From Candidatus Methanoperedens sp. (GTDB lineage Archaea > Halobacteriota > Methanosarcinia > Methanosarcinales > Methanoperedenaceae): a stretch of 64,000 bases of DNA. Both the position numbers and the translations under genes were made by a program. Positions within the stretch are counted from its first letter, which is position 1, and every line of letters starts with the position of its first letter. The stretch spans positions 1 through 64,000 of the forward strand of contig JAPMTS010000032.1 of NCBI GenBank assembly GCA_026552955.1, read 5' to 3'. This document shows positions 1 to 64,000 of this stretch, in pieces. Below the pieces are notes generated by a model. It ran no database searches. It was not told the origin of the DNA and saw only the letters and a list, made by a program, of their open reading frames with translations.

Positions 1-3
1 TCC

Positions 4-1458
<1,455 letters not shown>

Positions 1459-1761
1459 TAAATGGCTAGTGATTAGAGATAACTAAATCCAAAGCAGAAT
1501 ATGCCGGGAAAATAGTAGAGTCGGTTAAAGCAAAAAGAAAATTGCAGACATGTATCTGCAATGTTAATCGAGAATAGATCAAGCAGTACCTTAGCACTAC
1601 GGGACTTTAATCCGACTTAGGAATTTGAATAGAGAAACCATGAAGCGGGAAGCTTCCGGCTTTAGCCGTGGGAGTAGTACTCCATGGTCTATCGAGTTAG
1701 GGACTTGATGCATGGCTTGTGAAATGCTTAACAATTAAAATTTCATTGGATATTAGGATCT
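1459..1761 (+). mobile_element. IS200/IS605-family right-end remnant (gene-free 303 bp)
   Basis: No intact gene is seen between proS and the flippase. Bases 1637-1690 contain nested inverted repeats: ACCATG (1637-1642) with CATGGT (1683-1688), and inside it CGGC-TTTA-GCCG (1657-1668) followed by GTGGGAGTAGT. A hairpin followed by GTGGGAG is what I associate with the 3' tail of archaeal TnpB/OrfB genes and the right end of IS200/IS605 elements. In one frame about 1604-1710 reads as a short tail containing KREASGFSRG. No TnpA or TnpB body is present, so this would be a decayed end only. Confidence 0.4.
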
Positions 1762-3072
1762 ATGAACATAAAAGAAGATATATCAGAAATTATTACCGTA
1801 TCAAAATCAAAAATCGGTAGAGATTCTGCAATTGTACTAGCTGGAAATATCTTTAGCGCAGGTCTAGGATTTATTGCAACAGTTTTAATTACAAGGACTT
1901 TGGGTCCGGCAGATTTTGGCGTATTTTGTTTAGCATTAACAGTTATGAGTATAGCTACACAGTTCTCCGATTTTGGCATAGGAACCGGATTGGTAAGATT
2001 TGCTTCTCTATATCTTAAAAATGATAAGTTAAAAGCAGATTTAGTGTTTAAAGTATCTTTGAAAATACGATTAATTGTTGGAATATTGATATTTTTAGTA
2101 GGATTTTTTGCATCTGAAACATTAGCAGTTCAAGTTTTCAGAAAAACAGAATTAATTTTTCCGCTAAAGCTGGCTTTCATAGGGACAGTTGGGATTTCAT
2201 TGGTGGGATATATTTCAACGACACTTCAGGCGAGACAATCATTTGTAAAATTCACATTTATTAATATAATACAATCTCTGATGAAGGTTACTGTGATTGG
2301 ATTTTTATTCTATGCATATAAATTGGAGCTATTCAATGCACTCATAACTGTCATTATCCTGCCGTTTATCGCTTTTTTAATTGGCTCTTTGATAATACCA
2401 AGGGATTTTTTAAAGGCAAAAGGAGATGAAAAACAGAGTTTTAGGGAATTGTATCATTTTAGTAAATGGATATTTGTTTCAGTCTTTTGTTTTATGATAT
2501 TTGATAGCCTCGGTGTTTTGATGTTAGGATATTATAAAACCACCGATATTGTTGGGCTTTATTCAGCAGCCTACACGTTTGCATTTGCATTTCCTATCAT
2601 AGCAGGAACAATTACTACTATTCTACTACCAAAAGTTTCGAATTTGTCGGGAATTGAAGAGATAATAAAATATATCAAAAAATCTTTGAAATTTACAATC
2701 CCAATTTTATTTCCATTAATAATTCTTTTGTTTATAGCAAAACCTTTAATTATAATTTTTTATGGAGTGGAATATCAGCCGTCAGTAATTATTTTTCAAA
2801 CTCTTATTATTGGTTTTGCACTTAGTATAATAATGAATCCGATCAGCTTAATTATTTATTCTTTAAACAAGCCAGAAATCCTGGCATATTTGAATATAAT
2901 GCAATTAATTTTAAACTTTTTTGGAAATATATTATTAATACCTCCATATGGTGCCATAGGTGCTGCAATTACTACGTTATCAGTCAGGATCATTGGGGCA
3001 ATTTTCATTAGTGCTTTTATTTATTCTATAATTTGGACGAAAAAAACCTCAAATTCCGGCATCTTCAAATGA
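1762..3072 (+). CDS. Polysaccharide flippase (MOP/Wzx family)
   Basis: Predicted multi-pass membrane protein of 436 residues with about 12-14 hydrophobic helices, of the MOP superfamily (Wzx/RfbX-like) that flips lipid-linked oligosaccharides across the membrane. The N-terminus has the family pattern of an AGNIFSAGLGF-type first helix followed by TRTLGPADFGVF. Base composition is visibly richer in A+T than proS or glyS, suggesting transfer. It sits beside an IS200/IS605-like remnant and its last 24 bases overlap the 3' end of convergent glyS. No glycosyltransferase is adjacent, so the exported glycan is unknown. Confidence 0.85.
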   Translation: MNIKEDISEIITVSKSKIGRDSAIVLAGNIFSAGLGFIATVLITRTLGPADFGVFCLALTVMSIATQFSDFGIGTGLVRFASLYLKNDKLKADLVFKVSLKIRLIVGILIFLVGFFASETLAVQVFRKTELIFPLKLAFIGTVGISLVGYISTTLQARQSFVKFTFINIIQSLMKVTVIGFLFYAYKLELFNALITVIILPFIAFLIGSLIIPRDFLKAKGDEKQSFRELYHFSKWIFVSVFCFMIFDSLGVLMLGYYKTTDIVGLYSAAYTFAFAFPIIAGTITTILLPKVSNLSGIEEIIKYIKKSLKFTIPILFPLIILLFIAKPLIIIFYGVEYQPSVIIFQTLIIGFALSIIMNPISLIIYSLNKPEILAYLNIMQLILNFFGNILLIPPYGAIGAAITTLSVRIIGAIFISAFIYSIIWTKKTSNSGIFK

Positions 3073-4803
3073 TTTCCCCCTGTATATCAGGTCGTAAACA
3101 TTGTTTTCAATATCTTTGATGGGTGCGCGCACCTGCTTCATGGTATCTCTGTCCCTGATCGTTACTGTGGCGTCCTCAAGCGTCTGGTAATCAACAGTTA
3201 TGGAATACGGGGTGCCTATTTCATCATTTCTGCGATACCGCCTGCCAATAGTCCCGGAATCATCAAAAGCCACGAGTATCCCGACTTTCCTGAGTTTGTT
3301 TATGATTTCCGTTCCGGGCTTTATCAGTTCATCGCGTGAAAGAAGAGGCAAAACCGCTGCCTGCACTGGCGCCACTTCGGAGGGCAGGCGCAATACTATT
3401 CTTAATTCCCCACTTTCTTCCTCCTCGTCTTCTATCTTTTCTTTTGCCTCTTCTTCAAAATATGAATGTTCAAGAAGAGAATACGTGATCCTATCTATCC
3501 CGAATGACGGCTCTATCACATGAGGAATAATATTTTCCCCGTGAATTTCCTCTGTTATAGTTTCAAATTTAACAGAATTTTTATCGATCCTGATCTTTTC
3601 GCCATCAACTGTCACTTCTATTTCATCCCCAGAGAGCTCTTGCGCTTTTAATGCTTTCAGGGCATTTGCCACTTTTGCCGCCTTCCCCTTAAACATTGGT
3701 CCAAGAACTCCCATATCGGGTTTGACAACGAACTTCCGGACTTTTTTGGGAGAATCGTATGCAACATATACGCTTAATTCCTTCTGGCTCTGTTTTGCAT
3801 GTGCCTTAAGGTCAAAATCAGTCCTGTCAGCTATTCCTACAACTTCCACCCACCCGAACCTGTCACTTAAAATCTCCGCATCCCAGCAATCTGCAGCATA
3901 ATGAGCCATTTCATCTTTCATATGTTGTCTGAATCGCATTTTTTCGGGAGACACACCCACTCGTATGAGGAATTTATGTGTCATGGCAAGACAATACGCC
4001 AGGAATTCATGGGCAATAATACCATTTTTGACAGCTTCCCCCAGTGCTATTTTTTTCGTTTCACCTGATGCCTGCCCTTCCTGTGAGTAAAGGTTCATTA
4101 TGACATCAGAGACATCTTTGAACTTTGGATGGGTCTTATCCCTTGGATCTATGAATATCTCGGCTTCAGCCTGTGTAAATTCTCGAAGCCTTATCACACC
4201 CTGGCGTGGGGAGATCTCATTCCGGTATGCTTTCCCAATTTGGGTTGCGCCAAATGGGAGGTGGTCGCGGTAGAATTTAAGAAGGCGGGGAAAATCCACG
4301 AACATTCCCTGCGCTGTCTCAGGGCGAAGATAACCCATTCTCTTGCCGCCTGGCCCTATGGATGTTTTGAACATGAGGTTGAACTCATAGGCATTTCCAA
4401 GTTTTCCCCCGCATTCAGGACATTTGACATCGTTCTTACATATAACAGCCGTGAGTTCTTCAGCGCTCAATGTATCGGGATTTTCCTCCATATCCTGAAC
4501 AAGGTGATCTGCCCTGAAGGCTTCATGACACTTCTGGCATTCTGTGAGCGGATCGGAGAATCCCCCCACATGACCTGATGCGATAAAGATATCTTCAATA
4601 CCGATAGTTGGAACTTCTATTTCGTAATAGCCTTCATTTATCACAAATATGTCACGCCAGATATTCTCAACGCGGCGTTTTAGCATCGCGCCAAGGGGTC
4701 CATAATCAAAAAAACCTGCCGTACCGCCGTACAGCTCAAATGAGTTCCATAAGAATCCGCGGCGCTTTGCCAGTTCAAGCACCTGTTCGTATTTGTCAAC
4801 CAT
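3049..4803 (-). CDS. glyS: Glycyl-tRNA synthetase, archaeal/eukaryal homodimer type
   Basis: Charges tRNA-Gly with glycine. The 584-residue product starts with the family pattern KRRGFLWNSFELYGGTAGF and continues with DYGPLGAMLKRR. It carries two Cys pairs in the insertion (CQKC about residue 88, CPEC about 124), class II motif 2 around YRNEISPRQGVIRLREF, motif 3 in EPSFGIDR, and a C-terminal anticodon-binding domain (VAPVQAAVLPL onward). ATG is at 4803. Two possible tiny membrane ORFs lie directly upstream on the same strand, and the 3' end overlaps the convergent flippase by 24 nt. Confidence 0.96.
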   Translation of the reverse strand: MVDKYEQVLELAKRRGFLWNSFELYGGTAGFFDYGPLGAMLKRRVENIWRDIFVINEGYYEIEVPTIGIEDIFIASGHVGGFSDPLTECQKCHEAFRADHLVQDMEENPDTLSAEELTAVICKNDVKCPECGGKLGNAYEFNLMFKTSIGPGGKRMGYLRPETAQGMFVDFPRLLKFYRDHLPFGATQIGKAYRNEISPRQGVIRLREFTQAEAEIFIDPRDKTHPKFKDVSDVIMNLYSQEGQASGETKKIALGEAVKNGIIAHEFLAYCLAMTHKFLIRVGVSPEKMRFRQHMKDEMAHYAADCWDAEILSDRFGWVEVVGIADRTDFDLKAHAKQSQKELSVYVAYDSPKKVRKFVVKPDMGVLGPMFKGKAAKVANALKALKAQELSGDEIEVTVDGEKIRIDKNSVKFETITEEIHGENIIPHVIEPSFGIDRITYSLLEHSYFEEEAKEKIEDEEEESGELRIVLRLPSEVAPVQAAVLPLLSRDELIKPGTEIINKLRKVGILVAFDDSGTIGRRYRRNDEIGTPYSITVDYQTLEDATVTIRDRDTMKQVRAPIKDIENNVYDLIYRGKSFEDAGI

Positions 4804-4847
4804 GAGGGCTTAATACATGTTTCAGATTATTAAGTTTTATCGGAATC

Positions 4848-4961
4848 TTAACTATGGTTAAATGTATCAAAAAATAATATGAGAGCCATAGGAAATATCA
4901 GGTAGCCAAGCTTTGAGGTCCTTTTTTCATCTATTTCTGCGCAGGTCTGATCACTGTTCAT
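4848..4961 (-). CDS. Possible 37-residue small membrane protein
   Basis: Small ORF reading MNSDQTCAEIDEKRT, then a hydrophobic stretch LGYLIFPMALILFF that could be one membrane helix. GGAG lies 9 nt before the ATG, and it begins 4 nt after the stop of another tiny ORF (4966-5061) on the same strand, with glyS following 44 nt downstream. I do not recognise it. Support is the ribosome site, tandem spacing and hydrophobic segment only. Confidence 0.3.
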   Translation of the reverse strand: MNSDQTCAEIDEKRTSKLGYLIFPMALILFFDTFNHS

Positions 4962-4965
4962 ATTT

Positions 4966-5061
4966 CTATTCTCCGGATTTGATCACCTTCGCATAGTCCA
5001 CAAGATTAATTAACGATACGCAGAATAGTTGCAGACATATAATATAATATTTCAGAACCAT
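4966..5061 (-). CDS. Possible 31-residue small membrane protein
   Basis: Short ORF with a hydrophobic N-terminal half (YYIICLQLFCVSLINL) and a charged tail ending DYAKVIKSGE. It diverges from aconitase X, whose ATG is 31 nt away on the other strand, so the two would need overlapping promoters. The bases coding for its tail include GGTGATC, an archaeal ribosome-site sequence, but too far from the next ATG to be sure of use. Unrecognised; it may equally be the decayed end of a longer membrane gene. Confidence 0.25.
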   Translation of the reverse strand: MVLKYYIICLQLFCVSLINLVDYAKVIKSGE

Positions 5062-5092
5062 GATATCAGATAAACGCCAATCGAGGACATGA

Positions 5093-6247
5093 ATGTACCT
5101 GACTCCGGAAGAGGAAAAGCTCATGAACGGACATGGCGGTCCTACCTACCAGAAAGCCATCGAGATCCTGGCCGCGCTTGGTGATATTTACGGGGCCGAT
5201 AGGCTGATCCCGATAAAGAGCACCCAGATCGCAGGAGTCTCCTATAAAACAATAGGTGATGCGGGTCTTGAATGGATATCTGACCTTAAAGGAAAAGTGG
5301 TGGTCCCGTCTATTCTCAATCCTGCCGGTATGGACATGGAATGCTGGGAGGAAATGGGAATAAACCGGGACTTTGCGCAAAAGCAACAGGAAATAATAAA
5401 AGCCTATGAGGCGCTGGGTGTCAGGACCGAATGCTCCTGCACCCCATATAATATCTATGATGACCTTGCAGACTTTGGAGACCATGTTGCATGGAGTGAG
5501 TCATCAGCGATTTCTTATGCCAACTCTTTTATCGGGGCACGGACGAACAGGGAAGGAGGACCAAGCGCACTCTCTGCGGCTCTTGTCGGGAAAACACCGA
5601 ATTACGGCTTCCACCTGGATGAGAACAGGCATCCGGTCATTCTCATTGAAGTAGAGCCACAGCTTTCTGATTCGGATTATGGCGCCCTGGGATATATTGC
5701 AGGTGAGATGATCGGCGATAAAGTCCCGATTTTTGACCTTAATTCCAGCCCCACAAAAGATGAATTGAAATCCTTGGGCGCCGCAATGGCAGCTTCAGGC
5801 TCCGTAGCGCTGTACCATGTCCGCGGGATCACACCGGAAGCCGGAAAATATGAACTGCCAGGCGAAAAAATAACCATCCAGGAAAAGCAAATAAAGGAAG
5901 TTTATAAATCCGGTGAACCTGACCTGATAGCTTTCGGATGTCCTCACAGCAGTAGTGACGAACTTGAAAAACTGGCGCAACTGCTTGAAGGAAAAAAAGT
6001 AAAAAAGGAAGTGTGGATTTGCACCTCCCGCGCCATAAAGAACAGGCATCCCGGATTGATAAGGCGAATCGAGAAAAGCGGCGCGAAGGTTTTTTGCGAT
6101 ACCTGCATGGTAGTGTCGCCTGCAAGTGAAAAGTTCAAATGCATGATGGTAAACTCTGGGAAAGCGCTTAAGTATGCGCCCAATCTTTGTGGTGTTAAAA
6201 GTATACTGGCAAGTTCGGAAGATTGTATTAAGGCAGCATGCAGATAA
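5093..6247 (+). CDS. Aconitase X catalytic (large) subunit, probable mevalonate-5-phosphate dehydratase large chain
   Basis: 384-residue DUF521/aconitase-X protein. In archaea this large subunit with a small DUF126 subunit dehydrates (R)-mevalonate 5-phosphate in the modified mevalonate route to isoprenoid lipids; other aconitase-X members act on hydroxyproline derivatives. Family signatures visible are the N-terminal LTPEEEKLMNGHGG, the CSCTPYNI segment near residue 110, SSAISYANSFIGARTNREGG near 140, and C-terminal cysteines in FCDTCMVV. ATG 5093 follows GAGGA. The DUF126 subunit gene is not in the window; the next gene is an unrelated MBL hydrolase 33 nt downstream. Confidence 0.88.
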   Translation: MYLTPEEEKLMNGHGGPTYQKAIEILAALGDIYGADRLIPIKSTQIAGVSYKTIGDAGLEWISDLKGKVVVPSILNPAGMDMECWEEMGINRDFAQKQQEIIKAYEALGVRTECSCTPYNIYDDLADFGDHVAWSESSAISYANSFIGARTNREGGPSALSAALVGKTPNYGFHLDENRHPVILIEVEPQLSDSDYGALGYIAGEMIGDKVPIFDLNSSPTKDELKSLGAAMAASGSVALYHVRGITPEAGKYELPGEKITIQEKQIKEVYKSGEPDLIAFGCPHSSSDELEKLAQLLEGKKVKKEVWICTSRAIKNRHPGLIRRIEKSGAKVFCDTCMVVSPASEKFKCMMVNSGKALKYAPNLCGVKSILASSEDCIKAACR

Positions 6248-6280
6248 TTTTTTGTATAGGTCATGCATTTATAATAATAT

Positions 6281-7030
6281 ATGTCAAGTGTGACTTTTCT
6301 TGGTACTGGAGGAGGAAGGATGGTGGTTTTGAACCAGATGCGAAAGAGCGGGGGGTTCTGGCTTAAACTTGATGATCTGAATATATTGCATGATCCCGGC
6401 CCGGGCTCGCTGGTCATGGTGCACCAGCGGGGGCTCAAACCGAGAGACCTTGATGCAATTATTTTATCACACAGGCATGTAGATCATTCCAATGATGTGA
6501 ATGTGATGATTGAAGCAATGACAGGTGGAGGTTTCAATCCCAAAGGGTGCTTGATCGTACCTTCAGATTGCCTTTTTCCTGATCCTGTGATACTTCAATA
6601 TGTGAGGCCCTTCGTTGAAATAACGGAAATAAAAAAAGGGCTGGAAATGACCCTTAAGGACATTATATTAAAGTTCCCGATCAAAAATAGGCATCCTGTT
6701 GAAACTTATGGGGTCATTTACACAATTAGATCCGGGCGCCTGGGATATATTCCCGACACGGAATATTTTCCTGAACTGGCACAAGCTTATGCAGGAGTTG
6801 ACTACCTGATAATTAATGTTGTACGGATGAAGACTGATAAAAGGATCAGACATCTTAACATGGATGAAGCAGCAGAAATAATCAATATTATCAGGCCGAA
6901 AAAGGCCATATTGACCCATTTCGGCTTACAGGTATTGAAATCATCTCCCGAACGCCTGGCAAAGATCATATCTGAAAAAACAGGTGTCCAAGTCATTGCC
7001 GCACAGGATGGGATGACAATAAATTTTTAG
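6281..7030 (+). CDS. MBL-fold metallo-hydrolase
   Basis: 249-residue metallo-beta-lactamase-fold hydrolase. It starts with FLGTGGGR, typical of the RNase Z/PhnP-like branch, has the metal motif SHRHVDHSND (HxHxDH, residues about 65-72), a later acidic ligand near IPDTEYF, and a final ligand in ILTHFG. The substrate cannot be told from sequence. It is 33 nt downstream of aconitase X on the same strand and could share its transcript. It is followed by a gene-poor stretch with its own promoter-like element. Confidence 0.85.
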   Translation: MSSVTFLGTGGGRMVVLNQMRKSGGFWLKLDDLNILHDPGPGSLVMVHQRGLKPRDLDAIILSHRHVDHSNDVNVMIEAMTGGGFNPKGCLIVPSDCLFPDPVILQYVRPFVEITEIKKGLEMTLKDIILKFPIKNRHPVETYGVIYTIRSGRLGYIPDTEYFPELAQAYAGVDYLIINVVRMKTDKRIRHLNMDEAAEIINIIRPKKAILTHFGLQVLKSSPERLAKIISEKTGVQVIAAQDGMTINF

Positions 7031-7110
7031 GACAATGGTTGATACGATTAATGATTCATTTTATTTTCAGTTAATTTCATAATATAATTTTACAGTTACA
7101 GCTAACGGAA

Positions 7111-7250
7111 AACCTTAAATACTGTGCAGATTATATCATCAAAATAATGATGATGATGGGTAGAAAAATGTCCGAGCCCGACCTCCTAACGGGTGCTCTT
7201 CTGTTCGCTATAAGGGGTGTGAATCCTCTCTCGGACAAACCTCCATTTAT
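7111..7250 (+). ncRNA. Candidate structured small RNA with its own promoter
   Basis: A BRE/TATA-like element (AACCTTAAATA, 7111-7121) predicts transcription from about 7145. Downstream, TGTCCGAG (7169-7176) and CTCGGACA (7230-7237) form a perfect 8-bp closing stem around a 53-nt interior holding a CCCG (7177-7180)/CGGG (7190-7193) hairpin. No ORF explains the segment. TGATGATGATGGG just ahead of the stem resembles a box C, but I see no convincing C/D arrangement. I do not recognise an Rfam class. The 7031-7369 gap contains nothing else I can support. Confidence 0.4.
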
Positions 7251-7369
7251 TTATCACAATTTGAAAGATTATTGAGCAAGAGAAAGGGATTAACTCATTA
7301 GAAGAAACAATTAAAAAAGATTTATGAAAAAAATTACTATCAAAAACGAATGGTATTTAATGAGGGTTT

Positions 7370-7564
7370 ATGTTAGAAACTTCTGAAGAACGAATAAAAT
7401 TGTTAAAAACAGGTTTTTCACAAAAACAAATAGAAGAAATGTATATTGAGGGCAATAATTTAAAAATCGTATATCAGCCTATACTGGTTGACATAGTTGA
7501 GATAGAAGCAGAACAAAACATGAATACATTCGAACCTGAGGTTGAATTTGTGGCAGAAGTATAA
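7370..7564 (+). CDS. Small hypothetical protein, 64 aa
   Basis: Unrecognised 64-residue acidic protein beginning MLETSEERIKLLKTGFSQKQIEEMY. The first half looks like a short helix-turn-helix or leucine-rich helical segment (KQIEEMYIEGNNLKIV) and the tail is rich in Glu and Val. GAGG at 7363-7366 is well placed for the ATG. It stands alone between the candidate RNA and the glnA leader. Function cannot be assigned. Confidence 0.5.
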   Translation: MLETSEERIKLLKTGFSQKQIEEMYIEGNNLKIVYQPILVDIVEIEAEQNMNTFEPEVEFVAEV

Positions 7565-7693
7565 TTCACGTTACTTAATCTGATAGTCTATATCGGAACC
7601 CAGTATTATCTGCAAATGCTGGAGAAATGAGCTATAACTAGTGTGTATATAACATCATGGTGTTTGCTCATTGAACTTTTTTGTAATGGAAAA

Positions 7694-7991
7694 CTATTTA
7701 AGTATGAAAACGGTAGCCTATAGTCGGTCATACATATCCTTGATTTGCGTTATTCCTCAAGTTGGGCAAAGTAAGCAATGATTCAAAGTAAAAGAATCAA
7801 AAAGACCAAATAAGGATATGTAAGGCCATAAAACCAAAGGAGAAAAGATGATGACAAAACCAATAACATATATGTTTCTGGAGTCAGGAATATCAAAAAG
7901 GCAAAATTGGCAGGGCATGAACGGAAAAAAGTATTCAAACACAGCACAGAATGATTTATAATCAGATATAGTAATAAAGTTAGAAAGATAA
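7694..7991 (+). promoter_or_regulatory. glnA promoter and long 5' leader
   Basis: CTATTTAAGTA (7694-7704) is a good TATA box and would start transcripts near 7725-7730, leaving a leader of about 270 nt before glnA. GGTA at 7712 is followed by AGTC rather than TACC, so the Methanosarcina NrpR operator (GGTA-N6-TACC) is not matched here. The leader holds a small ORF with a strong ribosome site (7848-7961). Bases 7565-7690 show no gene. Confidence 0.45.
7848..7961 (+). CDS. Possible 37-residue ORF in the glnA leader
   Basis: ORF reading MMTKPITYMFLESGIS and continuing to NTAQNDL, preceded by AAAGGAGAA 5-8 nt before the ATG, a better ribosome site than that of glnA itself. It ends 39 nt before glnA on the same predicted transcript. 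Small nitrogen-regulated proteins binding glutamine synthetase or GlnK are known from Methanosarcina, but I cannot claim homology. It could be a regulatory upstream ORF, a small protein, or chance. Confidence 0.35.
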   Translation: MMTKPITYMFLESGISKRQNWQGMNGKKYSNTAQNDL

Positions 7992-8000
7992 GTGATAGAT

Positions 8001-9326
8001 ATGGCAATGACAAATGAAGATATTTTGAAATCCATCGAGGAAAACCAGGTCAGGTTCTTAAGACTCCAATTTGTTGACATCGGGGGCATGGTAAAAAATG
8101 TAGGCATCCCCGTATCACAGGCAGAAAAAGCCCTGAAATCAGGAATTGCATTCGACGGTTCCTCAATTGAGGGTTTTGTAAGGATTGAAGAATCAGACAT
8201 GATATTGAAACCCGATTTAAATACTTATCAAATCCTTCCCTGGGACGTTAGCGGGGGAAAGGTCGCAAGGCTGATATGCGATGTTCACAGGCCGGATGGA
8301 AAGCCATTCGAAGGCGACCCGCGCTATGTCTTAAAGAGAGCGATACAGGCAGCTGCCAAGAAAGGCTTCATCATGAACAATGGTCCGGAACTTGAGTTCT
8401 TTTTCTTCAAGAGAAAAGACGGACAGGCAACCTGTATTCCCCATGACTTCGGCGGCTACTTTGATTTTCCTCCGGTAGACCAGGCTGAAGATATACGCCA
8501 GAATATAGTAGTGGCCCTTGAGGATATGGGATTTAACATAGAAGCTTCTCATCACGAGGTCTCAATAGGACAGCATGAAATAGATTTCAAATATGCAGAT
8601 GCGTTAAAGACAGCTGACAACGTCATTACATTCAAGTTCGTAACCAAGACCATCGCACAGAAATATGACCTGCATGCATCTTTTATGCCAAAACCAATAT
8701 TTGGAATAAACGGCTCAGGAATGCATACGAATATTTCTCTCTTTAAGGATGGCAAGAATGCATTCTTCGATGAGTCAAAAGATATGCAAGTTAGCGATAC
8801 TCTGCGATATTTCGTTGGCGGCCTGAAGAAACATGTAAAATCTTTTACTGCTGTTACAAATCCGATCGTAAATAGTTATAAGAGGATTGTACCGGGTTAT
8901 GAAGCGCCCGTATATATCGCATGGTCGGGAGCCAACCGCTCATCCATGATACGCATTCCGGCAGCAAGAGGAATGAGCACGCGCATTGAACTCAGGAGCC
9001 CCGACCCTTCCTGCAATCCATATCTATCCTTTGCAGTGATCCTGATGGCCGGACTTGACGGTATTGAAAACCGGATCGATCCGGGTGACCCCACAACCCT
9101 TAACCTCTTCCATCTGAGCAATGAGGAGCGCAATAAGCATGGGATCGAATCACTTCCCGGAAGTCTTAAGGAAGCACTTGACAGCCTGGAAACTGATGAT
9201 GTGATCAAAAATGCTCTCGGAGAACATGTATATCAGGATTTCATGAGACTTGGAAGAGCAGAATGGGATGCATACAGGATAAGTGTACATGACTGGGAGA
9301 TAACCCGTTACCTGAATATTATATAA
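8001..9326 (+). CDS. glnA: Glutamine synthetase, type I
   Basis: ATP-dependent ligation of ammonium to glutamate, the main ammonium-assimilation step. The product (441 residues from ATG 8001; GTG 7992 and ATG 8007 are alternatives) has the beta-Grasp domain with FDGSSIEGF, the metal-binding NNGPELEFF, HHEVSIGQHEIDF, the HTNISLF segment, and NRSSMIRIP with the phosphate-binding arginines. No adenylylation-site tyrosine motif is evident, consistent with the alpha-type enzyme. GTGAT before the ATG matches the archaeal 16S tail. NrpR is encoded 22 nt downstream, implying a nitrogen-control operon. Confidence 0.95.
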   Translation: MAMTNEDILKSIEENQVRFLRLQFVDIGGMVKNVGIPVSQAEKALKSGIAFDGSSIEGFVRIEESDMILKPDLNTYQILPWDVSGGKVARLICDVHRPDGKPFEGDPRYVLKRAIQAAAKKGFIMNNGPELEFFFFKRKDGQATCIPHDFGGYFDFPPVDQAEDIRQNIVVALEDMGFNIEASHHEVSIGQHEIDFKYADALKTADNVITFKFVTKTIAQKYDLHASFMPKPIFGINGSGMHTNISLFKDGKNAFFDESKDMQVSDTLRYFVGGLKKHVKSFTAVTNPIVNSYKRIVPGYEAPVYIAWSGANRSSMIRIPAARGMSTRIELRSPDPSCNPYLSFAVILMAGLDGIENRIDPGDPTTLNLFHLSNEERNKHGIESLPGSLKEALDSLETDDVIKNALGEHVYQDFMRLGRAEWDAYRISVHDWEITRYLNII

Positions 9327-9348
9327 TCGGAAGTAGTATTAACAGAAA

Positions 9349-10338
9349 ATGAACACAACAACAATAGACTCAATGGTACAACGAAAACTCAACGAGATAC
9401 TTCGAATACTTCATGAAAACCAGGAGCCTATTGGAGCGCGGCTTATTGCCGACAAGATGAACGAGCGCGGATACCCCATCGGAGAAAGAGGTGTCCGCTA
9501 TCACCTCCGAATCCTTGACGAGCGCGGCCTAACCAAACGCCAGGGTTACGACGGCAGGATAATTACGGAACGAGGGACAAAAGAACTTGGAAATGCACTG
9601 GTCGGGGACAGGATGGGATTTATCATAACAAGAATTGAAAAACTCATTTATGATACTTCATTTGACCTGAATACAGGGCAGGGAAGTGTGATTATCAATA
9701 CTTCAATAATTGATAAGAAAGATATTGATAAGACCCTGGATATCATGGAGCATGTTATTAATGATGGCTATTCTTTCAGCCCTTACATAAAAATAATGGA
9801 CGAGGGCGCATCAACGTCTGATATCAACATTCAGGAAGGCAAAATTGGAATTGCCACTATGTGCAGCATAACCATCGATGGGATTTTGCTTAAAAATGGT
9901 ATTCCCGTTACCCCAAAGTACGGCGGTTTACTGGATGTGAAGAAAAGGAAGCCAACAGGGTTTGAGGAAATTATTGTCTATAGCGGTACATCCATTGATC
10001 CCATGAGGATCTTTATCTCAAAGAAAATGACACGTGTGCTTGATGCGGTCGATACGGGTTCGGGCAGGCTTCTTGCAAACCTGCGCGAAATCCCAATGTC
10101 ATCGGTCATAAAGGCGCAAGAAGTTTTAGAATCTGCAATGAACATGGGGATTGTGCAAATTACTGAAATTGGAGAACCTGGGCACTCAGTCCTGGATGCG
10201 CCGGTCGATTCCGGAAAAGTAGGTGTCGTAGTATATGCCGGGACAAATATCATGGCGGCCGTTGAGGAAAGTGGGATAAATGTGGCAACCTTTCCGATAT
10301 CTACTATCATGGATTTTAAGGAATTAAAACGGATTTAA
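9349..10338 (+). CDS. nrpR: NrpR nitrogen repressor (HTH plus one NRD domain)
   Basis: 329-residue transcription regulator of methanogen nitrogen assimilation; NrpR family proteins repress nif/gln promoters and are released by 2-oxoglutarate. Residues about 8-75 form a winged helix (KLNEILRILHENQEPIGARL, then GVRYHLRILDERGL) and the remainder is a single NRD domain containing GVVVYAGTNIMAAVEESGI near the C-terminus. One HTH plus one NRD matches the NrpRI arrangement of Methanosarcina rather than the two-NRD Methanococcus protein. Its place directly after glnA supports the call and suggests autogenous control with its target. Confidence 0.88.
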   Translation: MNTTTIDSMVQRKLNEILRILHENQEPIGARLIADKMNERGYPIGERGVRYHLRILDERGLTKRQGYDGRIITERGTKELGNALVGDRMGFIITRIEKLIYDTSFDLNTGQGSVIINTSIIDKKDIDKTLDIMEHVINDGYSFSPYIKIMDEGASTSDINIQEGKIGIATMCSITIDGILLKNGIPVTPKYGGLLDVKKRKPTGFEEIIVYSGTSIDPMRIFISKKMTRVLDAVDTGSGRLLANLREIPMSSVIKAQEVLESAMNMGIVQITEIGEPGHSVLDAPVDSGKVGVVVYAGTNIMAAVEESGINVATFPISTIMDFKELKRI

Positions 10339-10376
10339 TTTGCCCCATACTTTTTAAGATTAATAATTGACTTGAA

Positions 10377-10390
10377 TAGGTTTAAATAAG
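10377..10390 (+). promoter_or_regulatory. TATA box of the radical SAM gene
   Basis: AGGTTTAAATAAGG is a strong archaeal TATA element about 70 nt before the downstream ATG, in the otherwise empty nrpR/radical SAM gap. It implies a separate promoter and a leader of roughly 45 nt. Confidence 0.5.
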
Positions 10391-10458
10391 GTACAAAACC
10401 AATATACCAAAATTACACGCAAACTTTCAGGACTATTCCATAACAAAGGGTCTAACAT

Positions 10459-11439
10459 ATGAAAATGAATGCTCAAATAAAGGCTGAACTTATTTCTATA
10501 GGGGCAATTGATATTGATCCATCCATTCTTGGCAGGCTAACAATTCCAACGGCTGGACCGGGTGCAGGCGGGAAGGCTTTTTTCTTCAAATCCGGGGGGC
10601 ACCGTGTGCGTCTCGTGGTGGATGAAGGCTCGCCGCTTCGCGCCGTCAAGGAGAATGGCGAAGTAGTTATCTTAAAAGGTGGGAAAGAGTTCGTAAGGGG
10701 TACAATTGAGGAAGAACTTATCCACTGTCCTGAGCAGGCCTATATTACAATGAGTGAGCGCTGCATTTATGACTGCAAGTTCTGCCCTGTCCCGAAATTG
10801 AATGGCAAAGTCAAGTCCTCAGAGGAATTACTGGCGCTTGTAGAAGAGGCTTTCAAACTGGGAAAGATGAAAGGTATATCGATAACATCAGGAGTGGAAG
10901 TGTCGCCCGAAAAAGAAGTGGAAAGGGCGGCAGAGCTTGTCAGGAAACTGAAGAAATACAATGTCCCGATCGGTGTTTCTGTCTATCCTACAAAAGACTC
11001 CTCGCGCATATTGAAAGAAGCAGGGGCAAGTGAAATTAAATATAATGTGGAGACCATGGACAGGGAGCTTTATGAAAAATACTGTAAGAAACCACCACTT
11101 GATTTCACGCTCGTTTGCCTTGAGGATGCGGTAAGGATATTCGGGAAGAACAATGTTTACACGAACTTCATTGCAGGGCTCGGGGAGACTGATGAAACTA
11201 TTGAAAAAAATTACGAGGAACTGGCTAAAATGGGTGTGATCCCGATAATCCGGGCTGTTGGCGTTCATCCCCTGCGATTTGGTGAACTGGAGGCCGAACG
11301 CCCCACAGCACAAAGGCTGCTTAAGCTTGCGAAAATGTCGAGGAAAATTCTTGACAAATACGGGCTTGACGCCCGGGTGGCAAAGACCATGTGCCTGCCG
11401 TGTACCGGATGCGACCTGAATCCGCACATCGATCTATGA
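10459..11439 (+). CDS. BioB/LipA-like radical SAM protein
   Basis: 326-residue radical S-adenosylmethionine enzyme. The [4Fe-4S] motif is CIYDCKFC (Cys102, 106, 109), followed by a TIM-barrel with SITSGVE, a glycine-rich FIAGLGETDE segment, and a C-terminal CLPCTGC tail that could hold an auxiliary cluster. The N-terminal 80 residues include a GPGAGG segment seen in a group of archaeal radical SAM proteins. The architecture suggests sulfur insertion or ring-forming chemistry of the biotin/lipoyl synthase type; one half of the two-protein archaeal lipoyl synthase (LipS1/LipS2) is a possibility I cannot test. It stands alone with its own promoter. Confidence 0.75.
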   Translation: MKMNAQIKAELISIGAIDIDPSILGRLTIPTAGPGAGGKAFFFKSGGHRVRLVVDEGSPLRAVKENGEVVILKGGKEFVRGTIEEELIHCPEQAYITMSERCIYDCKFCPVPKLNGKVKSSEELLALVEEAFKLGKMKGISITSGVEVSPEKEVERAAELVRKLKKYNVPIGVSVYPTKDSSRILKEAGASEIKYNVETMDRELYEKYCKKPPLDFTLVCLEDAVRIFGKNNVYTNFIAGLGETDETIEKNYEELAKMGVIPIIRAVGVHPLRFGELEAERPTAQRLLKLAKMSRKILDKYGLDARVAKTMCLPCTGCDLNPHIDL

Positions 11440-11481
11440 ATCTATTTTCGATCACTTTTCCATCGCGATTTCATGTGCTAT

Positions 11482-14400
11482 TTAGCTGGAAGCAAAACAA
11501 TAAAACAGACCATCACCACCTGTGCTCTGCAGATTTTCTTGGCTGCAACCCCTCGATGCGTGCGATGAAACCCAGGATCTTGAGGATTCGTCATCTCTGA
11601 GACCCAATCTATCATGGTGGCCCACAAATGCACTTCCGTTAGTTGAGCTTGTCCAGTCACGACAGGTAGTGTCATTGGCTGTATCGAATGCTGTGCCATC
11701 CATCCGCGAACCTGTCAATATGTCATGGCGATTTGGCATGTCACCACGTCCATTTATGATTTCTCCTTTTTCACTAAGAGCAGTCTCTTTTGTGATATTG
11801 TTGTTTGAATGCAGGTTGCCTAAGTCTGCTGCTATTAGAATTCCCTTTGCATTGTACCAAGGACCTATGCCGATGCGATCACGAGCGTTCACTCCTTTCG
11901 TGCTCAGGTATGCATGCCATGTTTTAGTGCTGCCTACAGATTCTGCGAGGTTTTGGCAGAATGAATCAGCTCCAGCCAGACCACCCAGATCTGCACCATT
12001 ACCAGGACCTCTACTTGTGATGAAGAAGCTCATTTCTTTTGGTTCTGGTATAACTGGTTCTTTGTTAACCCATTCATCAATTATAGCTGAAAGCTCCAGG
12101 AATGTTATCGAATGTGCAAAACCAGCAGGCGCTGTTCCAGTTCTCCAGTCATCCATGGCTTTTAACAGGTCCCTGGTCTCTACCCTATCGGGATTGCTGC
12201 CAAGTCTTCTGTAATATGCAAAAATATCAAGTGTAATGATATTATTTCCACCTACATCAACAACTCCACTTAAGGTGCTTATTGTCCCGTTAATGGTGTA
12301 CGTTCCAATAGTAGCATCAACCGGTGGGGTTATTGAATAGACAATCTTTTTTGCTATTCCTGGCGTCACATTAGACCATGCCCATTCATGAGTGCTTTTC
12401 TTGAAACCATCTGCATCGTCAGAAATCCTTGTTAATGTCCATCCTTCAGGGATAGACTCCTGGAGAACCAATGATTGAATTACGTCGCTATTTATAATAA
12501 CAGTAATATTTGTTGATTCACCAAGTCGGAGAGACTCTTTCATGATTTCACGTGTGGCATTTTCACCGGATGGCAGCGGCGGCATTAGATTATTGCCAAA
12601 GTCTATTCCAATTACATTTTCCCCTGCCGCCAGAGTCACATTGTATTTCCCGGGCGCTTCCGGGAATGTTTGCTTCCAACCTGCCTGCAGTACCTCCTTC
12701 ACAGAGTAATTCCCTGCTGCCAGCCTCCTGAAGGTATAATTGCCATCAATGTCTGTCATCATTGTCTCAACCGTAGATCCTGTGCTGTTTTTCAGCTCGA
12801 TCGTCCAGTTCGAAAGGCCGGATTCTCCCGGATCTTTTATTCCATTGCCATTTGAGTCATTGAACTTCATGCCTGAGATACTGCCGTTTCCAATTATTTG
12901 TTCTTTTACGGTCCATATCCACATATGCATATCACTGCCGTTTGAATTTGAAGCTACTGCAGTTATGTTCCATTTGCCCGGGGCTGCACTGGTATTAGAA
13001 TAGGACGAGGTATTTACATTGGTCTGGCGGTATATCTCTTCACCATTGATCTGCCAGGAAATAGTAACTATCTGGTTTACATTTATCGTGAAAGTTCTTG
13101 TTGGGCCGCCTGCGATATCAGTCACATTTGATTTTTTCGGGGCAAAGTTCTTGATTTCAGGCGCCTCTGACGGTATTGCTTCAGCAGGTTTTATTTGTCC
13201 CCGTATCTCTCCTGATGGATACTGGTCTGTATGGACATTTACATACTCAGTCTCATTCATTATGGATTCCATTAGCATATCGAGAGACTTTCCAGCTAAT
13301 GGACCTGTCAAATTGGCAGATGTAATGTTACCTTCTGCAAGGAGCCCATCGAACCTTCCCGGGATAAGGATAGCTGGTGGCATATTCGGATATAGCCAGG
13401 CAGCAACCGGACCATTCTTTCCAAAAGACGCCATATGGATATGGGCCATAGTAACATTGGTTATATTTTCTACCATAAGTCTATAATGGAGCATTGTTCC
13501 ATTATCGTTAAGTTCAAATGTGGCGCTGCCTTTTGCCGGAGAGTCAATCGGCGGCACAATCTCATCACCGGAAAGATTAGCTGCAAAAATGCGAGATATT
13601 GCAGCCGGTTTGATCTTGAAAACCTTACCTGTATTGTTTACAGGGCCAAGCATCTGAGAAGTCATGACGTAAACCTCATGGTGGGCATCCTGACCAAAGG
13701 AACGCACAAATGCGCCGATACGTCCATTCTTGCTCGAAGCGATCTTCAACTCTTTTATTGACCACATCTCTCGTCCCTGTGACCTGGCCACGAACAGGCT
13801 TCCATTACCTTCTGTAAATCCTTTACTGAAGTCACCAAAGATATAAGCTCCATTGAATTGAGGCAATGCGCTCCCACGATAAACATACCCGCCAGCAATT
13901 ACTACCCCTATGCCTCCGGTCTGTCTGGCGTTTGCATATTCGATGACGGGATCAACTAAAGGCTTGCCGCTGGCATCCGGACAGCTATCCGGCGATAGGC
14001 TCGGATCATTAGGATCAAAACAATGGGCGCCTTCCTTGATGTTCCATCCATAGTTGCTCCCCTTCGTTACGATATCTACTTCTTCCCAGGCGTTCTGACC
14101 TGCATCGCTGGCAAACAGAGAATGGTTTCCGCCTGCATCGAATGCAATGTGGAATGGATTCCTGAATCCATAGGCGAAGATCTCATCAAGTCCATCCTTC
14201 CCGACAAATGGGTTGTCGTGAGGGATACCATAGGGGGTCCCATTATTTACATCAATGCGAAGGATTTTTCCAAGCATTGTTGAAGTGTTCTGGCCATTAC
14301 CTGGTTGCGGGTGGCCAATGCCGACATCGTTGGCACCACCCCCATCACCCAATGGGATATAGAGATATCCGTCAGGCCCGAAAGCGATCTGTCCTCCATT

Positions 14401-15459
14401 ATGATTCGACTGGGGCTTATCAACCTGCAGTATGACTTTTTCCGTGCCTGGGTCGGATTTATTCGGATCATCCTGGCGGACTCTGAATTCTGATATATTG
14501 CTGGTGTGATCCCAGTTAGCCGGCGCTCCTGACCTCAAGGAGGCGCTGTAATAAACGAAAAAGCGCCCGTTTTGCGTAAAATTGGGATGGAACGCCAGGC
14601 CAAGAAGCCCGCGCTCGTCATATTGCCGCCTCAGGTTCACGATCCTGGAGCTGATATCCATGAAAGGTTCCTGCAGTATCTGTCCATCCGGTGTAAGAAT
14701 TCTTATCACTCCGATCTGGTCTACGATGAATCGCCTTGCGGTTCCATCTTCAGGAGAAACAAGTGCGATCGGGGCCGTGAGGTTTTCCGCTACTAACTCA
14801 AGGTCGATTTCGATTTCATCCACAGGAGGCTGTAACGGAGCTGGCGCAGATATTACTATCACCCTTCCCTTCATAGACGGATGGAAACTACAATGGTAAT
14901 TGAATGTTCCGGTCTCATTGAACGTCCACTCAAAAGTATCTCCTTGATTGAGGCTGCCTGAATCAAGAATACCCGTAATATCACCTGTTACTGTGTGTTG
15001 TTCGCTATCATTATTCGTCCATAAAACAGTCGTCCCTTTTTGAATCGTGATATTTGCAGGATCATAAGCGAAATTCATTATTCCAATCTGGGCAGGAAGT
15101 AAAGATCTGACAGTCCAATCCCATTTGTGCATATCCATCCCTTTGTTACTCGATGCAACTGCCGTGACATTCCATGAACCCTTTGCTGCACTATTATTTA
15201 TATAGGTTGATGTGGTCACCCTTCCATGGGATTGTACCTGAGTTCCATTGATAAACCATGTTACATTTGCTTCCTGATTGGTTGTTATAATGAAAGTTCT
15301 CATTTCTCCAGCATTATTGTTCACTGTTGGTGAACCTGGTAATATACTGACAATTTCATAAGTCATATTTATCTCGTTGGCACTCAAGGCGCTTACTGTT
15401 CCTGCCAGCATTATCAAAAATATCCCAAAAATTCCAAATATAATTCCTTTCCGTGACAT
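11482..15459 (-). CDS. Giant secreted multidomain protein: cupredoxin, sugar-dehydrogenase propeller, CHRD, SdrD-B-like and lectin-like domains
   Basis: 1325-residue exported protein. In order: signal peptide (1-26, GIFGIFLIMLAGTVSA); Ig-like domain (about 30-105); cupredoxin (about 110-205) with copper ligands in EQHTV and YHCSFHPSMKG; glucose/sorbosone-dehydrogenase beta-propeller (about 220-625); CHRD domain (about 635-755) with AHIHMAS and NVHTDQYPSGEIRGQ; second Ig-like copy (about 770-860); SdrD-B/SpaA-like domain starting FNDSNGNGIKDPGESGLSNW; a DUF11-like domain; a dockerin-like helical pair (about 1090-1140); and a C-terminal lectin-like fold with GADLGGLAGADSFCQ and paired cysteines. 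ATG 15459 is chosen because GGGAGG lies about 10 nt upstream; a TTG further out overlaps that site. Likely extracellular redox or binding; substrate unknown. Confidence 0.8.
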   Translation of the reverse strand: MSRKGIIFGIFGIFLIMLAGTVSALSANEINMTYEIVSILPGSPTVNNNAGEMRTFIITTNQEANVTWFINGTQVQSHGRVTTSTYINNSAAKGSWNVTAVASSNKGMDMHKWDWTVRSLLPAQIGIMNFAYDPANITIQKGTTVLWTNNDSEQHTVTGDITGILDSGSLNQGDTFEWTFNETGTFNYHCSFHPSMKGRVIVISAPAPLQPPVDEIEIDLELVAENLTAPIALVSPEDGTARRFIVDQIGVIRILTPDGQILQEPFMDISSRIVNLRRQYDERGLLGLAFHPNFTQNGRFFVYYSASLRSGAPANWDHTSNISEFRVRQDDPNKSDPGTEKVILQVDKPQSNHNGGQIAFGPDGYLYIPLGDGGGANDVGIGHPQPGNGQNTSTMLGKILRIDVNNGTPYGIPHDNPFVGKDGLDEIFAYGFRNPFHIAFDAGGNHSLFASDAGQNAWEEVDIVTKGSNYGWNIKEGAHCFDPNDPSLSPDSCPDASGKPLVDPVIEYANARQTGGIGVVIAGGYVYRGSALPQFNGAYIFGDFSKGFTEGNGSLFVARSQGREMWSIKELKIASSKNGRIGAFVRSFGQDAHHEVYVMTSQMLGPVNNTGKVFKIKPAAISRIFAANLSGDEIVPPIDSPAKGSATFELNDNGTMLHYRLMVENITNVTMAHIHMASFGKNGPVAAWLYPNMPPAILIPGRFDGLLAEGNITSANLTGPLAGKSLDMLMESIMNETEYVNVHTDQYPSGEIRGQIKPAEAIPSEAPEIKNFAPKKSNVTDIAGGPTRTFTINVNQIVTISWQINGEEIYRQTNVNTSSYSNTSAAPGKWNITAVASNSNGSDMHMWIWTVKEQIIGNGSISGMKFNDSNGNGIKDPGESGLSNWTIELKNSTGSTVETMMTDIDGNYTFRRLAAGNYSVKEVLQAGWKQTFPEAPGKYNVTLAAGENVIGIDFGNNLMPPLPSGENATREIMKESLRLGESTNITVIINSDVIQSLVLQESIPEGWTLTRISDDADGFKKSTHEWAWSNVTPGIAKKIVYSITPPVDATIGTYTINGTISTLSGVVDVGGNNIITLDIFAYYRRLGSNPDRVETRDLLKAMDDWRTGTAPAGFAHSITFLELSAIIDEWVNKEPVIPEPKEMSFFITSRGPGNGADLGGLAGADSFCQNLAESVGSTKTWHAYLSTKGVNARDRIGIGPWYNAKGILIAADLGNLHSNNNITKETALSEKGEIINGRGDMPNRHDILTGSRMDGTAFDTANDTTCRDWTSSTNGSAFVGHHDRLGLRDDESSRSWVSSHASRGCSQENLQSTGGDGLFYCFASS

Positions 15460-15598
15460 GGTTATTAATCCTCCCAATTTTCCCTCTTTGTTTACTTAAG
15501 AAAAATCATCTTTTCTCAAGATCAATTTTTTTTTCCACTCGCTAACAATTCATTGTAAGATTTATTATATATAGATTACGACGTAATAAATAAAGAAT

Positions 15599-16849
15599 TT
15601 ACTCTTCTGTAGTCCTTTTCCTGCTCTTTAATACTTTTTCATAAACTTCTTCTGCCATCTGTGCTGTTTTTTCCCAGGTATAATTGGATGCAGCGATCTT
15701 TGCGTTCGTTCCAAGTTTGTGCGAAAGTTCAGGATCTTCCAGAAGTTGAATTATGGCTTTTGAAAATTCTTTAATATTTCCATTCTCAATTATCAATCCC
15801 GTATTTCCATGTTCAAGATTTTTCGCAGAGCCTTCGAAAGAAACAATTGCTTTTCCTGCGGCCATATAATTCAATATTTTCTGAGGAATCCCGGGGCATT
15901 CGATGCGGGAATTCAATGCCACATCCGCATTCACAATATACGGGGGAATCTCTGCAAAATCAAACCGTAATATATCAATATACGCCCTGATCCCAAGCGC
16001 CTCAGCCAGAGGCTCGTAATTGTCAAAAGGAGAATCTGAAATGATAAGAAGACGAACATCATCACGTTGACCCAACACTTGCGCAAAAGCTCTTAGAAGG
16101 AGATCGATCCTCTGATAAGAGGCTAAATTGCCTGTAAAGATCAATATCTTAATTTTTCGTTCACATTCCTTGTTTTTTTCAGGTTTGATATTGAACTGGT
16201 CAAATTCAACCCCACTCGGTATTACTGAAATTTTTGAAGGTGATACTTGTTTATGCCGGGTTAATTCTTTCTCTATGTCGTCTGTGACTGATACTACATA
16301 GTCTGCCATATTTGGAATTAACATGTCAAGACGCCTGGCAATGTCATTTCTTATGTATTTTGGCAATCCAAATTCATAGTATGGAAGTTCTGATGTCAAA
16401 ATTGTATGAGCATCATAAATTACCGGATGTTTCGTCAATTTTCGCACACCGATAGATACAAGAAGTCCTTCATAATTATGGGCATGTATAAGATCGATCT
16501 CATACGTTCTCAGAATATTATATAATTTTATGGCTAAAAGTAAATCTATAAATAATAGTTTTTGGAATGTTGGTCCGGGAGAACATTTTCGGTATGTTTT
16601 TACATCAGGTATACGATGAATCTTGAAAAGATCCTGTTTTACGTCAACTCCGAGATGATAGGTGACAACATGTACTTCATGCCCCCTCCTTGCAAGTGCT
16701 TGCGCCATTTTGAATATCCTGATAGGCGTTCCCCGGGGGTAAGGAAAAGGACATGCAGCCACCATTGCGATCTTAAAAAGTCTACTCATAATCAATTTAT
16801 TAACTTTATCCCGGTCGATTTCAGTAACCTGCGAAAAAACGGATTCCAT
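15599..16849 (-). CDS. Glycosyltransferase family 4
   Basis: 416-residue GT-B glycosyltransferase. An N-terminal acceptor domain begins MVAACPFPYPRGTPIRI with ARRGHEVHVVTYH, and a C-terminal GT1/GT4 nucleotide-sugar domain contains IPSGVEFDQF, ILIFTGNLASYQR and the conserved acidic region near GIPQKILNYMAAGKAIV. It transfers an unknown sugar to a glycan or lipid at the cytoplasmic face. An internal ATG at 16789 aligns better with family N-termini, so the first 20 residues may not be translated; neither start has a clear ribosome site. It stands alone between the giant secreted protein and the divergent actin-like gene. Confidence 0.85.
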   Translation of the reverse strand: MESVFSQVTEIDRDKVNKLIMSRLFKIAMVAACPFPYPRGTPIRIFKMAQALARRGHEVHVVTYHLGVDVKQDLFKIHRIPDVKTYRKCSPGPTFQKLLFIDLLLAIKLYNILRTYEIDLIHAHNYEGLLVSIGVRKLTKHPVIYDAHTILTSELPYYEFGLPKYIRNDIARRLDMLIPNMADYVVSVTDDIEKELTRHKQVSPSKISVIPSGVEFDQFNIKPEKNKECERKIKILIFTGNLASYQRIDLLLRAFAQVLGQRDDVRLLIISDSPFDNYEPLAEALGIRAYIDILRFDFAEIPPYIVNADVALNSRIECPGIPQKILNYMAAGKAIVSFEGSAKNLEHGNTGLIIENGNIKEFSKAIIQLLEDPELSHKLGTNAKIAASNYTWEKTAQMAEEVYEKVLKSRKRTTEE

Positions 16850-17034
16850 TGATTCTTCAAGGTATGCTCCCTATTTGCCATAAAAAGTGAAAAAGGATCA
16901 AAAAATATTTCTTCATTAATCATAAGCCCTGCTAGTACGCACTTCAAATTCATATAGATTTACCAATTTAATAGCAAACTATATATTTTATCAGTGCATT
17001 TGTTTGATATGCATAATTATAATGAGGGATACTT

Positions 17035-18084
17035 TTGGCAACCAGGAAAACAATAAAAAAAGCGAATGCTGCGCCTATAAAGGAAAGCAAGACATTATTC
17101 ATAGGAATTGACTTTGGAACAAACCATACTGCAATATCCACAAGTGATGGAAAGAAAAAGACAATCTTGAGCCTTGTGGGGATCCCGAAGGACGCAGTAG
17201 CATCAAAATTCCTGAAGAAAGAACGCCTCTATGGTGATGAAGCATTAAAGCACAGGGTTGCCCTTAACATGTTCAAACCCATCGAATCGGGATTGATAAA
17301 GAACCAGAGAGAGGACCTGGAGGCTGCAAAGGGCCTGCTTGAATACGTATTAAAACTTGTTGATGCAAACAGGGATGTAAAAAAGTATGCTATTATAGGT
17401 GTTCCATCCCAGGCAAGCGTACTTAATAAAAAAATCATTCGGGAAATAACAAAAGATTTCTTTGATGGTGTAATGGTCGCAAGCGAACCTTTCTGTGTAG
17501 CATATAACCTGGGAGAACTGGAACATTCACTGGTAGTTGATATAGGAGCAGGAACTACAGATATTTGCAGGGTACATGGTACCCTTCCGGAGCCAGATGA
17601 CCAGATAAGCAGCAACAAAGCCGGTAATTTTATTGATACTGAATTAGTGAGGCTAATATCCGAGGAATATACGAATGTAAGAGTAACAAATGAGATGGTC
17701 AAGAAATGGAAAGAGCAGAGTTCCTTCGTTGGCGAACCTGAAGAAGAGATCGTTGTGGATGTACCTGTTGATTCTTCCATACTCAAATTGTCCATCACAA
17801 AAGAAATAAGAAATTCATGTGAGTCCATTATCCCGGATATAATAAATGGCATCTCCAAACTGATATCCACATATGATCCTGACTTCCAGGAAGAATTGCG
17901 AAATAATATCTGGCTGGCAGGCGGGGGCAGCCTGATCAGGAATCTTGATGTGGAACTGGAAAAGGAACTGGAATTAATAGACGGCGGAAAGGTCTTTAAG
18001 GATACAGATCCGGTTTTCAGCGGCGCTAATGGAGCCTTGAAACTGGCCGAGGATATGCCGCCTGAATTCTGGCAAACCACATAG
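17035..18084 (+). CDS. Actin/MreB-ParM-like ATPase
   Basis: 349-residue actin-fold ATPase. Phosphate 1 motif FIGIDFGTNHTAIS near residue 27, phosphate 2 motif LVVDIGAGTTDIC near 167 and the adenosine motif IWLAGGGSLIRN near 303 are all present, so nucleotide binding is expected. A TTG start is used: it follows GAGGGAT at the right distance, and no in-frame ATG lies closer. It ends exactly one base before the ATG of an ArlD/E-domain coiled-coil gene, so the two are surely co-transcribed. Polymerisation and cellular role (shape, segregation or positioning) are inferred only from the fold. Confidence 0.85.
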   Translation: MATRKTIKKANAAPIKESKTLFIGIDFGTNHTAISTSDGKKKTILSLVGIPKDAVASKFLKKERLYGDEALKHRVALNMFKPIESGLIKNQREDLEAAKGLLEYVLKLVDANRDVKKYAIIGVPSQASVLNKKIIREITKDFFDGVMVASEPFCVAYNLGELEHSLVVDIGAGTTDICRVHGTLPEPDDQISSNKAGNFIDTELVRLISEEYTNVRVTNEMVKKWKEQSSFVGEPEEEIVVDVPVDSSILKLSITKEIRNSCESIIPDIINGISKLISTYDPDFQEELRNNIWLAGGGSLIRNLDVELEKELELIDGGKVFKDTDPVFSGANGALKLAEDMPPEFWQTT

Positions 18085-18696
18085 ATGCTGGAAGAACTTA
18101 CTGCAACTTCGATCGAAACCCAGCGAAAGTGGCTGAAATTTCTCCTTGAGAGGGTCGGCCACAACAATCTCCCGAAACTTCTTAATTATTATACGAGCAT
18201 AGGCTGGATAAGCGAATCTGCATCTATCAGGCTGCTTGAGATGGCAAATCTGGAGAAACGCTATAAGGGGGCATCCTGGACCCTATCTGCTGAAGAGCAA
18301 AGAATTTCAAGGTTCTTTATTGAGAAGCTAAAAGGGGGAGAAATCGAAGATTCTCTTCTAAATGTGCGTATTCCGGGTAAAGCAAAACCGGATATTGAAA
18401 AGAAGATGGAGATAAGACGACTGGAACATATTCACCCTGGTGAAAAAAAGAAGATGGAGATCAGCATACACCGCCGCGAGGTCACTATCAATAACCTTGA
18501 ACAGGAACTTGAAGAAAAGTATGCCGAAATAGATAACCTTAAAGAAAAGATACGGGAGCTTGAAACCGCTTTTGAAGAAAACCGGAAAGAACTGAGGAAA
18601 AATAATATGTATAGGGATCTTATGGATCAGAACATCAGGCTAAAAAAAGCAATTCGCCCCCATAAGAAAAATGAAAAATCAAAACGATTGCACTGA
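18085..18696 (+). CDS. ArlD/E (FlaD/E)-domain protein with C-terminal coiled coil
   Basis: 203-residue protein. Residues about 10-65 match the archaellum FlaD/E domain pattern: RKWLKFLLERVGHNNLPKLL, then YYTSIGWISESA. The C-terminal half (about 105-190) is strongly charged heptad-type helix (LEQELEEKYAEIDNLKEKI) predicted as coiled coil. No archaellin or other arl gene is nearby; instead the gene abuts an actin-like ATPase with no gap. A role as adaptor or polar scaffold for the filament is inference. The ATG directly follows the TAG of the upstream gene. Confidence 0.7.
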   Translation: MLEELTATSIETQRKWLKFLLERVGHNNLPKLLNYYTSIGWISESASIRLLEMANLEKRYKGASWTLSAEEQRISRFFIEKLKGGEIEDSLLNVRIPGKAKPDIEKKMEIRRLEHIHPGEKKKMEISIHRREVTINNLEQELEEKYAEIDNLKEKIRELETAFEENRKELRKNNMYRDLMDQNIRLKKAIRPHKKNEKSKRLH

Positions 18697-18700
18697 TTTC

Positions 18701-19177
18701 TTAATCATCTTTTTTAAATTTCAATGATTTGAAATGGGGGCCTTTCCAGTACACCATTTTCTCAACATTTATCTGTATTATGACATCATTCTCGCCCAGG
18801 GGCTTATTCTCTATAACTTTCTGGTATTTGCTCTTAAATTCCAGATAAATGTCGATATATAATTGCAGCGTTTCTTCAGAGAGGAAATATATTGGTGCCT
18901 TATCAGTAATGATCGCCTGGCCCTGGGCCATAACTCCTTCATTATTGAAGGGGTTTACCGGGTCCCGGATATCTATAGTTATACTGATATTGGGATTTTC
19001 ACACAGGTTCTTGACCTTTTTTGATCTTTCATTCGTGATGAAAAAAAGTTTCTGGGAATTCTCATCATATATGAAAAAAACCGGAGTCAAGTGCGGTTGA
19101 TCATTGTTATCGCTTGTGCATACATAACCGAAATAGTTACTGTACAGGATATTTCGCATTTCTTCAGGTATTCGCAT
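18701..19177 (-). CDS. Pyridoxamine-5'-phosphate-oxidase-like flavin-binding protein
   Basis: 158 residues with the split-barrel FMN-binding (PPOX) fold: LYSNYFGYVCTSDNNDQPHLTPVFF, then KKVKNLCENPNISITID and a C-terminal VYWKGP strand. Such proteins bind FMN, F420 or heme; the true ligand is unknown. ATG 19177 is preferred over an upstream start because GGTGTG lies just before it and the overlap with the preceding gene then disappears. It follows by 2 nt a membrane protein whose C-terminal half is a related domain (both end IIYWRG or MVYWKG), suggesting tandem duplication. Confidence 0.75.
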   Translation of the reverse strand: MRIPEEMRNILYSNYFGYVCTSDNNDQPHLTPVFFIYDENSQKLFFITNERSKKVKNLCENPNISITIDIRDPVNPFNNEGVMAQGQAIITDKAPIYFLSEETLQLYIDIYLEFKSKYQKVIENKPLGENDVIIQINVEKMVYWKGPHFKSLKFKKDD

Positions 19178-19179
19178 GT

Positions 19180-20406
19180 TCACACCGGGACGCTTATTTG
19201 TTTTGCCCCTCTCCAATAGATTATCTTAACCGGTTTTACTTCAACAAGTATCCTTGCAATAATTGGTGTCAGCTGCCAGGCTTTTGGCAATTCCGATGTG
19301 GAATATTTCTTTGTATATTCAGGATATTTTTTCATGAATAGCAAAAGTGCCTGCACCATGTGAATAAACCGGAAAGGAATGTCCATTATGCCGTAAATTT
19401 TGACTTCTCCGGTAAACAGGACGGCCTTGTTCTGATATATGTTACTCATATCCCTTTTATCGATCAGGAAAGCGACTTTGTTGTTTTCCTGCATAATCTT
19501 TAATTTTCTTGCTTCTTTTGAAGTATTGAACAGGATCTTCTGACCATCAAAAACGTAAACTACTGGCGTTACATGAGTTTTTCCTTTCAATGAAGTGCCG
19601 ATATATGCAAAACTTGACTCATTCACAAGATTATAGATGTCAGGCGGAAGCCACGGCACTGTTGAAATAATATAGGCTGAAATAAGTGACGTCAGTGTTA
19701 CAAAAACCATGAAGGAAAATGTGATCGCGACAAGGAAATTATCTGTCTTGAAAAGAGGTAATAACAGAAGGGAGATCAGCCCGAAGAAGACATTATTGAT
19801 ATCAAGCTGCTGCAGATATCGAAGTTCGGTGTATGGAGTATGTTCAAGTTCGGTTCTTTTTTCCGCAAGTTTTTTTAATCGCAAAGATCTCCATAGAGCA
19901 AGGACTGAGGTCCATATCCCAAGCCCCATCCTGTAGCAAATATCCCATATCAGGAGACTTACGAACAATAATAAGATCACATGCGGATATTTTCCAAGCC
20001 ACATATCCAGCAAATCATTGCCAAGATAGAAAAGATACAGCATAAAAGGAATGAAAATAACAAGCCCAGGCACTGCCTCATAATGATTCTTATGGAAAAG
20101 TATCTCCTTGTACCTCTCGAGCAATTCATTTTCATCCTTACTTAATGGGGCCCTGAATTTTCTCAGTGTCGGCGCAAGTTGCAGGATAAGGAGACTCCAT
20201 GATACTGCAACCAGGATCGCAAGTGAGCCATATAACAGGGAAATTTGCCCGAGTTCAAAAATAAAACCAAGGAAGATACCCAGAACAAGGAGCAGTAATA
20301 ATTGCAGGAGTATGCTGTATTTGTAGGATACAAGGGAAAATGGAGGTATCTTGCCTACGATTTCTTCATATATCCACTTCTTTTCTTTTTTGGCGTCGTT
20401 ATCCAT
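19180..20406 (-). CDS. Membrane protein with C-terminal PPOX-like domain
   Basis: 408 residues. The first 265 contain about six to seven hydrophobic helices in pairs separated by a basic loop (RSLRLKKLAEKRTELEHT). From about residue 275 a split-barrel domain follows: ESSFAYIGTSLKGKTHVTPVVYVF, KKVAFLID-like strands and a final VKIIYWRG. A flavin-type domain anchored behind a multi-pass membrane region suggests a membrane-linked redox or quinone/F420 function, but no partner is visible. It is transcribed with the soluble paralogue downstream. A 16-bp palindrome sits in its upstream region. Confidence 0.65.
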   Translation of the reverse strand: MDNDAKKEKKWIYEEIVGKIPPFSLVSYKYSILLQLLLLLVLGIFLGFIFELGQISLLYGSLAILVAVSWSLLILQLAPTLRKFRAPLSKDENELLERYKEILFHKNHYEAVPGLVIFIPFMLYLFYLGNDLLDMWLGKYPHVILLLFVSLLIWDICYRMGLGIWTSVLALWRSLRLKKLAEKRTELEHTPYTELRYLQQLDINNVFFGLISLLLLPLFKTDNFLVAITFSFMVFVTLTSLISAYIISTVPWLPPDIYNLVNESSFAYIGTSLKGKTHVTPVVYVFDGQKILFNTSKEARKLKIMQENNKVAFLIDKRDMSNIYQNKAVLFTGEVKIYGIMDIPFRFIHMVQALLLFMKKYPEYTKKYSTSELPKAWQLTPIIARILVEVKPVKIIYWRGAKQISVPV

Positions 20407-20450
20407 TTATTGTTTCAATGTGAGGCATTAATAATAAATCCATATACAGT

Positions 20451-20466
20451 ATCAGACAAGTCTGAT
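20451..20466. promoter_or_regulatory. 16-bp palindrome between divergent genes
   Basis: ATCAGAC-AA-GTCTGAT, perfect over 7 bp per arm, lies between the membrane PPOX gene and the divergent lipoprotein gene and about 30 bp ahead of the latter's TATA box (20496-20505). This is the size and position of a homodimer operator. Confidence 0.35.
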
Positions 20467-20527
20467 TAACCGACCCCGGGAACAAATAGATAATATTATT
20501 TATATCTAAAGCCAATTGTATTCTGGT

Positions 20528-21025
20528 ATGATGACCCTAAGAATTATTTCAATATTCGTTATCCTGATATCCTTGATTTTCTCGGGATGCGCTGACCAGG
20601 AACCCGTTGGGACTCCGGTACCGACAGCAACTCCAACGGCAGAACCAACTTCTTTACCCGCAGAGGTTACACCTACTTTGCAGCCGACTTCAATCCCGAC
20701 ACCTGTAAGAACGCCTGCTTATTATCTTGCAGATATTGATGATATTTATGGATTCAGGAAGGTCACAAGAAAAAATGGTTCGGCGTCCTATAGTAATCAT
20801 ACACTGACAATAAATGTCGGAGATAATGTGAAATGGATAAGTGTTTCAGATGAGAACATACCTCTTACGGTTGTGAGTGTAGAGGGTCTGTGGAACAATT
20901 CAAGCTCCTTTTTGAAATACTCATACAGGAATTTCAATTATACATTTACCCAGTCTGGAACTTTTGAGGTATATTTAAAGGATAATCCCAGAATCGCTCA
21001 CCAGAAAATCATAGTTAATCCCTGA
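20528..21025 (+). CDS. Lipoprotein with Thr/Pro-rich linker and cupredoxin-like domain
   Basis: 165-residue secreted lipoprotein. The signal sequence ends in a lipobox-like FSGCAD with Cys about residue 20, followed by a 40-residue Thr/Pro linker (TPVPTATPTAEPTS and so on) and a cupredoxin-like beta domain with INVGDNVKWISV and SGTFEVYL. The copper-ligand Cys/His/Met cluster is not visible, so copper binding is doubtful. ATG 20528 is preferred to the TTG at 20516: the TATA box at 20496-20505 would start the mRNA almost at this ATG, suggesting a leaderless message. Confidence 0.65.
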   Translation: MMTLRIISIFVILISLIFSGCADQEPVGTPVPTATPTAEPTSLPAEVTPTLQPTSIPTPVRTPAYYLADIDDIYGFRKVTRKNGSASYSNHTLTINVGDNVKWISVSDENIPLTVVSVEGLWNNSSSFLKYSYRNFNYTFTQSGTFEVYLKDNPRIAHQKIIVNP

Positions 21026-21048
21026 CCAAAAAATATTTTAAATTGGAT

Positions 21049-21073
21049 TAATCATGATGAATCATTATGATTA
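21049..21073. promoter_or_regulatory. 25-bp palindrome before the UPF0058 gene
   Basis: TAATCATGATG-A-ATCATTATGATTA style inverted repeat, 11 of 12 positions paired around base 21061. An AT-rich TATA-like run (21031-21041) lies just ahead, so the palindrome would cover a start site. It could be an operator, or a terminator of the lipoprotein gene that ends 23 bp upstream. Confidence 0.35.
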
Positions 21074-21204
21074 AATCGCAACCATTATATGTTGAAGATA
21101 GGAAGGATACTTCCGAGCAAACCATTTTAGTGTCGAATTAATGTGTCTAGAAATAGTATTACTGCTCTGCAGTAAACAGCTACACACAGTTAGGAGGCGG
21201 TTTT

Positions 21205-21480
21205 ATACACAAAGAAGAGTTGATCCAGCTACATACACTAATGGTGCAAATGAAGAAGTTCTTTGAGGAAAAAGGACATGGGGAGTTCCAACAGTACCAG
21301 TCCCTTCAGATAAGCCCCATACACGTGCATAGAAGCAAAGCTGAACACAAACACGCAATCTTCATCCTCGGCAAGGAGATAGCATCCGTAATGACCCTTG
21401 ATGAATTCTCAGGTCCGGGAAGAACACAGGTGCGAATGCAGGAACTTGCAAGCCGCGCTGTGGATGAAATGATGCATTAA
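21205..21480 (+). CDS. UPF0058 family protein, apparent AUA start
   Basis: 91-residue member of the small archaeal UPF0058 family, function unknown. As I recall, members begin with a Met-His-Lys-x-Glu-Leu-Ile-x-Leu-His pattern; here the same residues (HKEELIQLHTLMVQMKKFFE) are encoded from 21208, and the codon in the Met position is ATA. AGGAGG at 21192-21197 is ideally spaced (7 nt) for this ATA. The nearest standard start is TTG 21220, which would remove the conserved head and sit 22 nt from the ribosome site. No ATG, GTG or TTG occurs in frame closer upstream. Confidence 0.75.
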   Translation: MHKEELIQLHTLMVQMKKFFEEKGHGEFQQYQSLQISPIHVHRSKAEHKHAIFILGKEIASVMTLDEFSGPGRTQVRMQELASRAVDEMMH

Positions 21481-21600
21481 AAACGTCTCTTTTTTTCAAT
21501 CGAAACATTTCGAAGCATATATTAGGTACTACAGTAAAAATAACTGATTGTTTGATGACCCTAATGCATATTTTTGGGTTCATCATGTGAGGGATATTTT

Positions 21601-22494
21601 ATGGAACTCAATGGAGTAGAGATAGAAGATACATTTGCGGAAGCATTTCCAATAAAGATGGCTAGAATTTTGATCACAGGCGCTACAAAGAGGTGGGCAA
21701 TGGTTGCGGCACAGGAAGCAACAGGATTTGGAACCTCTGTAATAATGTGCCCGGCAGAAGCTGGCATTGAAAAGATTGTCGATGGCAGTGAAACACCGGA
21801 CGGCAGGCCAGGCGTATATGTTAACATATGCACATTTGGCTATAAGGCACTTGAGGAGCAGTTATTGAAACGCCTGGGGCAATGCGTCCTGACAGCGCCC
21901 ACGGCTGCCATGTGGAATGGGCTTCCCGGTGCTGAGAAACAATTTGACACGGGATTTAAACTCAAGTTCTTTGGTGATGGATTTGAAAGTGAGACTACCA
22001 TCGGCGGGAGAAAAGCATATAAGATCCCGATGATGCAGGGCGACTTCATTGCCGAGCACGGTATAGGAGCACAGGAAGGCATTGCAGGCGGCAATTTCTT
22101 TATCCTGGCTGATACACAGATGACAGCTCTTGCTGCTGCGGAAAATGCTGTAGATGCCATAATGATGCAGACCGGCACGATCACTCCTTTCCCGGGTGGT
22201 ATTGTGGCAAGCGGATCAAAGGTGGGATTCACTAATTATAATTTCATGAAGGCAACAACTAACGAAAAATTCAGCCCTTCGATAAAGACCAGGATCAAGG
22301 ATACAAATGTACCTGCCAATGTGAATTGCATATATGAGATAGTCATCAATGGGCTTGATGCAGATGCGATAAGCAGGTCAATGAAAGCCGGTATAGCAGC
22401 GGCTGTAAGGGTTCCTGGCGTCAAGAAGATAAGTGCGGGTAACTACGGCGGTACGCTGGGCCCGCATAAATTCTATCTTAAAGACCTTATTTGA
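21601..22494 (+). CDS. ftr: Formylmethanofuran:tetrahydromethanopterin formyltransferase
   Basis: Moves the formyl group between methanofuran and tetrahydromethanopterin, the second step of CO2 reduction to methane or its reverse in methane oxidation. From ATG 21601 the product has 297 residues, the family length, beginning MELNGVEIEDTFAEAFPIKM. TGAGGGAT lies at the right distance, so the longer ORF start at 21574 is rejected. Characteristic segments are the GRPGVYVNICTF region, GDFIAEHGIGAQEGIAGG, and the C-terminal NYGGTLGPHKFYLKDL. It is followed by a terminator-like hairpin and appears to be monocistronic. Confidence 0.97.
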   Translation: MELNGVEIEDTFAEAFPIKMARILITGATKRWAMVAAQEATGFGTSVIMCPAEAGIEKIVDGSETPDGRPGVYVNICTFGYKALEEQLLKRLGQCVLTAPTAAMWNGLPGAEKQFDTGFKLKFFGDGFESETTIGGRKAYKIPMMQGDFIAEHGIGAQEGIAGGNFFILADTQMTALAAAENAVDAIMMQTGTITPFPGGIVASGSKVGFTNYNFMKATTNEKFSPSIKTRIKDTNVPANVNCIYEIVINGLDADAISRSMKAGIAAAVRVPGVKKISAGNYGGTLGPHKFYLKDLI

Positions 22495-22496
22495 AC

Positions 22497-22520
22497 AGGG
22501 GTAAATCCCCTCCTTTTTTT
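22497..22520 (+). terminator. Hairpin plus T-run after ftr
   Basis: GGGG (22498-22501), TAAAT loop, CCCC (22507-22510), then seven T residues at 22513-22519, directly after the ftr stop codon. The T-run alone would be enough for archaeal RNA polymerase termination. Confidence 0.6.
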
Positions 22521-22659
22521 AACAAGAACATTATTGAAATAATAAAATCCCGGCGCTGTGTCCGTGAGTATTTGGGTAAACATTAGAAAGTTTCAATATA
22601 TATGAAGAATATAATATAGAACAATAAGAAAACGGGGATAGGTCACCAGGGGGGAAGGA

Positions 22660-24156
22660 ATGGTCTTACTTGAGCTTAAGGATATTTCGTACCGGGTAAA
22701 AGAAAAAGAGATTTTTTCCGGACTTTCGCTTTCAGTTGAAACCCGGGAAGTGCATGCTATCCTGGGAAAGAATGGTACCGGGAAAAGTACCCTTGCATAT
22801 CTGGTCATGGGTTATGAGGGTTACATTCCAGCGACTGGAGAGATATTATTTGACAGAAAAGACATAAATCACCTGTTGCTGCACGAAAGGGCAAAACTTG
22901 GGATCACGATGGCGTGGCAGGAACCGGTGAGGTTTGAAGGTATTTCCGTAAGGGATTATTTGACCCTCAAGAATAAGGAGATCGATCCATCAAAGTATCT
23001 TGAAATGGCGGGACTTCATCCCGGGCTTTACCTGAACAGGATGATGGACAGTACCCTTAGCGGCGGAGAAAGAAAAAGAATTGAACTTGCATCTGTGGTT
23101 GCTCTTTATCCCAGGCTAGTCATCCTTGATGAGCCCGATTCTAGCATAGACATGCTTTCAATCCAGGATATCTTGAATGTCATTACCGGGTTTAAGGAAA
23201 ACGGGGCATCTGTGATCTTAATTACACACAGGGAGGAAATCGCAATTATTGCTGATAAGGCTTCTGAGATATGTAACGGGAAAATAATATGCACAGGCAC
23301 CCCAGAGAAAGTAACACAATATTATAAAACAAGGAAATGTGAAGTATGTGCAGGGAGGAATGTTCCTTTGCCTGAACTTGATGAATTGTTGAAATCATTT
23401 GGAGAAGCCGGCGGTGATAAGAGCATCCTGGCAAATACAGAACATCTGGTCGCAAGCGTTCATAAGATATTGAGTAGAAGAGCGGTGAAAGGTATTAAAT
23501 TAGAAGCAGTAGAATCCGAAAAAGGTATTTCTGCCAGTGTAAGACTACTAAAAGGAACCCGTCTATTGAATCCGGTGCATCTTTGTTTCGGTGTGCTTCA
23601 CAGGAGCGGTATTCAAGAAATAAATATGAGGGTCAACTTTGAAAAGGATTCAGAAGCAAGTTTTATTGCTCACTGCATTTTCCTAAAAGCCGAAAAAGTA
23701 AAGCACATAATGGATGTAGTAATCGATATCGGTGAAAATGCAACTATGAGATATTCCGAAATTCATTATCATGGGATATATGGGGGGATAGAAGTATATC
23801 CGAAGGCCAGGGTAACTATTGGAAAAAACGGAAGATATTTCACGGATTTTCTTTTGATCAATGGACGAGGTGGAAAGCTGGTGATCGATTATGGGGTTGA
23901 AGTTGGCGTGACCGAATTAATTGCGCGTGTGTTTGGACATGCCATAGATGATATTTCAATAAAGGAAATAGTTGCGCTTAATGGTGTGAATTCAAAGGGG
24001 CTTATAAAAACAAGGGTTGCTATTGAAAATAATGCCCGGGCGCAGGTAATAGGTATTACCGAAGGCAATGCCCGGGGAGCAAGGGGCCATGTTGACTGCA
24101 TGGAAATAGTAAAGGATAACGCTATCGAAAAAGCTATTCCTTTTGTAAAAAAATGA
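22660..24156 (+). CDS. Fused SufC-SufB-type Fe-S cluster assembly protein
   Basis: 498-residue single ORF joining two normally separate proteins. Residues 1-235 are a SufC-type ABC ATPase: Walker A LGKNGTGKST, Q-loop MAWQEPVRF, signature LSGGERKRIE, Walker B LVILDEPDSSID, H-loop LITHRE. A Cys-bearing linker (RKCEVCAGR) leads into a SufB/SufD beta-helix domain (about 270-498) with HYHGIYGGIEV and EGNARGARGHVDCMEIV. Archaeal minimal SUF-type systems use SufB and SufC (SmsCB) from adjacent genes, so the role is expected to be Fe-S scaffold assembly. The reading frame is uninterrupted. A small Cys-Cys protein gene follows. Confidence 0.88.
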   Translation: MVLLELKDISYRVKEKEIFSGLSLSVETREVHAILGKNGTGKSTLAYLVMGYEGYIPATGEILFDRKDINHLLLHERAKLGITMAWQEPVRFEGISVRDYLTLKNKEIDPSKYLEMAGLHPGLYLNRMMDSTLSGGERKRIELASVVALYPRLVILDEPDSSIDMLSIQDILNVITGFKENGASVILITHREEIAIIADKASEICNGKIICTGTPEKVTQYYKTRKCEVCAGRNVPLPELDELLKSFGEAGGDKSILANTEHLVASVHKILSRRAVKGIKLEAVESEKGISASVRLLKGTRLLNPVHLCFGVLHRSGIQEINMRVNFEKDSEASFIAHCIFLKAEKVKHIMDVVIDIGENATMRYSEIHYHGIYGGIEVYPKARVTIGKNGRYFTDFLLINGRGGKLVIDYGVEVGVTELIARVFGHAIDDISIKEIVALNGVNSKGLIKTRVAIENNARAQVIGITEGNARGARGHVDCMEIVKDNAIEKAIPFVKK

Positions 24157-24199
24157 AGATTATGATTTTGATAGTTAAATGAATAATGAGGTGATATAT

Positions 24200-24472
24200 A
24201 TGGAAAGAACATGTTGCCTGCCGGACGATAAGAAGATCACTATGGTACGTATAGGTGATACTATGGTTGGTCTTGCATCTGTAGGCGAGGTATTTGAAAA
24301 AATATACCAGGGTAAGAAAAAACCAGAAGATATTGAAAGAATTGAGCTGGTACAAGAACTTACAAGCCACAATTATGTCCCTGAAGAAGCATGGGATGAA
24401 TATGCAGAGGCTTTAATTATAGAATATGAAAATTATTATAATAAAAAGATCCTGAGGGATGGGAAGAGTTGA
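24200..24472 (+). CDS. Small conserved-looking protein with N-terminal Cys-Cys, 90 aa
   Basis: Unrecognised 90-residue acidic protein starting MERTCCLPDDKKITMVRIGD. ATG 24200 is chosen over an ATG 21 nt upstream because AGGTGAT lies 5 nt before it. Predicted mostly helical, with a GLASVGEVFEKI segment and a Tyr/Glu-rich C-terminal helix. It is 43 nt after the SufCB fusion on the same strand; the cysteine pair suggests, but does not prove, metal or Fe-S handling linked to that gene. Confidence 0.6.
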   Translation: MERTCCLPDDKKITMVRIGDTMVGLASVGEVFEKIYQGKKKPEDIERIELVQELTSHNYVPEEAWDEYAEALIIEYENYYNKKILRDGKS

Positions 24473-25537
24473 TTATTTATTGATAAATTCCTCAAGTTTT
24501 TCCCGCGCCTCAATATCACGCATCTGCTGAGGTGGGTGCTTCATGAAATAAGCGGATGCGGGAAATATCGGTCCTCCGATCTTCCTGTCAAGAGCGATCT
24601 TAGCAACCCGGATAGCATCTACGACCACACCCGCGCTGTTGGGGCTGTCCTCAACCGATAGTTTAAGATCAATATAAGCAGGGACATCCCCGAATAATTT
24701 GAAATCAATTTTCAGGTGGCATACTTTATTGTCATCCAGTCCATCGATGCATCCGTTCGGACCTGCGTAAACATGAGCTTCATAGGGAATCTGGGAAGAT
24801 ATGGATTCTGTTTTTGAGATTTTCTTGGATTTAAGCCTTGATTGGTCGGTCATATTCCGAAAATCAGTATTTCCGCCGATATTCAACTGGTAGGTGCTGT
24901 CAATTTTTGCACCCCTGTCAACAATCGTCTGTGTTAGCGTCCTGTGAACTATGGTTGAACCCACAAGGCTCTTAATATCGTCGCCTATTATCGGAAGGTT
25001 TGCTTTTTTGAATTTTTCAGCCCATTGCTTATTTGAAGCTATAAAGACGGGTATGCAATTAATGAAGCCGCACCCTGCTTCAAGCGCCTGTGTGGCATAC
25101 CATTTTACTGCTTCTTCAGAACCTACCGGCAAATAATTGATCAGTATGTCCGCTTTTGATTTTCTTAATACGGAAGCCACATCAACAGGTTTTTGTTTAT
25201 TATCCACCCTGAAATAATCCTTCATGTGAGGAGCCACCCCATCAAGTACCTGTCCTTTCATGACCTTGACATCATATTCCGGGACATCAGAAAATTTTTT
25301 TGTACAGTTCGGTTCAGAAAAAATCGCTTCCGACAGGTCAGTACCAACTTTTCGCATATCGATGTCAAAAGCTGCTACGGGTCTTATATCCGAGATGAGA
25401 TACCCTCCCAGTGAATTATGCATTAATCCTGGAACAAGTTCATCAGAATTTTTTATGTTTTTATAATATTCAAGTCCTTGAATTAAAGATGATGCGCAAT
25501 TTCCTACACCAGTTATTGCAATACGTATGCCTGACAT
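24473..25537 (-). CDS. ino1: myo-Inositol-1-phosphate synthase
   Basis: NAD-dependent conversion of glucose 6-phosphate to inositol phosphate, giving the head group for archaeal inositol phospholipids. The 354-residue product starts with a Rossmann ITGVGNCASSLIQGLEYY, followed by PVAAFDIDMRKVG, INYLPVGSEEAVKWYA, and the catalytic region GDDIKSLVGSTIVHR with NIGGNTDFRNM. It lies 52 nt after the archaetidylinositol-phosphate synthase gene on the same strand, which makes the pair a two-step lipid route. The operon begins with trp genes. Confidence 0.92.
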   Translation of the reverse strand: MSGIRIAITGVGNCASSLIQGLEYYKNIKNSDELVPGLMHNSLGGYLISDIRPVAAFDIDMRKVGTDLSEAIFSEPNCTKKFSDVPEYDVKVMKGQVLDGVAPHMKDYFRVDNKQKPVDVASVLRKSKADILINYLPVGSEEAVKWYATQALEAGCGFINCIPVFIASNKQWAEKFKKANLPIIGDDIKSLVGSTIVHRTLTQTIVDRGAKIDSTYQLNIGGNTDFRNMTDQSRLKSKKISKTESISSQIPYEAHVYAGPNGCIDGLDDNKVCHLKIDFKLFGDVPAYIDLKLSVEDSPNSAGVVVDAIRVAKIALDRKIGGPIFPASAYFMKHPPQQMRDIEAREKLEEFINK

Positions 25538-25589
25538 TAAATTTCCTCTTATACCCGCTTATAGTTATCTTTATACAACTTAAAATTTG

Positions 25590-26159
25590 TTATTTCAATG
25601 CTCTTCTTGCGAATGCTATCCTCTGGAAAACCGTTATGAAAGATATTGCTGCCACTAAAAGGATAGCCAGATATACCATATCAAAGAGCGCACCCAGGAT
25701 TATTAGTATCATCCTGACCGGCCTTTCTCCAAAACCAACAGAAGCGCTCGCTCCTGCTGCTTCGGCGCGGGCGCGTGTATAACTGACCATCAGCGAGCTG
25801 AATATGGCAAGTGTACCTATGAGCCAGTATTGACTGGAATATCCCTGGGACAGACCTCCGTACATAGCTCCTAATATAACAGCAGCATCTGCAAACCTGT
25901 CGCATACGGAATCAAGAAAGCCTCCGAACTTTGTCATCCGGTTATTTTCGCGCGCAACAAGCCCATCGAGGGCATCAAAAAAACCTCCCGCAAGAAGAAA
26001 AGCACCTGCCACCTTAAGTTCCCAACGCGCAAAAAAATAAGCGGATATAAGACTTAACAGAAGTCCAAAAAGGGTCAATGTATTCGGATTTATATCTGTG
26101 ATCTTCTTTGCCAGGGGTCTTAGAATATCCCTGATCGATTCTTTTAGTTCTTCGAACAT
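25590..26159 (-). CDS. CDP-alcohol phosphatidyltransferase, probable archaetidylinositol-phosphate synthase
   Basis: 189-residue integral membrane enzyme with the full CDP-alcohol phosphotransferase motif: DG-LV-AR, eight residues, G-GFL-D-SVC-D (from DALDGLVARENN to FLDSVCDRF). Several helices follow. Placement next to inositol-phosphate synthase argues that it joins CDP-archaeol and inositol phosphate to make archaetidylinositol phosphate. Its start overlaps the end of trpA by 16 nt, implying translational coupling. Confidence 0.88.
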   Translation of the reverse strand: MFEELKESIRDILRPLAKKITDINPNTLTLFGLLLSLISAYFFARWELKVAGAFLLAGGFFDALDGLVARENNRMTKFGGFLDSVCDRFADAAVILGAMYGGLSQGYSSQYWLIGTLAIFSSLMVSYTRARAEAAGASASVGFGERPVRMILIILGALFDMVYLAILLVAAISFITVFQRIAFARRALK

Positions 26160-26920
26160 TCCTTCAATTCCCGCGCCAGAGCCTCAAGCCTGGCAGTCAC
26201 ATCTTCACCTTTTGCGATAATATCCACGAAAGCCGACCCAACGATCACTCCATCAGCTCCTGCCCGGATTATCTGAGCAGCCTGCTTGCCGTTTGATATC
26301 CCGAATCCTACGGCTTTTGGTGTGGCAGTTTTTACCCTTTTAATAAGCTCACCTGTCGAACCTGCAACATCGCTTCGCACCCCTGTAACACCCAGCCGTG
26401 CCACAAGATAGATAAATCCTGTTCCTTCTGCCAGGATCCTGTCCATTCTCTCTTGCGTGGTGGTGGGAGCTACAAGATAAATAAGGTCTATATCATTCTC
26501 TTTACATGCCTGCAAAAGTTCATCTGATTCCTCAGGCGGAAGGTCAGGAACTATTATCCCGGATATTCCGGATGCAGCGCAGTCTTTTGTAAATCTTGCC
26601 AGTCCGCGCTTGAATATAAGATTGTAATATGTCATTACCACAATAGGTATATGCAATTTAAGTGAAGCGACCATCTTGAAAAAAAGATCAGGCGTCATCC
26701 CCCCTTCAAGCGCCCTCTGGATACCTGCCTGGATGGTGGGACCATCAGCAACCGGGTCTGAGAATGGAAGCCCAAGTTCGATAATATCGACGCCCCCTCG
26801 TACAAGTGCTGTAACATACTCTTTTGTAGCAGCAGGGAGAGGATCGCCTGCACAAATATAAGCTATCAGCGCGCCCTCTTTTCTAACCTTTAGCTGCCTG
26901 AATTTTTCGTCTATCCTCAT
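26144..26920 (-). CDS. trpA: Tryptophan synthase alpha chain
   Basis: 258-residue TIM-barrel that cleaves indole-3-glycerol phosphate to indole and glyceraldehyde 3-phosphate. Visible: [17 protein letters not shown] with the catalytic acid region, [19 protein letters not shown] (catalytic Asp), [12 protein letters not shown], and phosphate-binding GFGISNGKQ and [10 protein letters not shown]. It overlaps trpB by 4 nt (ATGA) and the next gene by 16 nt. Confidence 0.97.
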
Positions 26921-28104
26921 TTTCTCATCCCCATTACGGTCTCAAGGTCTTTGTCGCCTCTTCCCGAAATGTTGATGACGACAATATCTCCAAGCTCACC
27001 TGTGGCTGCAGCTTTCCTGACATAAGCCACCGCATGCGAAGATTCAAGCGCGGGGATTATACCCTCCAGCCTGCAAAGGTCATGGAACGCAAGAAGTGCC
27101 TCACTATCCATTGAATTACACGGTTTGAGGCGCCCGATGTCAGCCAGGTAGGCAAGTTCCGGGCCCACGCCTGCATAATCAAGACCTGCAGCTATTGAAC
27201 TTGACTCCAGTATCTGCCCGTCCTTATTCTGGAGCACTTTTGTTCGCATGCCGTGAAGTACTCCGTCTTCACCCGTGCAAAGGGTTGCTGAATGAAGCGC
27301 CTCCTTATCCGTAGTTTTCATACCACTTCCTCCTGCTTCTACGGCGAACAGGTCAACATCCTCTTCTATGAAGGGATAAAAAATGCCCATGGCATTACTG
27401 CCTCCGCCTGTGCATGCAACGATGGAATCCGGAAAGCACCCTTCTTTTTCCATTATCTGACTTCGTACTTCCTTTCCTATAACACTCTGGAAATCCCGCA
27501 CCATCGTCGGAAAAGGATGCGGCCCGACTACCGAGCCTATCATGTAATGAGTCGTTTCCACATTCGCCACCCAGTCTCGCATAGCTTCGTTAATTGCGTC
27601 CTTTAGCGTCTGGGAACCGCTTTTTACCGGAATTACCTTTGTTCCCATCAATTCCATCCTGTAAACGTTCATGCGCTGGCGCACTGTGTCCTTTGCGCCC
27701 ATATAAACCTCGGTATTGATACCAAAAGTTGCACCAGCCATTGCGCATGCCGTACCGTGCTGGCCAGCACCTGTCTCAGCGATGATCCTTTTCTTTCCCA
27801 TGTATTTTGCCAATAGCCCCTGGCCAAGGGTATTATTCAACTTATGGGCTCCGCCGTGAACCAGGTCCTCACGTTTCAGGTAAATCTTAACACCGTATTC
27901 CCTGCTCAATCTTTGTGCAAAATATAATGGGGAAGGGCGTCCTGCAAAATCCCGCAGGTAATAATCAAGTTCCTCATTAAAAACAACGTCATCTTTGAAT
28001 TTTTCATAATATTCAGTAAGCTCTTCAAGGGCGGGCATCAATACTTCCGGTACGAACTGGCCGCCATATTTGCCGAATTTTGTGGACTCAAGCTTATTTC
28101 TCAT
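26917..28104 (-). CDS. trpB: Tryptophan synthase beta chain
   Basis: PLP enzyme joining indole and serine, 395 residues, TrpB1 type. The PLP-binding lysine lies in [13 protein letters not shown], followed by [13 protein letters not shown], the glycine loop [10 protein letters not shown], and [13 protein letters not shown] at the C-terminus. It sits 21 nt after trpC and overlaps trpA by 4 nt, so the alpha and beta chains are translationally coupled. Confidence 0.97.
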
Positions 28105-28125
28105 GTTTTGTTATCCTTTTTAGTG

Positions 28126-28893
28126 TTATTTTGTATCTGTTTTAGCGTTCAATGCATGTACTAATTCGTAAGTCTTTTCGTAAACGTTTCCAAGCATTAT
28201 TGATGTCCCTACAAGTATCGCATCCGCACCTGCATCTATCATTCGGACAGCATCAAGGGGTGAAGATATTCCGCTCTCACTTATTATTATCCTGTTGCTG
28301 ATTAGAGGAGCCAGGTTTTCTGTGGTTGTAATATCAACATTCATTGTAGTAAGGTTCCTGTTATTTATCCCGATAATAGTTGTCCGGGACGCAAGGGCAT
28401 TTTCAAGTTCCTCACTATCATGAACCTCAACCAGGGGCTCCCTTCCGGAAGATATCGCCTCATTTACGAAATCATCCAGTTCATCCCCCAGAATTCCGGC
28501 GACGAGAAGTATCAAATCGCTGTCTATTTCATGAATCTGGTTCTTATTAATAATGAAATCCTTTCGAAGTACCGGTATTTTAACTGCCTCCCTCACTGAT
28601 ATCAGGTTCCGGATACTTCCTTTAAAGAAAAATGGTTCCGTGAGCACAGATATTGCTGCAGCACCAGCTGATTCCATCCGGATCGCGAGCCTGGCGGCAT
28701 CACTGGGTGTGACATTCTGGATAAATCGTGTAGGTGAGGATGGTTTTACTTCAGAAATCACAGGAATAAGACCTTTTTGTTTCTTATCTTCGATACTCCG
28801 TTTGAACTGCCGTGAGGTAATTTTCCCTTTTCTTATATTTGAGGGGATCCTGTTTTTTGTTGAATGTATTATTTCGTCGATGATCCGGTGCAT
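28126..28893 (-). CDS. trpC: Indole-3-glycerol phosphate synthase
   Basis: 255-residue TIM-barrel enzyme closing the indole ring in tryptophan synthesis. Motifs: PVISEVKPSSPT (catalytic Lys), VLTEPFFFKGS, VLRKDFIINKNQI (second Lys), EVHDSEEL, GINNRNLTTM and SESGISSPLD with GTSIM. First gene of the apparent trpC-trpB-trpA-AIP synthase-ino1 operon. No clear ribosome site precedes the ATG; the predicted leader is only about 30 nt and is covered by three TGTACA-type boxes. trpE, G, D and F are not in the window. Confidence 0.96.
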   Translation of the reverse strand: MHRIIDEIIHSTKNRIPSNIRKGKITSRQFKRSIEDKKQKGLIPVISEVKPSSPTRFIQNVTPSDAARLAIRMESAGAAAISVLTEPFFFKGSIRNLISVREAVKIPVLRKDFIINKNQIHEIDSDLILLVAGILGDELDDFVNEAISSGREPLVEVHDSEELENALASRTTIIGINNRNLTTMNVDITTTENLAPLISNRIIISESGISSPLDAVRMIDAGADAILVGTSIMLGNVYEKTYELVHALNAKTDTK

Positions 28894-28908
28894 AAGTATC
28901 AGTTATAT

Positions 28909-28956
28909 TGTACATTTTAGTACATTGATGTACAATTATGTTCATTATATTTAAGG
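28909..28956 (-). promoter_or_regulatory. trp operon promoter with three phased TRP-box-like sites
   Basis: Read on the minus strand, a BRE/TATA (CCTTAAATATAAT, 28944-28956) predicts a start near 28923. Around that start are TGTACA at 28909-28914, AGTACA at 28919-28924 and TGTACA at 28929-28934, each exactly 10 bp from the next, so on one helix face. TGTACA is the known TRP box bound by TrpY of Methanothermobacter. Occlusion of the start site by a TrpY-like repressor is inferred; no such regulator is encoded in the window. Confidence 0.6.
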
Positions 28957-29034
28957 ATTTTGTATTGTCTGGGATCCTTATTGAGCTTTTATAACGATAG
29001 TTTTACGTTTTAATAATATCTTTTACAATACCAG

Positions 29035-30267
29035 ATGAAAGCCAATGGCAAAATGGTCACTGATATCCCGGACCAAAAAACAAATATTTTAAAAGAGTCT
29101 GCTAACATGAAGGGAAAAAATGGCCGATATGCGAGCCAACCCCTTGTATCAATCATAATTCCATGCATGAATGAGGAAAAGACCATTGGGATTTGTATAA
29201 AGAAAGCATTGTGGGCATTGGAACGGGGAGGTTACGACGGGGAAATAATAATTCCTGATAATTCTACTGATAATTCAAGGGATATCGCATTGAAACTTGG
29301 CGCAAAGGTCGTAATACCATCTAATAAAGGGTATGGTAATGCGTTCCTGGAGGGATTCCGGCATGCAAAGGGAAAATATGTTCTGCTGGCAGATGCGGAT
29401 GATACTTACGATCTTACGGATATTCAAAAATTTTTAGATCCCTTGATAGCTGAAGAAACGGATTTTGTAATGGGTACGAGGTTAAAGGGCCATATCGAAA
29501 AGGGTTCAATGCCATGGCTTCACAGATACATTGGAAATCCAATAATAACAAGCACCCTTAATGACCTTTTCAAGACGCATCTTAGCGATTCCCAATGCGG
29601 TATGAGATCGATCACAAGGAAAGCTTATGATAAACTTGATCTTAAAAGTGATGGTATGGAGTTCGCAAGTGAGATGATAATCGAAGCTGCCCGGAAGAAG
29701 CTTCGAATAATCGAGGTTCCAATTCAATATTATCCCAGGCTGACGCCTTCCAAGCTCCACTCGTGGGGGGATGGCTGGCGGCATTTAAGGTTCATGATGC
29801 TTTACAATCCAACACCTTTTTTTTCTATCCCCGGTTTTTTGGTCCTTGTCCTTGGTATATTTATGACGCTTACCCTGGCAATTCGCGGGAACGTTCAAAC
29901 CACAAGCCTCCATTCTTTTATTCTTGGTGTTATGCTGCTGCTTATAGGCGCCCAGATGATAGCCACCGGCGGCTATATGAAAGTTTACGGCATAATCCAT
30001 AACAGGATCGATAAGACCGGATTAACATCTAAATTTTTGGATTACCATTCCCTGGAATTCGGATTGATCTTTGGATTTATTTTATTCTTTGCAGGCCTTG
30101 TCCTGGGAACAGGTGTGGTCCTGAAATGGATTAATTCAGGATACGGCTCACTTTCAGAAGTTGGGACTGCAGTAACCTCAATGACAATGGCAGCGCTTGG
30201 TATCCAGATAATATTTTCAACACTCATTATAAGCATATTTTTATTAGAAGAAAAGGATATTCAATGA
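29035..30267 (+). CDS. GT2 family glycosyltransferase (dolichol-phosphate sugar synthase-like) with C-terminal membrane helices
   Basis: 410 residues. Catalytic GT-A domain about 38-255: VSIIIPCMNEEKTIG, IIIPDNSTDNSRDIA, KGYGNAFLEGF and the metal motif LLADADDTYD, then a DSQCGMRSI region. Four hydrophobic helices follow (about 265-405). This matches polyprenyl-phosphate mannose/glucose synthase-like proteins that charge a lipid carrier. It overlaps the next glycosyltransferase by 4 nt, starting a three-gene glycan cluster. Confidence 0.88.
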   Translation: MKANGKMVTDIPDQKTNILKESANMKGKNGRYASQPLVSIIIPCMNEEKTIGICIKKALWALERGGYDGEIIIPDNSTDNSRDIALKLGAKVVIPSNKGYGNAFLEGFRHAKGKYVLLADADDTYDLTDIQKFLDPLIAEETDFVMGTRLKGHIEKGSMPWLHRYIGNPIITSTLNDLFKTHLSDSQCGMRSITRKAYDKLDLKSDGMEFASEMIIEAARKKLRIIEVPIQYYPRLTPSKLHSWGDGWRHLRFMMLYNPTPFFSIPGFLVLVLGIFMTLTLAIRGNVQTTSLHSFILGVMLLLIGAQMIATGGYMKVYGIIHNRIDKTGLTSKFLDYHSLEFGLIFGFILFFAGLVLGTGVVLKWINSGYGSLSEVGTAVTSMTMAALGIQIIFSTLIISIFLLEEKDIQ

Positions 30268-31418
30268 AAATCGCTTTCGTATATGATGCCATTTATCCAT
30301 GGGTCAAAGGCGGCGCTGAAAAGCGGATTTATGAGTTGGGTAAAAGATTGGCTGCCGGTGGGAATGAAGTGCATGTTTTTGGAGTCAAATGGTGGGATGG
30401 AAATGCAGTGATCAAAATGGATGGAATGGTGCTGCATGGTGTTTGTGGAAGAAGGGAAATGTATATAAATGGCAGGCGTTCGATAATCGGGCCGATGATA
30501 TTTTCGATCAAACTCCCCTTCCATCTTATCAGGGAAAAATTTGATGTGATCGATGTCTGTGCCTTTCCTTATTTTTCATGTTTTTCCGTCAAGCTCATTT
30601 CACTAATAAAAAAAAGTCCTGTGATAATCACATGGCTTGAGGTATGGGGTGACTACTGGTATGAATATCTGGGAATAGCAGGATTTTTCGGAAAGCAAAT
30701 TGAACAATTGGTGTCAAAAATGGCAGGCAGGTCAATCGCCATATCCGATATGACAAAGAATGGTCTTCTATCGCTGGGAGTGGATGTAAAAAAAATAACC
30801 ATTATGTCCGGGGGTGTTGACATCAAAGAGATAATGAATATCCAGCCATCCCATGAGAAATATGATATGCTTTTTGCAGGACGGCTCATTAAAGAAAAGA
30901 ATGTGGATGTATTACTTAAAACAGTAGATAAGGTCCGCAAATCGATGCCTTCTGTACGATGTCATATAATCGGGGAGGGACCTGAAAAAGAACAGCTTGA
31001 CGCGCTTGCTGCACAGCTGCAGCTTCGGGAACATGTGAGTTTCAGTGGTTTTCTTGATTATCATGAAGTCATATCGAGGATAAAATCATCCAGGGTGCTT
31101 GTGGTCCCATCCGGCCGGGAAGGATTTGGAATAGTGGTCATTGAAGCATTTGCCTGTGCAGTACCTGTGATCACCGTCAAGACAGAGCGAAATGCCGCAT
31201 CCGAACTTGTAGATGGAACGGGTTTTGCCGTAAACCTCGATCCGGGGGAACTCAGTGAGGCAATCCTGACACTTATCAAGGATCCTGGAATGCATGAAAA
31301 GATGTCAGTATTTGCTCTCAATAAGGCACAAATGTATGATTGGGACAAAATAGTTAAGCAGTTATCAGACCTGTATGAAGATGTATTATATGAAGAAAAA
31401 AGAAAATTGGCAAAATAG
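30264..31418 (+). CDS. Glycosyltransferase family 4
   Basis: 384-residue GT-B enzyme: N-terminal IAFVYDAIYPWVKGGAEKR with ELGKRLAAGGNEVHVFG, linker IMSGGVDIKEI, and donor domain DMLFAGRLIKEKNVDVLL, HIIGEGPEKEQL and PSGREGFGIVVIEAFACAVPVI with the E-x7-E type catalytic pair. It transfers an unidentified sugar. The start overlaps the GT2 stop by 4 nt and its 3' end overlaps the epimerase gene, so the three are one operon. Confidence 0.9.
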   Translation: MKIAFVYDAIYPWVKGGAEKRIYELGKRLAAGGNEVHVFGVKWWDGNAVIKMDGMVLHGVCGRREMYINGRRSIIGPMIFSIKLPFHLIREKFDVIDVCAFPYFSCFSVKLISLIKKSPVIITWLEVWGDYWYEYLGIAGFFGKQIEQLVSKMAGRSIAISDMTKNGLLSLGVDVKKITIMSGGVDIKEIMNIQPSHEKYDMLFAGRLIKEKNVDVLLKTVDKVRKSMPSVRCHIIGEGPEKEQLDALAAQLQLREHVSFSGFLDYHEVISRIKSSRVLVVPSGREGFGIVVIEAFACAVPVITVKTERNAASELVDGTGFAVNLDPGELSEAILTLIKDPGMHEKMSVFALNKAQMYDWDKIVKQLSDLYEDVLYEEKRKLAK

Positions 31419-32313
31419 GAAAGTACTGGTAACAGGTGCTACTGGTTTTGTGGGCCCCTATCTTATCAGGGAATTGTCTGACAGGAAAGCACGTATAAAA
31501 GTACTATCAATGAATAAAACCAGCAGCCTCTTTGAAGATAAAACAACAGTTGTAAGTGGAAATATTACCGATCAGAGCTCACTGAAAAATATAATGAAAG
31601 GTGTCGATATTGTTTTCCATCTTGCCGCAGTGTCAAATGTGAACTATGCGATCTCGCATCCCAGGGAGACATTCGAAACAAATGCAACAGGGACATTGAA
31701 CCTGCTTGAGGAAGCAAGAAAAAATGAAGTCGAAAAATTCGTTTACATCAGTTCTTCCCATGTCTATGGCATACCCCAATACCTGCCCATGGATGAAAAA
31801 CATCCTGTTAATCCGCATGAGCCTTACGCGGCAAGCAAGGCCGCTGCTGAGATGCTTGTAACCATTTACGCCCTGAATTATGGATTGAAAACGACAATAA
31901 TCAGGCCTTTCAATATGTTCGGGCCGGGACAATCAGAGGATTTTATTATTCCGTCCATCATTGGCCAGGCACTCACAAAAGAGGTGGTGGAACTTGGAAA
32001 CCTTACACCTACACGCGATCTGTTGTATATCACTGATGCTATCGAAGGGATACTCACAATCGCAGAACAGGGCGAGGGGGTATACAACATAGGCTCAGGT
32101 ATCGAGACCAGTATAAAAGATGTCGTTGAGACAATAATAAAAATCATAGATCCTTCCAAGAAATATGTTTCAATAGAAACCCGCAGGCGCTCAAATGCGA
32201 TCGATATCCCCAGGATGTGTGCGGATATCTCCAGGTTACGTTCGCTGGGCTGGTCGCCTGTAGTCTGTCTTGAGGAAGGATTAATGAGAACTATCGCTAA
32301 TGAAAATATTTAA
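31375..32313 (+). CDS. NAD-dependent nucleotide-sugar epimerase/dehydratase
   Basis: 312-residue extended short-chain dehydrogenase. Rossmann GATGFVGPYLIREL, VFHLAAVSNV, catalytic Ser region YISSSHVYG and YxxxK in YAASKAAAE; then RPFNMFGPGQ and TRDLLYITDAIEG, typical of UDP-glucose 4-epimerase/dTDP-sugar enzymes. Starts at 31375, 31381 or 31390 are possible, the last giving 307 residues and less overlap with the upstream glycosyltransferase. Substrate unknown; it probably supplies the sugar used by the two upstream transferases. Confidence 0.88.
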   Translation: MKMYYMKKKENWQNRKVLVTGATGFVGPYLIRELSDRKARIKVLSMNKTSSLFEDKTTVVSGNITDQSSLKNIMKGVDIVFHLAAVSNVNYAISHPRETFETNATGTLNLLEEARKNEVEKFVYISSSHVYGIPQYLPMDEKHPVNPHEPYAASKAAAEMLVTIYALNYGLKTTIIRPFNMFGPGQSEDFIIPSIIGQALTKEVVELGNLTPTRDLLYITDAIEGILTIAEQGEGVYNIGSGIETSIKDVVETIIKIIDPSKKYVSIETRRRSNAIDIPRMCADISRLRSLGWSPVVCLEEGLMRTIANENI

Positions 32314-32398
32314 GCATTTCAAAATCCAATATGACATAATAAGAGTGGGATTGCTTAAGAGAATGGTATGATGCAATCATAGAAAGTGGATATGGGTT

Positions 32399-33169
32399 AT
32401 GATAGCGAATTCAGGTTTGTTCAGATATGCATTCGGAATAGCTGTGGGAATATCAATATTAGCATTATTACATGGTGCGAGTGCTGCAACAATTATAGTC
32501 CCCCATGACTTTGCCAGGATACAGTGGGCTATTGATAATGCGACCTCCGGGGACACTATCATAGTACAAAGCGGCACTTATTACGAGAACGTGAATGTGA
32601 ACAAGAAACTGATCCTTAAAGGTATTGGAATGCCTGTTGTTGACGCCAGGGGAAAAGGAAGCTCGATCAAGCTTTCCAAGAATGGAATTTGGCTGGAAGG
32701 ATTTATTGCTACAGGAGCAGGTTCCCGGATTGAAAATGCCGGGATCAAGGTCAAATCCAACAACAACATACTCAAAGGTAATAAAGCTACGAAAAACGGG
32801 AACGGGGATATATTCGGAACCGGTATTTATTTGTATTTTTCCAATAACAACACAGTGAAAAATAACGATGCATCCGACAACAATCCCGGCGGAAAGTATC
32901 GACACGGCATTATCCTGGAATGTTCAGATAACAACACACTTGTCCGCAACAATGTAAACAACAACGAATACGGCATATTTCTGCTCTATTCCTTCAATAG
33001 CATGCTGAAACGGAACAATGTATCATACAACATATTTGGGATCTTTCTGTCAAATTCTAATAATAACACGCTCATCAGGAATAATCTTTCAGGAAACCAG
33101 GTAGACTTTTCTTTGTATTATTCAAACAACAACACCATCAAGGACCGCAAGAGGAAAAAAGGATTATGA
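32399..33169 (+). CDS. Secreted NosD-like right-handed beta-helix protein
   Basis: 256 residues: signal peptide (about 1-29, GISILALLHGASA), then repeated beta-helix coils rich in Asn (NNNILKGNKATKNGN, NNNTVKNNDASDN, NNTLVRNNVNNNEYGIFLL). This is the parallel beta-helix/NosD-CASH domain found in carbohydrate-binding or surface proteins of methanogens. The C-terminus is basic (DRKRKKGL) with no anchor. It follows the glycan cluster by 85 nt and may act on or bind that glycan; this is inference. Confidence 0.75.
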   Translation: MIANSGLFRYAFGIAVGISILALLHGASAATIIVPHDFARIQWAIDNATSGDTIIVQSGTYYENVNVNKKLILKGIGMPVVDARGKGSSIKLSKNGIWLEGFIATGAGSRIENAGIKVKSNNNILKGNKATKNGNGDIFGTGIYLYFSNNNTVKNNDASDNNPGGKYRHGIILECSDNNTLVRNNVNNNEYGIFLLYSFNSMLKRNNVSYNIFGIFLSNSNNNTLIRNNLSGNQVDFSLYYSNNNTIKDRKRKKGL

Positions 33170-33187
33170 TAATGAAGTGGCAGTAAA

Positions 33188-33445
33188 ATGTCAGAATGCA
33201 AGCCTGTTACATATCATATTACTCCGGATATATTTGAATGTATGAAGAAAAAGCTGCAAGACGCCGGTATCCATGTCCCTCAAGGAAATAGTGGCGATAT
33301 GGAAGGCAGCGGTATCAAAGCACATTTTGAATGGGATGGGAAATCAAATCTAATAATTACGATCAAAAAGAAACCATTTATTGTAAATTGTGGTTCTGTA
33401 ATAGGAAAAATAGAAGACTTTGTTAATGAATGCCAAGGCAAATAA
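33188..33445 (+). CDS. Small hypothetical protein, 85 aa
   Basis: Unrecognised. Predicted alpha/beta mini-domain: YHITPDIFECMKKKLQDAGI helix, a Gly-rich turn, then beta strands IKAHFEWDG, SNLIITIKKKPF and IVNCGSVIGKIEDFV. Three cysteines, no export signal. It starts 18 nt after the NosD-like gene on the same strand and converges with the channel-like gene. The regular strand pattern suggests a real folded protein. Confidence 0.55.
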   Translation: MSECKPVTYHITPDIFECMKKKLQDAGIHVPQGNSGDMEGSGIKAHFEWDGKSNLIITIKKKPFIVNCGSVIGKIEDFVNECQGK

Positions 33446-33460
33446 GAAAAAAAAAGAGGC

Positions 33461-34381
33461 TTATTTTCTCTCTTTGGCGTATGCTACAATAGCCTCTTTA
33501 ATTCCCCATTTAAATGCCACGACCACAGCAAATCCCCATGCTAAAGGACCAAGGAACGTATAGAAAATATTAGTTCTTATAAGCATGGAATCCAATGCCA
33601 GCAAAAGCACAACAAGGAACATGAATCCTCGCAATATTGGGATAATCACATCTGATCCTTCAACTTTCATTCCTGACATCATTTTTTGCAGATAATCCGC
33701 AATAAAATCTATGGATAAGAACCCGATTATTAATATCAAGATTCCAACAAAAAGATTTGGTAAATAATTCAATACATTATTTAGAAATTCAGAAAGCCGA
33801 ATCAATTGGAGTATATCAGTAGCAGCGAGTATAAATATTAGATAACCGAATAATTTTATTACTCCGGAAATAATTCCGGAAATAGATGTATCTGTTGCCT
33901 TCAGAGTCTCCCCGACACTAGTTTTCATGAATTTGTCATCAACACCTGTAACTATGAGTAGTTTGCGAATAATAACAGTCAGGAAATCTACGATAAGCAA
34001 ACCTATGATTAAAATAATGAAAGCGGATATTATGAGCGGGATATAGAGAATTATCTTTGTTATAAATTCTGCAACAATAGTTATCTGCAAAATGTCAATA
34101 ATAATCACTGCAAAGATGATATAAATAAACCATTTTATTATAGCTTCAAATAATTCCACGGTGCTCATTTCAGCCTTTTTTATCATCCCACCAATGGTGG
34201 TTTTTTCAATCAGCTCATCAAGGCCGATCTTATCCAGCACCTTTGCCCCCACTTTTCCAAGAAATCTGCCCACAATCCATCCAACTATCATTAAAACTAA
34301 AACTGCCACAATAGTAGGGATATATGCGATAACCTGTTGTCCCATGCTGTATAAACTATTTAATATTTGCGAATCTGCCAT
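33461..34381 (-). CDS. Membrane protein with conserved TM-helix repeats (mechanosensitive-channel-like)
   Basis: 306 residues from ATG 34381 (GGAG 8 nt upstream; an upstream GTG is less likely). About nine hydrophobic helices arranged in three similar units, each with an IPxIV/LP-type helix start, a long I/V/L helix and an amphipathic segment (GKVGAKVLDKIGLDELIEKT, then VGETLKATDTSISGIISGVIK). This is the conserved-TM-helix family related to small-conductance mechanosensitive channels, but no MscS beta domain is present. Conduction is not proven. Confidence 0.7.
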   Translation of the reverse strand: MADSQILNSLYSMGQQVIAYIPTIVAVLVLMIVGWIVGRFLGKVGAKVLDKIGLDELIEKTTIGGMIKKAEMSTVELFEAIIKWFIYIIFAVIIIDILQITIVAEFITKIILYIPLIISAFIILIIGLLIVDFLTVIIRKLLIVTGVDDKFMKTSVGETLKATDTSISGIISGVIKLFGYLIFILAATDILQLIRLSEFLNNVLNYLPNLFVGILILIIGFLSIDFIADYLQKMMSGMKVEGSDVIIPILRGFMFLVVLLLALDSMLIRTNIFYTFLGPLAWGFAVVVAFKWGIKEAIVAYAKERK

Positions 34382-34556
34382 TACAACCACTCCGTAAATT
34401 AAGATTATCTACTGTAATATTTAAATTTGGCGATTCAGTCCATAATAGTTTACATGATTATGATAGTATTTATTTAAAATTAAAGATAATATAACTATAA
34501 TCGACTGCCGGAACGTTATAAATAATAACGGCTTCCTTAATATTATTGTATGAGTT

Positions 34557-34697
34557 ATGATAAGGGGTTATATTTTATTATTATTGGCATTGATTTTGAT
34601 CGTTACTCCAACTCACGGTGAACCCCTGAAAAACCTGACAGAGGTTGGAGTTTTCGATCCTCGCGATGCAGAGTTCTTTAGGGATTACTGGATTTAA
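34557..34697 (+). CDS. Possible 46-residue secreted peptide
   Basis: ORF with a textbook signal sequence (MIRGYILLLLALILIVTPTHG) followed by a 25-residue polar segment (EPLKNLTEVGVFDPRDAEFF and six more). A TATA-like TTATAAATAAT (34516-34526) lies about 30 bp upstream, fitting a near-leaderless mRNA. It could be a short exported peptide or the severed N-terminus of a surface protein. Not recognised. Confidence 0.35.
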   Translation: MIRGYILLLLALILIVTPTHGEPLKNLTEVGVFDPRDAEFFRDYWI

Positions 34698-34754
34698 TCT
34701 AAGAAAATAGTATTCACGAAATCTCTTTATATCGCAAATCCAATAAGACAGGAT

Positions 34755-35732
34755 ATGCATTTTGACAGGTATTGCGCCCAAATCGATGCCCTCGACACCG
34801 ATGATGGTACCAAAAATGCCATGCGTGGAGCTTTCTCCCGAAGGATTGAATTATTCGGGAATAATCTGCTTTTTTACAGGGAGCCTTTTACTCCGATATC
34901 ATTGACTGGCACACAATGCTCTTTGAAATGCAAGCATTGTGATTCATATTACCTGCGCCATATGCTGGATGGCTCAAATGGTAGACTGCATTCATCTGCA
35001 CATGGCCTGGTCGCAGCTGGCGCCAATGGAATATTACTGAGCGGCGGAAGTTCAATAGATGGAAGCGTTCCTACATACCTGCATGCTTATGATATTCAAA
35101 AAATAAAACAGGATACAAATCTCCTGGTCAGCGCCCATACAGGTATCGTTAACAGGGGACAGGCAGAGATACTCTCAAAATATCTTGATATGGCACTCGT
35201 GGATGTTATCGGGGATAATGAAACCATTCATGATATACTGGGTTTATCCGCATCGGTCCAGGATTATGAAAATACGTTATTTCACCTGTCGTCTTTTGGA
35301 ATCCGGCTTGCCCCGCACATCATCGTCGGGCTGGATAATGGTGAATTGAAAGGGGAATTACGGGCCCTTGAGGTCCTCAGGAAATTCGATCCTGCTGTAA
35401 TCGTCATAGTTGTATTTATACCAACAGAAGGGACAGCATCAGAAATAGCAGCGCCTCCAAAAATAGAGGATGTAGTAAAAGTAATAACAAAAGCCAGGGA
35501 AATATTTGATGTGCCGCTGTCATTGAGCTGCGTTCGCCCTGGAGGAAGATACCGTTCTATACTGGATAAGTACGCGATCTTAAGCGGAATTGACAGGATG
35601 GCAGTGCCATCACGAAGCGCCTACAGGACAGGGCAGGAGCTGGGGTTGAACATTCGTGAGGTGCCAAATATGTGCTGTTCTTACAAAAACGGGTTCAAAG
35701 GCAAGCCCGGATTGAGAGAGTGCAGGAAGTAA
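34755..35732 (+). CDS. Radical SAM protein
   Basis: 325-residue radical SAM enzyme with CSLKCKHC (Cys55, 59, 62), a glycine-rich SAM motif ILLSGGSSID, a barrel and C-terminal Cys residues (SLSCVRPGGRYRS and NMCCSYKN) that may hold a second cluster. The order and length resemble the archaeal partner-type lipoyl synthases or BioB-like enzymes, but I cannot assign a reaction. A second BioB-like radical SAM gene is at 10.5 kb; whether they act together is untested. Confidence 0.7.
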   Translation: MHFDRYCAQIDALDTDDGTKNAMRGAFSRRIELFGNNLLFYREPFTPISLTGTQCSLKCKHCDSYYLRHMLDGSNGRLHSSAHGLVAAGANGILLSGGSSIDGSVPTYLHAYDIQKIKQDTNLLVSAHTGIVNRGQAEILSKYLDMALVDVIGDNETIHDILGLSASVQDYENTLFHLSSFGIRLAPHIIVGLDNGELKGELRALEVLRKFDPAVIVIVVFIPTEGTASEIAAPPKIEDVVKVITKAREIFDVPLSLSCVRPGGRYRSILDKYAILSGIDRMAVPSRSAYRTGQELGLNIREVPNMCCSYKNGFKGKPGLRECRK

Positions 35733-35733
35733 T

Positions 35734-35856
35734 ATGAAAGAAATTGCCCACCACAATGACGTAACTATTTATGCACCCGATAATTCAAGATTTTCTTTTA
35801 TGAAAAGTCCTTATGCAGCACATAAAATCCATATCAGGCTTGGGATTCGTTCCTGA
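35734..35856 (+). CDS. Possible 40-residue ORF, perhaps a truncated gene
   Basis: Starts 1 nt after the radical SAM stop and reads MKEIAHHNDVTIYAPDNSRF, ending in RLGIRS. Its tail overlaps the 3' end of the convergent hypothetical gene. It looks like the first strand-turn of a longer protein that has lost its remainder. Unrecognised; low support. Confidence 0.2.
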   Translation: MKEIAHHNDVTIYAPDNSRFSFMKSPYAAHKIHIRLGIRS

Positions 35857-36313
35857 GTCTCACCCTCAATATATCTGCTGCACTGCTCAGGTCGGTTTCA
35901 TAAAGGTCCCTGATTTTTGAATCATATAAGTTAGAGTATATTTGAAGAAGCTCTCTCTCTGCTTTGTCTCTTAAACTTCTATTTTCATGCTCCAGAATAA
36001 TATGAAAATCATCCTGGTGCATTATTATGAACTTCCTGAGTTTTTCCACATTTTTTGTTTCCGGCAATAGCCCAAGCACCTTGATAAGGGGAGAGCCTCT
36101 TTTTTTTCGCTGTCTGGGACCATCGTGGATATATAATCCCATAAGTTCACAGCCTGTTTTTATTATTGCAGTTAAAGTGAGAGCGCCTGCGCCGCTGCAT
36201 ACTTCCAGTCTTTCTTCAAGTAAAGAATAACCACTATCAGATAATTGTTGTCTTGCGAACTGCATGAGGGAAATTTCATATTCCTTTTCAGGGATACCCC
36301 AGTAATCGTTCAT
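35834..36313 (-). CDS. Hypothetical protein, 159 aa
   Basis: Unrecognised soluble protein. The N-terminal half has ISLMQFARQQLSDSGYSLLEE followed by a small-residue beta hairpin CSGAGALTLTAII; the C-terminal half is a charged helical region (ENRSLRDKAERELLQIYSNL, then DLSSAADILRVRLRN). No membrane or export signal. Monocistronic, minus strand. Codon use resembles the neighbours, so I take it as a real gene. Confidence 0.55.
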   Translation of the reverse strand: MNDYWGIPEKEYEISLMQFARQQLSDSGYSLLEERLEVCSGAGALTLTAIIKTGCELMGLYIHDGPRQRKKRGSPLIKVLGLLPETKNVEKLRKFIIMHQDDFHIILEHENRSLRDKAERELLQIYSNLYDSKIRDLYETDLSSAADILRVRLRNESQA

Positions 36314-36383
36314 GACAATAAGCAGGTATGGATAGATATTTATAAGTTTCTTTGAGGATTGAGACTATTTATTATCTTCTGGA

Positions 36384-36462
36384 AACCACAAAGAGCGCAG
36401 AGTACACAGAGAAAAGCGTCAAAGCTCTGTGTTCTCTGTGAAACCTGTGGTTGATCAACTTT
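36384..36462. repeat. CACAGAG/CTCTGTG palindromic repeat element
   Basis: AACCACA and TGTGGTT at the ends enclose CACAGAG and CTCTGTGTTCTCTGTG, giving a ~79-bp imperfect hairpin between the hypothetical gene and a small membrane ORF. Similar CTCTGTG-type dispersed palindromes occur in many environmental genomes. Function unknown. Confidence 0.5.
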
Positions 36463-36580
36463 GCAACTCTTCCATAATCAAGAATGGTCTCAAATAATTA
36501 ACAGGAAACTATTTATAATATACATACAATCGAATATAATGTATACTCTATATTAAATATAAAGTATAAGAGGTGGAATT

Positions 36581-36742
36581 ATGGAATTTAATGAAAAAAC
36601 AATTGGCTATATATTGTACGCGGTAGGCATTATTGGCGGTGCGGAAGGAGCTCTGGGTGTACGCCCGCAAAATAGCCTGGTGATAAGTGTCGTGGCAATG
36701 ATCGTCATCATAATTGCCAGCTATTTGCTGGGAAAGAAATAA
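36581..36742 (+). CDS. 53-residue membrane protein
   Basis: Begins MEFNEKTIGYILYAVGIIGG and has two hydrophobic segments (GYILYAVGIIGGAEGALGV and LVISVVAMIVIIIASYLL) joined by a short polar turn, ending GKK. AGAGGTGG at 36569-36576 is a strong ribosome site, AT-rich promoter sequence lies upstream, and a hairpin terminator follows. The combination makes a real small two-helix membrane protein likely; its role is unknown. Confidence 0.65.
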   Translation: MEFNEKTIGYILYAVGIIGGAEGALGVRPQNSLVISVVAMIVIIIASYLLGKK

Positions 36743-36790
36743 GATTCAAATACGGCTGAATGGGGTAATTTAATCTACAACTATTGTGAC

Positions 36791-36823
36791 TCCTGTGGTT
36801 TTAACACCACAGGTGCTTTTTTG
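36791..36823 (+). terminator. Hairpin terminator after the 53-aa membrane gene
   Basis: CCTGTGGT (36792-36799) pairs with ACCACAGG (36806-36813) across a 6-nt loop and is followed by six T residues. It separates the small membrane gene from the M42 peptidase. Confidence 0.65.
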
Positions 36824-36890
36824 ATTTCGACATGCAGTTTCCCAATAATTTAATTATAGCAACATACAATTAGAACGGGAGGGAAAATCA

Positions 36891-37934
36891 ATGATTGATA
36901 GAAAAGTGCTTTTAGAGAAATTATCTAATGCCCATGGCGTTTCAGGATATGAAGGGAATATCAGGAAGATCATAGAAGAGGAAGTAAAACCCTATGTCGA
37001 TGAAATCAAAACAGATCAAATGGGCAACCTCATTGCAACAAAAAAAGGTGGTAAACCTGTTGTGATGCTTGCCGCCCATATGGATGAGATAGGCTTGATG
37101 GTAAAATATGTTGATGATAAGGGTTTTGCCCGTTTTACAAAAACAGGAGGGTGGTTTGACCAGACCCTTCTTAACCAGCGGATGATAATGCATACGGAGA
37201 ATGGTCCGTTATATGGTGTCCTGGGTTCCAAACCCCCGCATGCCATGAAAGAAGAGGATAAGAACAAAGTGATAAAAGCCGATGATATGTTCATCGATGT
37301 GGGAGCAAAGAGCAAAGAAGATGCCCAGAATATGGGAATAACGACGGGAACTCCTGTCACATCAGATATAGATTTTAGATCCCTTGGAAATGATCTGGTT
37401 ACGGGGAAGGCTTTTGACAACAGGGCAGGCTGTGTAATGCTGATCGAAGCCCTGAGCATGATGAAAAATGTCAAAGCTACGGTCCATGCGGTTTTTACTG
37501 TCCAGGAAGAAGTCGGATTAAAAGGAGCAAAAACTTCCGCATTCAGGTTGAACCCTGATGTGGCTCTTGCTACTGATGTCACTATTACGGGGGACCATCC
37601 GGGAATTGAGAAGAAAGATTCTGCCATCGAGATGGGAAAAGGCCCGTCTGTAACAGTGAGTGACGCCGACGGACGAGGGATAATCGTTCCGGAATCCGTA
37701 TTGAAATGGTTAAAAGAAGCTGCAACGAATATTCCCTACCAGCTTGAAGTGGGAAGCGGAGGCACAACCGATGCAACAGCGATACATCTTACAAAGGAAG
37801 GGATCCCGACAGGTGTTATCAGCATCCCTACTCGTTACATCCATACTCCCGTATCAGTGCTGAGTATGCACGACCTGGAAAAGAGCGCAGAATTGATCGC
37901 AAGGGCGGTTGAGATAGTGGATACGTTTTTCTAA
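36891..37934 (+). CDS. M42 family metallo-aminopeptidase
   Basis: 347-residue di-metal peptidase of the tetrahedral (TET) aminopeptidase/endoglucanase-M family. Metal ligands and catalytic residues are visible: MLAAHMDEIG (His, Asp), KAFDNRAG (bridging Asp), VQEEVG (catalytic Glu pair), DVTITGDHPG (Asp) and the C-terminal RYIHTPVSV (His). It trims peptides in the cytoplasm, usually downstream of the proteasome. GGGAGG lies 9 nt before the ATG. Confidence 0.95.
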   Translation: MIDRKVLLEKLSNAHGVSGYEGNIRKIIEEEVKPYVDEIKTDQMGNLIATKKGGKPVVMLAAHMDEIGLMVKYVDDKGFARFTKTGGWFDQTLLNQRMIMHTENGPLYGVLGSKPPHAMKEEDKNKVIKADDMFIDVGAKSKEDAQNMGITTGTPVTSDIDFRSLGNDLVTGKAFDNRAGCVMLIEALSMMKNVKATVHAVFTVQEEVGLKGAKTSAFRLNPDVALATDVTITGDHPGIEKKDSAIEMGKGPSVTVSDADGRGIIVPESVLKWLKEAATNIPYQLEVGSGGTTDATAIHLTKEGIPTGVISIPTRYIHTPVSVLSMHDLEKSAELIARAVEIVDTFF

Positions 37935-38385
37935 GCCTACTGTTATTGACACAAGTGTACTGTGAACACTTTGGTCTACAGTATCTTAACGGCGCTGGGG
38001 TTGCGACCCCAGACCTCTGCGGCTGCGCCGCCTATGGCGGGGTTTAGTGAAGATAATCGGTTGCATAAAAATTATACCATTCTTTTTCCGGCGCTTGAAC
38101 GATGAGCTTATAGCACTTCCTAAAAAAACCGAAAATTCCGAGTCGCGCCTCGCAAAGGCGCAGATACACATGCCCGCATACGCGGATTCCCGTTCCCGAA
38201 GGGTAATCGGGACGCGGATGAACGCAGATTTATTACGTCGGAACATGTATAAATCAAAGCGTCTCCCCCCATCATGTCCACATATTTTTCAACTAGCCTC
38301 CCAAGTATTCACTCAGCTTCATCGCAAAGAGATTGAAAGGAGGGATGAGCATTGTGCTATTAATTTTAATAACAATTACTCTGTT
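37935..38385. repeat. Gene-free stretch: dispersed palindromic element copy A and direct repeat DR1 copy 1
   Basis: 37987-38075 is copy A of the ~85-bp element: GGCGCTGGGG/CCCCAG hairpin, a GGCTGCGCCGCC hairpin, TGGCGGGG, and an ATCGGTTGCATAAA tail. 38112-38261 is the first copy of a 150-bp direct repeat (second copy 39039-39186) which itself contains CGCGGATTC and GGACGCGGATGAACGCAG arms. No gene is supported here. The following 38262-38385 is the 3' flank of hicA. Confidence 0.7.
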
Positions 38386-38625
38386 TTATTCCAGCAATTT
38401 AATAAACTCTTCTCTTGTCATTCCTGATTGTTTGATGATTGAAATTAAAGTACCCTTTGGGACAGGATCTCTTTTTGGAATGATGACGAGATACTTTTCA
38501 CCTTGACTACCTACTCTTACCAAGGCTCTGTGACTTCCTTTTCCTTTAATAGGTGCATAATCAAACCCTACTCTAAGAAGCCTTTTTATGATCTTTTCAG
38601 ATGATACCAAAGGAAGTTTATTCAC
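38386..38625 (-). CDS. hicA: HicA-type mRNA interferase toxin
   Basis: 79-residue toxin with the dsRNA-binding-like fold: LVSSEKIIKRLLRVGFDYAP, catalytic His in KGKGSHRALVR, and a C-terminal VPKGTLISIIKQSGMTREEF. It cleaves mRNA at the ribosome when HicB is lost. It overlaps hicB by 4 nt, hicB being first. The pair is bracketed by two 150-bp direct repeats. Confidence 0.88.
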   Translation of the reverse strand: MNKLPLVSSEKIIKRLLRVGFDYAPIKGKGSHRALVRVGSQGEKYLVIIPKRDPVPKGTLISIIKQSGMTREEFIKLLE

Positions 38626-38867
38626 ACTTTCACACCAAAAGTAGAAGTGAATTTAGTTGGGGAATGTAAGGATGCAGCAAAATCATTTAATATTCCCAAA
38701 GCTTTGGCATTCTCAAGATATAATTCAACAGCCTCTTTCAGGTTTTCAAGAGCTTCTTCTGGTGTGTCACCCGCACTGGCAACTTCAAGTTCAGGGCATT
38801 TTGAAACATAAACATCATCTTCCTGCCAGATTATAGCTGTAACATTTGATTTTTCCATACTTTTCAT
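38622..38867 (-). CDS. hicB: HicB-type antitoxin
   Basis: 81 residues (ATG 38867; MEKSN nine bases later is an alternative) with the partial RNase-H fold of HicB: ITAIIWQEDD-like first strands, YVSKCPELEVASAGDTPEEALENLKEAV, then an alpha helix. The usual C-terminal DNA-binding module is reduced. It neutralises the adjacent HicA and overlaps it by 4 nt. Confidence 0.85.
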   Translation of the reverse strand: MKSMEKSNVTAIIWQEDDVYVSKCPELEVASAGDTPEEALENLKEAVELYLENAKALGILNDFAASLHSPTKFTSTFGVKV

Positions 38868-39399
38868 CGTATTGAAGGTTAATCTTTGTTATTATATTTT
38901 TGGTCGAACTCTTTCCTGTTTTTAATACTTAACGTGAGCCTGAAAAAAAAACAGAACCTCCGGGAAACCGATAGAATTGCTAAATCTTGAACATCCACAT
39001 GATGCCTGTTAATTCATTCGGGGATCGTTGACGCTTAAAGCACTTCCTAAAAAAACCGCGATCCTGAGTCGCGCCTCGCAAAGGCGCAAACACACATGCC
39101 CGCATACGCGGATTCCCGTTCCCGAAGGGTAATCGGGATGCGGATGAACGCAGATTTATTGTACCGGAAAGGTATAAATCAAAGCGCCCCCTGCCCCTCA
39201 TGCGGCGCCGTTGGTCTGTCGATGACCGGGAAGAAAAATATATTTGAGGAGGCTGGATTTGAAGGCGCTTCGCGCAAAAACACTTTCACACCGCTTTCAA
39301 AAGATATATAAGGAGATGGGTTGTTTGTATAGTATCAGGCTGCGCCGCGAAAGGACGCGAGGCGGTAGGAATAGGGAAGGGTGAAGATGGGGCGGGATT
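38868..39399. repeat. Gene-free stretch: DR1 copy 2 and DR2 copy 1
   Basis: 39039-39186 is the second copy of the 150-bp repeat that also lies on the other side of hicBA. 39275-39409 is the first copy of a different ~133-bp direct repeat (second copy 40268-40397), sharing CTTTCACACCGCTTTC, AAAAGATATATAAGGAG and GGGTTGTTTGTAT. The last bases of this copy supply the ATG of the next ORF. No gene is supported in between. Confidence 0.7.
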
Positions 39400-39588
39400 A
39401 TGGAAAGAAGCTTTGATGATTTTGATCTTAAGAAATTAAAAGACGACCTGGAAGCTTTGATAGAAACGATTGAAATATTGAATGATGAAAAGCTGATGAA
39501 AGGGATAAAAAGCTCCAGAAAAGATCTCGAAGCAGGTAGATTACATGAGCTGAAAAATATTGAGGAGCTTGATGAAGTATGGGAATGA
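39400..39588 (+). CDS. Antitoxin-like 62-residue protein
   Basis: Helical protein reading MERSFDDFDLKKLKDDLEAL, with a second half KSSRKDLEAGRLHELKNIEE that matches the RelB/Phd-like antitoxin tail pattern preceding RelE/ParE toxins. Its stop overlaps the start of a 19-codon toxin fragment (39579-39638). The module appears to have been broken by the incoming second hicBA cassette. Confidence 0.55.
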   Translation: MERSFDDFDLKKLKDDLEALIETIEILNDEKLMKGIKSSRKDLEAGRLHELKNIEELDEVWE

Positions 39589-39638
39589 AATTGGCATATT
39601 TTGACGAGTTTAGAACTGATTTAAAGCAGATTATATAA
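39579..39638 (+). pseudogene. Truncated RelE/ParE-type toxin (N-terminal fragment)
   Basis: Only 19 residues, MGMKLAYFDEFRTDLKQII, remain before a stop. The pattern resembles the first beta strand and helix of RelE-family toxins (a Y-x-x-x-F-x-x-D-L-K type start). The ATG overlaps the antitoxin stop as in intact modules, and the sequence then runs into the convergent hicA end. Confidence 0.4.
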
Positions 39639-39845
39639 ATCATCTATTGTTATTTCCGCATCTCTCAACAATTTTCTGAGTAAGCCTTTTCCGATTACTT
39701 TATGGTTTGGTATGGAAAGTGGTTTTCTTGAACTATCTGACGGATGTTTCATTCGAATATGGCTTCCGGTTTGCCTGGCCGTAACATAGCCCAATTTTCC
39801 CAATGCCTTTACTGCATCTTGACCAGATATTATCGGCAATTTCAT
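39621..39845 (-). CDS. hicA: Second HicA-type toxin
   Basis: 74 residues: LPIISGQDAVKALGKLGYVTAR, catalytic His in QTGSHIRMKH, and the IPNHKVIGKGLLRKLLRDA tail. It overlaps its hicB by 4 nt. It is a different branch from the first HicA, so this is not a simple duplication of that module. The 3' end overlaps a broken RelE-like toxin on the other strand. Confidence 0.9.
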   Translation of the reverse strand: MKLPIISGQDAVKALGKLGYVTARQTGSHIRMKHPSDSSRKPLSIPNHKVIGKGLLRKLLRDAEITIDDLYNLL

Positions 39846-40090
39846 GCTTCTACGGCTACCGTATGGAAACTGAATTCCTGGATATTTGCAATATCAGAAA
39901 TTTCATCCTCACTCTCGTCTTCAAGACACATTTCTATTACTTCGCGTATATTTTTGAGAGCTTCATCAAGAGTCTCTCCCTGGGTATAACAACCTTTTAG
40001 TAGTGGACATTCTACCACATAAAAACCATCTTCGTCTTTTTCAACAATTACGGGTAAAGTGATTTTCGTGGATTTTAGTTTCCTTGCCAT
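39842..40090 (-). CDS. hicB: Second HicB-type antitoxin
   Basis: 82 residues from ATG 40090: ITLPVIVEKDEDGFYVVECPLLKGCYTQG, then ETLDEALKNIREVIEMCLED, the classic HicB core. An upstream TTG at 40114 would add eight residues and is less likely. It pairs with the HicA encoded next to it; the cassette lies between two ~133-bp direct repeats. Confidence 0.88.
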   Translation of the reverse strand: MARKLKSTKITLPVIVEKDEDGFYVVECPLLKGCYTQGETLDEALKNIREVIEMCLEDESEDEISDIANIQEFSFHTVAVEA

Positions 40091-40114
40091 AGTCGATTTA
40101 AAATGCTTTTCCAA

Positions 40115-40476
40115 GATTTAAGGATGTCGTAACTACGAAGTATCACCCATTTGATTATCTTAAACGGCGCTGGGGTGCGACCCCAGACCCCGGCGGATGC
40201 TCCGCCGTTGGCGGGATTTAACATGAAACCATCGGTTGCATATTTTTACGATTCTCCATACATATCACAAAAACACTTTCACACCGCTTTCAAAAGATAT
40301 ATAAGGAGATGGGTTGTTTGTATGGTATCAGGCTGCACAGCGAAAGGCGCGGTCGGAACAGGGAAGGGTGAAAATGGGACGGGATTATGGAAATGAAGGG
40401 CGCGGAAGAGGGCGGAGAGCGCATGTTGGTGATGATGAATGATCAATCTATATTTTAGGTTCAATTTCGAGTTTAT
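40115..40476. repeat. Gene-free stretch: element copy B, DR2 copy 2, cas promoter
   Basis: 40161-40246 is copy B of the ~85-bp GC-rich element (GGCGCTGGGG, CCCCAGACCCC, GGCGGATGCTCCGCC and the ATCGGTTGCATA tail). 40268-40397 is the second copy of the ~133-bp repeat. A TATA-like CTATATTTTAGG (40448-40459) about 25 bp before the cas8b ATG suggests that the cas mRNA is leaderless or nearly so. Confidence 0.65.
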
Positions 40477-42300
40477 ATGTTATCAGCAATAAGAGACATT
40501 GGGAAATGGCAAATTGCCAAGTCAGGAAAACAAGATTTAGATGTACTTATCAAAGAGCCGAATTTTAAGAACGGAGGAAAACTGGTTTTAATAAAAATAA
40601 ATCTTGATGAGAAAAGATTTGAAGGAGTTGAACTGGAGGACTATGATTCCTCTAAAATCCACAAATACCTTTTCAGAGGAGGGGTATCCCAAGGGCCAAA
40701 TCCAACCCCTATATCAATTATCAATATTAAAAAACCTCAGAAGACTTATGAAGGAAAGATTCAAAAATGGTTCAGTAAATATTCCAACAATAGCGCTAAT
40801 TCAAAGGAAGAAAAAGAATTTATAGAAAACATAAAAGTCATTCTTTTAGATCATCATGATCAAATTGTCCAAGCAATAGATACTTGTATTTCAGACATAC
40901 CTAAAAAAGAAGGTAAGCTTTTAACGTTAAAGATTATGCAAGGTAAAGAATGGAAATATATCGGTGATTTTGAGATTTTTAAGAAATTGCTAACAGAAAA
41001 AGAATCTAAAATAATAGGGGAGAAAATTGCAAATTGCTCTATATGCGGGATGCCAAAAGAGTTATCAGAAGATGTGGGAGTTTTTAAGTTTTACACAACT
41101 GATAAGCCAGGATTCATAAGCGGGGGTTTTAAAGAAGACGATTCATGGAAAAATTTTCCTGTTTGTTCTGTGTGCAAACTTGAATTAGAAGAAGGGCGAA
41201 AGTTTGTTGAAGCTAACCTCAATTATAGGTTTTATGGACTCAGTTATTTACTTATACCAAAACTCCTTCTAACAAAAGTTGATGCCGAAATTATTGGAAT
41301 TTTGCTTGATAGTAATAAGAAGATTTCACTAAAAGAAAGGATAAAGAAAAGAATAACAGATAATGAAGAAGAAATCTTAGAAGCGCTTGCGAATGAGAAA
41401 GATATATTAACATTTAGCTTCCTATTTTTAAAGTCAGAGCAAAGTGCTGAAAGAATATTATTACTTATAGAAGATGTCTTCCCATCAAGAATTAATAGAA
41501 TTTTCAAAGCAAAGGATTATGCTGATGAGATCACAGGGGACAGCTTTACATTAGGAAAAATCAGGTTTTTTTTTACCAAGTCTGATGAGAATAAAAGAGA
41601 TTATGATCTTAATACATATTTTTTAGATATTGTAGATAATATTTTCAGAGGAGTACCAATTGACTTTTCTTTTTTGAATAGATTTTTTTTAATAAAGATA
41701 CGGAGGGACTTTTTAGACTATGATAGTAAAGGGAAAGATAAATTCAATTTTCACTCATCAATAAAAAATGCTTTGATGAGTATAATATTTTTTGAAAATC
41801 TTGGTTTAATAAACTTTGCGGAGATGAAAGATTTGGAAGAAAGTAAATTTGAAGATGTGTTTAAGAAATATGGCAATACCTTTAGCTCACCAGTTAGAAG
41901 AGGGCTTTTCCTTACAGGAGCTTTAACAGAAATGCTGTTGAGAAAACAGGGAATAGAGAGGGGAGCTAAGCCTTTTTTGAAGAAGCTTAAAGGGCTAAAA
42001 ATGGATGATAGAGATATTAAAGCCCTTTTACCTGCAATACAAAATAAGTTTGAAGAGTATAAATCATTCGGGAAAGGGAAACGGCTCGTCGCTGAAGAAG
42101 CGTATAATTATCTCTTTACCTCTGGAGATAACTGGAAATTATCTGTTGATGAGATTAACTTCTTCTTTGCAGGGGGCATGAATCTTGTTGGAGAGATTAA
42201 CAATATTCTGTATGCAAAAGGTGAAAAAGATGTTGATTTAGAAGAAGGCATTCAGTCTAATGAAGAAACAAGTATAAAAAATATTAGTAAGGAGAACTAA
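40477..42300 (+). CDS. cas8b: CRISPR type I-B large subunit Cas8b (Csh1/TM1802 family)
   Basis: 607-residue large subunit of the I-B Cascade complex, expected to recognise the PAM and position target DNA. It begins LSAIRDIGKW and has a zinc-ribbon from CSIC (Cys187, 190) and CSVC (Cys230, 233), a landmark of Csh1-type Cas8b. The rest is helical and Lys-rich, as usual. First gene of the cas8b-cas7-cas5-cas3 interference operon; cas7 starts 3 nt later. Base composition is AT-rich relative to the core genome. Confidence 0.9.
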   Translation: MLSAIRDIGKWQIAKSGKQDLDVLIKEPNFKNGGKLVLIKINLDEKRFEGVELEDYDSSKIHKYLFRGGVSQGPNPTPISIINIKKPQKTYEGKIQKWFSKYSNNSANSKEEKEFIENIKVILLDHHDQIVQAIDTCISDIPKKEGKLLTLKIMQGKEWKYIGDFEIFKKLLTEKESKIIGEKIANCSICGMPKELSEDVGVFKFYTTDKPGFISGGFKEDDSWKNFPVCSVCKLELEEGRKFVEANLNYRFYGLSYLLIPKLLLTKVDAEIIGILLDSNKKISLKERIKKRITDNEEEILEALANEKDILTFSFLFLKSEQSAERILLLIEDVFPSRINRIFKAKDYADEITGDSFTLGKIRFFFTKSDENKRDYDLNTYFLDIVDNIFRGVPIDFSFLNRFFLIKIRRDFLDYDSKGKDKFNFHSSIKNALMSIIFFENLGLINFAEMKDLEESKFEDVFKKYGNTFSSPVRRGLFLTGALTEMLLRKQGIERGAKPFLKKLKGLKMDDRDIKALLPAIQNKFEEYKSFGKGKRLVAEEAYNYLFTSGDNWKLSVDEINFFFAGGMNLVGEINNILYAKGEKDVDLEEGIQSNEETSIKNISKEN

Positions 42301-42303
42301 ATT

Positions 42304-43224
42304 ATGTCAGAATTAATAAAAAATCGCAGTGAGATCCTTTTCCTATACGATGTAACCAATGCCAATCCTAATGGAGATCCAATGGATGAAAACAAACCGA
42401 GGATTGATGAAGAGACCGGGAAAAACATTGTTACAGATGTCAGATTAAAGAGAACGATCAGGGATTATCTACATGATTACAAGCAAAAAGATGTTGATGT
42501 ATTTATAATAGACACTAGAGATGACAAGGGTAATTTAAGAACCAAGGAAGATCGTTTAGGCGACTTTAAAACTCAGGAAGATTTGCTTGATAAATGTATA
42601 GACATAAGACTTTTCGGTGCTACTACCGCAGTTGAAGGAAAAAACATGGTATTAACTGGTCCTGTCCAGTTTAAATATGGACGATCACTCCATAAAGTCG
42701 ATTTAATTTATATAAAAGGGACAACCGTGATGCCTTCTAAAGCCGATAAAAAACAAGGAACATTTACAGAGAGATACATTCTTCCCTATTCTCTTATTGG
42801 ATTTTATGGAATTGTAAATGAGAATGCAGCATCAAATCAGGGACTTAAGTTAACAGAAGAAGATATTTCTTTGATGCTTGAAGGCATCTGGAATGGGACA
42901 AAAAACTTAATATCTGGTTCCAAATTTGGACAAATTCCCAGATTATTAATGCAGATTGTATATAAAGAGGGTAATTTTTACATTGGAGAATTGGACAAAA
43001 GGATATTCCATATTACAAATAAAAACAATGAAAAAGAAATAAGGGATATATCCGATCTAAAAATAGACATAACAGATCTCACAAAGGCCTTGAATGAATA
43101 TAAAGGCAAAATTGAAAAGATCAGGTTGAAAGTTGATGAAAGAATTACCTTTATGTCAAACGGGCAAGATATTAAGATAGAGAATGCTTTGAGCGGATTT
43201 ACAGTAGAATTTCTCAAATATTAA
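42304..43224 (+). CDS. cas7: CRISPR backbone protein Cas7 (Csh2 type)
   Basis: 306-residue RAMP protein that forms the crRNA-binding backbone of Cascade. The N-terminus has the family signature EILFLYDVTNANPNGDPMDEN with LKRTIRDYL, and RLFGATTAVEGKN further on. AAGGAG lies just before the ATG. It sits 3 nt after cas8b and 8 nt before cas5. Confidence 0.95.
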   Translation: MSELIKNRSEILFLYDVTNANPNGDPMDENKPRIDEETGKNIVTDVRLKRTIRDYLHDYKQKDVDVFIIDTRDDKGNLRTKEDRLGDFKTQEDLLDKCIDIRLFGATTAVEGKNMVLTGPVQFKYGRSLHKVDLIYIKGTTVMPSKADKKQGTFTERYILPYSLIGFYGIVNENAASNQGLKLTEEDISLMLEGIWNGTKNLISGSKFGQIPRLLMQIVYKEGNFYIGELDKRIFHITNKNNEKEIRDISDLKIDITDLTKALNEYKGKIEKIRLKVDERITFMSNGQDIKIENALSGFTVEFLKY

Positions 43225-43232
43225 AGGCAATT

Positions 43233-43964
43233 ATGAAAGTATTAGTTTTTGACATCTGGGGAGATTATGGGCATTTTCGAAAATTTTACACGACATCGTC
43301 CCCCCTTACTTTTTCATTCCCACCACCTTCAACTATAGCAGGTATTTTAGGTGCAATTTTTGGAGCAAGTAAAGACGAATATTTAAAGATTTTTTCTCTA
43401 ACTAAATGTAGGATTGCGCTCAAGATTGTTAAGCCCATTAAAAAAGTAAGAATGGGATTGAATTTTATAAATACAAAAGGTAATTATTGGACACCAATAT
43501 TAAGAATTACTCCAAAAAGCACCCATGAACCAAGAACTCAGATTAGAACTGAATTCTTGAAGGATCCTTATTTTAGAATTTACTTTATTCATGAAGATGA
43601 AACGATTTTATTTAGACTTGCCAAGTTTGTAGAAGAACATAACAGTATTTACACAATTTCTTTAGGCTTAAGCGAATTACTGGCTGATTTTAAATTCATT
43701 GGAATCTACAATACAGAGAAAATTTTAAATGGAGCAGCGGTTGAAATTTACACCCCAATTGTTGCAAGCAATCTGACTCCTAACAGATTCGAGATCGAAC
43801 CAGAAAAAAAATATTTTAAGGAAAAAATCCCGATTATAATGAATCCTGAAAGAATAATTGAAAAATACAATGATGTAATTTTCGAGTCTCAAGGAAAGAC
43901 CATAAAGGCACAATTAAACACTTATTATAAGCTTGAAAATGGAGAAAATATTGCCTTCTTCTAA
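43233..43964 (+). CDS. cas5: CRISPR-associated protein Cas5 (type I-B)
   Basis: 243-residue RAMP that caps the 5' handle end of the crRNA in Cascade. The N-terminus VLVFDIWGDYGHFRKFYTTSS is followed by the Pro-rich FSFPPPSTIAGILGAIFG typical of Cas5h. It overlaps the start of cas3 by 26 nt. Confidence 0.93.
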   Translation: MKVLVFDIWGDYGHFRKFYTTSSPLTFSFPPPSTIAGILGAIFGASKDEYLKIFSLTKCRIALKIVKPIKKVRMGLNFINTKGNYWTPILRITPKSTHEPRTQIRTEFLKDPYFRIYFIHEDETILFRLAKFVEEHNSIYTISLGLSELLADFKFIGIYNTEKILNGAAVEIYTPIVASNLTPNRFEIEPEKKYFKEKIPIIMNPERIIEKYNDVIFESQGKTIKAQLNTYYKLENGENIAFF

Positions 43965-46305
43965 CCTTTATTCTCACCCTGGCAGACTGTTGGAAGAACA
44001 TTTAATTGGTGTGGCAAATTTAGCTGACTCATTTTGTAAAGACAAATCATTCCCTCAACAAGAACGACTAAAAATTCTAACCAGAACAATTGCATTATCT
44101 CATGACTTAGGTAAAGCAACAACATTTTTTCAAAATTACTTAAAAGCAGATGAGAAAGAAAAACTAAAATTTAAAAACCAAAAAGAAACCCATCATGGGC
44201 TTTTTTCAGCAGTTTGTGCTTATTATCTTGTTAAAGAATTATTGTATAGAACCAATGAAGATGTTGGATATTATCCTTTCTTTGCTTTCGAGGTTGTTAA
44301 AAGGCATCATGGTAATTTGCAGGATTTGATTGATGAAGCAATCTTTAATGATGAAGATAAAAAATTAGTTAACAAACAGCTTGAAAATATCAATGAAGCA
44401 AAATTTACTGTCCTCTCACAACATCTTTTTGAAGCTGGTCTGCCGATTAAACTAACAAAAAAGAATATTTCTGACTGGATTGATAGATTTCCAAAAGAAT
44501 TAAGAGCTATCAAGAAAGCTCTGCGTCTGAATATTGGTGATGCCTCAAATTATCTGCTTTTGAATCTTCTTTATTCCATTTTACTTGATGGTGATAAAAG
44601 CGACGTTGTAGTTAGAGATATTTCCCACTTTGATAGGCAAACAGGGAGTATTTCGGTGAATATTGTAGATACATATAAGTCTAAACAATCATTTCAGGAG
44701 TCATCAATTAATGCGATAAGGGAGTCTGCGTATCGCGAAGTCATTAATAAAGAGATCGATATTGAGAAAAGATTTTACTCAATAAATCTACCCACAGGTC
44801 TTGGAAAAACCCTTATTTCCTTATCCTTTGCTCTAAAATTGCGGGAATTGGCGAATACTAATACCCAGGGCAAATTTGTACCACGAATTATATACGCATT
44901 ACCGTTCTTAAGTATAATCGAACAAAATAGTGATGTTATTGAGAAAGTGCTCAAAGCCAATGGGATTTCACCATATAACAACATATTATTGAAGCACCAT
45001 CATTTATCCGAAATTTCATATCAGATTAATATAAATGAAGATTTTGAATCAGATAGCGCAAAAATCATGATAGAGGGATGGAACTCTGAAATTATTGTTA
45101 CAACTTTTGTTCAATTGTTTCATACTTTGTTAACAAATAGAAATAAGAATCTTAGAAAGTTCCATAGGATCAATAATTCCATAATTATCCTTGACGAGAT
45201 ACAGTCCATCCCAATAAAATATTGGTTATTAATTAAAACAATTTTCCAATTTATAACGGAGAAATTAAATGTTTATGTCATTTTTGTGACGGCTACAGAA
45301 CCGCTTATCATTGAAAAGAAGGATATGGTTAGCCTTGTTGAAAGAGATAAATATTTCAAGACAATGAATAGGGTTATACTAAAACCATCACTTGATAAGG
45401 ATTTAACACTGGAAGAATTATATTATACTTTTAAAATCGAGCAAGACAAAAGGTATCTCTTTATTTTCAATACCATTAGCGCCGCCAAAAAGTATTATGA
45501 GTTAGCTAAAGCAGACCACAAAGATATTTCCTTCCTTTCAACTCATATAATTCCAAAAGAAAGACTTACGAGGATTAGTGATATGAAGAAGGGTAAATAT
45601 AAGATTGTAATCACTACTCAGCTTGTCGAGGCTGGAGTGGATATAGACTTTGATATAGTGGTGAGAGATTTAGCTCCACTAGATTCTATTAATCAGGCTG
45701 CTGGAAGATGCAACAGAAATAATTTTGGCAAGGAAAAGGGAGATGTTTATGTTTTTTCGCTTAAAGATGAAAATGGTAAAAAATTTTCATCATATATATA
45801 TGATTCAGTTTTAATTGATATAACAAAAAAGATATTAGGTAAACATCAAGAAATCCAAGAACAAGAATTTCTTGAACTTATAAATAATTATTACAAAGAA
45901 ACCTTTGAGAAAAAATCACATGATGAATCAAGAAAGATATTAGAAGCGATTGGAAAGTTGCGGTATGATTCTGAAGAGCGTGAGAATATATCTATTTCTG
46001 ATTTTAAATTAATAGATGAAGATTATCCTAAGAAAGATGTTTTTGTTGAACTTGATGACGATGCCAAGGAGCTTTGGAGCAAATACATGGAGCTTAAGGC
46101 AAAAGATTTATTTGAACAAAAAAAGGCATTTGATGCAATTAAAGCAGATTTCTATCAATATGTTATTTCAATTCCAACAAAAGTAAAGAATTCTCCTCAA
46201 GAAGGTGTTTTCTTGGGTTATGTGAGAAATGAAGTTCTAGCTGACTATTATAATTTAGAGACAGGGTTCATAACAAAGGATGATAGAAGTATTATTATAT
46301 GGTGA
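43939..46305 (+). CDS. cas3: CRISPR effector nuclease-helicase Cas3
   Basis: 788 residues from ATG 43939 (a TTG two codons earlier is not needed). N-terminal HD nuclease: HPGRLLEEHLIGV, ALSHDLGKATTFF (His55, Asp56) and KRHHGN. Superfamily 2 helicase from about residue 270: Walker A LPTGLGKT, Walker B ILDEIQSI, motif III VTATEPL, and motif VI NQAAGRCNRNN. It unwinds and degrades DNA recruited by Cascade. It overlaps the cas5 end by 26 nt and closes the interference operon. Confidence 0.95.
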   Translation: MEKILPSSNLYSHPGRLLEEHLIGVANLADSFCKDKSFPQQERLKILTRTIALSHDLGKATTFFQNYLKADEKEKLKFKNQKETHHGLFSAVCAYYLVKELLYRTNEDVGYYPFFAFEVVKRHHGNLQDLIDEAIFNDEDKKLVNKQLENINEAKFTVLSQHLFEAGLPIKLTKKNISDWIDRFPKELRAIKKALRLNIGDASNYLLLNLLYSILLDGDKSDVVVRDISHFDRQTGSISVNIVDTYKSKQSFQESSINAIRESAYREVINKEIDIEKRFYSINLPTGLGKTLISLSFALKLRELANTNTQGKFVPRIIYALPFLSIIEQNSDVIEKVLKANGISPYNNILLKHHHLSEISYQININEDFESDSAKIMIEGWNSEIIVTTFVQLFHTLLTNRNKNLRKFHRINNSIIILDEIQSIPIKYWLLIKTIFQFITEKLNVYVIFVTATEPLIIEKKDMVSLVERDKYFKTMNRVILKPSLDKDLTLEELYYTFKIEQDKRYLFIFNTISAAKKYYELAKADHKDISFLSTHIIPKERLTRISDMKKGKYKIVITTQLVEAGVDIDFDIVVRDLAPLDSINQAAGRCNRNNFGKEKGDVYVFSLKDENGKKFSSYIYDSVLIDITKKILGKHQEIQEQEFLELINNYYKETFEKKSHDESRKILEAIGKLRYDSEERENISISDFKLIDEDYPKKDVFVELDDDAKELWSKYMELKAKDLFEQKKAFDAIKADFYQYVISIPTKVKNSPQEGVFLGYVRNEVLADYYNLETGFITKDDRSIIIW

Positions 46306-46854
46306 TTTATATGACCCTCTACAACTTCACTCCCGCCGCCCCTCCCGTCCATCCCCCCGCCCCCTCTCCTCACCACTCCCAGGCGCGCTGCATGCGGACA
46401 GGCGGCGCAAAGAGCATACGGAGAAATGATATGATTACACAAACTTGCAACCAATTCAATAAATCTGCGTTCATCTGCGTTCATCTGCGGTTTGTTTTAG
46501 ATTATTTTTTGCTGCCATATTTTTCTATGAAACCTGCGCTTGCAAGCGATAGCGCTAGATTTTTAACACAGTTTAATGATATATTTTTTAAAATAAACCA
46601 ATGGAGGATAGGTGAAAATTAACATGAACCTGCTTCCTCTGCATCGATATTCAAAGAATTATTATTTATCCCCGTTTTCCAGATTTAATTCAAATAGAAC
46701 ACGGATGACGCGGATTGCGCGGATCTTCGCGGTTCCGTTTGCATCCGCGTCATCCGCGCGATCCGTGTTCTATCGTTCGATTTCTCTCTTAATCGAAGAA
46801 AAATGTAACCTCCGGGCATTTATAACCAATCTTAATAGTTTCAATAATTACATA
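46306..46854. repeat. Gene-free stretch with remnant and palindromic sequences
   Basis: No supported gene. 46313-46380 is unusually C-rich. 46464-46493 repeats TCTGCGTTCATCTGCG. 46696-46771 is a large palindrome whose arms read AGAACACGGAT-GACGCGGAT-GCGCGGAT and the complement, separated by about 17 bp. These CGCGGAT elements also form the core of DR1. Short ORFs here read through repeats and are not credible. Confidence 0.55.
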
Positions 46855-46886
46855 CACCAAAGTTAACAAAATTGATAACCATAGTG
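46855..46886. repeat. 32-bp palindromic direct repeat, left copy of AbiE module
   Basis: CACCAAAGTTAACAAA then ATTGATAACCATAGTG. The right copy (48455-48486) differs at two positions. Each is itself an imperfect palindrome (CAC...GTTA...TAAC...GTG). This copy lies just ahead of the AbiEi start at 46896, where an autoregulatory operator would be expected. Confidence 0.6.
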
Positions 46887-46895
46887 CATACAAAT

Positions 46896-47654
46896 ATGAA
46901 TAAGAAATATCAACTCCTTAACGAACTTGCAAGAAAAGGTCAAACATTCACATTCGAAGATGCAGCCAGAATCAGCCGCCTCGGCAGCCAGAGCCTTAAA
47001 GTAACTCTCTCCCGCATGGAAAAGGAAGGCTGGATCGAGCGCATTGAAAAAGGGAAATATATCCTGATTCCTCTTGGCGCCAAAAAAGGAGGATATACGA
47101 TCAATGAATTCCTTATCGGCTCGCAACTCGTCAAACCTGCTGTCATAGCTTACTGGAGCGCTCTTAATTACCACGGATTCACGGAGCAGATACCGAATAC
47201 TGTTTTCATACAGACCACATCAAGAAAAAAAGAACAGGAACTTGAGATTTTTGGCGTCAGATACAGGATAGTCAGAATAACAGAAAAAAAAGTATTCGGA
47301 TTTGAAAAGGTATGGATAGATGACGTTGCCGTTCTAATTACCAACCCGGAAAAAACAGTGGTGGACTGCCTTGATAAGCCCCGGTACTGTGGCGGAATAG
47401 CAGAAACGGCAAAAGCGTTGCATGGTGATCTTGATATAGAGAAGCTTAAAAAATATGCAATAGATATAGGCAATTCTGCGGTCATAAAAAGACTCGGGAT
47501 ACTCTGCGACAAAATGGGAATAAAATTAGATGTCGAGCCCGGATTAATATCAGGAAACTATCCCCTTCTTGACCCCTCGATGCATGGAAAAGGCATTCTG
47601 AACAGGAAATGGAAGATACGGGAAAATGTAAGTGAGAAATACCTGGTGGAATAG
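46896..47654 (+). CDS. abiEi: AbiEi type IV antitoxin
   Basis: 252 residues from ATG 46896. N-terminal winged helix KYQLLNELARKGQTFTFEDA with SLKVTLSRMEKEGWIERI; the C-terminal antitoxin domain includes AYWSALNYHGFTEQIP, NPEKTVVDCLDKP and YCGGIAETAKAL, the AbiEi/DUF6088-like pattern. It represses the operon and counteracts AbiEii without direct contact in the studied type IV systems. It ends 1 nt before the toxin ATG. The 32-bp palindrome upstream is a candidate operator. Confidence 0.88.
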   Translation: MNKKYQLLNELARKGQTFTFEDAARISRLGSQSLKVTLSRMEKEGWIERIEKGKYILIPLGAKKGGYTINEFLIGSQLVKPAVIAYWSALNYHGFTEQIPNTVFIQTTSRKKEQELEIFGVRYRIVRITEKKVFGFEKVWIDDVAVLITNPEKTVVDCLDKPRYCGGIAETAKALHGDLDIEKLKKYAIDIGNSAVIKRLGILCDKMGIKLDVEPGLISGNYPLLDPSMHGKGILNRKWKIRENVSEKYLVE

Positions 47655-47655
47655 G

Positions 47656-48444
47656 ATGATTCGCGATATTGAGATCAAGGAGAAAGCAAGAGAGAATGGT
47701 GTTCCTGAGACCACAATTGAAAAAGACTATGCTTTGAACTGGATATTGAGATCTCTTAACCAGCAAACTGATTCATTTGTTCTCAAAGGAGGTACAGGAT
47801 TGCGAAAAGTCTATTTTAAGAACTATCGTTTTTCTGAAGACTTAGACTTCACAATGCTAAAAAGTACCGGAAGGTCAGACATTGAACTCGTGATAAAAAA
47901 GGCGATCCAGACGGCAAAAAGAGATAGCGGCATCAATTTTCATGATAATATTGAATCAGAAGAAAACATTAATGGATATAAAATAGACATCTATTTCAGG
48001 ATATTCAGGCGCGGAGGAAATCCTCTGCGTATAAAATTCGACATCACAAAACCTGAAAACGAAACAATTATCCTGCCTCCCATAATGAAAGATATTTTCC
48101 ATCCCTATTCAGATGATTATTATTCAATTGCCTGTGTGTATTCTATCCATGAGATCATGGCAGAAAAAATACGTTCCTTGTTTGAACGAACAAGAGCAAG
48201 GGATGTATATGATATCTGGTTCATATCGAAGAATATCGATATGGAACAGGTTTTTGAAATATTTCCTGCAAAATGTGCATTCAAGAAAATAATGCCAGAT
48301 TTCGAAGATTTACTTGATCGAAAAAAGGATTTTCAGAATGCATGGAAAAGTTCTCTCGGACATCAATTAAAAGCTTTACCCGATTTTGAATCGGTATTCA
48401 ATGAGGTTACAGATTTGATGAGCAATATTAGAAGAAAAGGATAA
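47656..48444 (+). CDS. abiEii: AbiEii nucleotidyltransferase toxin
   Basis: 262 residues from ATG 47656, with GGTGGAATAGG as ribosome site. Nucleotidyltransferase motifs KGGTGLRK and FSEDLDFTM (the D-x-D metal pair), then KIDIYF and the second conserved block HEIMAEKIRSLFERTRARDVYDIW. In the MenT/AbiEii family this enzyme blocks growth, likely by modifying tRNA 3' ends. It sits between cas3 and cas6 in a module bounded by 32-bp repeats. Confidence 0.9.
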   Translation: MIRDIEIKEKARENGVPETTIEKDYALNWILRSLNQQTDSFVLKGGTGLRKVYFKNYRFSEDLDFTMLKSTGRSDIELVIKKAIQTAKRDSGINFHDNIESEENINGYKIDIYFRIFRRGGNPLRIKFDITKPENETIILPPIMKDIFHPYSDDYYSIACVYSIHEIMAEKIRSLFERTRARDVYDIWFISKNIDMEQVFEIFPAKCAFKKIMPDFEDLLDRKKDFQNAWKSSLGHQLKALPDFESVFNEVTDLMSNIRRKG

Positions 48445-48454
48445 AACTTCTGGA

Positions 48455-48486
48455 CACCAAAGTTAACAAAATTGATAACTATGGTG
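48455..48486. repeat. 32-bp palindromic direct repeat, right copy of AbiE module
   Basis: Same sequence as 46855-46886 except for two changes (TAACTATGGTG here). It lies 10 nt after the abiEii stop, so the whole AbiE pair is bracketed by direct copies about 1.6 kb apart. Confidence 0.6.
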
Positions 48487-48549
48487 AATCAAATTATGAA
48501 AATGAAATATTAAGAAAGATTACAAATAAGCATCGATTCACAGAAAAAG

Positions 48550-48600
48550 CCCGCCATCAGTGGCGCCTCACCGGGCTGGGGTCGAAACCCCAGCGCTGGA
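48550..48600 (-). repeat. Dispersed GC-rich palindromic element, copy C (partial)
   Basis: Minus-strand copy: CCCGCCATCAGTGGCGCC, then GGCTGGGGTC and ACCCCAGCGC. It has the GGCGCTGGGG hairpin and the GGCGGG arm but only a decayed tail. It lies between the AbiE module and the IscB omega-RNA. Confidence 0.6.
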
Positions 48601-48654
48601 AAACTGAAAAAAGAGTCAGTCTTTAAATAATTATAAAGCAGAAGGAATAATGGT

Positions 48655-48979
48655 CAATTACCCCTACTAAAAGTCGGGGGCATGTCCCGTGAGGGCTGTG
48701 AGAAATTAGTTGACAAGGAGGCTTAGAAATATGCAGAAGTTAGAAGAAAGAAATACATACACACCCACCGATATTCCGCACGTCGGTGGCAACTGTGATT
48801 GGATATTAAACAGACCCGAAACATCGGTTCACGCTGTATCCACGTATGGCGCAGCCATACGTGTGTACGACGTAAACTGGCGCAACGGTTTAGAGGAAAC
48901 TCTCAGTGTATCCGGTTTAAAAACATCTTCTAACAACTCCGATGCGGCTCTAATTGCGATAGAACACGCAAAGCAGAAC
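48655..48979 (+). ncRNA. IscB omega-RNA (predicted)
   Basis: IscB proteins are guided by an omega-RNA encoded immediately upstream of the ORF. Here the 325 nt upstream of iscB hold stacked hairpins: CCCC/CGGGG around 48661-48681, GTCCCGTGAGGGC around 48685, CCACCGA (48765-48771)/TCGGTGG (48783-48789), and a perfect 10-bp stem CACGTATGGC (48841-48850)/GCCATACGTG (48854-48863) with a 3-nt loop. The segment is also open in the iscB frame from 48710, but stems this regular point to RNA. The guide end, near 48655, is not fixed by sequence alone. Confidence 0.65.
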
Positions 48980-50269
48980 ATGAGTGTATCTGCTGTTTAT
49001 GTTCTAAACATGAGAGGGCAACCGCTCATGCCTACAACACCAAGAAAAGCCAAACAGTTATTAAAGGAGGATAAAGCAAAAGTAATCAAAAGGACGCCAT
49101 TCACAATCCAGTTAAAATATGCAACAGGAGAAACAAAACAAGAGATCGTTCTTGGAGTGGATTCAGGCTTTGAGAACATTGGTCTTTCAGCAGTAACCGC
49201 AAAGAAAGAAGTGTATTCCTCAGAAACAAAACTGCGAACCGATATGGTCAAGCTCAATTCAGAACGCAGACAATACCAAAGAGCAAGACGAAACAGGAAA
49301 ACATGGTACAGACAACCAAGATTCGATAACAGGAAGAAACCTGAAGGCTGGTTAGCTCCATCAATCCAGCATAAACTTGACAGCCATATTAAGCTAATAG
49401 AAAAAGTAAAACAACTTCTCCCTATAACGAAAATCCACATAGAAGTAGCAGCTTTCGACATCCAGAAAATCAAAAATCCTGGAATATCAGGAATAGAATA
49501 CCAGAACGGAGTCCAGAAAGATAGCTGGAATGCAAGAGAATACGTACTGTACCGGGATAACCATACATGCCAGCATTGTAAAGGAAAATCAAAAAACCCG
49601 ATACTCGAAGTCCATCATATTGTTTCAAGACAAATCGGTGGGGATGCACCTGATAATCTCTTAACGCTCTGCGAAACCTGTCATGATAAAGTTTCAACAG
49701 GCAAGTTAATACTGGATGTAAAAATCCCCATAGGATTCAAACCGGAAACATTCATGTCAATCGTAAGATGGAAGCTGGTCAATAAGTTAAAAGCTGCTGG
49801 AAATATTATAAATCATACTTATGGATATATCACGAAATTTGATAGAATAGCATCAGGAATTGAGAAATCTCATAGTACTGATGCTTTTGTAATTGCAGGA
49901 GGAACTATGCAGGAAAGAAGTTCGATAAGATTCATAATAAAACAGGTCAGGAAATGCAACCGTAAATTATTCAAAGGCGATAGAAGCCATATCAAGAATA
50001 CGGCTGCCCGGATCATTCATGGCTTCCAGAGATTCGATAAGGTTCTCTGGAATAGTATCGAATGCTTTGTTTTTGGCAGAAGAAAAACAGAGTATTTCGA
50101 ATTAAGAACACTTGATGGAACAAAGATACACGCATCGGCAAAAGCAAAAGATTTTAAGATATTAGAATCTGCTAATACGTTGTTAATAGCGTATATGAGT
50201 GGGGTATGCTCCTCCCCCAACGATGAGTCGGGGATTTCCGCTACCCCTGCACCCCACGGAGGGTTATGA
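48980..50269 (+). CDS. iscB: IscB RNA-guided nuclease (RuvC-HNH)
   Basis: 429 residues from ATG 48980. PLMP domain (VYVLNMRGQPLMPTTPRKA), RuvC-I VLGVDSGFENIGLS (Asp61), Arg-rich bridge helix (about 96-120), RuvC-II KIHIEVAAF (Glu155), an inserted HNH domain with two zinc Cys pairs (CQHC, CETC) and VHHIVSRQIGGD (His212/213), and RuvC-III SHSTDAFVIA (His298, Asp301). All catalytic residues are intact. IscB is the IS200/IS605-borne ancestor of Cas9; no TnpA is present, so mobility would be in trans. The longer ORF from 48710 reads through the omega-RNA. Its TGA overlaps the ATG of the MNT antitoxin. Confidence 0.9.
   Translation: MSVSAVYVLNMRGQPLMPTTPRKAKQLLKEDKAKVIKRTPFTIQLKYATGETKQEIVLGVDSGFENIGLSAVTAKKEVYSSETKLRTDMVKLNSERRQYQRARRNRKTWYRQPRFDNRKKPEGWLAPSIQHKLDSHIKLIEKVKQLLPITKIHIEVAAFDIQKIKNPGISGIEYQNGVQKDSWNAREYVLYRDNHTCQHCKGKSKNPILEVHHIVSRQIGGDAPDNLLTLCETCHDKVSTGKLILDVKIPIGFKPETFMSIVRWKLVNKLKAAGNIINHTYGYITKFDRIASGIEKSHSTDAFVIAGGTMQERSSIRFIIKQVRKCNRKLFKGDRSHIKNTAARIIHGFQRFDKVLWNSIECFVFGRRKTEYFELRTLDGTKIHASAKAKDFKILESANTLLIAYMSGVCSSPNDESGISATPAPHGGL
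50205..50264 (+). mobile_element. Right end of the IscB element (predicted)
   Basis: Nested inverted repeats at the 3' end of iscB: GGGGTA and TACCCC enclosing CCCCC and CGGGG, then CACCCCACGGAGGG. Such hairpins mark IS200/IS605-type ends. Here they encode the last residues of IscB and also supply GGAGGG as the ribosome site for the next gene. Confidence 0.4.
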
Positions 50270-50709
50270 AAGATCAAATTGTTCATGTGCCAAAAACGAA
50301 CGACAAAAAAATTTCGAACAACGACCTCAACTATGTGCTCCCTAAACTCAGGAGTTCCAGACTTGTTCACTCGATCATTCTTTTTGGCTCAAAGGCAAGA
50401 GGAACTGAAAAAGAAAAGAGCGACATAGATATATGTATCATACCAAAACCAGATATTGAAGTGACTCTGAAAGAGAGAATATCTCTTAATAATTCTGTCT
50501 CGGAGAATATCGATATTTCATTCATAGATGAATTGCCTGTTTATATCCGCAAAAGGATTTTTCTAGAAGGCAAGGTGCTTTACACGGAAGACATGTATTA
50601 TATATTAACACTTTCAAAAATTAATGACATGGAATACGAACGATTTAAAAGGCTCAACAAAGAGTATCATAAACATGTTATGGAACGTGTACGAGCCAAA
50701 CTGAGATGA
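50266..50709 (+). CDS. mntA: MNT-domain antitoxin (minimal nucleotidyltransferase), pair 1
   Basis: 147 residues with the nucleotidyltransferase motif GSKARG...SDID (Gly41, Ser42, Asp53, Asp55). In MntA-HepT systems this protein AMPylates the HEPN toxin to silence it. Its ATG overlaps the iscB stop (ATGA) and it overlaps the toxin start the same way. The pair lies between cas3 and cas6. Confidence 0.85.
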   Translation: MKDQIVHVPKTNDKKISNNDLNYVLPKLRSSRLVHSIILFGSKARGTEKEKSDIDICIIPKPDIEVTLKERISLNNSVSENIDISFIDELPVYIRKRIFLEGKVLYTEDMYYILTLSKINDMEYERFKRLNKEYHKHVMERVRAKLR

Positions 50710-51152
50710 TAAACTTGGATAATAATAGATTACAGGAAAAGATAGATGAATTGGAAAAATATCTAAAGGAACTTGATGAATACCTTCCGGAAGAAGAAGA
50801 GGATTATCTGAGTAATGGAATGAGAAAAAGAGCATGTGAACGTGCTTTTCAGCTGGCATGTGAGAATTTACTTGACATCTGCAATTTGATCATATCTGAG
50901 AAAGGCTTCGGAATGCCGTCCGATAGTAAAGATAGCATCAAGAAGCTTGCAGAAAATCGAGTATTACCAGCATCACTTTCCACCAGGCTTGAAGAACTTG
51001 TCGGATTTCGAAATCTGCTTGTGCATCAATATGGTCGTGTGGATGATTCCAGGGTATTTTCACATTTACATCTAGAATCAAAAGATTTTTATGAATTTAT
51101 AGAAATCATTGATGCTTACATAGAACATGAAACCGAAAGACTGCAAAAGTGA
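50706..51152 (+). CDS. hepT: HEPN-domain RNase toxin (HepT-like), pair 1
   Basis: 148-residue four-helix HEPN protein (DUF86). The catalytic R-x4-H-x-Y is RNLLVHQY (Arg102, His107, Tyr109); the Tyr is the residue AMPylated in characterised HepT. The N-terminal helix is acidic (ELEKYLKELDEYLPEEEEDY). It overlaps the MNT gene by 4 nt. Confidence 0.88.
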   Translation: MINLDNNRLQEKIDELEKYLKELDEYLPEEEEDYLSNGMRKRACERAFQLACENLLDICNLIISEKGFGMPSDSKDSIKKLAENRVLPASLSTRLEELVGFRNLLVHQYGRVDDSRVFSHLHLESKDFYEFIEIIDAYIEHETERLQK

Positions 51153-51172
51153 AAAACGGCCTTTATCTGTCG

Positions 51173-51254
51173 ATTTATGCAACCATCGATTTGATAGAAA
51201 ATCCCGCCATCGGCGGCGCCTCACCGGGGTCTGGGGTCGCAACCCCAGCGCCGT
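51173..51254 (-). repeat. Dispersed GC-rich palindromic element, copy D
   Basis: Full minus-strand copy lying between hepT and cas6: TTTATGCAACCATCGAT tail, ATCCCGCCATCGGCGGCGCC arm, then GGTCTGGGGTC with ACCCCAGCGCCG. It matches copies A and B along about 82 bp when reversed. Confidence 0.65.
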
Positions 51255-51308
51255 GATGATAGAGAGGCAAGAAGTCAAGAAACAAAGCGCATTAAAAAGT
51301 GAAAATAT

Positions 51309-51971
51309 ATGAACCTCAAAACCTTCACCCTCACTCTCGCATCAACCCGTCCCATCCACGGCTCAGCCTCGCATTTACGCGGCTTCTTCGCCACCAAATT
51401 CAACGAATACACCCTCCTCCATCAGCACAACGCTGATAAATTCAACTATAGCTATCCGCTCGTGCAGTACAAAATGATAGACAACGCACCCATGGTCATC
51501 GGCATCAATGACGGCGCCGAGGTTTTAAAACAGGTATATGATAAATACGATGAAATAAAGTTCGGCGATGAGGTTTATGAGATCGTGGAAAGAGGCATCT
51601 GCATACAGAATCAGGAATTCGGGCTCTCGGAGAAGATATATTCCTACGAGTTCGCAACTCCCTGGCTTGCGCTCAACCAGGAGAACTATATGAAATATTA
51701 CGGTTTGAAGGATGGCGGGGAAAGACTTGATTTCCTGAGAAAAACACTTACTGGAAACCTGTTATCCATGTCGAAATCCCTGGATTACCAGGTTCTGGAT
51801 AAAATAAAATGCGACCTTCAGGTAAATATCAGGAAACGCAGGTTGAAAGACGTGAACGTAATGACCTTTATCGGAAGATTCCAGGCTAACTTTATCATAC
51901 CGGATTATCTCGGTGTGGGAAAATCCGTATCAAGAGGTTTTGGCGCAGTTATCATGAAAAAGGATAACTGA
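51309..51971 (+). CDS. cas6: CRISPR pre-crRNA endonuclease Cas6
   Basis: 220-residue RAMP endoribonuclease that cuts CRISPR transcripts inside the repeat, leaving an 8-nt 5' tag (here predicted as ATTGAAAC). The N-terminal strand TFTLTLASTRPIHGSASHLRG carries a candidate catalytic His, and the C-terminal Gly-rich loop is GVGKSVSRGFGAVI. Separated from the interference operon by about 5 kb of toxin-antitoxin genes and IscB. Confidence 0.82.
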   Translation: MNLKTFTLTLASTRPIHGSASHLRGFFATKFNEYTLLHQHNADKFNYSYPLVQYKMIDNAPMVIGINDGAEVLKQVYDKYDEIKFGDEVYEIVERGICIQNQEFGLSEKIYSYEFATPWLALNQENYMKYYGLKDGGERLDFLRKTLTGNLLSMSKSLDYQVLDKIKCDLQVNIRKRRLKDVNVMTFIGRFQANFIIPDYLGVGKSVSRGFGAVIMKKDN

Positions 51972-52073
51972 CTTAACAGAATTAACTTTAATAATATATA
52001 TACTAAAACTGACAAATATGATAAATATGATAATGCAGGATAAAATTGAATAAAATTACCAGATATTAGCTCT

Positions 52074-52502
52074 ATGCAAACTGAAGAACTCATAATAAAA
52101 CTGAAGAGAGAACTCGAATTCATAAAAGACGACGTTGAAGGCATCTTACTTTATGGTTCATGCGCCATGAATACCGCAAATGAACGTTCGGATATTGACA
52201 TCTGCCTCATCAAACCCCGGACAAAGGGGATATTAAACCGGATTTTTCAAAAAATCGGCGGTAGGTATGATATAAAGATCTTTGAAGATTTGCCCCTTTA
52301 TGTAAAAATAGAAGTAATTAAAAATTATATAATAATATATGGCGATGAGCCCTCTATTTCGTATTATTTTTATCATTTCAGGAAAAATTGGGAAGATATG
52401 AGTTACAGGATAACCAGCAACAGGTTCAAAACAGTGACTGAGATGACCACAGCAAGGAGGAAATGGCTTGAAACAAGAGGACAGGTATCTTACAAAAGTT
52501 GA
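52074..52502 (+). CDS. mntA: MNT-domain antitoxin, pair 2
   Basis: 142 residues with YGSCAMNTANERSDIDIC (Gly28, Ser29, Asp40, Asp42), the minimal nucleotidyltransferase signature. It shares little sequence with the first MNT protein, so the two pairs were acquired independently. A TATA-like AT tract (51988-52004) lies upstream. Its 3' end overlaps the HEPN gene by 35 nt. Confidence 0.82.
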   Translation: MQTEELIIKLKRELEFIKDDVEGILLYGSCAMNTANERSDIDICLIKPRTKGILNRIFQKIGGRYDIKIFEDLPLYVKIEVIKNYIIIYGDEPSISYYFYHFRKNWEDMSYRITSNRFKTVTEMTTARRKWLETRGQVSYKS

Positions 52503-52851
52503 AAGGTTTATCAAAGAAGAGGAGTTCATTATGACCCATACCCTCGAAAATGAAGTAACTGAGCGGGCTTTGCTTTATTCGCTTCAGGTTTCTGTAGAAA
52601 TTTCGATGGATATAATCGCCATGAAAATACGAGACATGGGATTAAAAGTAGATGATGATGCCACAAATATCGAGAAGATAACCGGAAAAGGAATTATATC
52701 ACAGGAAGAAGCCGCTTTCCTAAGAGAGATGAACGGGGTCAGGAACTTCGTTGTTCACAGGTATGATCGGCTTGATATGAACATGGTAAAAGAAGCCATT
52801 TCAAGGATAGATGAACTAAAAGGTATCGTCATAAAAGTGGCAGAGCACTGA
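52468..52851 (+). CDS. hepT: HEPN-domain RNase toxin (HepT-like), pair 2
   Basis: 127 residues, with the R-x4-H-x-Y motif RNFVVHRY (Arg92, His97, Tyr99) in the DUF86 fold. The TTG start is supported by AAGGAGG at 52454-52460, 7 nt upstream. It ends 1 nt before cas1, so it is transcribed with the adaptation genes. Confidence 0.85.
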   Translation: MKQEDRYLTKVERFIKEEEFIMTHTLENEVTERALLYSLQVSVEISMDIIAMKIRDMGLKVDDDATNIEKITGKGIISQEEAAFLREMNGVRNFVVHRYDRLDMNMVKEAISRIDELKGIVIKVAEH

Positions 52852-52852
52852 C

Positions 52853-54126
<1,274 letters not shown>

Positions 54127-54131
54127 GGATC

Positions 54132-54716
54132 ATGGGAGATACGATAATAACTATTTCGGATGTGCTTGAATATTTATTCTGTCCTCGTTTTATTTATTTC
54201 ATGCATTGCCTTGCAATTCCACAGAATGAGGGATCAAGATTCAAGGTTCAAAAGGGAAGGGAAGTGCATGAGGAAAAGCGAATTACAAACACCGAATATC
54301 TCAGGAAAAAGCTTGGCGTTGTGAGAAAAGAAATGAATGTTTTCATAGCTTCGAAGACCCATCATGTCAAGGGGATCGTAGACGAGATCCTTTTTCTTGA
54401 TGATGGAACAGCGGCGCCTTTTGAATACAAATATGCTGAGTTCAAAGATACGATATTCCAGACATATAAATTCCAGCTTGTGCTTCATGCAATGATGATA
54501 AAAGAAAACTACAATCTGGATGTTAAAAAAGGATTCATTTGTTTTACGAGAAGCAATAATCAGATTGAAGAAGTAGATTTTACAGAAAAGGACTTCAAGA
54601 AAGGTATTGAAATCATTGATGAAATACTTGAAATTATTGACAAAGGTTTTTATCCTGGTAAGTCCAGATATAAGAATAAGTGCATTGATTGCTGTTATAG
54701 CAACATCTGCACCTGA
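54132..54716 (+). CDS. cas4: CRISPR-associated nuclease Cas4
   Basis: 194-residue RecB-like nuclease that trims prespacers at the PAM side. The Fe-S cysteines are in YLFCPRF and C-terminal KCIDCCYSNIC; nuclease motifs are in the middle (GIVDEILFLDDG, then PFEYKYAEFKD with the E-x-K). ATG 54132 follows GAGG; a TTG at 54123 overlapping the cas2 stop is the alternative. Last gene before the array leader. Confidence 0.9.
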   Translation: MGDTIITISDVLEYLFCPRFIYFMHCLAIPQNEGSRFKVQKGREVHEEKRITNTEYLRKKLGVVRKEMNVFIASKTHHVKGIVDEILFLDDGTAAPFEYKYAEFKDTIFQTYKFQLVLHAMMIKENYNLDVKKGFICFTRSNNQIEEVDFTEKDFKKGIEIIDEILEIIDKGFYPGKSRYKNKCIDCCYSNICT

Positions 54717-54824
54717 TTTTCTTATCCTTATAAACCATTCCATAATTTTGCAGCAAGAATTTAGACCATAAAATCTAAGCACTCTTAGAGCATATTTTGC
54801 CCTGAATAGCCGAAAATTTGTGCT
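54717..54824 (+). promoter_or_regulatory. CRISPR leader
   Basis: 108-bp AT-rich segment between cas4 and the first repeat. TATCCTTATAAACC (54724-54737) is a BRE/TATA element that would start the pre-crRNA near 54760. The opposite end of the array holds decayed repeats, confirming that this is the leader end where new spacers enter. Confidence 0.75.
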
Positions 54825-57800
54825 ATTCGAGAGACACATCCACTAAAACAAGGATTGAAACTTGTAACAGTGGCCGTTACAAAACAACCATGTTGATTCG
54901 AGAGACACATCCACTAAAACAAGGATTGAAACTATTTATAACTGCACTTACATCAAATGTTCCTATAATTCGAGAGACACATCCACTAAAACAAGGATTG
55001 AAACCTAATGTGATGTTATAACTATCAGTGACATTTCCTATTCGAGAGACACATCCACTAAAACAAGGATTGAAACAGATTCATCTTTTTTCTTATCAGC
55101 TACAGTTTCAAATTCGAGAGACACATCCACTAAAACAAGGATTGAAACACATTAGAACAATTGAAAGCCTATAATGGCAAGAATTCGAGAGACACATCCA
55201 CTAAAACAAGGATTGAAACTTGGAAGGCGAAGCAAGGACACAGCCTCAAGGATTTATTCGAGAGACACATCCACTAAAACAAGGATTGAAACTTCATGAG
55301 CATGTTAACGTTCTATTTCTCCTTCAATATTCGAGAGACACATCCACTAAAACAAGGATTGAAACTAACTCACAGAATCCTTACCGTTCATGCATGACCA
55401 AATTCGAGAGACACATCCACTAAAACAAGGATTGAAACTTCATATCCTGTCATTACCCTGAATTACATTGATGAATTCGAGAGACACATCCACTAAAACA
55501 AGGATTGAAACTTGGGGGTATCGACTGCAATATTATAATATGAAATATATTCGAGAGACACATCCACTAAAACAAGGATTGAAACCGCATGATGATGCCA
55601 TATACTCAAAGTCAAAATACATTCGAGAGACACATCCACTAAAACAAGGATTGAAACTAGTAAACAAATAACCCGAATCATACGAAGGATTAAATTCGAG
55701 AGACACATCCACTAAAACAAGGATTGAAACGGAGAATAACCAGCATTAACCAACATCTGAATAGAAGATTCGAGAGACACATCCACTAAAACAAGGATTG
55801 AAACTTATAAAGTCTTGCTGTTTCAAATCTGCTGTTAATGAATTCGAGAGACACATCCACTAAAACAAGGATTGAAACCGGATTGGCATACCTTCTAGAG
55901 TGCGCCACTGTGTATTCGAGAGACACATCCACTAAAACAAGGATTGAAACTCATACTTGTCAATTGTGTGGTGTGAAAGAAAATGATTCGAGAGACACAT
56001 CCACTAAAACAAGGATTGAAACCGTTTAAGGAAAGCCGGAGAGGTAAACGCGAATTAATTCGAGAGACACATCCACTAAAACAAGGATTGAAACTTATAA
56101 CTCACTTTGAAATGACAACTATTACATAAGATTCGAGAGACACATCCACTAAAACAAGGATTGAAACTGGTGTACTTGCAGTTTATTCACACCAACTTCC
56201 CGATAATTCGAGAGACACATCCACTAAAACAAGGATTGAAACACAGCGCGGATTCAGGAACGTGCAAAGATAAAGATTCGAGAGACACATCCACTAAAAC
56301 AAGGATTGAAACTTCAAAGTCGTTTTGATTTGGCGGCGAAGTATGATTCGAGAGACACATCCACTAAAACAAGGATTGAAACCTATAATGCTATATTGCT
56401 ATAAATACTTAACGCTTCGATTCGAGAGACACATCCACTAAAACAAGGATTGAAACCTCCTTCAAAATATGGGACAGTTCTATGACGGCAGCATTCGAGA
56501 GACACATCCACTAAAACAAGGATTGAAACGCAGCCCATCCCGAAAGGCTTACGGATGCTCTGAAAAATTCGAGAGACACATCCACTAAAACAAGGATTGA
56601 AACGTCGGTGCATCTACGAATTGCACTACGGATGGTACGATTCGAGAGACACATCCACTAAAACAAGGATTGAAACAAGTACCTTTTGTATTATTACCTG
56701 CACATGAAAAAGAATTCGAGAGACACATCCACTAAAACAAGGATTGAAACTTACAACAACAGCACAGGCAAATTTAGTCAGGCAATTCGAGAGACACATC
56801 CACTAAAACAAGGATTGAAACTGGTGGGATCTATCATGTCGATGCCGGTATTTCAGGCATTCGAGAGACACATCCACTAAAACAAGGATTGAAACTAATA
56901 GATTGAATAGTCAGAGGGCAATGAAACAATTCGAGAGACACATCCACTAAAACAAGGATTGAAACCCCAGGTCGAGCCGTTTGTATAGGTCATGGAAGTT
57001 ACGTATTCGAGAGACACATCCACTAAAACAAGGATTGAAACTTGATATCACACGCTCATACAGTTCAGGAGTTCTATATTCGAGAGACACATCCACTAAA
57101 ACAAGGATTGAAACTGATAATCTGCGTGGTGAGGGCTTAGACTTACTCATATTCGAGAGACACATCCACTAAAACAAGGATTGAAACTTTCCACAAAAAT
57201 CGGGTCATTGTTCAATCATCATTCGAGAGACACATCCACTAAAACAAGGATTGAAACCTCTGATATAATTCCATCCAACCGGAAGCGTTAATTCGAGAGA
57301 CACATCCACTAAAACAAGGATTGAAACTTATTGGCATCTGTGTTTCGGGGATATGGTTGTTATTCGAGAGACACATCCACTAAAACAAGGATTGAAACTC
57401 CTTAATTGTCGTTATCTGCTTGATAGGTAATTGGATTCGAGAGACACATCCACTAAAACAAGGATTGAAACAAATTAGATAAAGTAAATACGGATTTGTT
57501 TATCCACCATTCGAGAGACACATCCACTAAAACAAGGATTGAAACTTGAGATACCATGTAATTGAGTCAAGATTCTGCGTATTCGAGAGACACATCCACT
57601 AAAACAAGGATTGAAACTGGTGCGACAAGTAGCGATTCTGCTACTGTTGGAATGATTCGAGAGACACATCCACTAAAACAAGGATTGAAACATATACTAT
57701 TGTTCACATAATTACCGTTGCTATCTATTCGAGAGACACATCCACTAAAACAAGGATTGAAACTTTCCTCTAAGGTCACGCGCACTTTCCGGCCAACCCA

Positions 57801-58420
57801 ATTCGAGAGACACATCCACTAAAACAAGGATTGAAACCAATCTCCACTTCCTGCCCGCGCAACGAGCGATAATTCGAGAGACACATCCACTAAAACAAGG
57901 ATTGAAACTATGATTCAATTCGCCCCGCAGATACAGCACTATGCATTCGAGAGACACATCCACTAAAACAAGGATTGAAACATCCACGGATGCGCCCTTG
58001 ACGAAACCAATGCCTGCATTCGAGAGACACATCCACTAAAACAAGGATTGAAACATATTATTTATGGAGTGACCAATCCATTCCTTCAGGATTCGAGAGA
58101 CACATCCACTAAAACAAGGATTGAAACTAATTACGCGGATATTTTTCTGGATAAATATTAGATGATTCGAGAGACACATCCACTAAAACAAGGATTGAAA
58201 CGTTCCTCCATTTTTGCAGGAGGTATTTCAGATATCAATTCGAGAGACACATCCACTAAAACAAGGATTGAAACCGTCTATTATCTCATCATCAGCTAGA
58301 GCGGAAGCTATTCGAGAGACACATCCACTAAAACAAGGATTGAAACACAGGCACATTCACTTAAAAAGTGAAATGCTAATATAATTCGAGAGACACATCC
58401 ACTAAAACAAGGATTGAAAC
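54825..58420 (+). CRISPR. CRISPR array, 50 intact 37-bp repeats
   Basis: Repeat begins ATTCGAGAGACACATCC and ends AACAAGGATTGAAAC, 37 bp. I located 50 copies, first at 54825 and last at 58384, with no sequence differences noticed. Spacers are about 33-38 bp (mean unit 72.6 bp). The ATTGAAAC end fits type I-B Cas6 processing and the adjacent cas genes. A final 36-bp spacer follows the last intact repeat before a decayed copy. Confidence 0.98.
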
Positions 58421-58659
58421 CAAGCCGTCCAGAATCCCACAAATGAACCCTAAAAGATTCGAGAGGCACCATAAAATAAATTCGAGAGTGGTTGTGATCC
58501 CATATCCCTTTGGCTGCGCCATCTATGGCGGATTCGAAGTAATATATTCGGAATATTACAAATTTTGCAATCCAATAGAAAAACTAATATACAACTCCAG
58601 ACCGATATAACGAACTTATCAATATACAATAACAGAAGGGATTTCCTTTATTTAAAGAT
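58421..58659. repeat. Decayed distal CRISPR repeats, element fragment E and leuA upstream region
   Basis: ATTCGAGAGGCACC (58457-58470) and ATTCGAGAG (58480-58488) are truncated repeats, marking the trailer end. 58511-58534 (GGCTGCGCCATCTATGGCGG) is a fragment of the dispersed GC-rich element. The remaining ~120 bp before the leuA-type gene are AT-rich, with TAATATAC at 58585-58592 as a weak promoter candidate. Confidence 0.7.
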
Positions 58660-60132
58660 ATAAAAATACTTGATACAACTCTCCGGGACGGAGAACAGAC
58701 ACCTGGAGTTTCACTTACGAAAGAGAACAAGCTATTGATAGCACGCAAGATCGACAGCCTTGGCGTAGATATCATAGAGGCCGGCTCTGCAATTACATCA
58801 GAAGGTGAGCGCGCTTCCATAAAAGAAATTGCACAAGCGGGATTAAATGCCCAGATATGCAGCTACTGCCGCATAAAAAAGGAAGATATTGACGCGGCCC
58901 TTAGATGCGATGTGGCTTCTATTCACCTTGTGGTGCCTGTTTCTGATCTTCATATCCAGCAGAAATTGAAAAAAGACCGGGCTGCTGTCTTAGAACTTGC
59001 TGTTGAAATGACAGAATACGCAAAATCACATGGATTGATCGTGGAATTAAGCGGGGAAGATGCATCAAGAGCAGACCTTGATTACCTGAAATCCGTTTAT
59101 AATGCAGGGATCGATGCCGGAGCTGACAGGTTATGTTTCTGTGACACGGTGGGAATCCTGCTTCCTGAGAATACCTATGAGATATTCAGCGACCTGTCCC
59201 GGCTTCGCGCTCCTATCAGCATTCATTGCCATAACGATTTCGGAATGGCTACGGCAAATACTATTTCAGCGCTGCGGGCCGGAGCGGGCCAGGCGCATGT
59301 TACGATCAACGGCATTGGGGAACGCGCCGGGAACACTTCGCTTGAAGAAGTGGTCATGGCGCTCTATTCATTATATAAGTACACGACAAGGATCGATATT
59401 AAAGGCCTGTACACAACCTCGCGTCTTGTGAGCAAGCTAAGCGGGATCCCGGTCGCCCCCAATAAGGCAATAGTTGGCGGAAATGCATTTACCCATGAAG
59501 CAGGTATCCACGTACACGGGCTTCTTGCCAATACCGCCACATACGAACCGATAACTCCTGAACTTGTAGGCCGGGAACGAAAGATCGTGCTTGGGAAACA
59601 TGCCGGCAGAAGTTCTGTTGTGCTTGCATTAAAGGAACTTGGACTGGATGCAAATGAAAAACAGATAGATGATATTGTCATCCGTATGAAGGAACTTGGG
59701 GATAAAGGAAAACGGGTAACTGATGCGGACCTCCAGACAATTGCCGAGACCGTCCTTGGAATATTCCAGGAAGCAAAGATAAAACTTGAAGAACTTACGG
59801 TAGTTGCAGGAAATACCGTGATGCCTACTGCTTCAATAAGGTTGAAGGTCAACGGGAATCATGTCGTTGAAGCAGGAGTTGGAACAGGACCTGTGGATGC
59901 AGCCATTAACGCATTGAAAAAAGCCCTGTCGGGTGTTGCGGACATACATCTTGATGAATACCATGTCGATGCCATAACAGGTGGGACCGATGCCCTTGTT
60001 GAAGTATGGGTAAAACTCAGCAAAGGCGGAAAGACAATTACTGCACGAGGCGCAAGGACGGATATCATAATGGCCTCAGTGGAGGCGGTACTTGAAGGTA
60101 TCAACAGGTTAATACAACAGGAAAAAAAATAG
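58660..60132 (+). CDS. leuA: 2-Isopropylmalate synthase-type enzyme (LeuA/CimA family)
   Basis: Claisen-type condensation of acetyl-CoA with a 2-oxoacid, first step of leucine (LeuA) or of threonine-independent isoleucine synthesis (CimA). The conserved head [14 protein letters not shown] is encoded from 58669, followed by [28 protein letters not shown] and HEAGIHVHG, then a C-terminal regulatory domain (about 370-490). No ATG, GTG or TTG lies between the in-frame stop at 58628-58630 and this head; ATA 58660 (used here), ATA 58666 or TTA 58648 are the only candidates. TTG 58735 would delete the catalytic motif. ilvB follows, so the gene serves branched-chain synthesis. Confidence 0.88.
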
Positions 60133-60191
60133 TTGTTAAGATTTTCAGAAATATTTATAAAACATCATTCTGTGTTAAAGGTGAAAAAACA

Positions 60192-61871
60192 ATGACGAAA
60201 CCAAAAATGTCAGGTGCGCGGGCAGTAATCGAATCGCTTTACTGCGAAAATGTCGAAGTTATCTTCGGATATCCGGGAGGAACTGTGCTGCCCCTGTATG
60301 ATGAATTATACGATGCAAATATCAGGCATATACTTGTAAGACACGAGCAGGCTGCAGCGCATGCAGCGGATGGATATGCAAGAGCTACCGGAAAAGCGGG
60401 TGTGTGTCTTGCCACTTCAGGACCCGGGGCTACAAACCTTGTTACCGGTATTGCAACTGCATATATGGATTCTGTGCCCATGATAGCAATTACAGGCCAG
60501 GTACCGCGGCCACTTATCGGTTTTGATGCATTCCAGGAAGCAAACATCACCGGAATAACACTTCCCATTACCAAACACAATTACCTTGTGCAGGATGCGA
60601 AAGACATTCCAACTATTTTCAAGGAGGCTTTCTATATTGCTCAGACGGGACGACAGGGACCGGTCCTGATAGATATCCCCAAGGATACCCAGATCGAGAC
60701 AATCGAGTTTGAATATCCCGCAGAAGTGAAATTGCGCGGATATAAGCCCACCTATACCGGGAACGAACAACAGATAAAAAAAGCGGCTTCTCTGATCGTA
60801 AAAGCGGAAAAACCCATATTCTATGTTGGTGGAGGTATAATTTTCTCAAATGCAACTGAAGAATTGAGGACTCTTGCCGAAACCGTAATGGCGCCGGTTA
60901 CGACCACCCTCATGGGAATGAGCGCTTTTCCAACAGCTCATCCATTGTCAGTGGGAATGCTGGGTATGCATGGTACAAGGTTTGCAAATTATGCGATCCA
61001 GGAATCCGACCTGATAATCGCAGTTGGTGTACGATTTGATGACCGTGTGACAGGCAAGATATCCGCGTTTGCCCCGAATGCAAAGATAATCCATATGGAT
61101 ATAGATCCGGCTGAAATAAGCAAGAATGTCCGTGTAGATATCCCGATAGTCGGAGATGCAAAGAATGTTTTGAAAAGCCTCATCAAATATGTAAAAATCG
61201 AACAGGCAAAGACGGATGCCTGGATCAAGAAGATAAATGCATGGAAAAAAGAATATCCTCTCACATATAAAAAAGATAATTTACTTCGTCCCCAGTATGT
61301 AGTTGAACAAATAAGTGAAATCTGCCCTGATGCGATAATAGTTACCGAAGTCGGACAGAACCAGATGTGGGCTGCCCAGTTCTTTAACTACAAAAATCCC
61401 AGGACATTCATATCAAGCGGAGGACTTGGCACTATGGGTTATGGTTTCCCCGCCGCCATAGGCGCAAAGGTCGGAAAACCCGAATGTACTGTCATTGATA
61501 TCTCAGGTGACGGTTCTTTCCAGATGAATTCACAGGAACTTGCCACCGTTGTCCAGAATGACATTCCTGTGATCGTTGCAATATTGAACAACGGCTTCCT
61601 TGGAATGGTAAGACAGTGGCAGGAATTATTCTTCAACAGGCGGTATTCGGCAACATGCCTTAAGAACAGCGTTGATTTTGTGAAACTCGCAGAGGCTTAT
61701 GGGGCTCTAGGATTACGCGCTACCAGGAAAAGCGAAGTGAAGGATGTAATCGAAGAAGCTGTAAGATCAGAGTGCCCCACAGTTATTGATTTTGTGGTTG
61801 AGCGAGAAGAAAATGTAGCCCCCATGGTTCCGGCCGGGGCTGCCATCAATGAGATACTGGACCTGGAGTGA
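60192..61871 (+). CDS. ilvB: Acetolactate synthase large subunit
   Basis: Thiamine-diphosphate enzyme forming acetolactate or acetohydroxybutyrate, 559 residues. Landmarks: [14 protein letters not shown], catalytic Glu in [16 protein letters not shown]-site [11 protein letters not shown], and the ThDP motif [17 protein letters not shown] with [18 protein letters not shown] precedes the ATG. The small subunit gene starts 4 nt after the stop. Confidence 0.96.
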
Positions 61872-61875
61872 TGAG

Positions 61876-62376
61876 ATGAAACATACGCTGGCCATACTCG
61901 TGGAAAATAAGCCCGGAGTCTTAACAAGAGTCGCAGGATTATTCTCAAGAAGAGGTTTCAATATCGAAAGCCTGGCAGTCGGTGTTACGGAAAACCTGGA
62001 TACCTCACGCATTACTATCGTGGTGACAGGAGACGACAATATCCTTGAGCAGGTCGAAAAACAACTCAATAAGCTCATAGATGTCATACGAGTGAGTGAT
62101 ATCCCTCCTGATGAATCGGTAAACAGGGAACTTGCACTCATCAAAGTAGGAGTCGATTCAACGACTCGCGCCGAGGTTATGCAGATAGTAGATATCTTCA
62201 GGGCCAAAATCGTGGATGTTGGAATAAAATCACTTGTAATAGAAGTGACCGGTGATGAGAGTAAGATCAATGCCATTGAGCAATTGCTTCGCCAGTTCGG
62301 TATAAGAGAGATGGTACGGACCGGAAAGATCGCGATGAACCGCGGCGCAAAAGTTGTCCAGAGTGAAAAACGGTAA
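61876..62376 (+). CDS. ilvN: Acetolactate synthase regulatory small subunit
   Basis: 166 residues: ACT domain MKHTLAILVENKPGVLTRVAGLFSRRG with SLAVGVTENLDTSRIT, then a C-terminal ALS domain (INRELALIKV-like segment, IVDVGIKSLVIEVTG and FGIREMVRTGKIAMNRG). It gives valine feedback control to IlvB. ATG 61876 has GGAGTGATGAG directly upstream. A hairpin at 62404-62419 follows. Confidence 0.95.
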   Translation: MKHTLAILVENKPGVLTRVAGLFSRRGFNIESLAVGVTENLDTSRITIVVTGDDNILEQVEKQLNKLIDVIRVSDIPPDESVNRELALIKVGVDSTTRAEVMQIVDIFRAKIVDVGIKSLVIEVTGDESKINAIEQLLRQFGIREMVRTGKIAMNRGAKVVQSEKR

Positions 62377-62571
62377 CTTTTCCGCTTGCAAAAAATTAAC
62401 CTCACGCCTTCCAAGGCGTACAAGTACCACGCCAAGACTTTCAGAGTAGCGTGCATTCAGTGCCTCTGCAATCTCTTTAAGATCAGGCGGACCTTTAAGA
62501 TGGGCAATTATCCGAAGTTTCCATGGATCTGAGAGGCATGGAAGCACCTGTTCTTTGTGTTCGACGAACAT
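62377..62571 (-). pseudogene. Possible HTH regulator fragment, antisense to the ilvN end
   Basis: The ORF from ATG 62571 begins MFVEHKEQVLPCLSDPWKLR and looks like a winged-helix segment (PPDLKEIAEALNARYSESLG). After about 64 residues the frame runs into the antisense of ilvN and loses sense, so only the first part could be real. It might be a decayed gene or a chance ORF. The rest of the 62377-62879 gap has no gene other than the pstS promoter region. Confidence 0.25.
62404..62419 (+). terminator. Hairpin after ilvN
   Basis: ACGCCTT-CC-AAGGCGT, a perfect 7-bp stem with a 2-nt centre, 28 nt after the ilvN stop and without a T-run. Possible transcript end or processing signal for the leuA-ilvB-ilvN genes. 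Confidence 0.35.
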
Positions 62572-62766
62572 TTTCGATATTCATTGCTGAAAGCTGCTAC
62601 GAATATTATAGAATAGAAAGAGTGGGATCGAGCTTTCTGTGCCCTTATATCCCGCTGCAGACTCACAATACAATTCTTTAATAGTAATGTTGTTTACAAT
62701 GGTTTTGTCTCATCGTTAATGCCTTTAATTAAATAACTTTTTTCAATAAAGAATTATTAATAGATT

Positions 62767-62779
62767 AAATTTATATAGT
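62767..62779 (+). promoter_or_regulatory. TATA box of the phosphate-binding protein gene
   Basis: AAATTTATATAGT is a strong TATA element about 105 bp before the pstS-like ATG. It predicts a leader of roughly 80 nt. Confidence 0.45.
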
Positions 62780-62879
62780 ATTGTCGATAATGATGATTAG
62801 TATAATGTAGATGTGAATTCCAGTACATAATCTCGCATTATTCTAAAAGAACTAAAAGAAACTGAGGTATGATTTATTT

Positions 62880-63746
62880 ATGAAAAATAAAAATGTAATC
62901 CTGTTGCTCTTAATCATCTCTGTCATTGTGGCAGGATGCATTGGGGACAACACGAAAAACTTGAAACAACAAACAGAACTATCTGGTGTTCTGAAACTTG
63001 ACGGGTCAACAACTGTCTATCCGATAGCAAAAACCGCCTCGGAAGAATTTATTAAACTCCATCCGGCAGTAACAATTGACGTCCAGCAAAGCTCAACAGG
63101 TGAAGGGCTTGTAAAATTCCTGGCAGGGGAAACTGACATCTCTGATGCAACGCGTTCTCCAAAGGATAATGAGTATGCTGAAGCGAAACAGAAAGGAATG
63201 AAACTTCATATGACTGTGATATCCAACGATGCCGTAGGCGTAATCGTGCATCCAAGCAACCCGCTTTCTGACCTTAGCACAGCGCAGCTAAATGCCATCT
63301 ATTTTAATGAAACAATAACCGACTGGAGCCAGATCACAAATGGCACAAAGAAGGGTAAGATAAAAATATATAATACAGATCCCAAGATATCAGGAACAGC
63401 TGAACTCTTTAACACTAAAATCGCAGGTTCAGCGGATAAACCATATGTCGCAGGGACCACAATAATTCATCCCACTCCTTTGATGATACCCACTATCAGG
63501 GATGATCCTGACGGTATCGCATATACTCCTGTGAACTGGATAAATAGCGATGTCAAGGTCGTGAAGGTTAATGGTGTTGCTCCGACACAGCAAACGATCC
63601 TGGATACATCATACTTGCTATCAAGAAAGATGTATATGATAACCGACGGGGCACCCGTTGGAATTGAAAGAGAGTTCATAAGCTTTATTTTGAGCGAAAA
63701 AGGACAGAGCATTGTCCAGAAAGAAGGATTCATTCCTGTAACGTGA
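62880..63746 (+). CDS. pstS: PstS-like phosphate-binding lipoprotein
   Basis: 288-residue substrate-binding protein. Signal sequence with lipobox VIVAGCIGD (Cys about 20), then SGVLKLDGSTTVYPIAKTASEEF, the phosphate-loop pattern SSTGEGLVKFLAGETDISDATR, and a C-terminal SFILSEKGQSIVQKEGFIPV. It would deliver phosphate to a Pst ABC importer, but pstC, A and B do not follow; the next gene starts like a membrane sensor. A ligand other than phosphate is possible. Confidence 0.85.
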   Translation: MKNKNVILLLLIISVIVAGCIGDNTKNLKQQTELSGVLKLDGSTTVYPIAKTASEEFIKLHPAVTIDVQQSSTGEGLVKFLAGETDISDATRSPKDNEYAEAKQKGMKLHMTVISNDAVGVIVHPSNPLSDLSTAQLNAIYFNETITDWSQITNGTKKGKIKIYNTDPKISGTAELFNTKIAGSADKPYVAGTTIIHPTPLMIPTIRDDPDGIAYTPVNWINSDVKVVKVNGVAPTQQTILDTSYLLSRKMYMITDGAPVGIEREFISFILSEKGQSIVQKEGFIPVT

Positions 63747-63758
63747 GGCGATAAACTA

Positions 63759-64000
63759 TGAAAATAATGTATAAGCTGATGAGTGGATTTATACTGCTTG
63801 TCCTGATATTCGGAATAGCAGGAGCAACAGTCATATCAAACCTGAATGTAATCAAGACTGCTAATACAGAGGTAGGCAGCGACTTTGCGATCAACCAGTA
63901 TGCTACCAATTATGAAAGGGGAGCCACAAAAGTACAGGCTGGAACATTCCTATACTCCCAGAATAGCCAGGCAATGGGTAAGCAACTGATCGAGGAAGGA
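63759..64000 (+). CDS. Membrane sensor protein, N-terminal part (runs off the window)
   Basis: First 80 codons only. A signal-anchor helix (KLMSGFILLVLIFGIAGATVI) follows a short cytoplasmic start and leads into a helical extracellular segment (SNLNVIKTANTEVGSDFA and on) like the four-helix bundle ligand domain of methyl-accepting chemotaxis proteins and sensor kinases. GAGG overlapping the pstS stop is its ribosome site, so the two are co-transcribed. Output domain unknown. Confidence 0.6.

Follow-up and report, generated by a model that had tools for sequence, protein, structure and literature searches.

Organization and genomic setting of the gene pair

The window, i.e., the whole stretch of 64,000 nucleotides analyzed here, is part of contig C13 of a Candidatus Methanoperedens genome (2.48 Mb in 54 contigs, 95% complete). 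Reading of its open reading frames revealed two genes on the plus strand, coding for an actin-like ATPase and for a partner protein, which form a unit flanked by neighbors on the opposite strand (Table 1). The TAG stop of the actin gene ends at 18084 and the ATG of the partner gene begins at 18085, leaving no spacer between them. A Shine-Dalgarno sequence, GAGGGA (17024 to 17029), lies 5 nt before the TTG start of the actin gene, and an AT-rich TATATATTTTA stretch near 16981 is likely to be the promoter of the unit.

Table 1. Features in and around the actin-partner unit (positions in the window)
Feature	Position	Strand	Description
Glycosyltransferase gene	15599-16849	-	Divergent, upstream of the actin gene
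Divergent intergenic region	16850..17034	+	Likely promoter and Shine-Dalgarno sequence, as read from the sequence
Actin-like ATPase gene	17035..18084	+	349 aa, TTG start
Partner gene	18085..18696	+	203 aa; N-terminal ArlD/E domain, flexible linker, long C-terminal helix
ArlD/E domain (PF04659, Arch_fla_DE)	18121..18336	+	Helical, pLDDT mostly 85 to 96
C-terminal helix module (alignment A1, 66 positions)	18451..18648	+	Candidate actin-binding segment
PNPOx-type gene	18701-19216	-	Convergent, downstream of the partner gene, 4-nt gap

Scanning of ca. 40 window proteins detected no members of archaellum, chemotaxis, or magnetosome families. An earlier note, made from the sequence alone, had described two genes that abut without a spacer and have no archaellum genes near them, and both observations are confirmed here. 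The archaellum is encoded on other contigs of the same genome, with the gene of a 376-aa FlaC-D/E fusion protein adjoining that of a KaiC-type (ArlH-like) ATPase on C50, and the archaellins on C10. As for the rest of the window, the PNPOx-type gene listed in Table 1 is adjacent to a second one (19180 to 20406, minus strand), fused to DUF7530, and the ends of the two overlap. A 1,331-aa protein combining cupredoxin, glucose/sorbosone dehydrogenase-like, CHRD, and SdrD_B domains is encoded on the minus strand at 11482 to 15477. Type I-B CRISPR-cas genes (cas8b, cas7, cas3, cas6b, cas1, and cas4), together with an array of ca. 50 repeats of 37 nt, are found at 40477 to 54716 and 54815 to 58500, with nucleotidyltransferase/HepT-like and AbiEii-like genes interspersed among the cas genes.

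An actin of the MamK type

The 349-aa product of the first gene was above the Pfam cut-off for both MreB_Mbl (77 bits) and Actin (58 bits). Its AlphaFold2 model (pLDDT 90, pTM 0.85; residues 1 to 17 disordered) had as the best match among solved structures the MamK filament (5ljv; Z 43.6, rmsd 1.5 Å over 324 residues, E 2.4e-40), followed by BeeR (Z 39.5) and by eukaryotic actins and MreB (Z of about 34). Among the PDB sequence matches, Magnetospirillum MamK (256 bits) ranked above BeeR (130) and MreB (49), and the identity to MamK was 37.7% across 329 aligned residues. The protein has the hallmarks of the actin superfamily, namely, the actin fold, the phosphate loops GIDFGTN and VDIGAGTTD, and the adenosine motif AGGGS, and it also shares with MamK a C-terminal GALKLAEDMPPEFW segment. 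Residues E151 and D169 align with E143 and D161 of MamK, whose mutation leads to the loss of ATPase activity and filament dynamics (PMC5059902), and all 19 Methanoperedens copies retain both. With the NCBI MamK model (NF040964) the score was 395.4 bits, just below the curated cut-off of 400, a value that no protein exceeded in any of the 393 genomes of the phylum sample. Judging from sequence and model, we classify the protein as a MamK-type actin, MamK being its nearest known family, and by analogy it would form a nucleotide-dependent (ATP-dependent) filament. A search of the window's genome for a second relative found none, even at E values of up to 1.

This likeness extends to the way in which MamK works, since it also acts with coiled-coil or acidic adaptors, e.g., the network of coiled-coil Mad proteins in Desulfovibrio magneticus (PMC12748827). 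The differences are the archaeal host, the score below the cut-off, the finding of no magnetosome gene in the window, and a partner whose annotation shows no relationship to MamJ, McaA, or the Mad proteins. BeeR (8r2n), a bacterial actin, was the second-best match in fold and sequence, but here the window actin scored 205 bits against a cut-off of 530. Salactin is, like the present protein, a euryarchaeal actin for which MamK was reported to be the nearest family (PMC10746226), in passages that describe no coiled-coil partner gene. With the salactin models the window actin scored 35.6 against 400 (NCBIfam) and 27.2 against 27.1 (Pfam), far lower than with MamK, and the non-haloarchaeal Methanotecta sequences of salactin may overlap the present family.

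The closest named relatives of the window actin are those of Methanoperedens MAGs and of Methanoperedens sp. BLZ2 (78 to 93% identity). Within the order, the actin was found in 54 of 186 genomes, comprising 19 of Methanoperedens, 6 of a family labeled f3, 3 of genus g27, and 26 of genus g23; f3 and g27 would correspond to an ANME-2 family and to ANME-3, respectively, and g23 probably to Methanolobus. In the actin tree, which contains long branches and just one MamK sequence, the archaeal actins formed one clade (support of 96/99) beside MamK (94/64), with BeeR outside. Within this clade, Methanoperedens branched first, then f3, and then g27 together with g23. This is the order expected from the kinship of the genera and would fit vertical descent, the simplest reading being one origin before the families of the order split, many losses, and the loss of the D/E head of the partner in g23. 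Transfer between methanotrophs was also considered, given that the lineages with D/E-bearing partners look like a methanotroph set, yet it is not needed because the actin tree fits vertical descent.

The layout of the locus, two genes for an actin and a small partner, recalls ParM/ParR, and the pair might thus segregate a plasmid or other element. We regard this as very improbable, since the nearest family of the actin is MamK and not ParM, its tree follows the order of vertical descent, and no recognized DNA-binding domain is present in the partner. Besides, no relative was found in viral contigs and plasmid records gave only weak matches, none above the level of MreB (24 to 26% identity), for which reason a mobile or viral origin was likewise rejected.

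The g23 actins (loci L095 to L105, L069, L074, and L075) stand apart by their degenerate phosphate and adenosine motifs. GAGTTD is changed to, e.g., GYNRTN or GASKLD, GGGS is changed to GGTS, and the position of E143 is variable. Having lost these nucleotide motifs, they may not hydrolyze ATP normally, and a dynamic filament is doubtful in this genus; they are possibly pseudo-ATPases that are still kept together with the partner.

The partner protein and its distribution

In the product of the second gene, PF04659 matched residues 14 to 84 with 52.9 bits (gathering cut-off of 21; E 3.5e-14), a match that was also recovered by the genome scan. The model consists of a helical head up to about residue 95, a floppy linker (ca. 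100 to 115), and a single helix from 118 to 190 (pLDDT mostly >90). The intact actin fold and the FlaD/E-type domain joined to a coiled coil, both of which the earlier note had read from the sequence, thus stand, the latter in the profile search that had been named as the way to refute it. The head keeps much of the archaellar D/E consensus (e.g., LLERVGHNNL versus LLEKVGRNNL), but it differs from ArlD and ArlE of the archaellum switch complex in having no FlaC part, in carrying the C-terminal module, in its link to an actin, and in being present without archaella. In a tree built from about 113 columns, every actin-linked head fell on one side of a branch (95/88) with respect to the archaellar copies of the same family. 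A search of solved structures with this head gave no convincing match, which means merely that none was found.

The unit is kept across several related archaeal lineages. Among the 31 genomes of the genus Methanoperedens, 19 have the actin, in every case with the D/E partner 0 to 3 nt downstream, and the 12 without the unit indicate that it is dispensable. In f3, g27, and g23, a coiled-coil gene comes next, at -4 to about 60 nt downstream of the actin gene, wherever the next gene could be read. The conservation of the pair, on which the earlier note had also staked its proposal, therefore extends beyond Methanoperedens to other Methanosarcinales. In the loci read, partner lengths were 888 to 1,940 aa in f3 (N runs in the assembly interrupt the 888-aa protein, and three other f3 partners extend beyond the end of their contig), 630 aa in g27, and 447 to 607 aa in g23. 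No neighbor common to the lineages was found beyond actin and partner within the stretches read. Open-access publications on MamK or actin in Methanoperedens, ANME, Methanolobus, or Methanosarcinales yielded no description of this pair.

What all partners have in common is only the final segment of ca. 66 residues, which is nearly gapless and has R, I, L, and N residues invariant in 18 diverse rows. The profile of the Methanoperedens module picked up the partners of g23, f3, and g27 (E 1.5e-10 to 5.5e-3), with the next best match at E 0.39, and the reverse profile search showed the same clear gap to unrelated coiled coils, except for the longest f3 rods. In the phylum sample, the full-length module (at least 40 bits) occurred in exactly the same 23 of 393 genomes as the actin (MamK-like, >150 bits), one weak second copy of the module falling below 40 bits. 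The head, on the other hand, varies by lineage. Partners start with the D/E domain in Methanoperedens, f3, and g27, while those of g23 have the short motif FTPNIYRKP, found as F(T/I)PNIYRKP near residue 19 in the 14 g23 partners examined and absent from every other ORF of the fetched loci. From these alignments, we take the C-terminal helix to be the part that tracks the actin and the D/E domain to be a replaceable end, the length of the rod being variable as well.

Related proteins were also detected away from the actin. In about 15 g23 genomes, an additional coiled-coil protein of ca. 281 to 309 aa, unlinked to the pair, ends in the same module (e.g., at loci L106 to L114), in some cases with <40 bits. 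Two Methanoperedens genomes without the actin (G016 and G021) encode a different coiled-coil protein, in which the D/E domain is C-terminal (L117:8469-9779 and L118:7546-9150), and matches to it also appeared in G011 and G014; in the actin-less genomes it is possibly an alternative system.

Putative roles of the pair

We consider it probable that the two genes are a self-contained cytoskeletal unit, made of a MamK-type filament and an adaptor with its C-terminal helix on the actin and its head on a cargo or cell site. Such a unit looks like an undescribed archaeal cytoskeleton. The first gene would supply the actin that assembles into a nucleotide-dependent filament. The ca. 66-residue helix of the partner would bind it at the side or the end, the coiled-coil rod of lineage-specific length would act as a spacer, and the N-terminal head would dock the filament, the roles of helix and head being suggested by their patterns of conservation. 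The head of Methanoperedens and of two further lineages is an ArlD/E domain, which would have been recruited from the switch-complex family of the archaellum, and in the fourth lineage its place is occupied by the FTPNIYRKP motif. The main reason for this adaptor model is the constant helix combined with a changing head and rod length.

Adjacency and co-occurrence could also fit a regulator of the actin that carries no cargo, i.e., a nucleator, capper, or depolymerizer. This is a serious rival, albeit an improbable one, that agrees with the tight translational linkage and with a common part that is just a short conserved helix; arcadin-2, for instance, is a regulator of crenactin. However, a rod of 190 to 1,940 aa and a folded head in three lineages suit a spacer or linker better. 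Crenactin and the arcadins resemble the present pair in that the genes of an archaeal actin and of a small partner of its own occur together, but we take crenactin to belong to another actin family and presume that the D/E domain and the C-terminal module are not arcadins.

Given that the head belongs to the ArlD/E family, that archaellins are found in most Methanoperedens genomes, and that the ArlCDE subunits bind one another and presumably lie between the motor and the polar cap (PMC8978795), the head might instead join the ArlCDE ring or the polar cap, with the actin holding the motor at the pole. We think this unlikely. Four genomes (G048, 100% complete; G052, 97%; G051, 80%; and G054, 83%) have the pair but neither archaellin nor any other D/E domain, so that the pair is not a part of the archaellum. 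Conversely, g23 genomes have archaellins and a partner without the D/E head, of the 12 Methanoperedens genomes that lack the actin, 10 still have archaellar D/E copies, and the pair is unlinked to archaellum genes. An identity as the archaellum component ArlD or ArlE was rejected as well, with no arl gene nearby and the pair occurring in genomes without archaellin. This shows the re-use of an archaellum domain outside the archaellum. CheF is the known link from ArlCDE to chemotaxis, and it was not found in the window's genome, its archaellum genes notwithstanding, nor in any listed Methanoperedens genome, and chemotaxis docking via CheF was therefore rejected. Thus, of the dedicated adaptor with a borrowed archaellum/chemotaxis docking domain proposed in the earlier note, the dedicated adjacent partner and a D/E head apart from the archaellar copies remain, and the chemotaxis half is not supported.

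In 11 of the 14 g23 loci read (L095 to L105 and L119 to L121; e.g., L102:6045-12408), the pair is directly preceded on the same strand by CHAD, polyphosphate kinase (Ppk), and Ppx/GppA genes, and 21 of the 26 g23 genomes have Ppk no farther than 3.5 kb from the actin. This neighborhood suggests a role in polyphosphate granules in this genus, and a filament that positions polyphosphate bodies could be conceived for the whole family. As a general explanation it has little probability. There were no CHAD or Ppk1 matches in the window's genome, no Ppk1 above the cut-off in 18 of the 19 actin-bearing Methanoperedens or in the actin-bearing f3 and g27 genomes, and four g23 genomes have the actin without Ppk. 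Across the order, actin and Ppk were unassociated (Fisher p 0.75), a distribution by which polyphosphate was rejected as the general cargo. A polyphosphate role would be at most a use specific to g23.

A wider version of the cytoskeletal reading, which we put forward only tentatively, is that of a modular MamK-type cytoskeleton dating from a Methanosarcinales ancestor. The actin-binding helix would have been kept and the rod and head exchanged to position different structures, with one lineage (probably Methanolobus) having a catalytically degenerate actin beside polyphosphate genes. The function for which MamK-type actins are known in bacteria is the positioning of an organelle, the magnetosome. 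If the two-gene unit is indeed a cytoskeleton, methane-cycling archaea, including those without archaella, would possess structures that need positioning and filaments with which to do so, and since g23 probably includes culturable Methanolobus species with a version of the unit, the idea would be testable.
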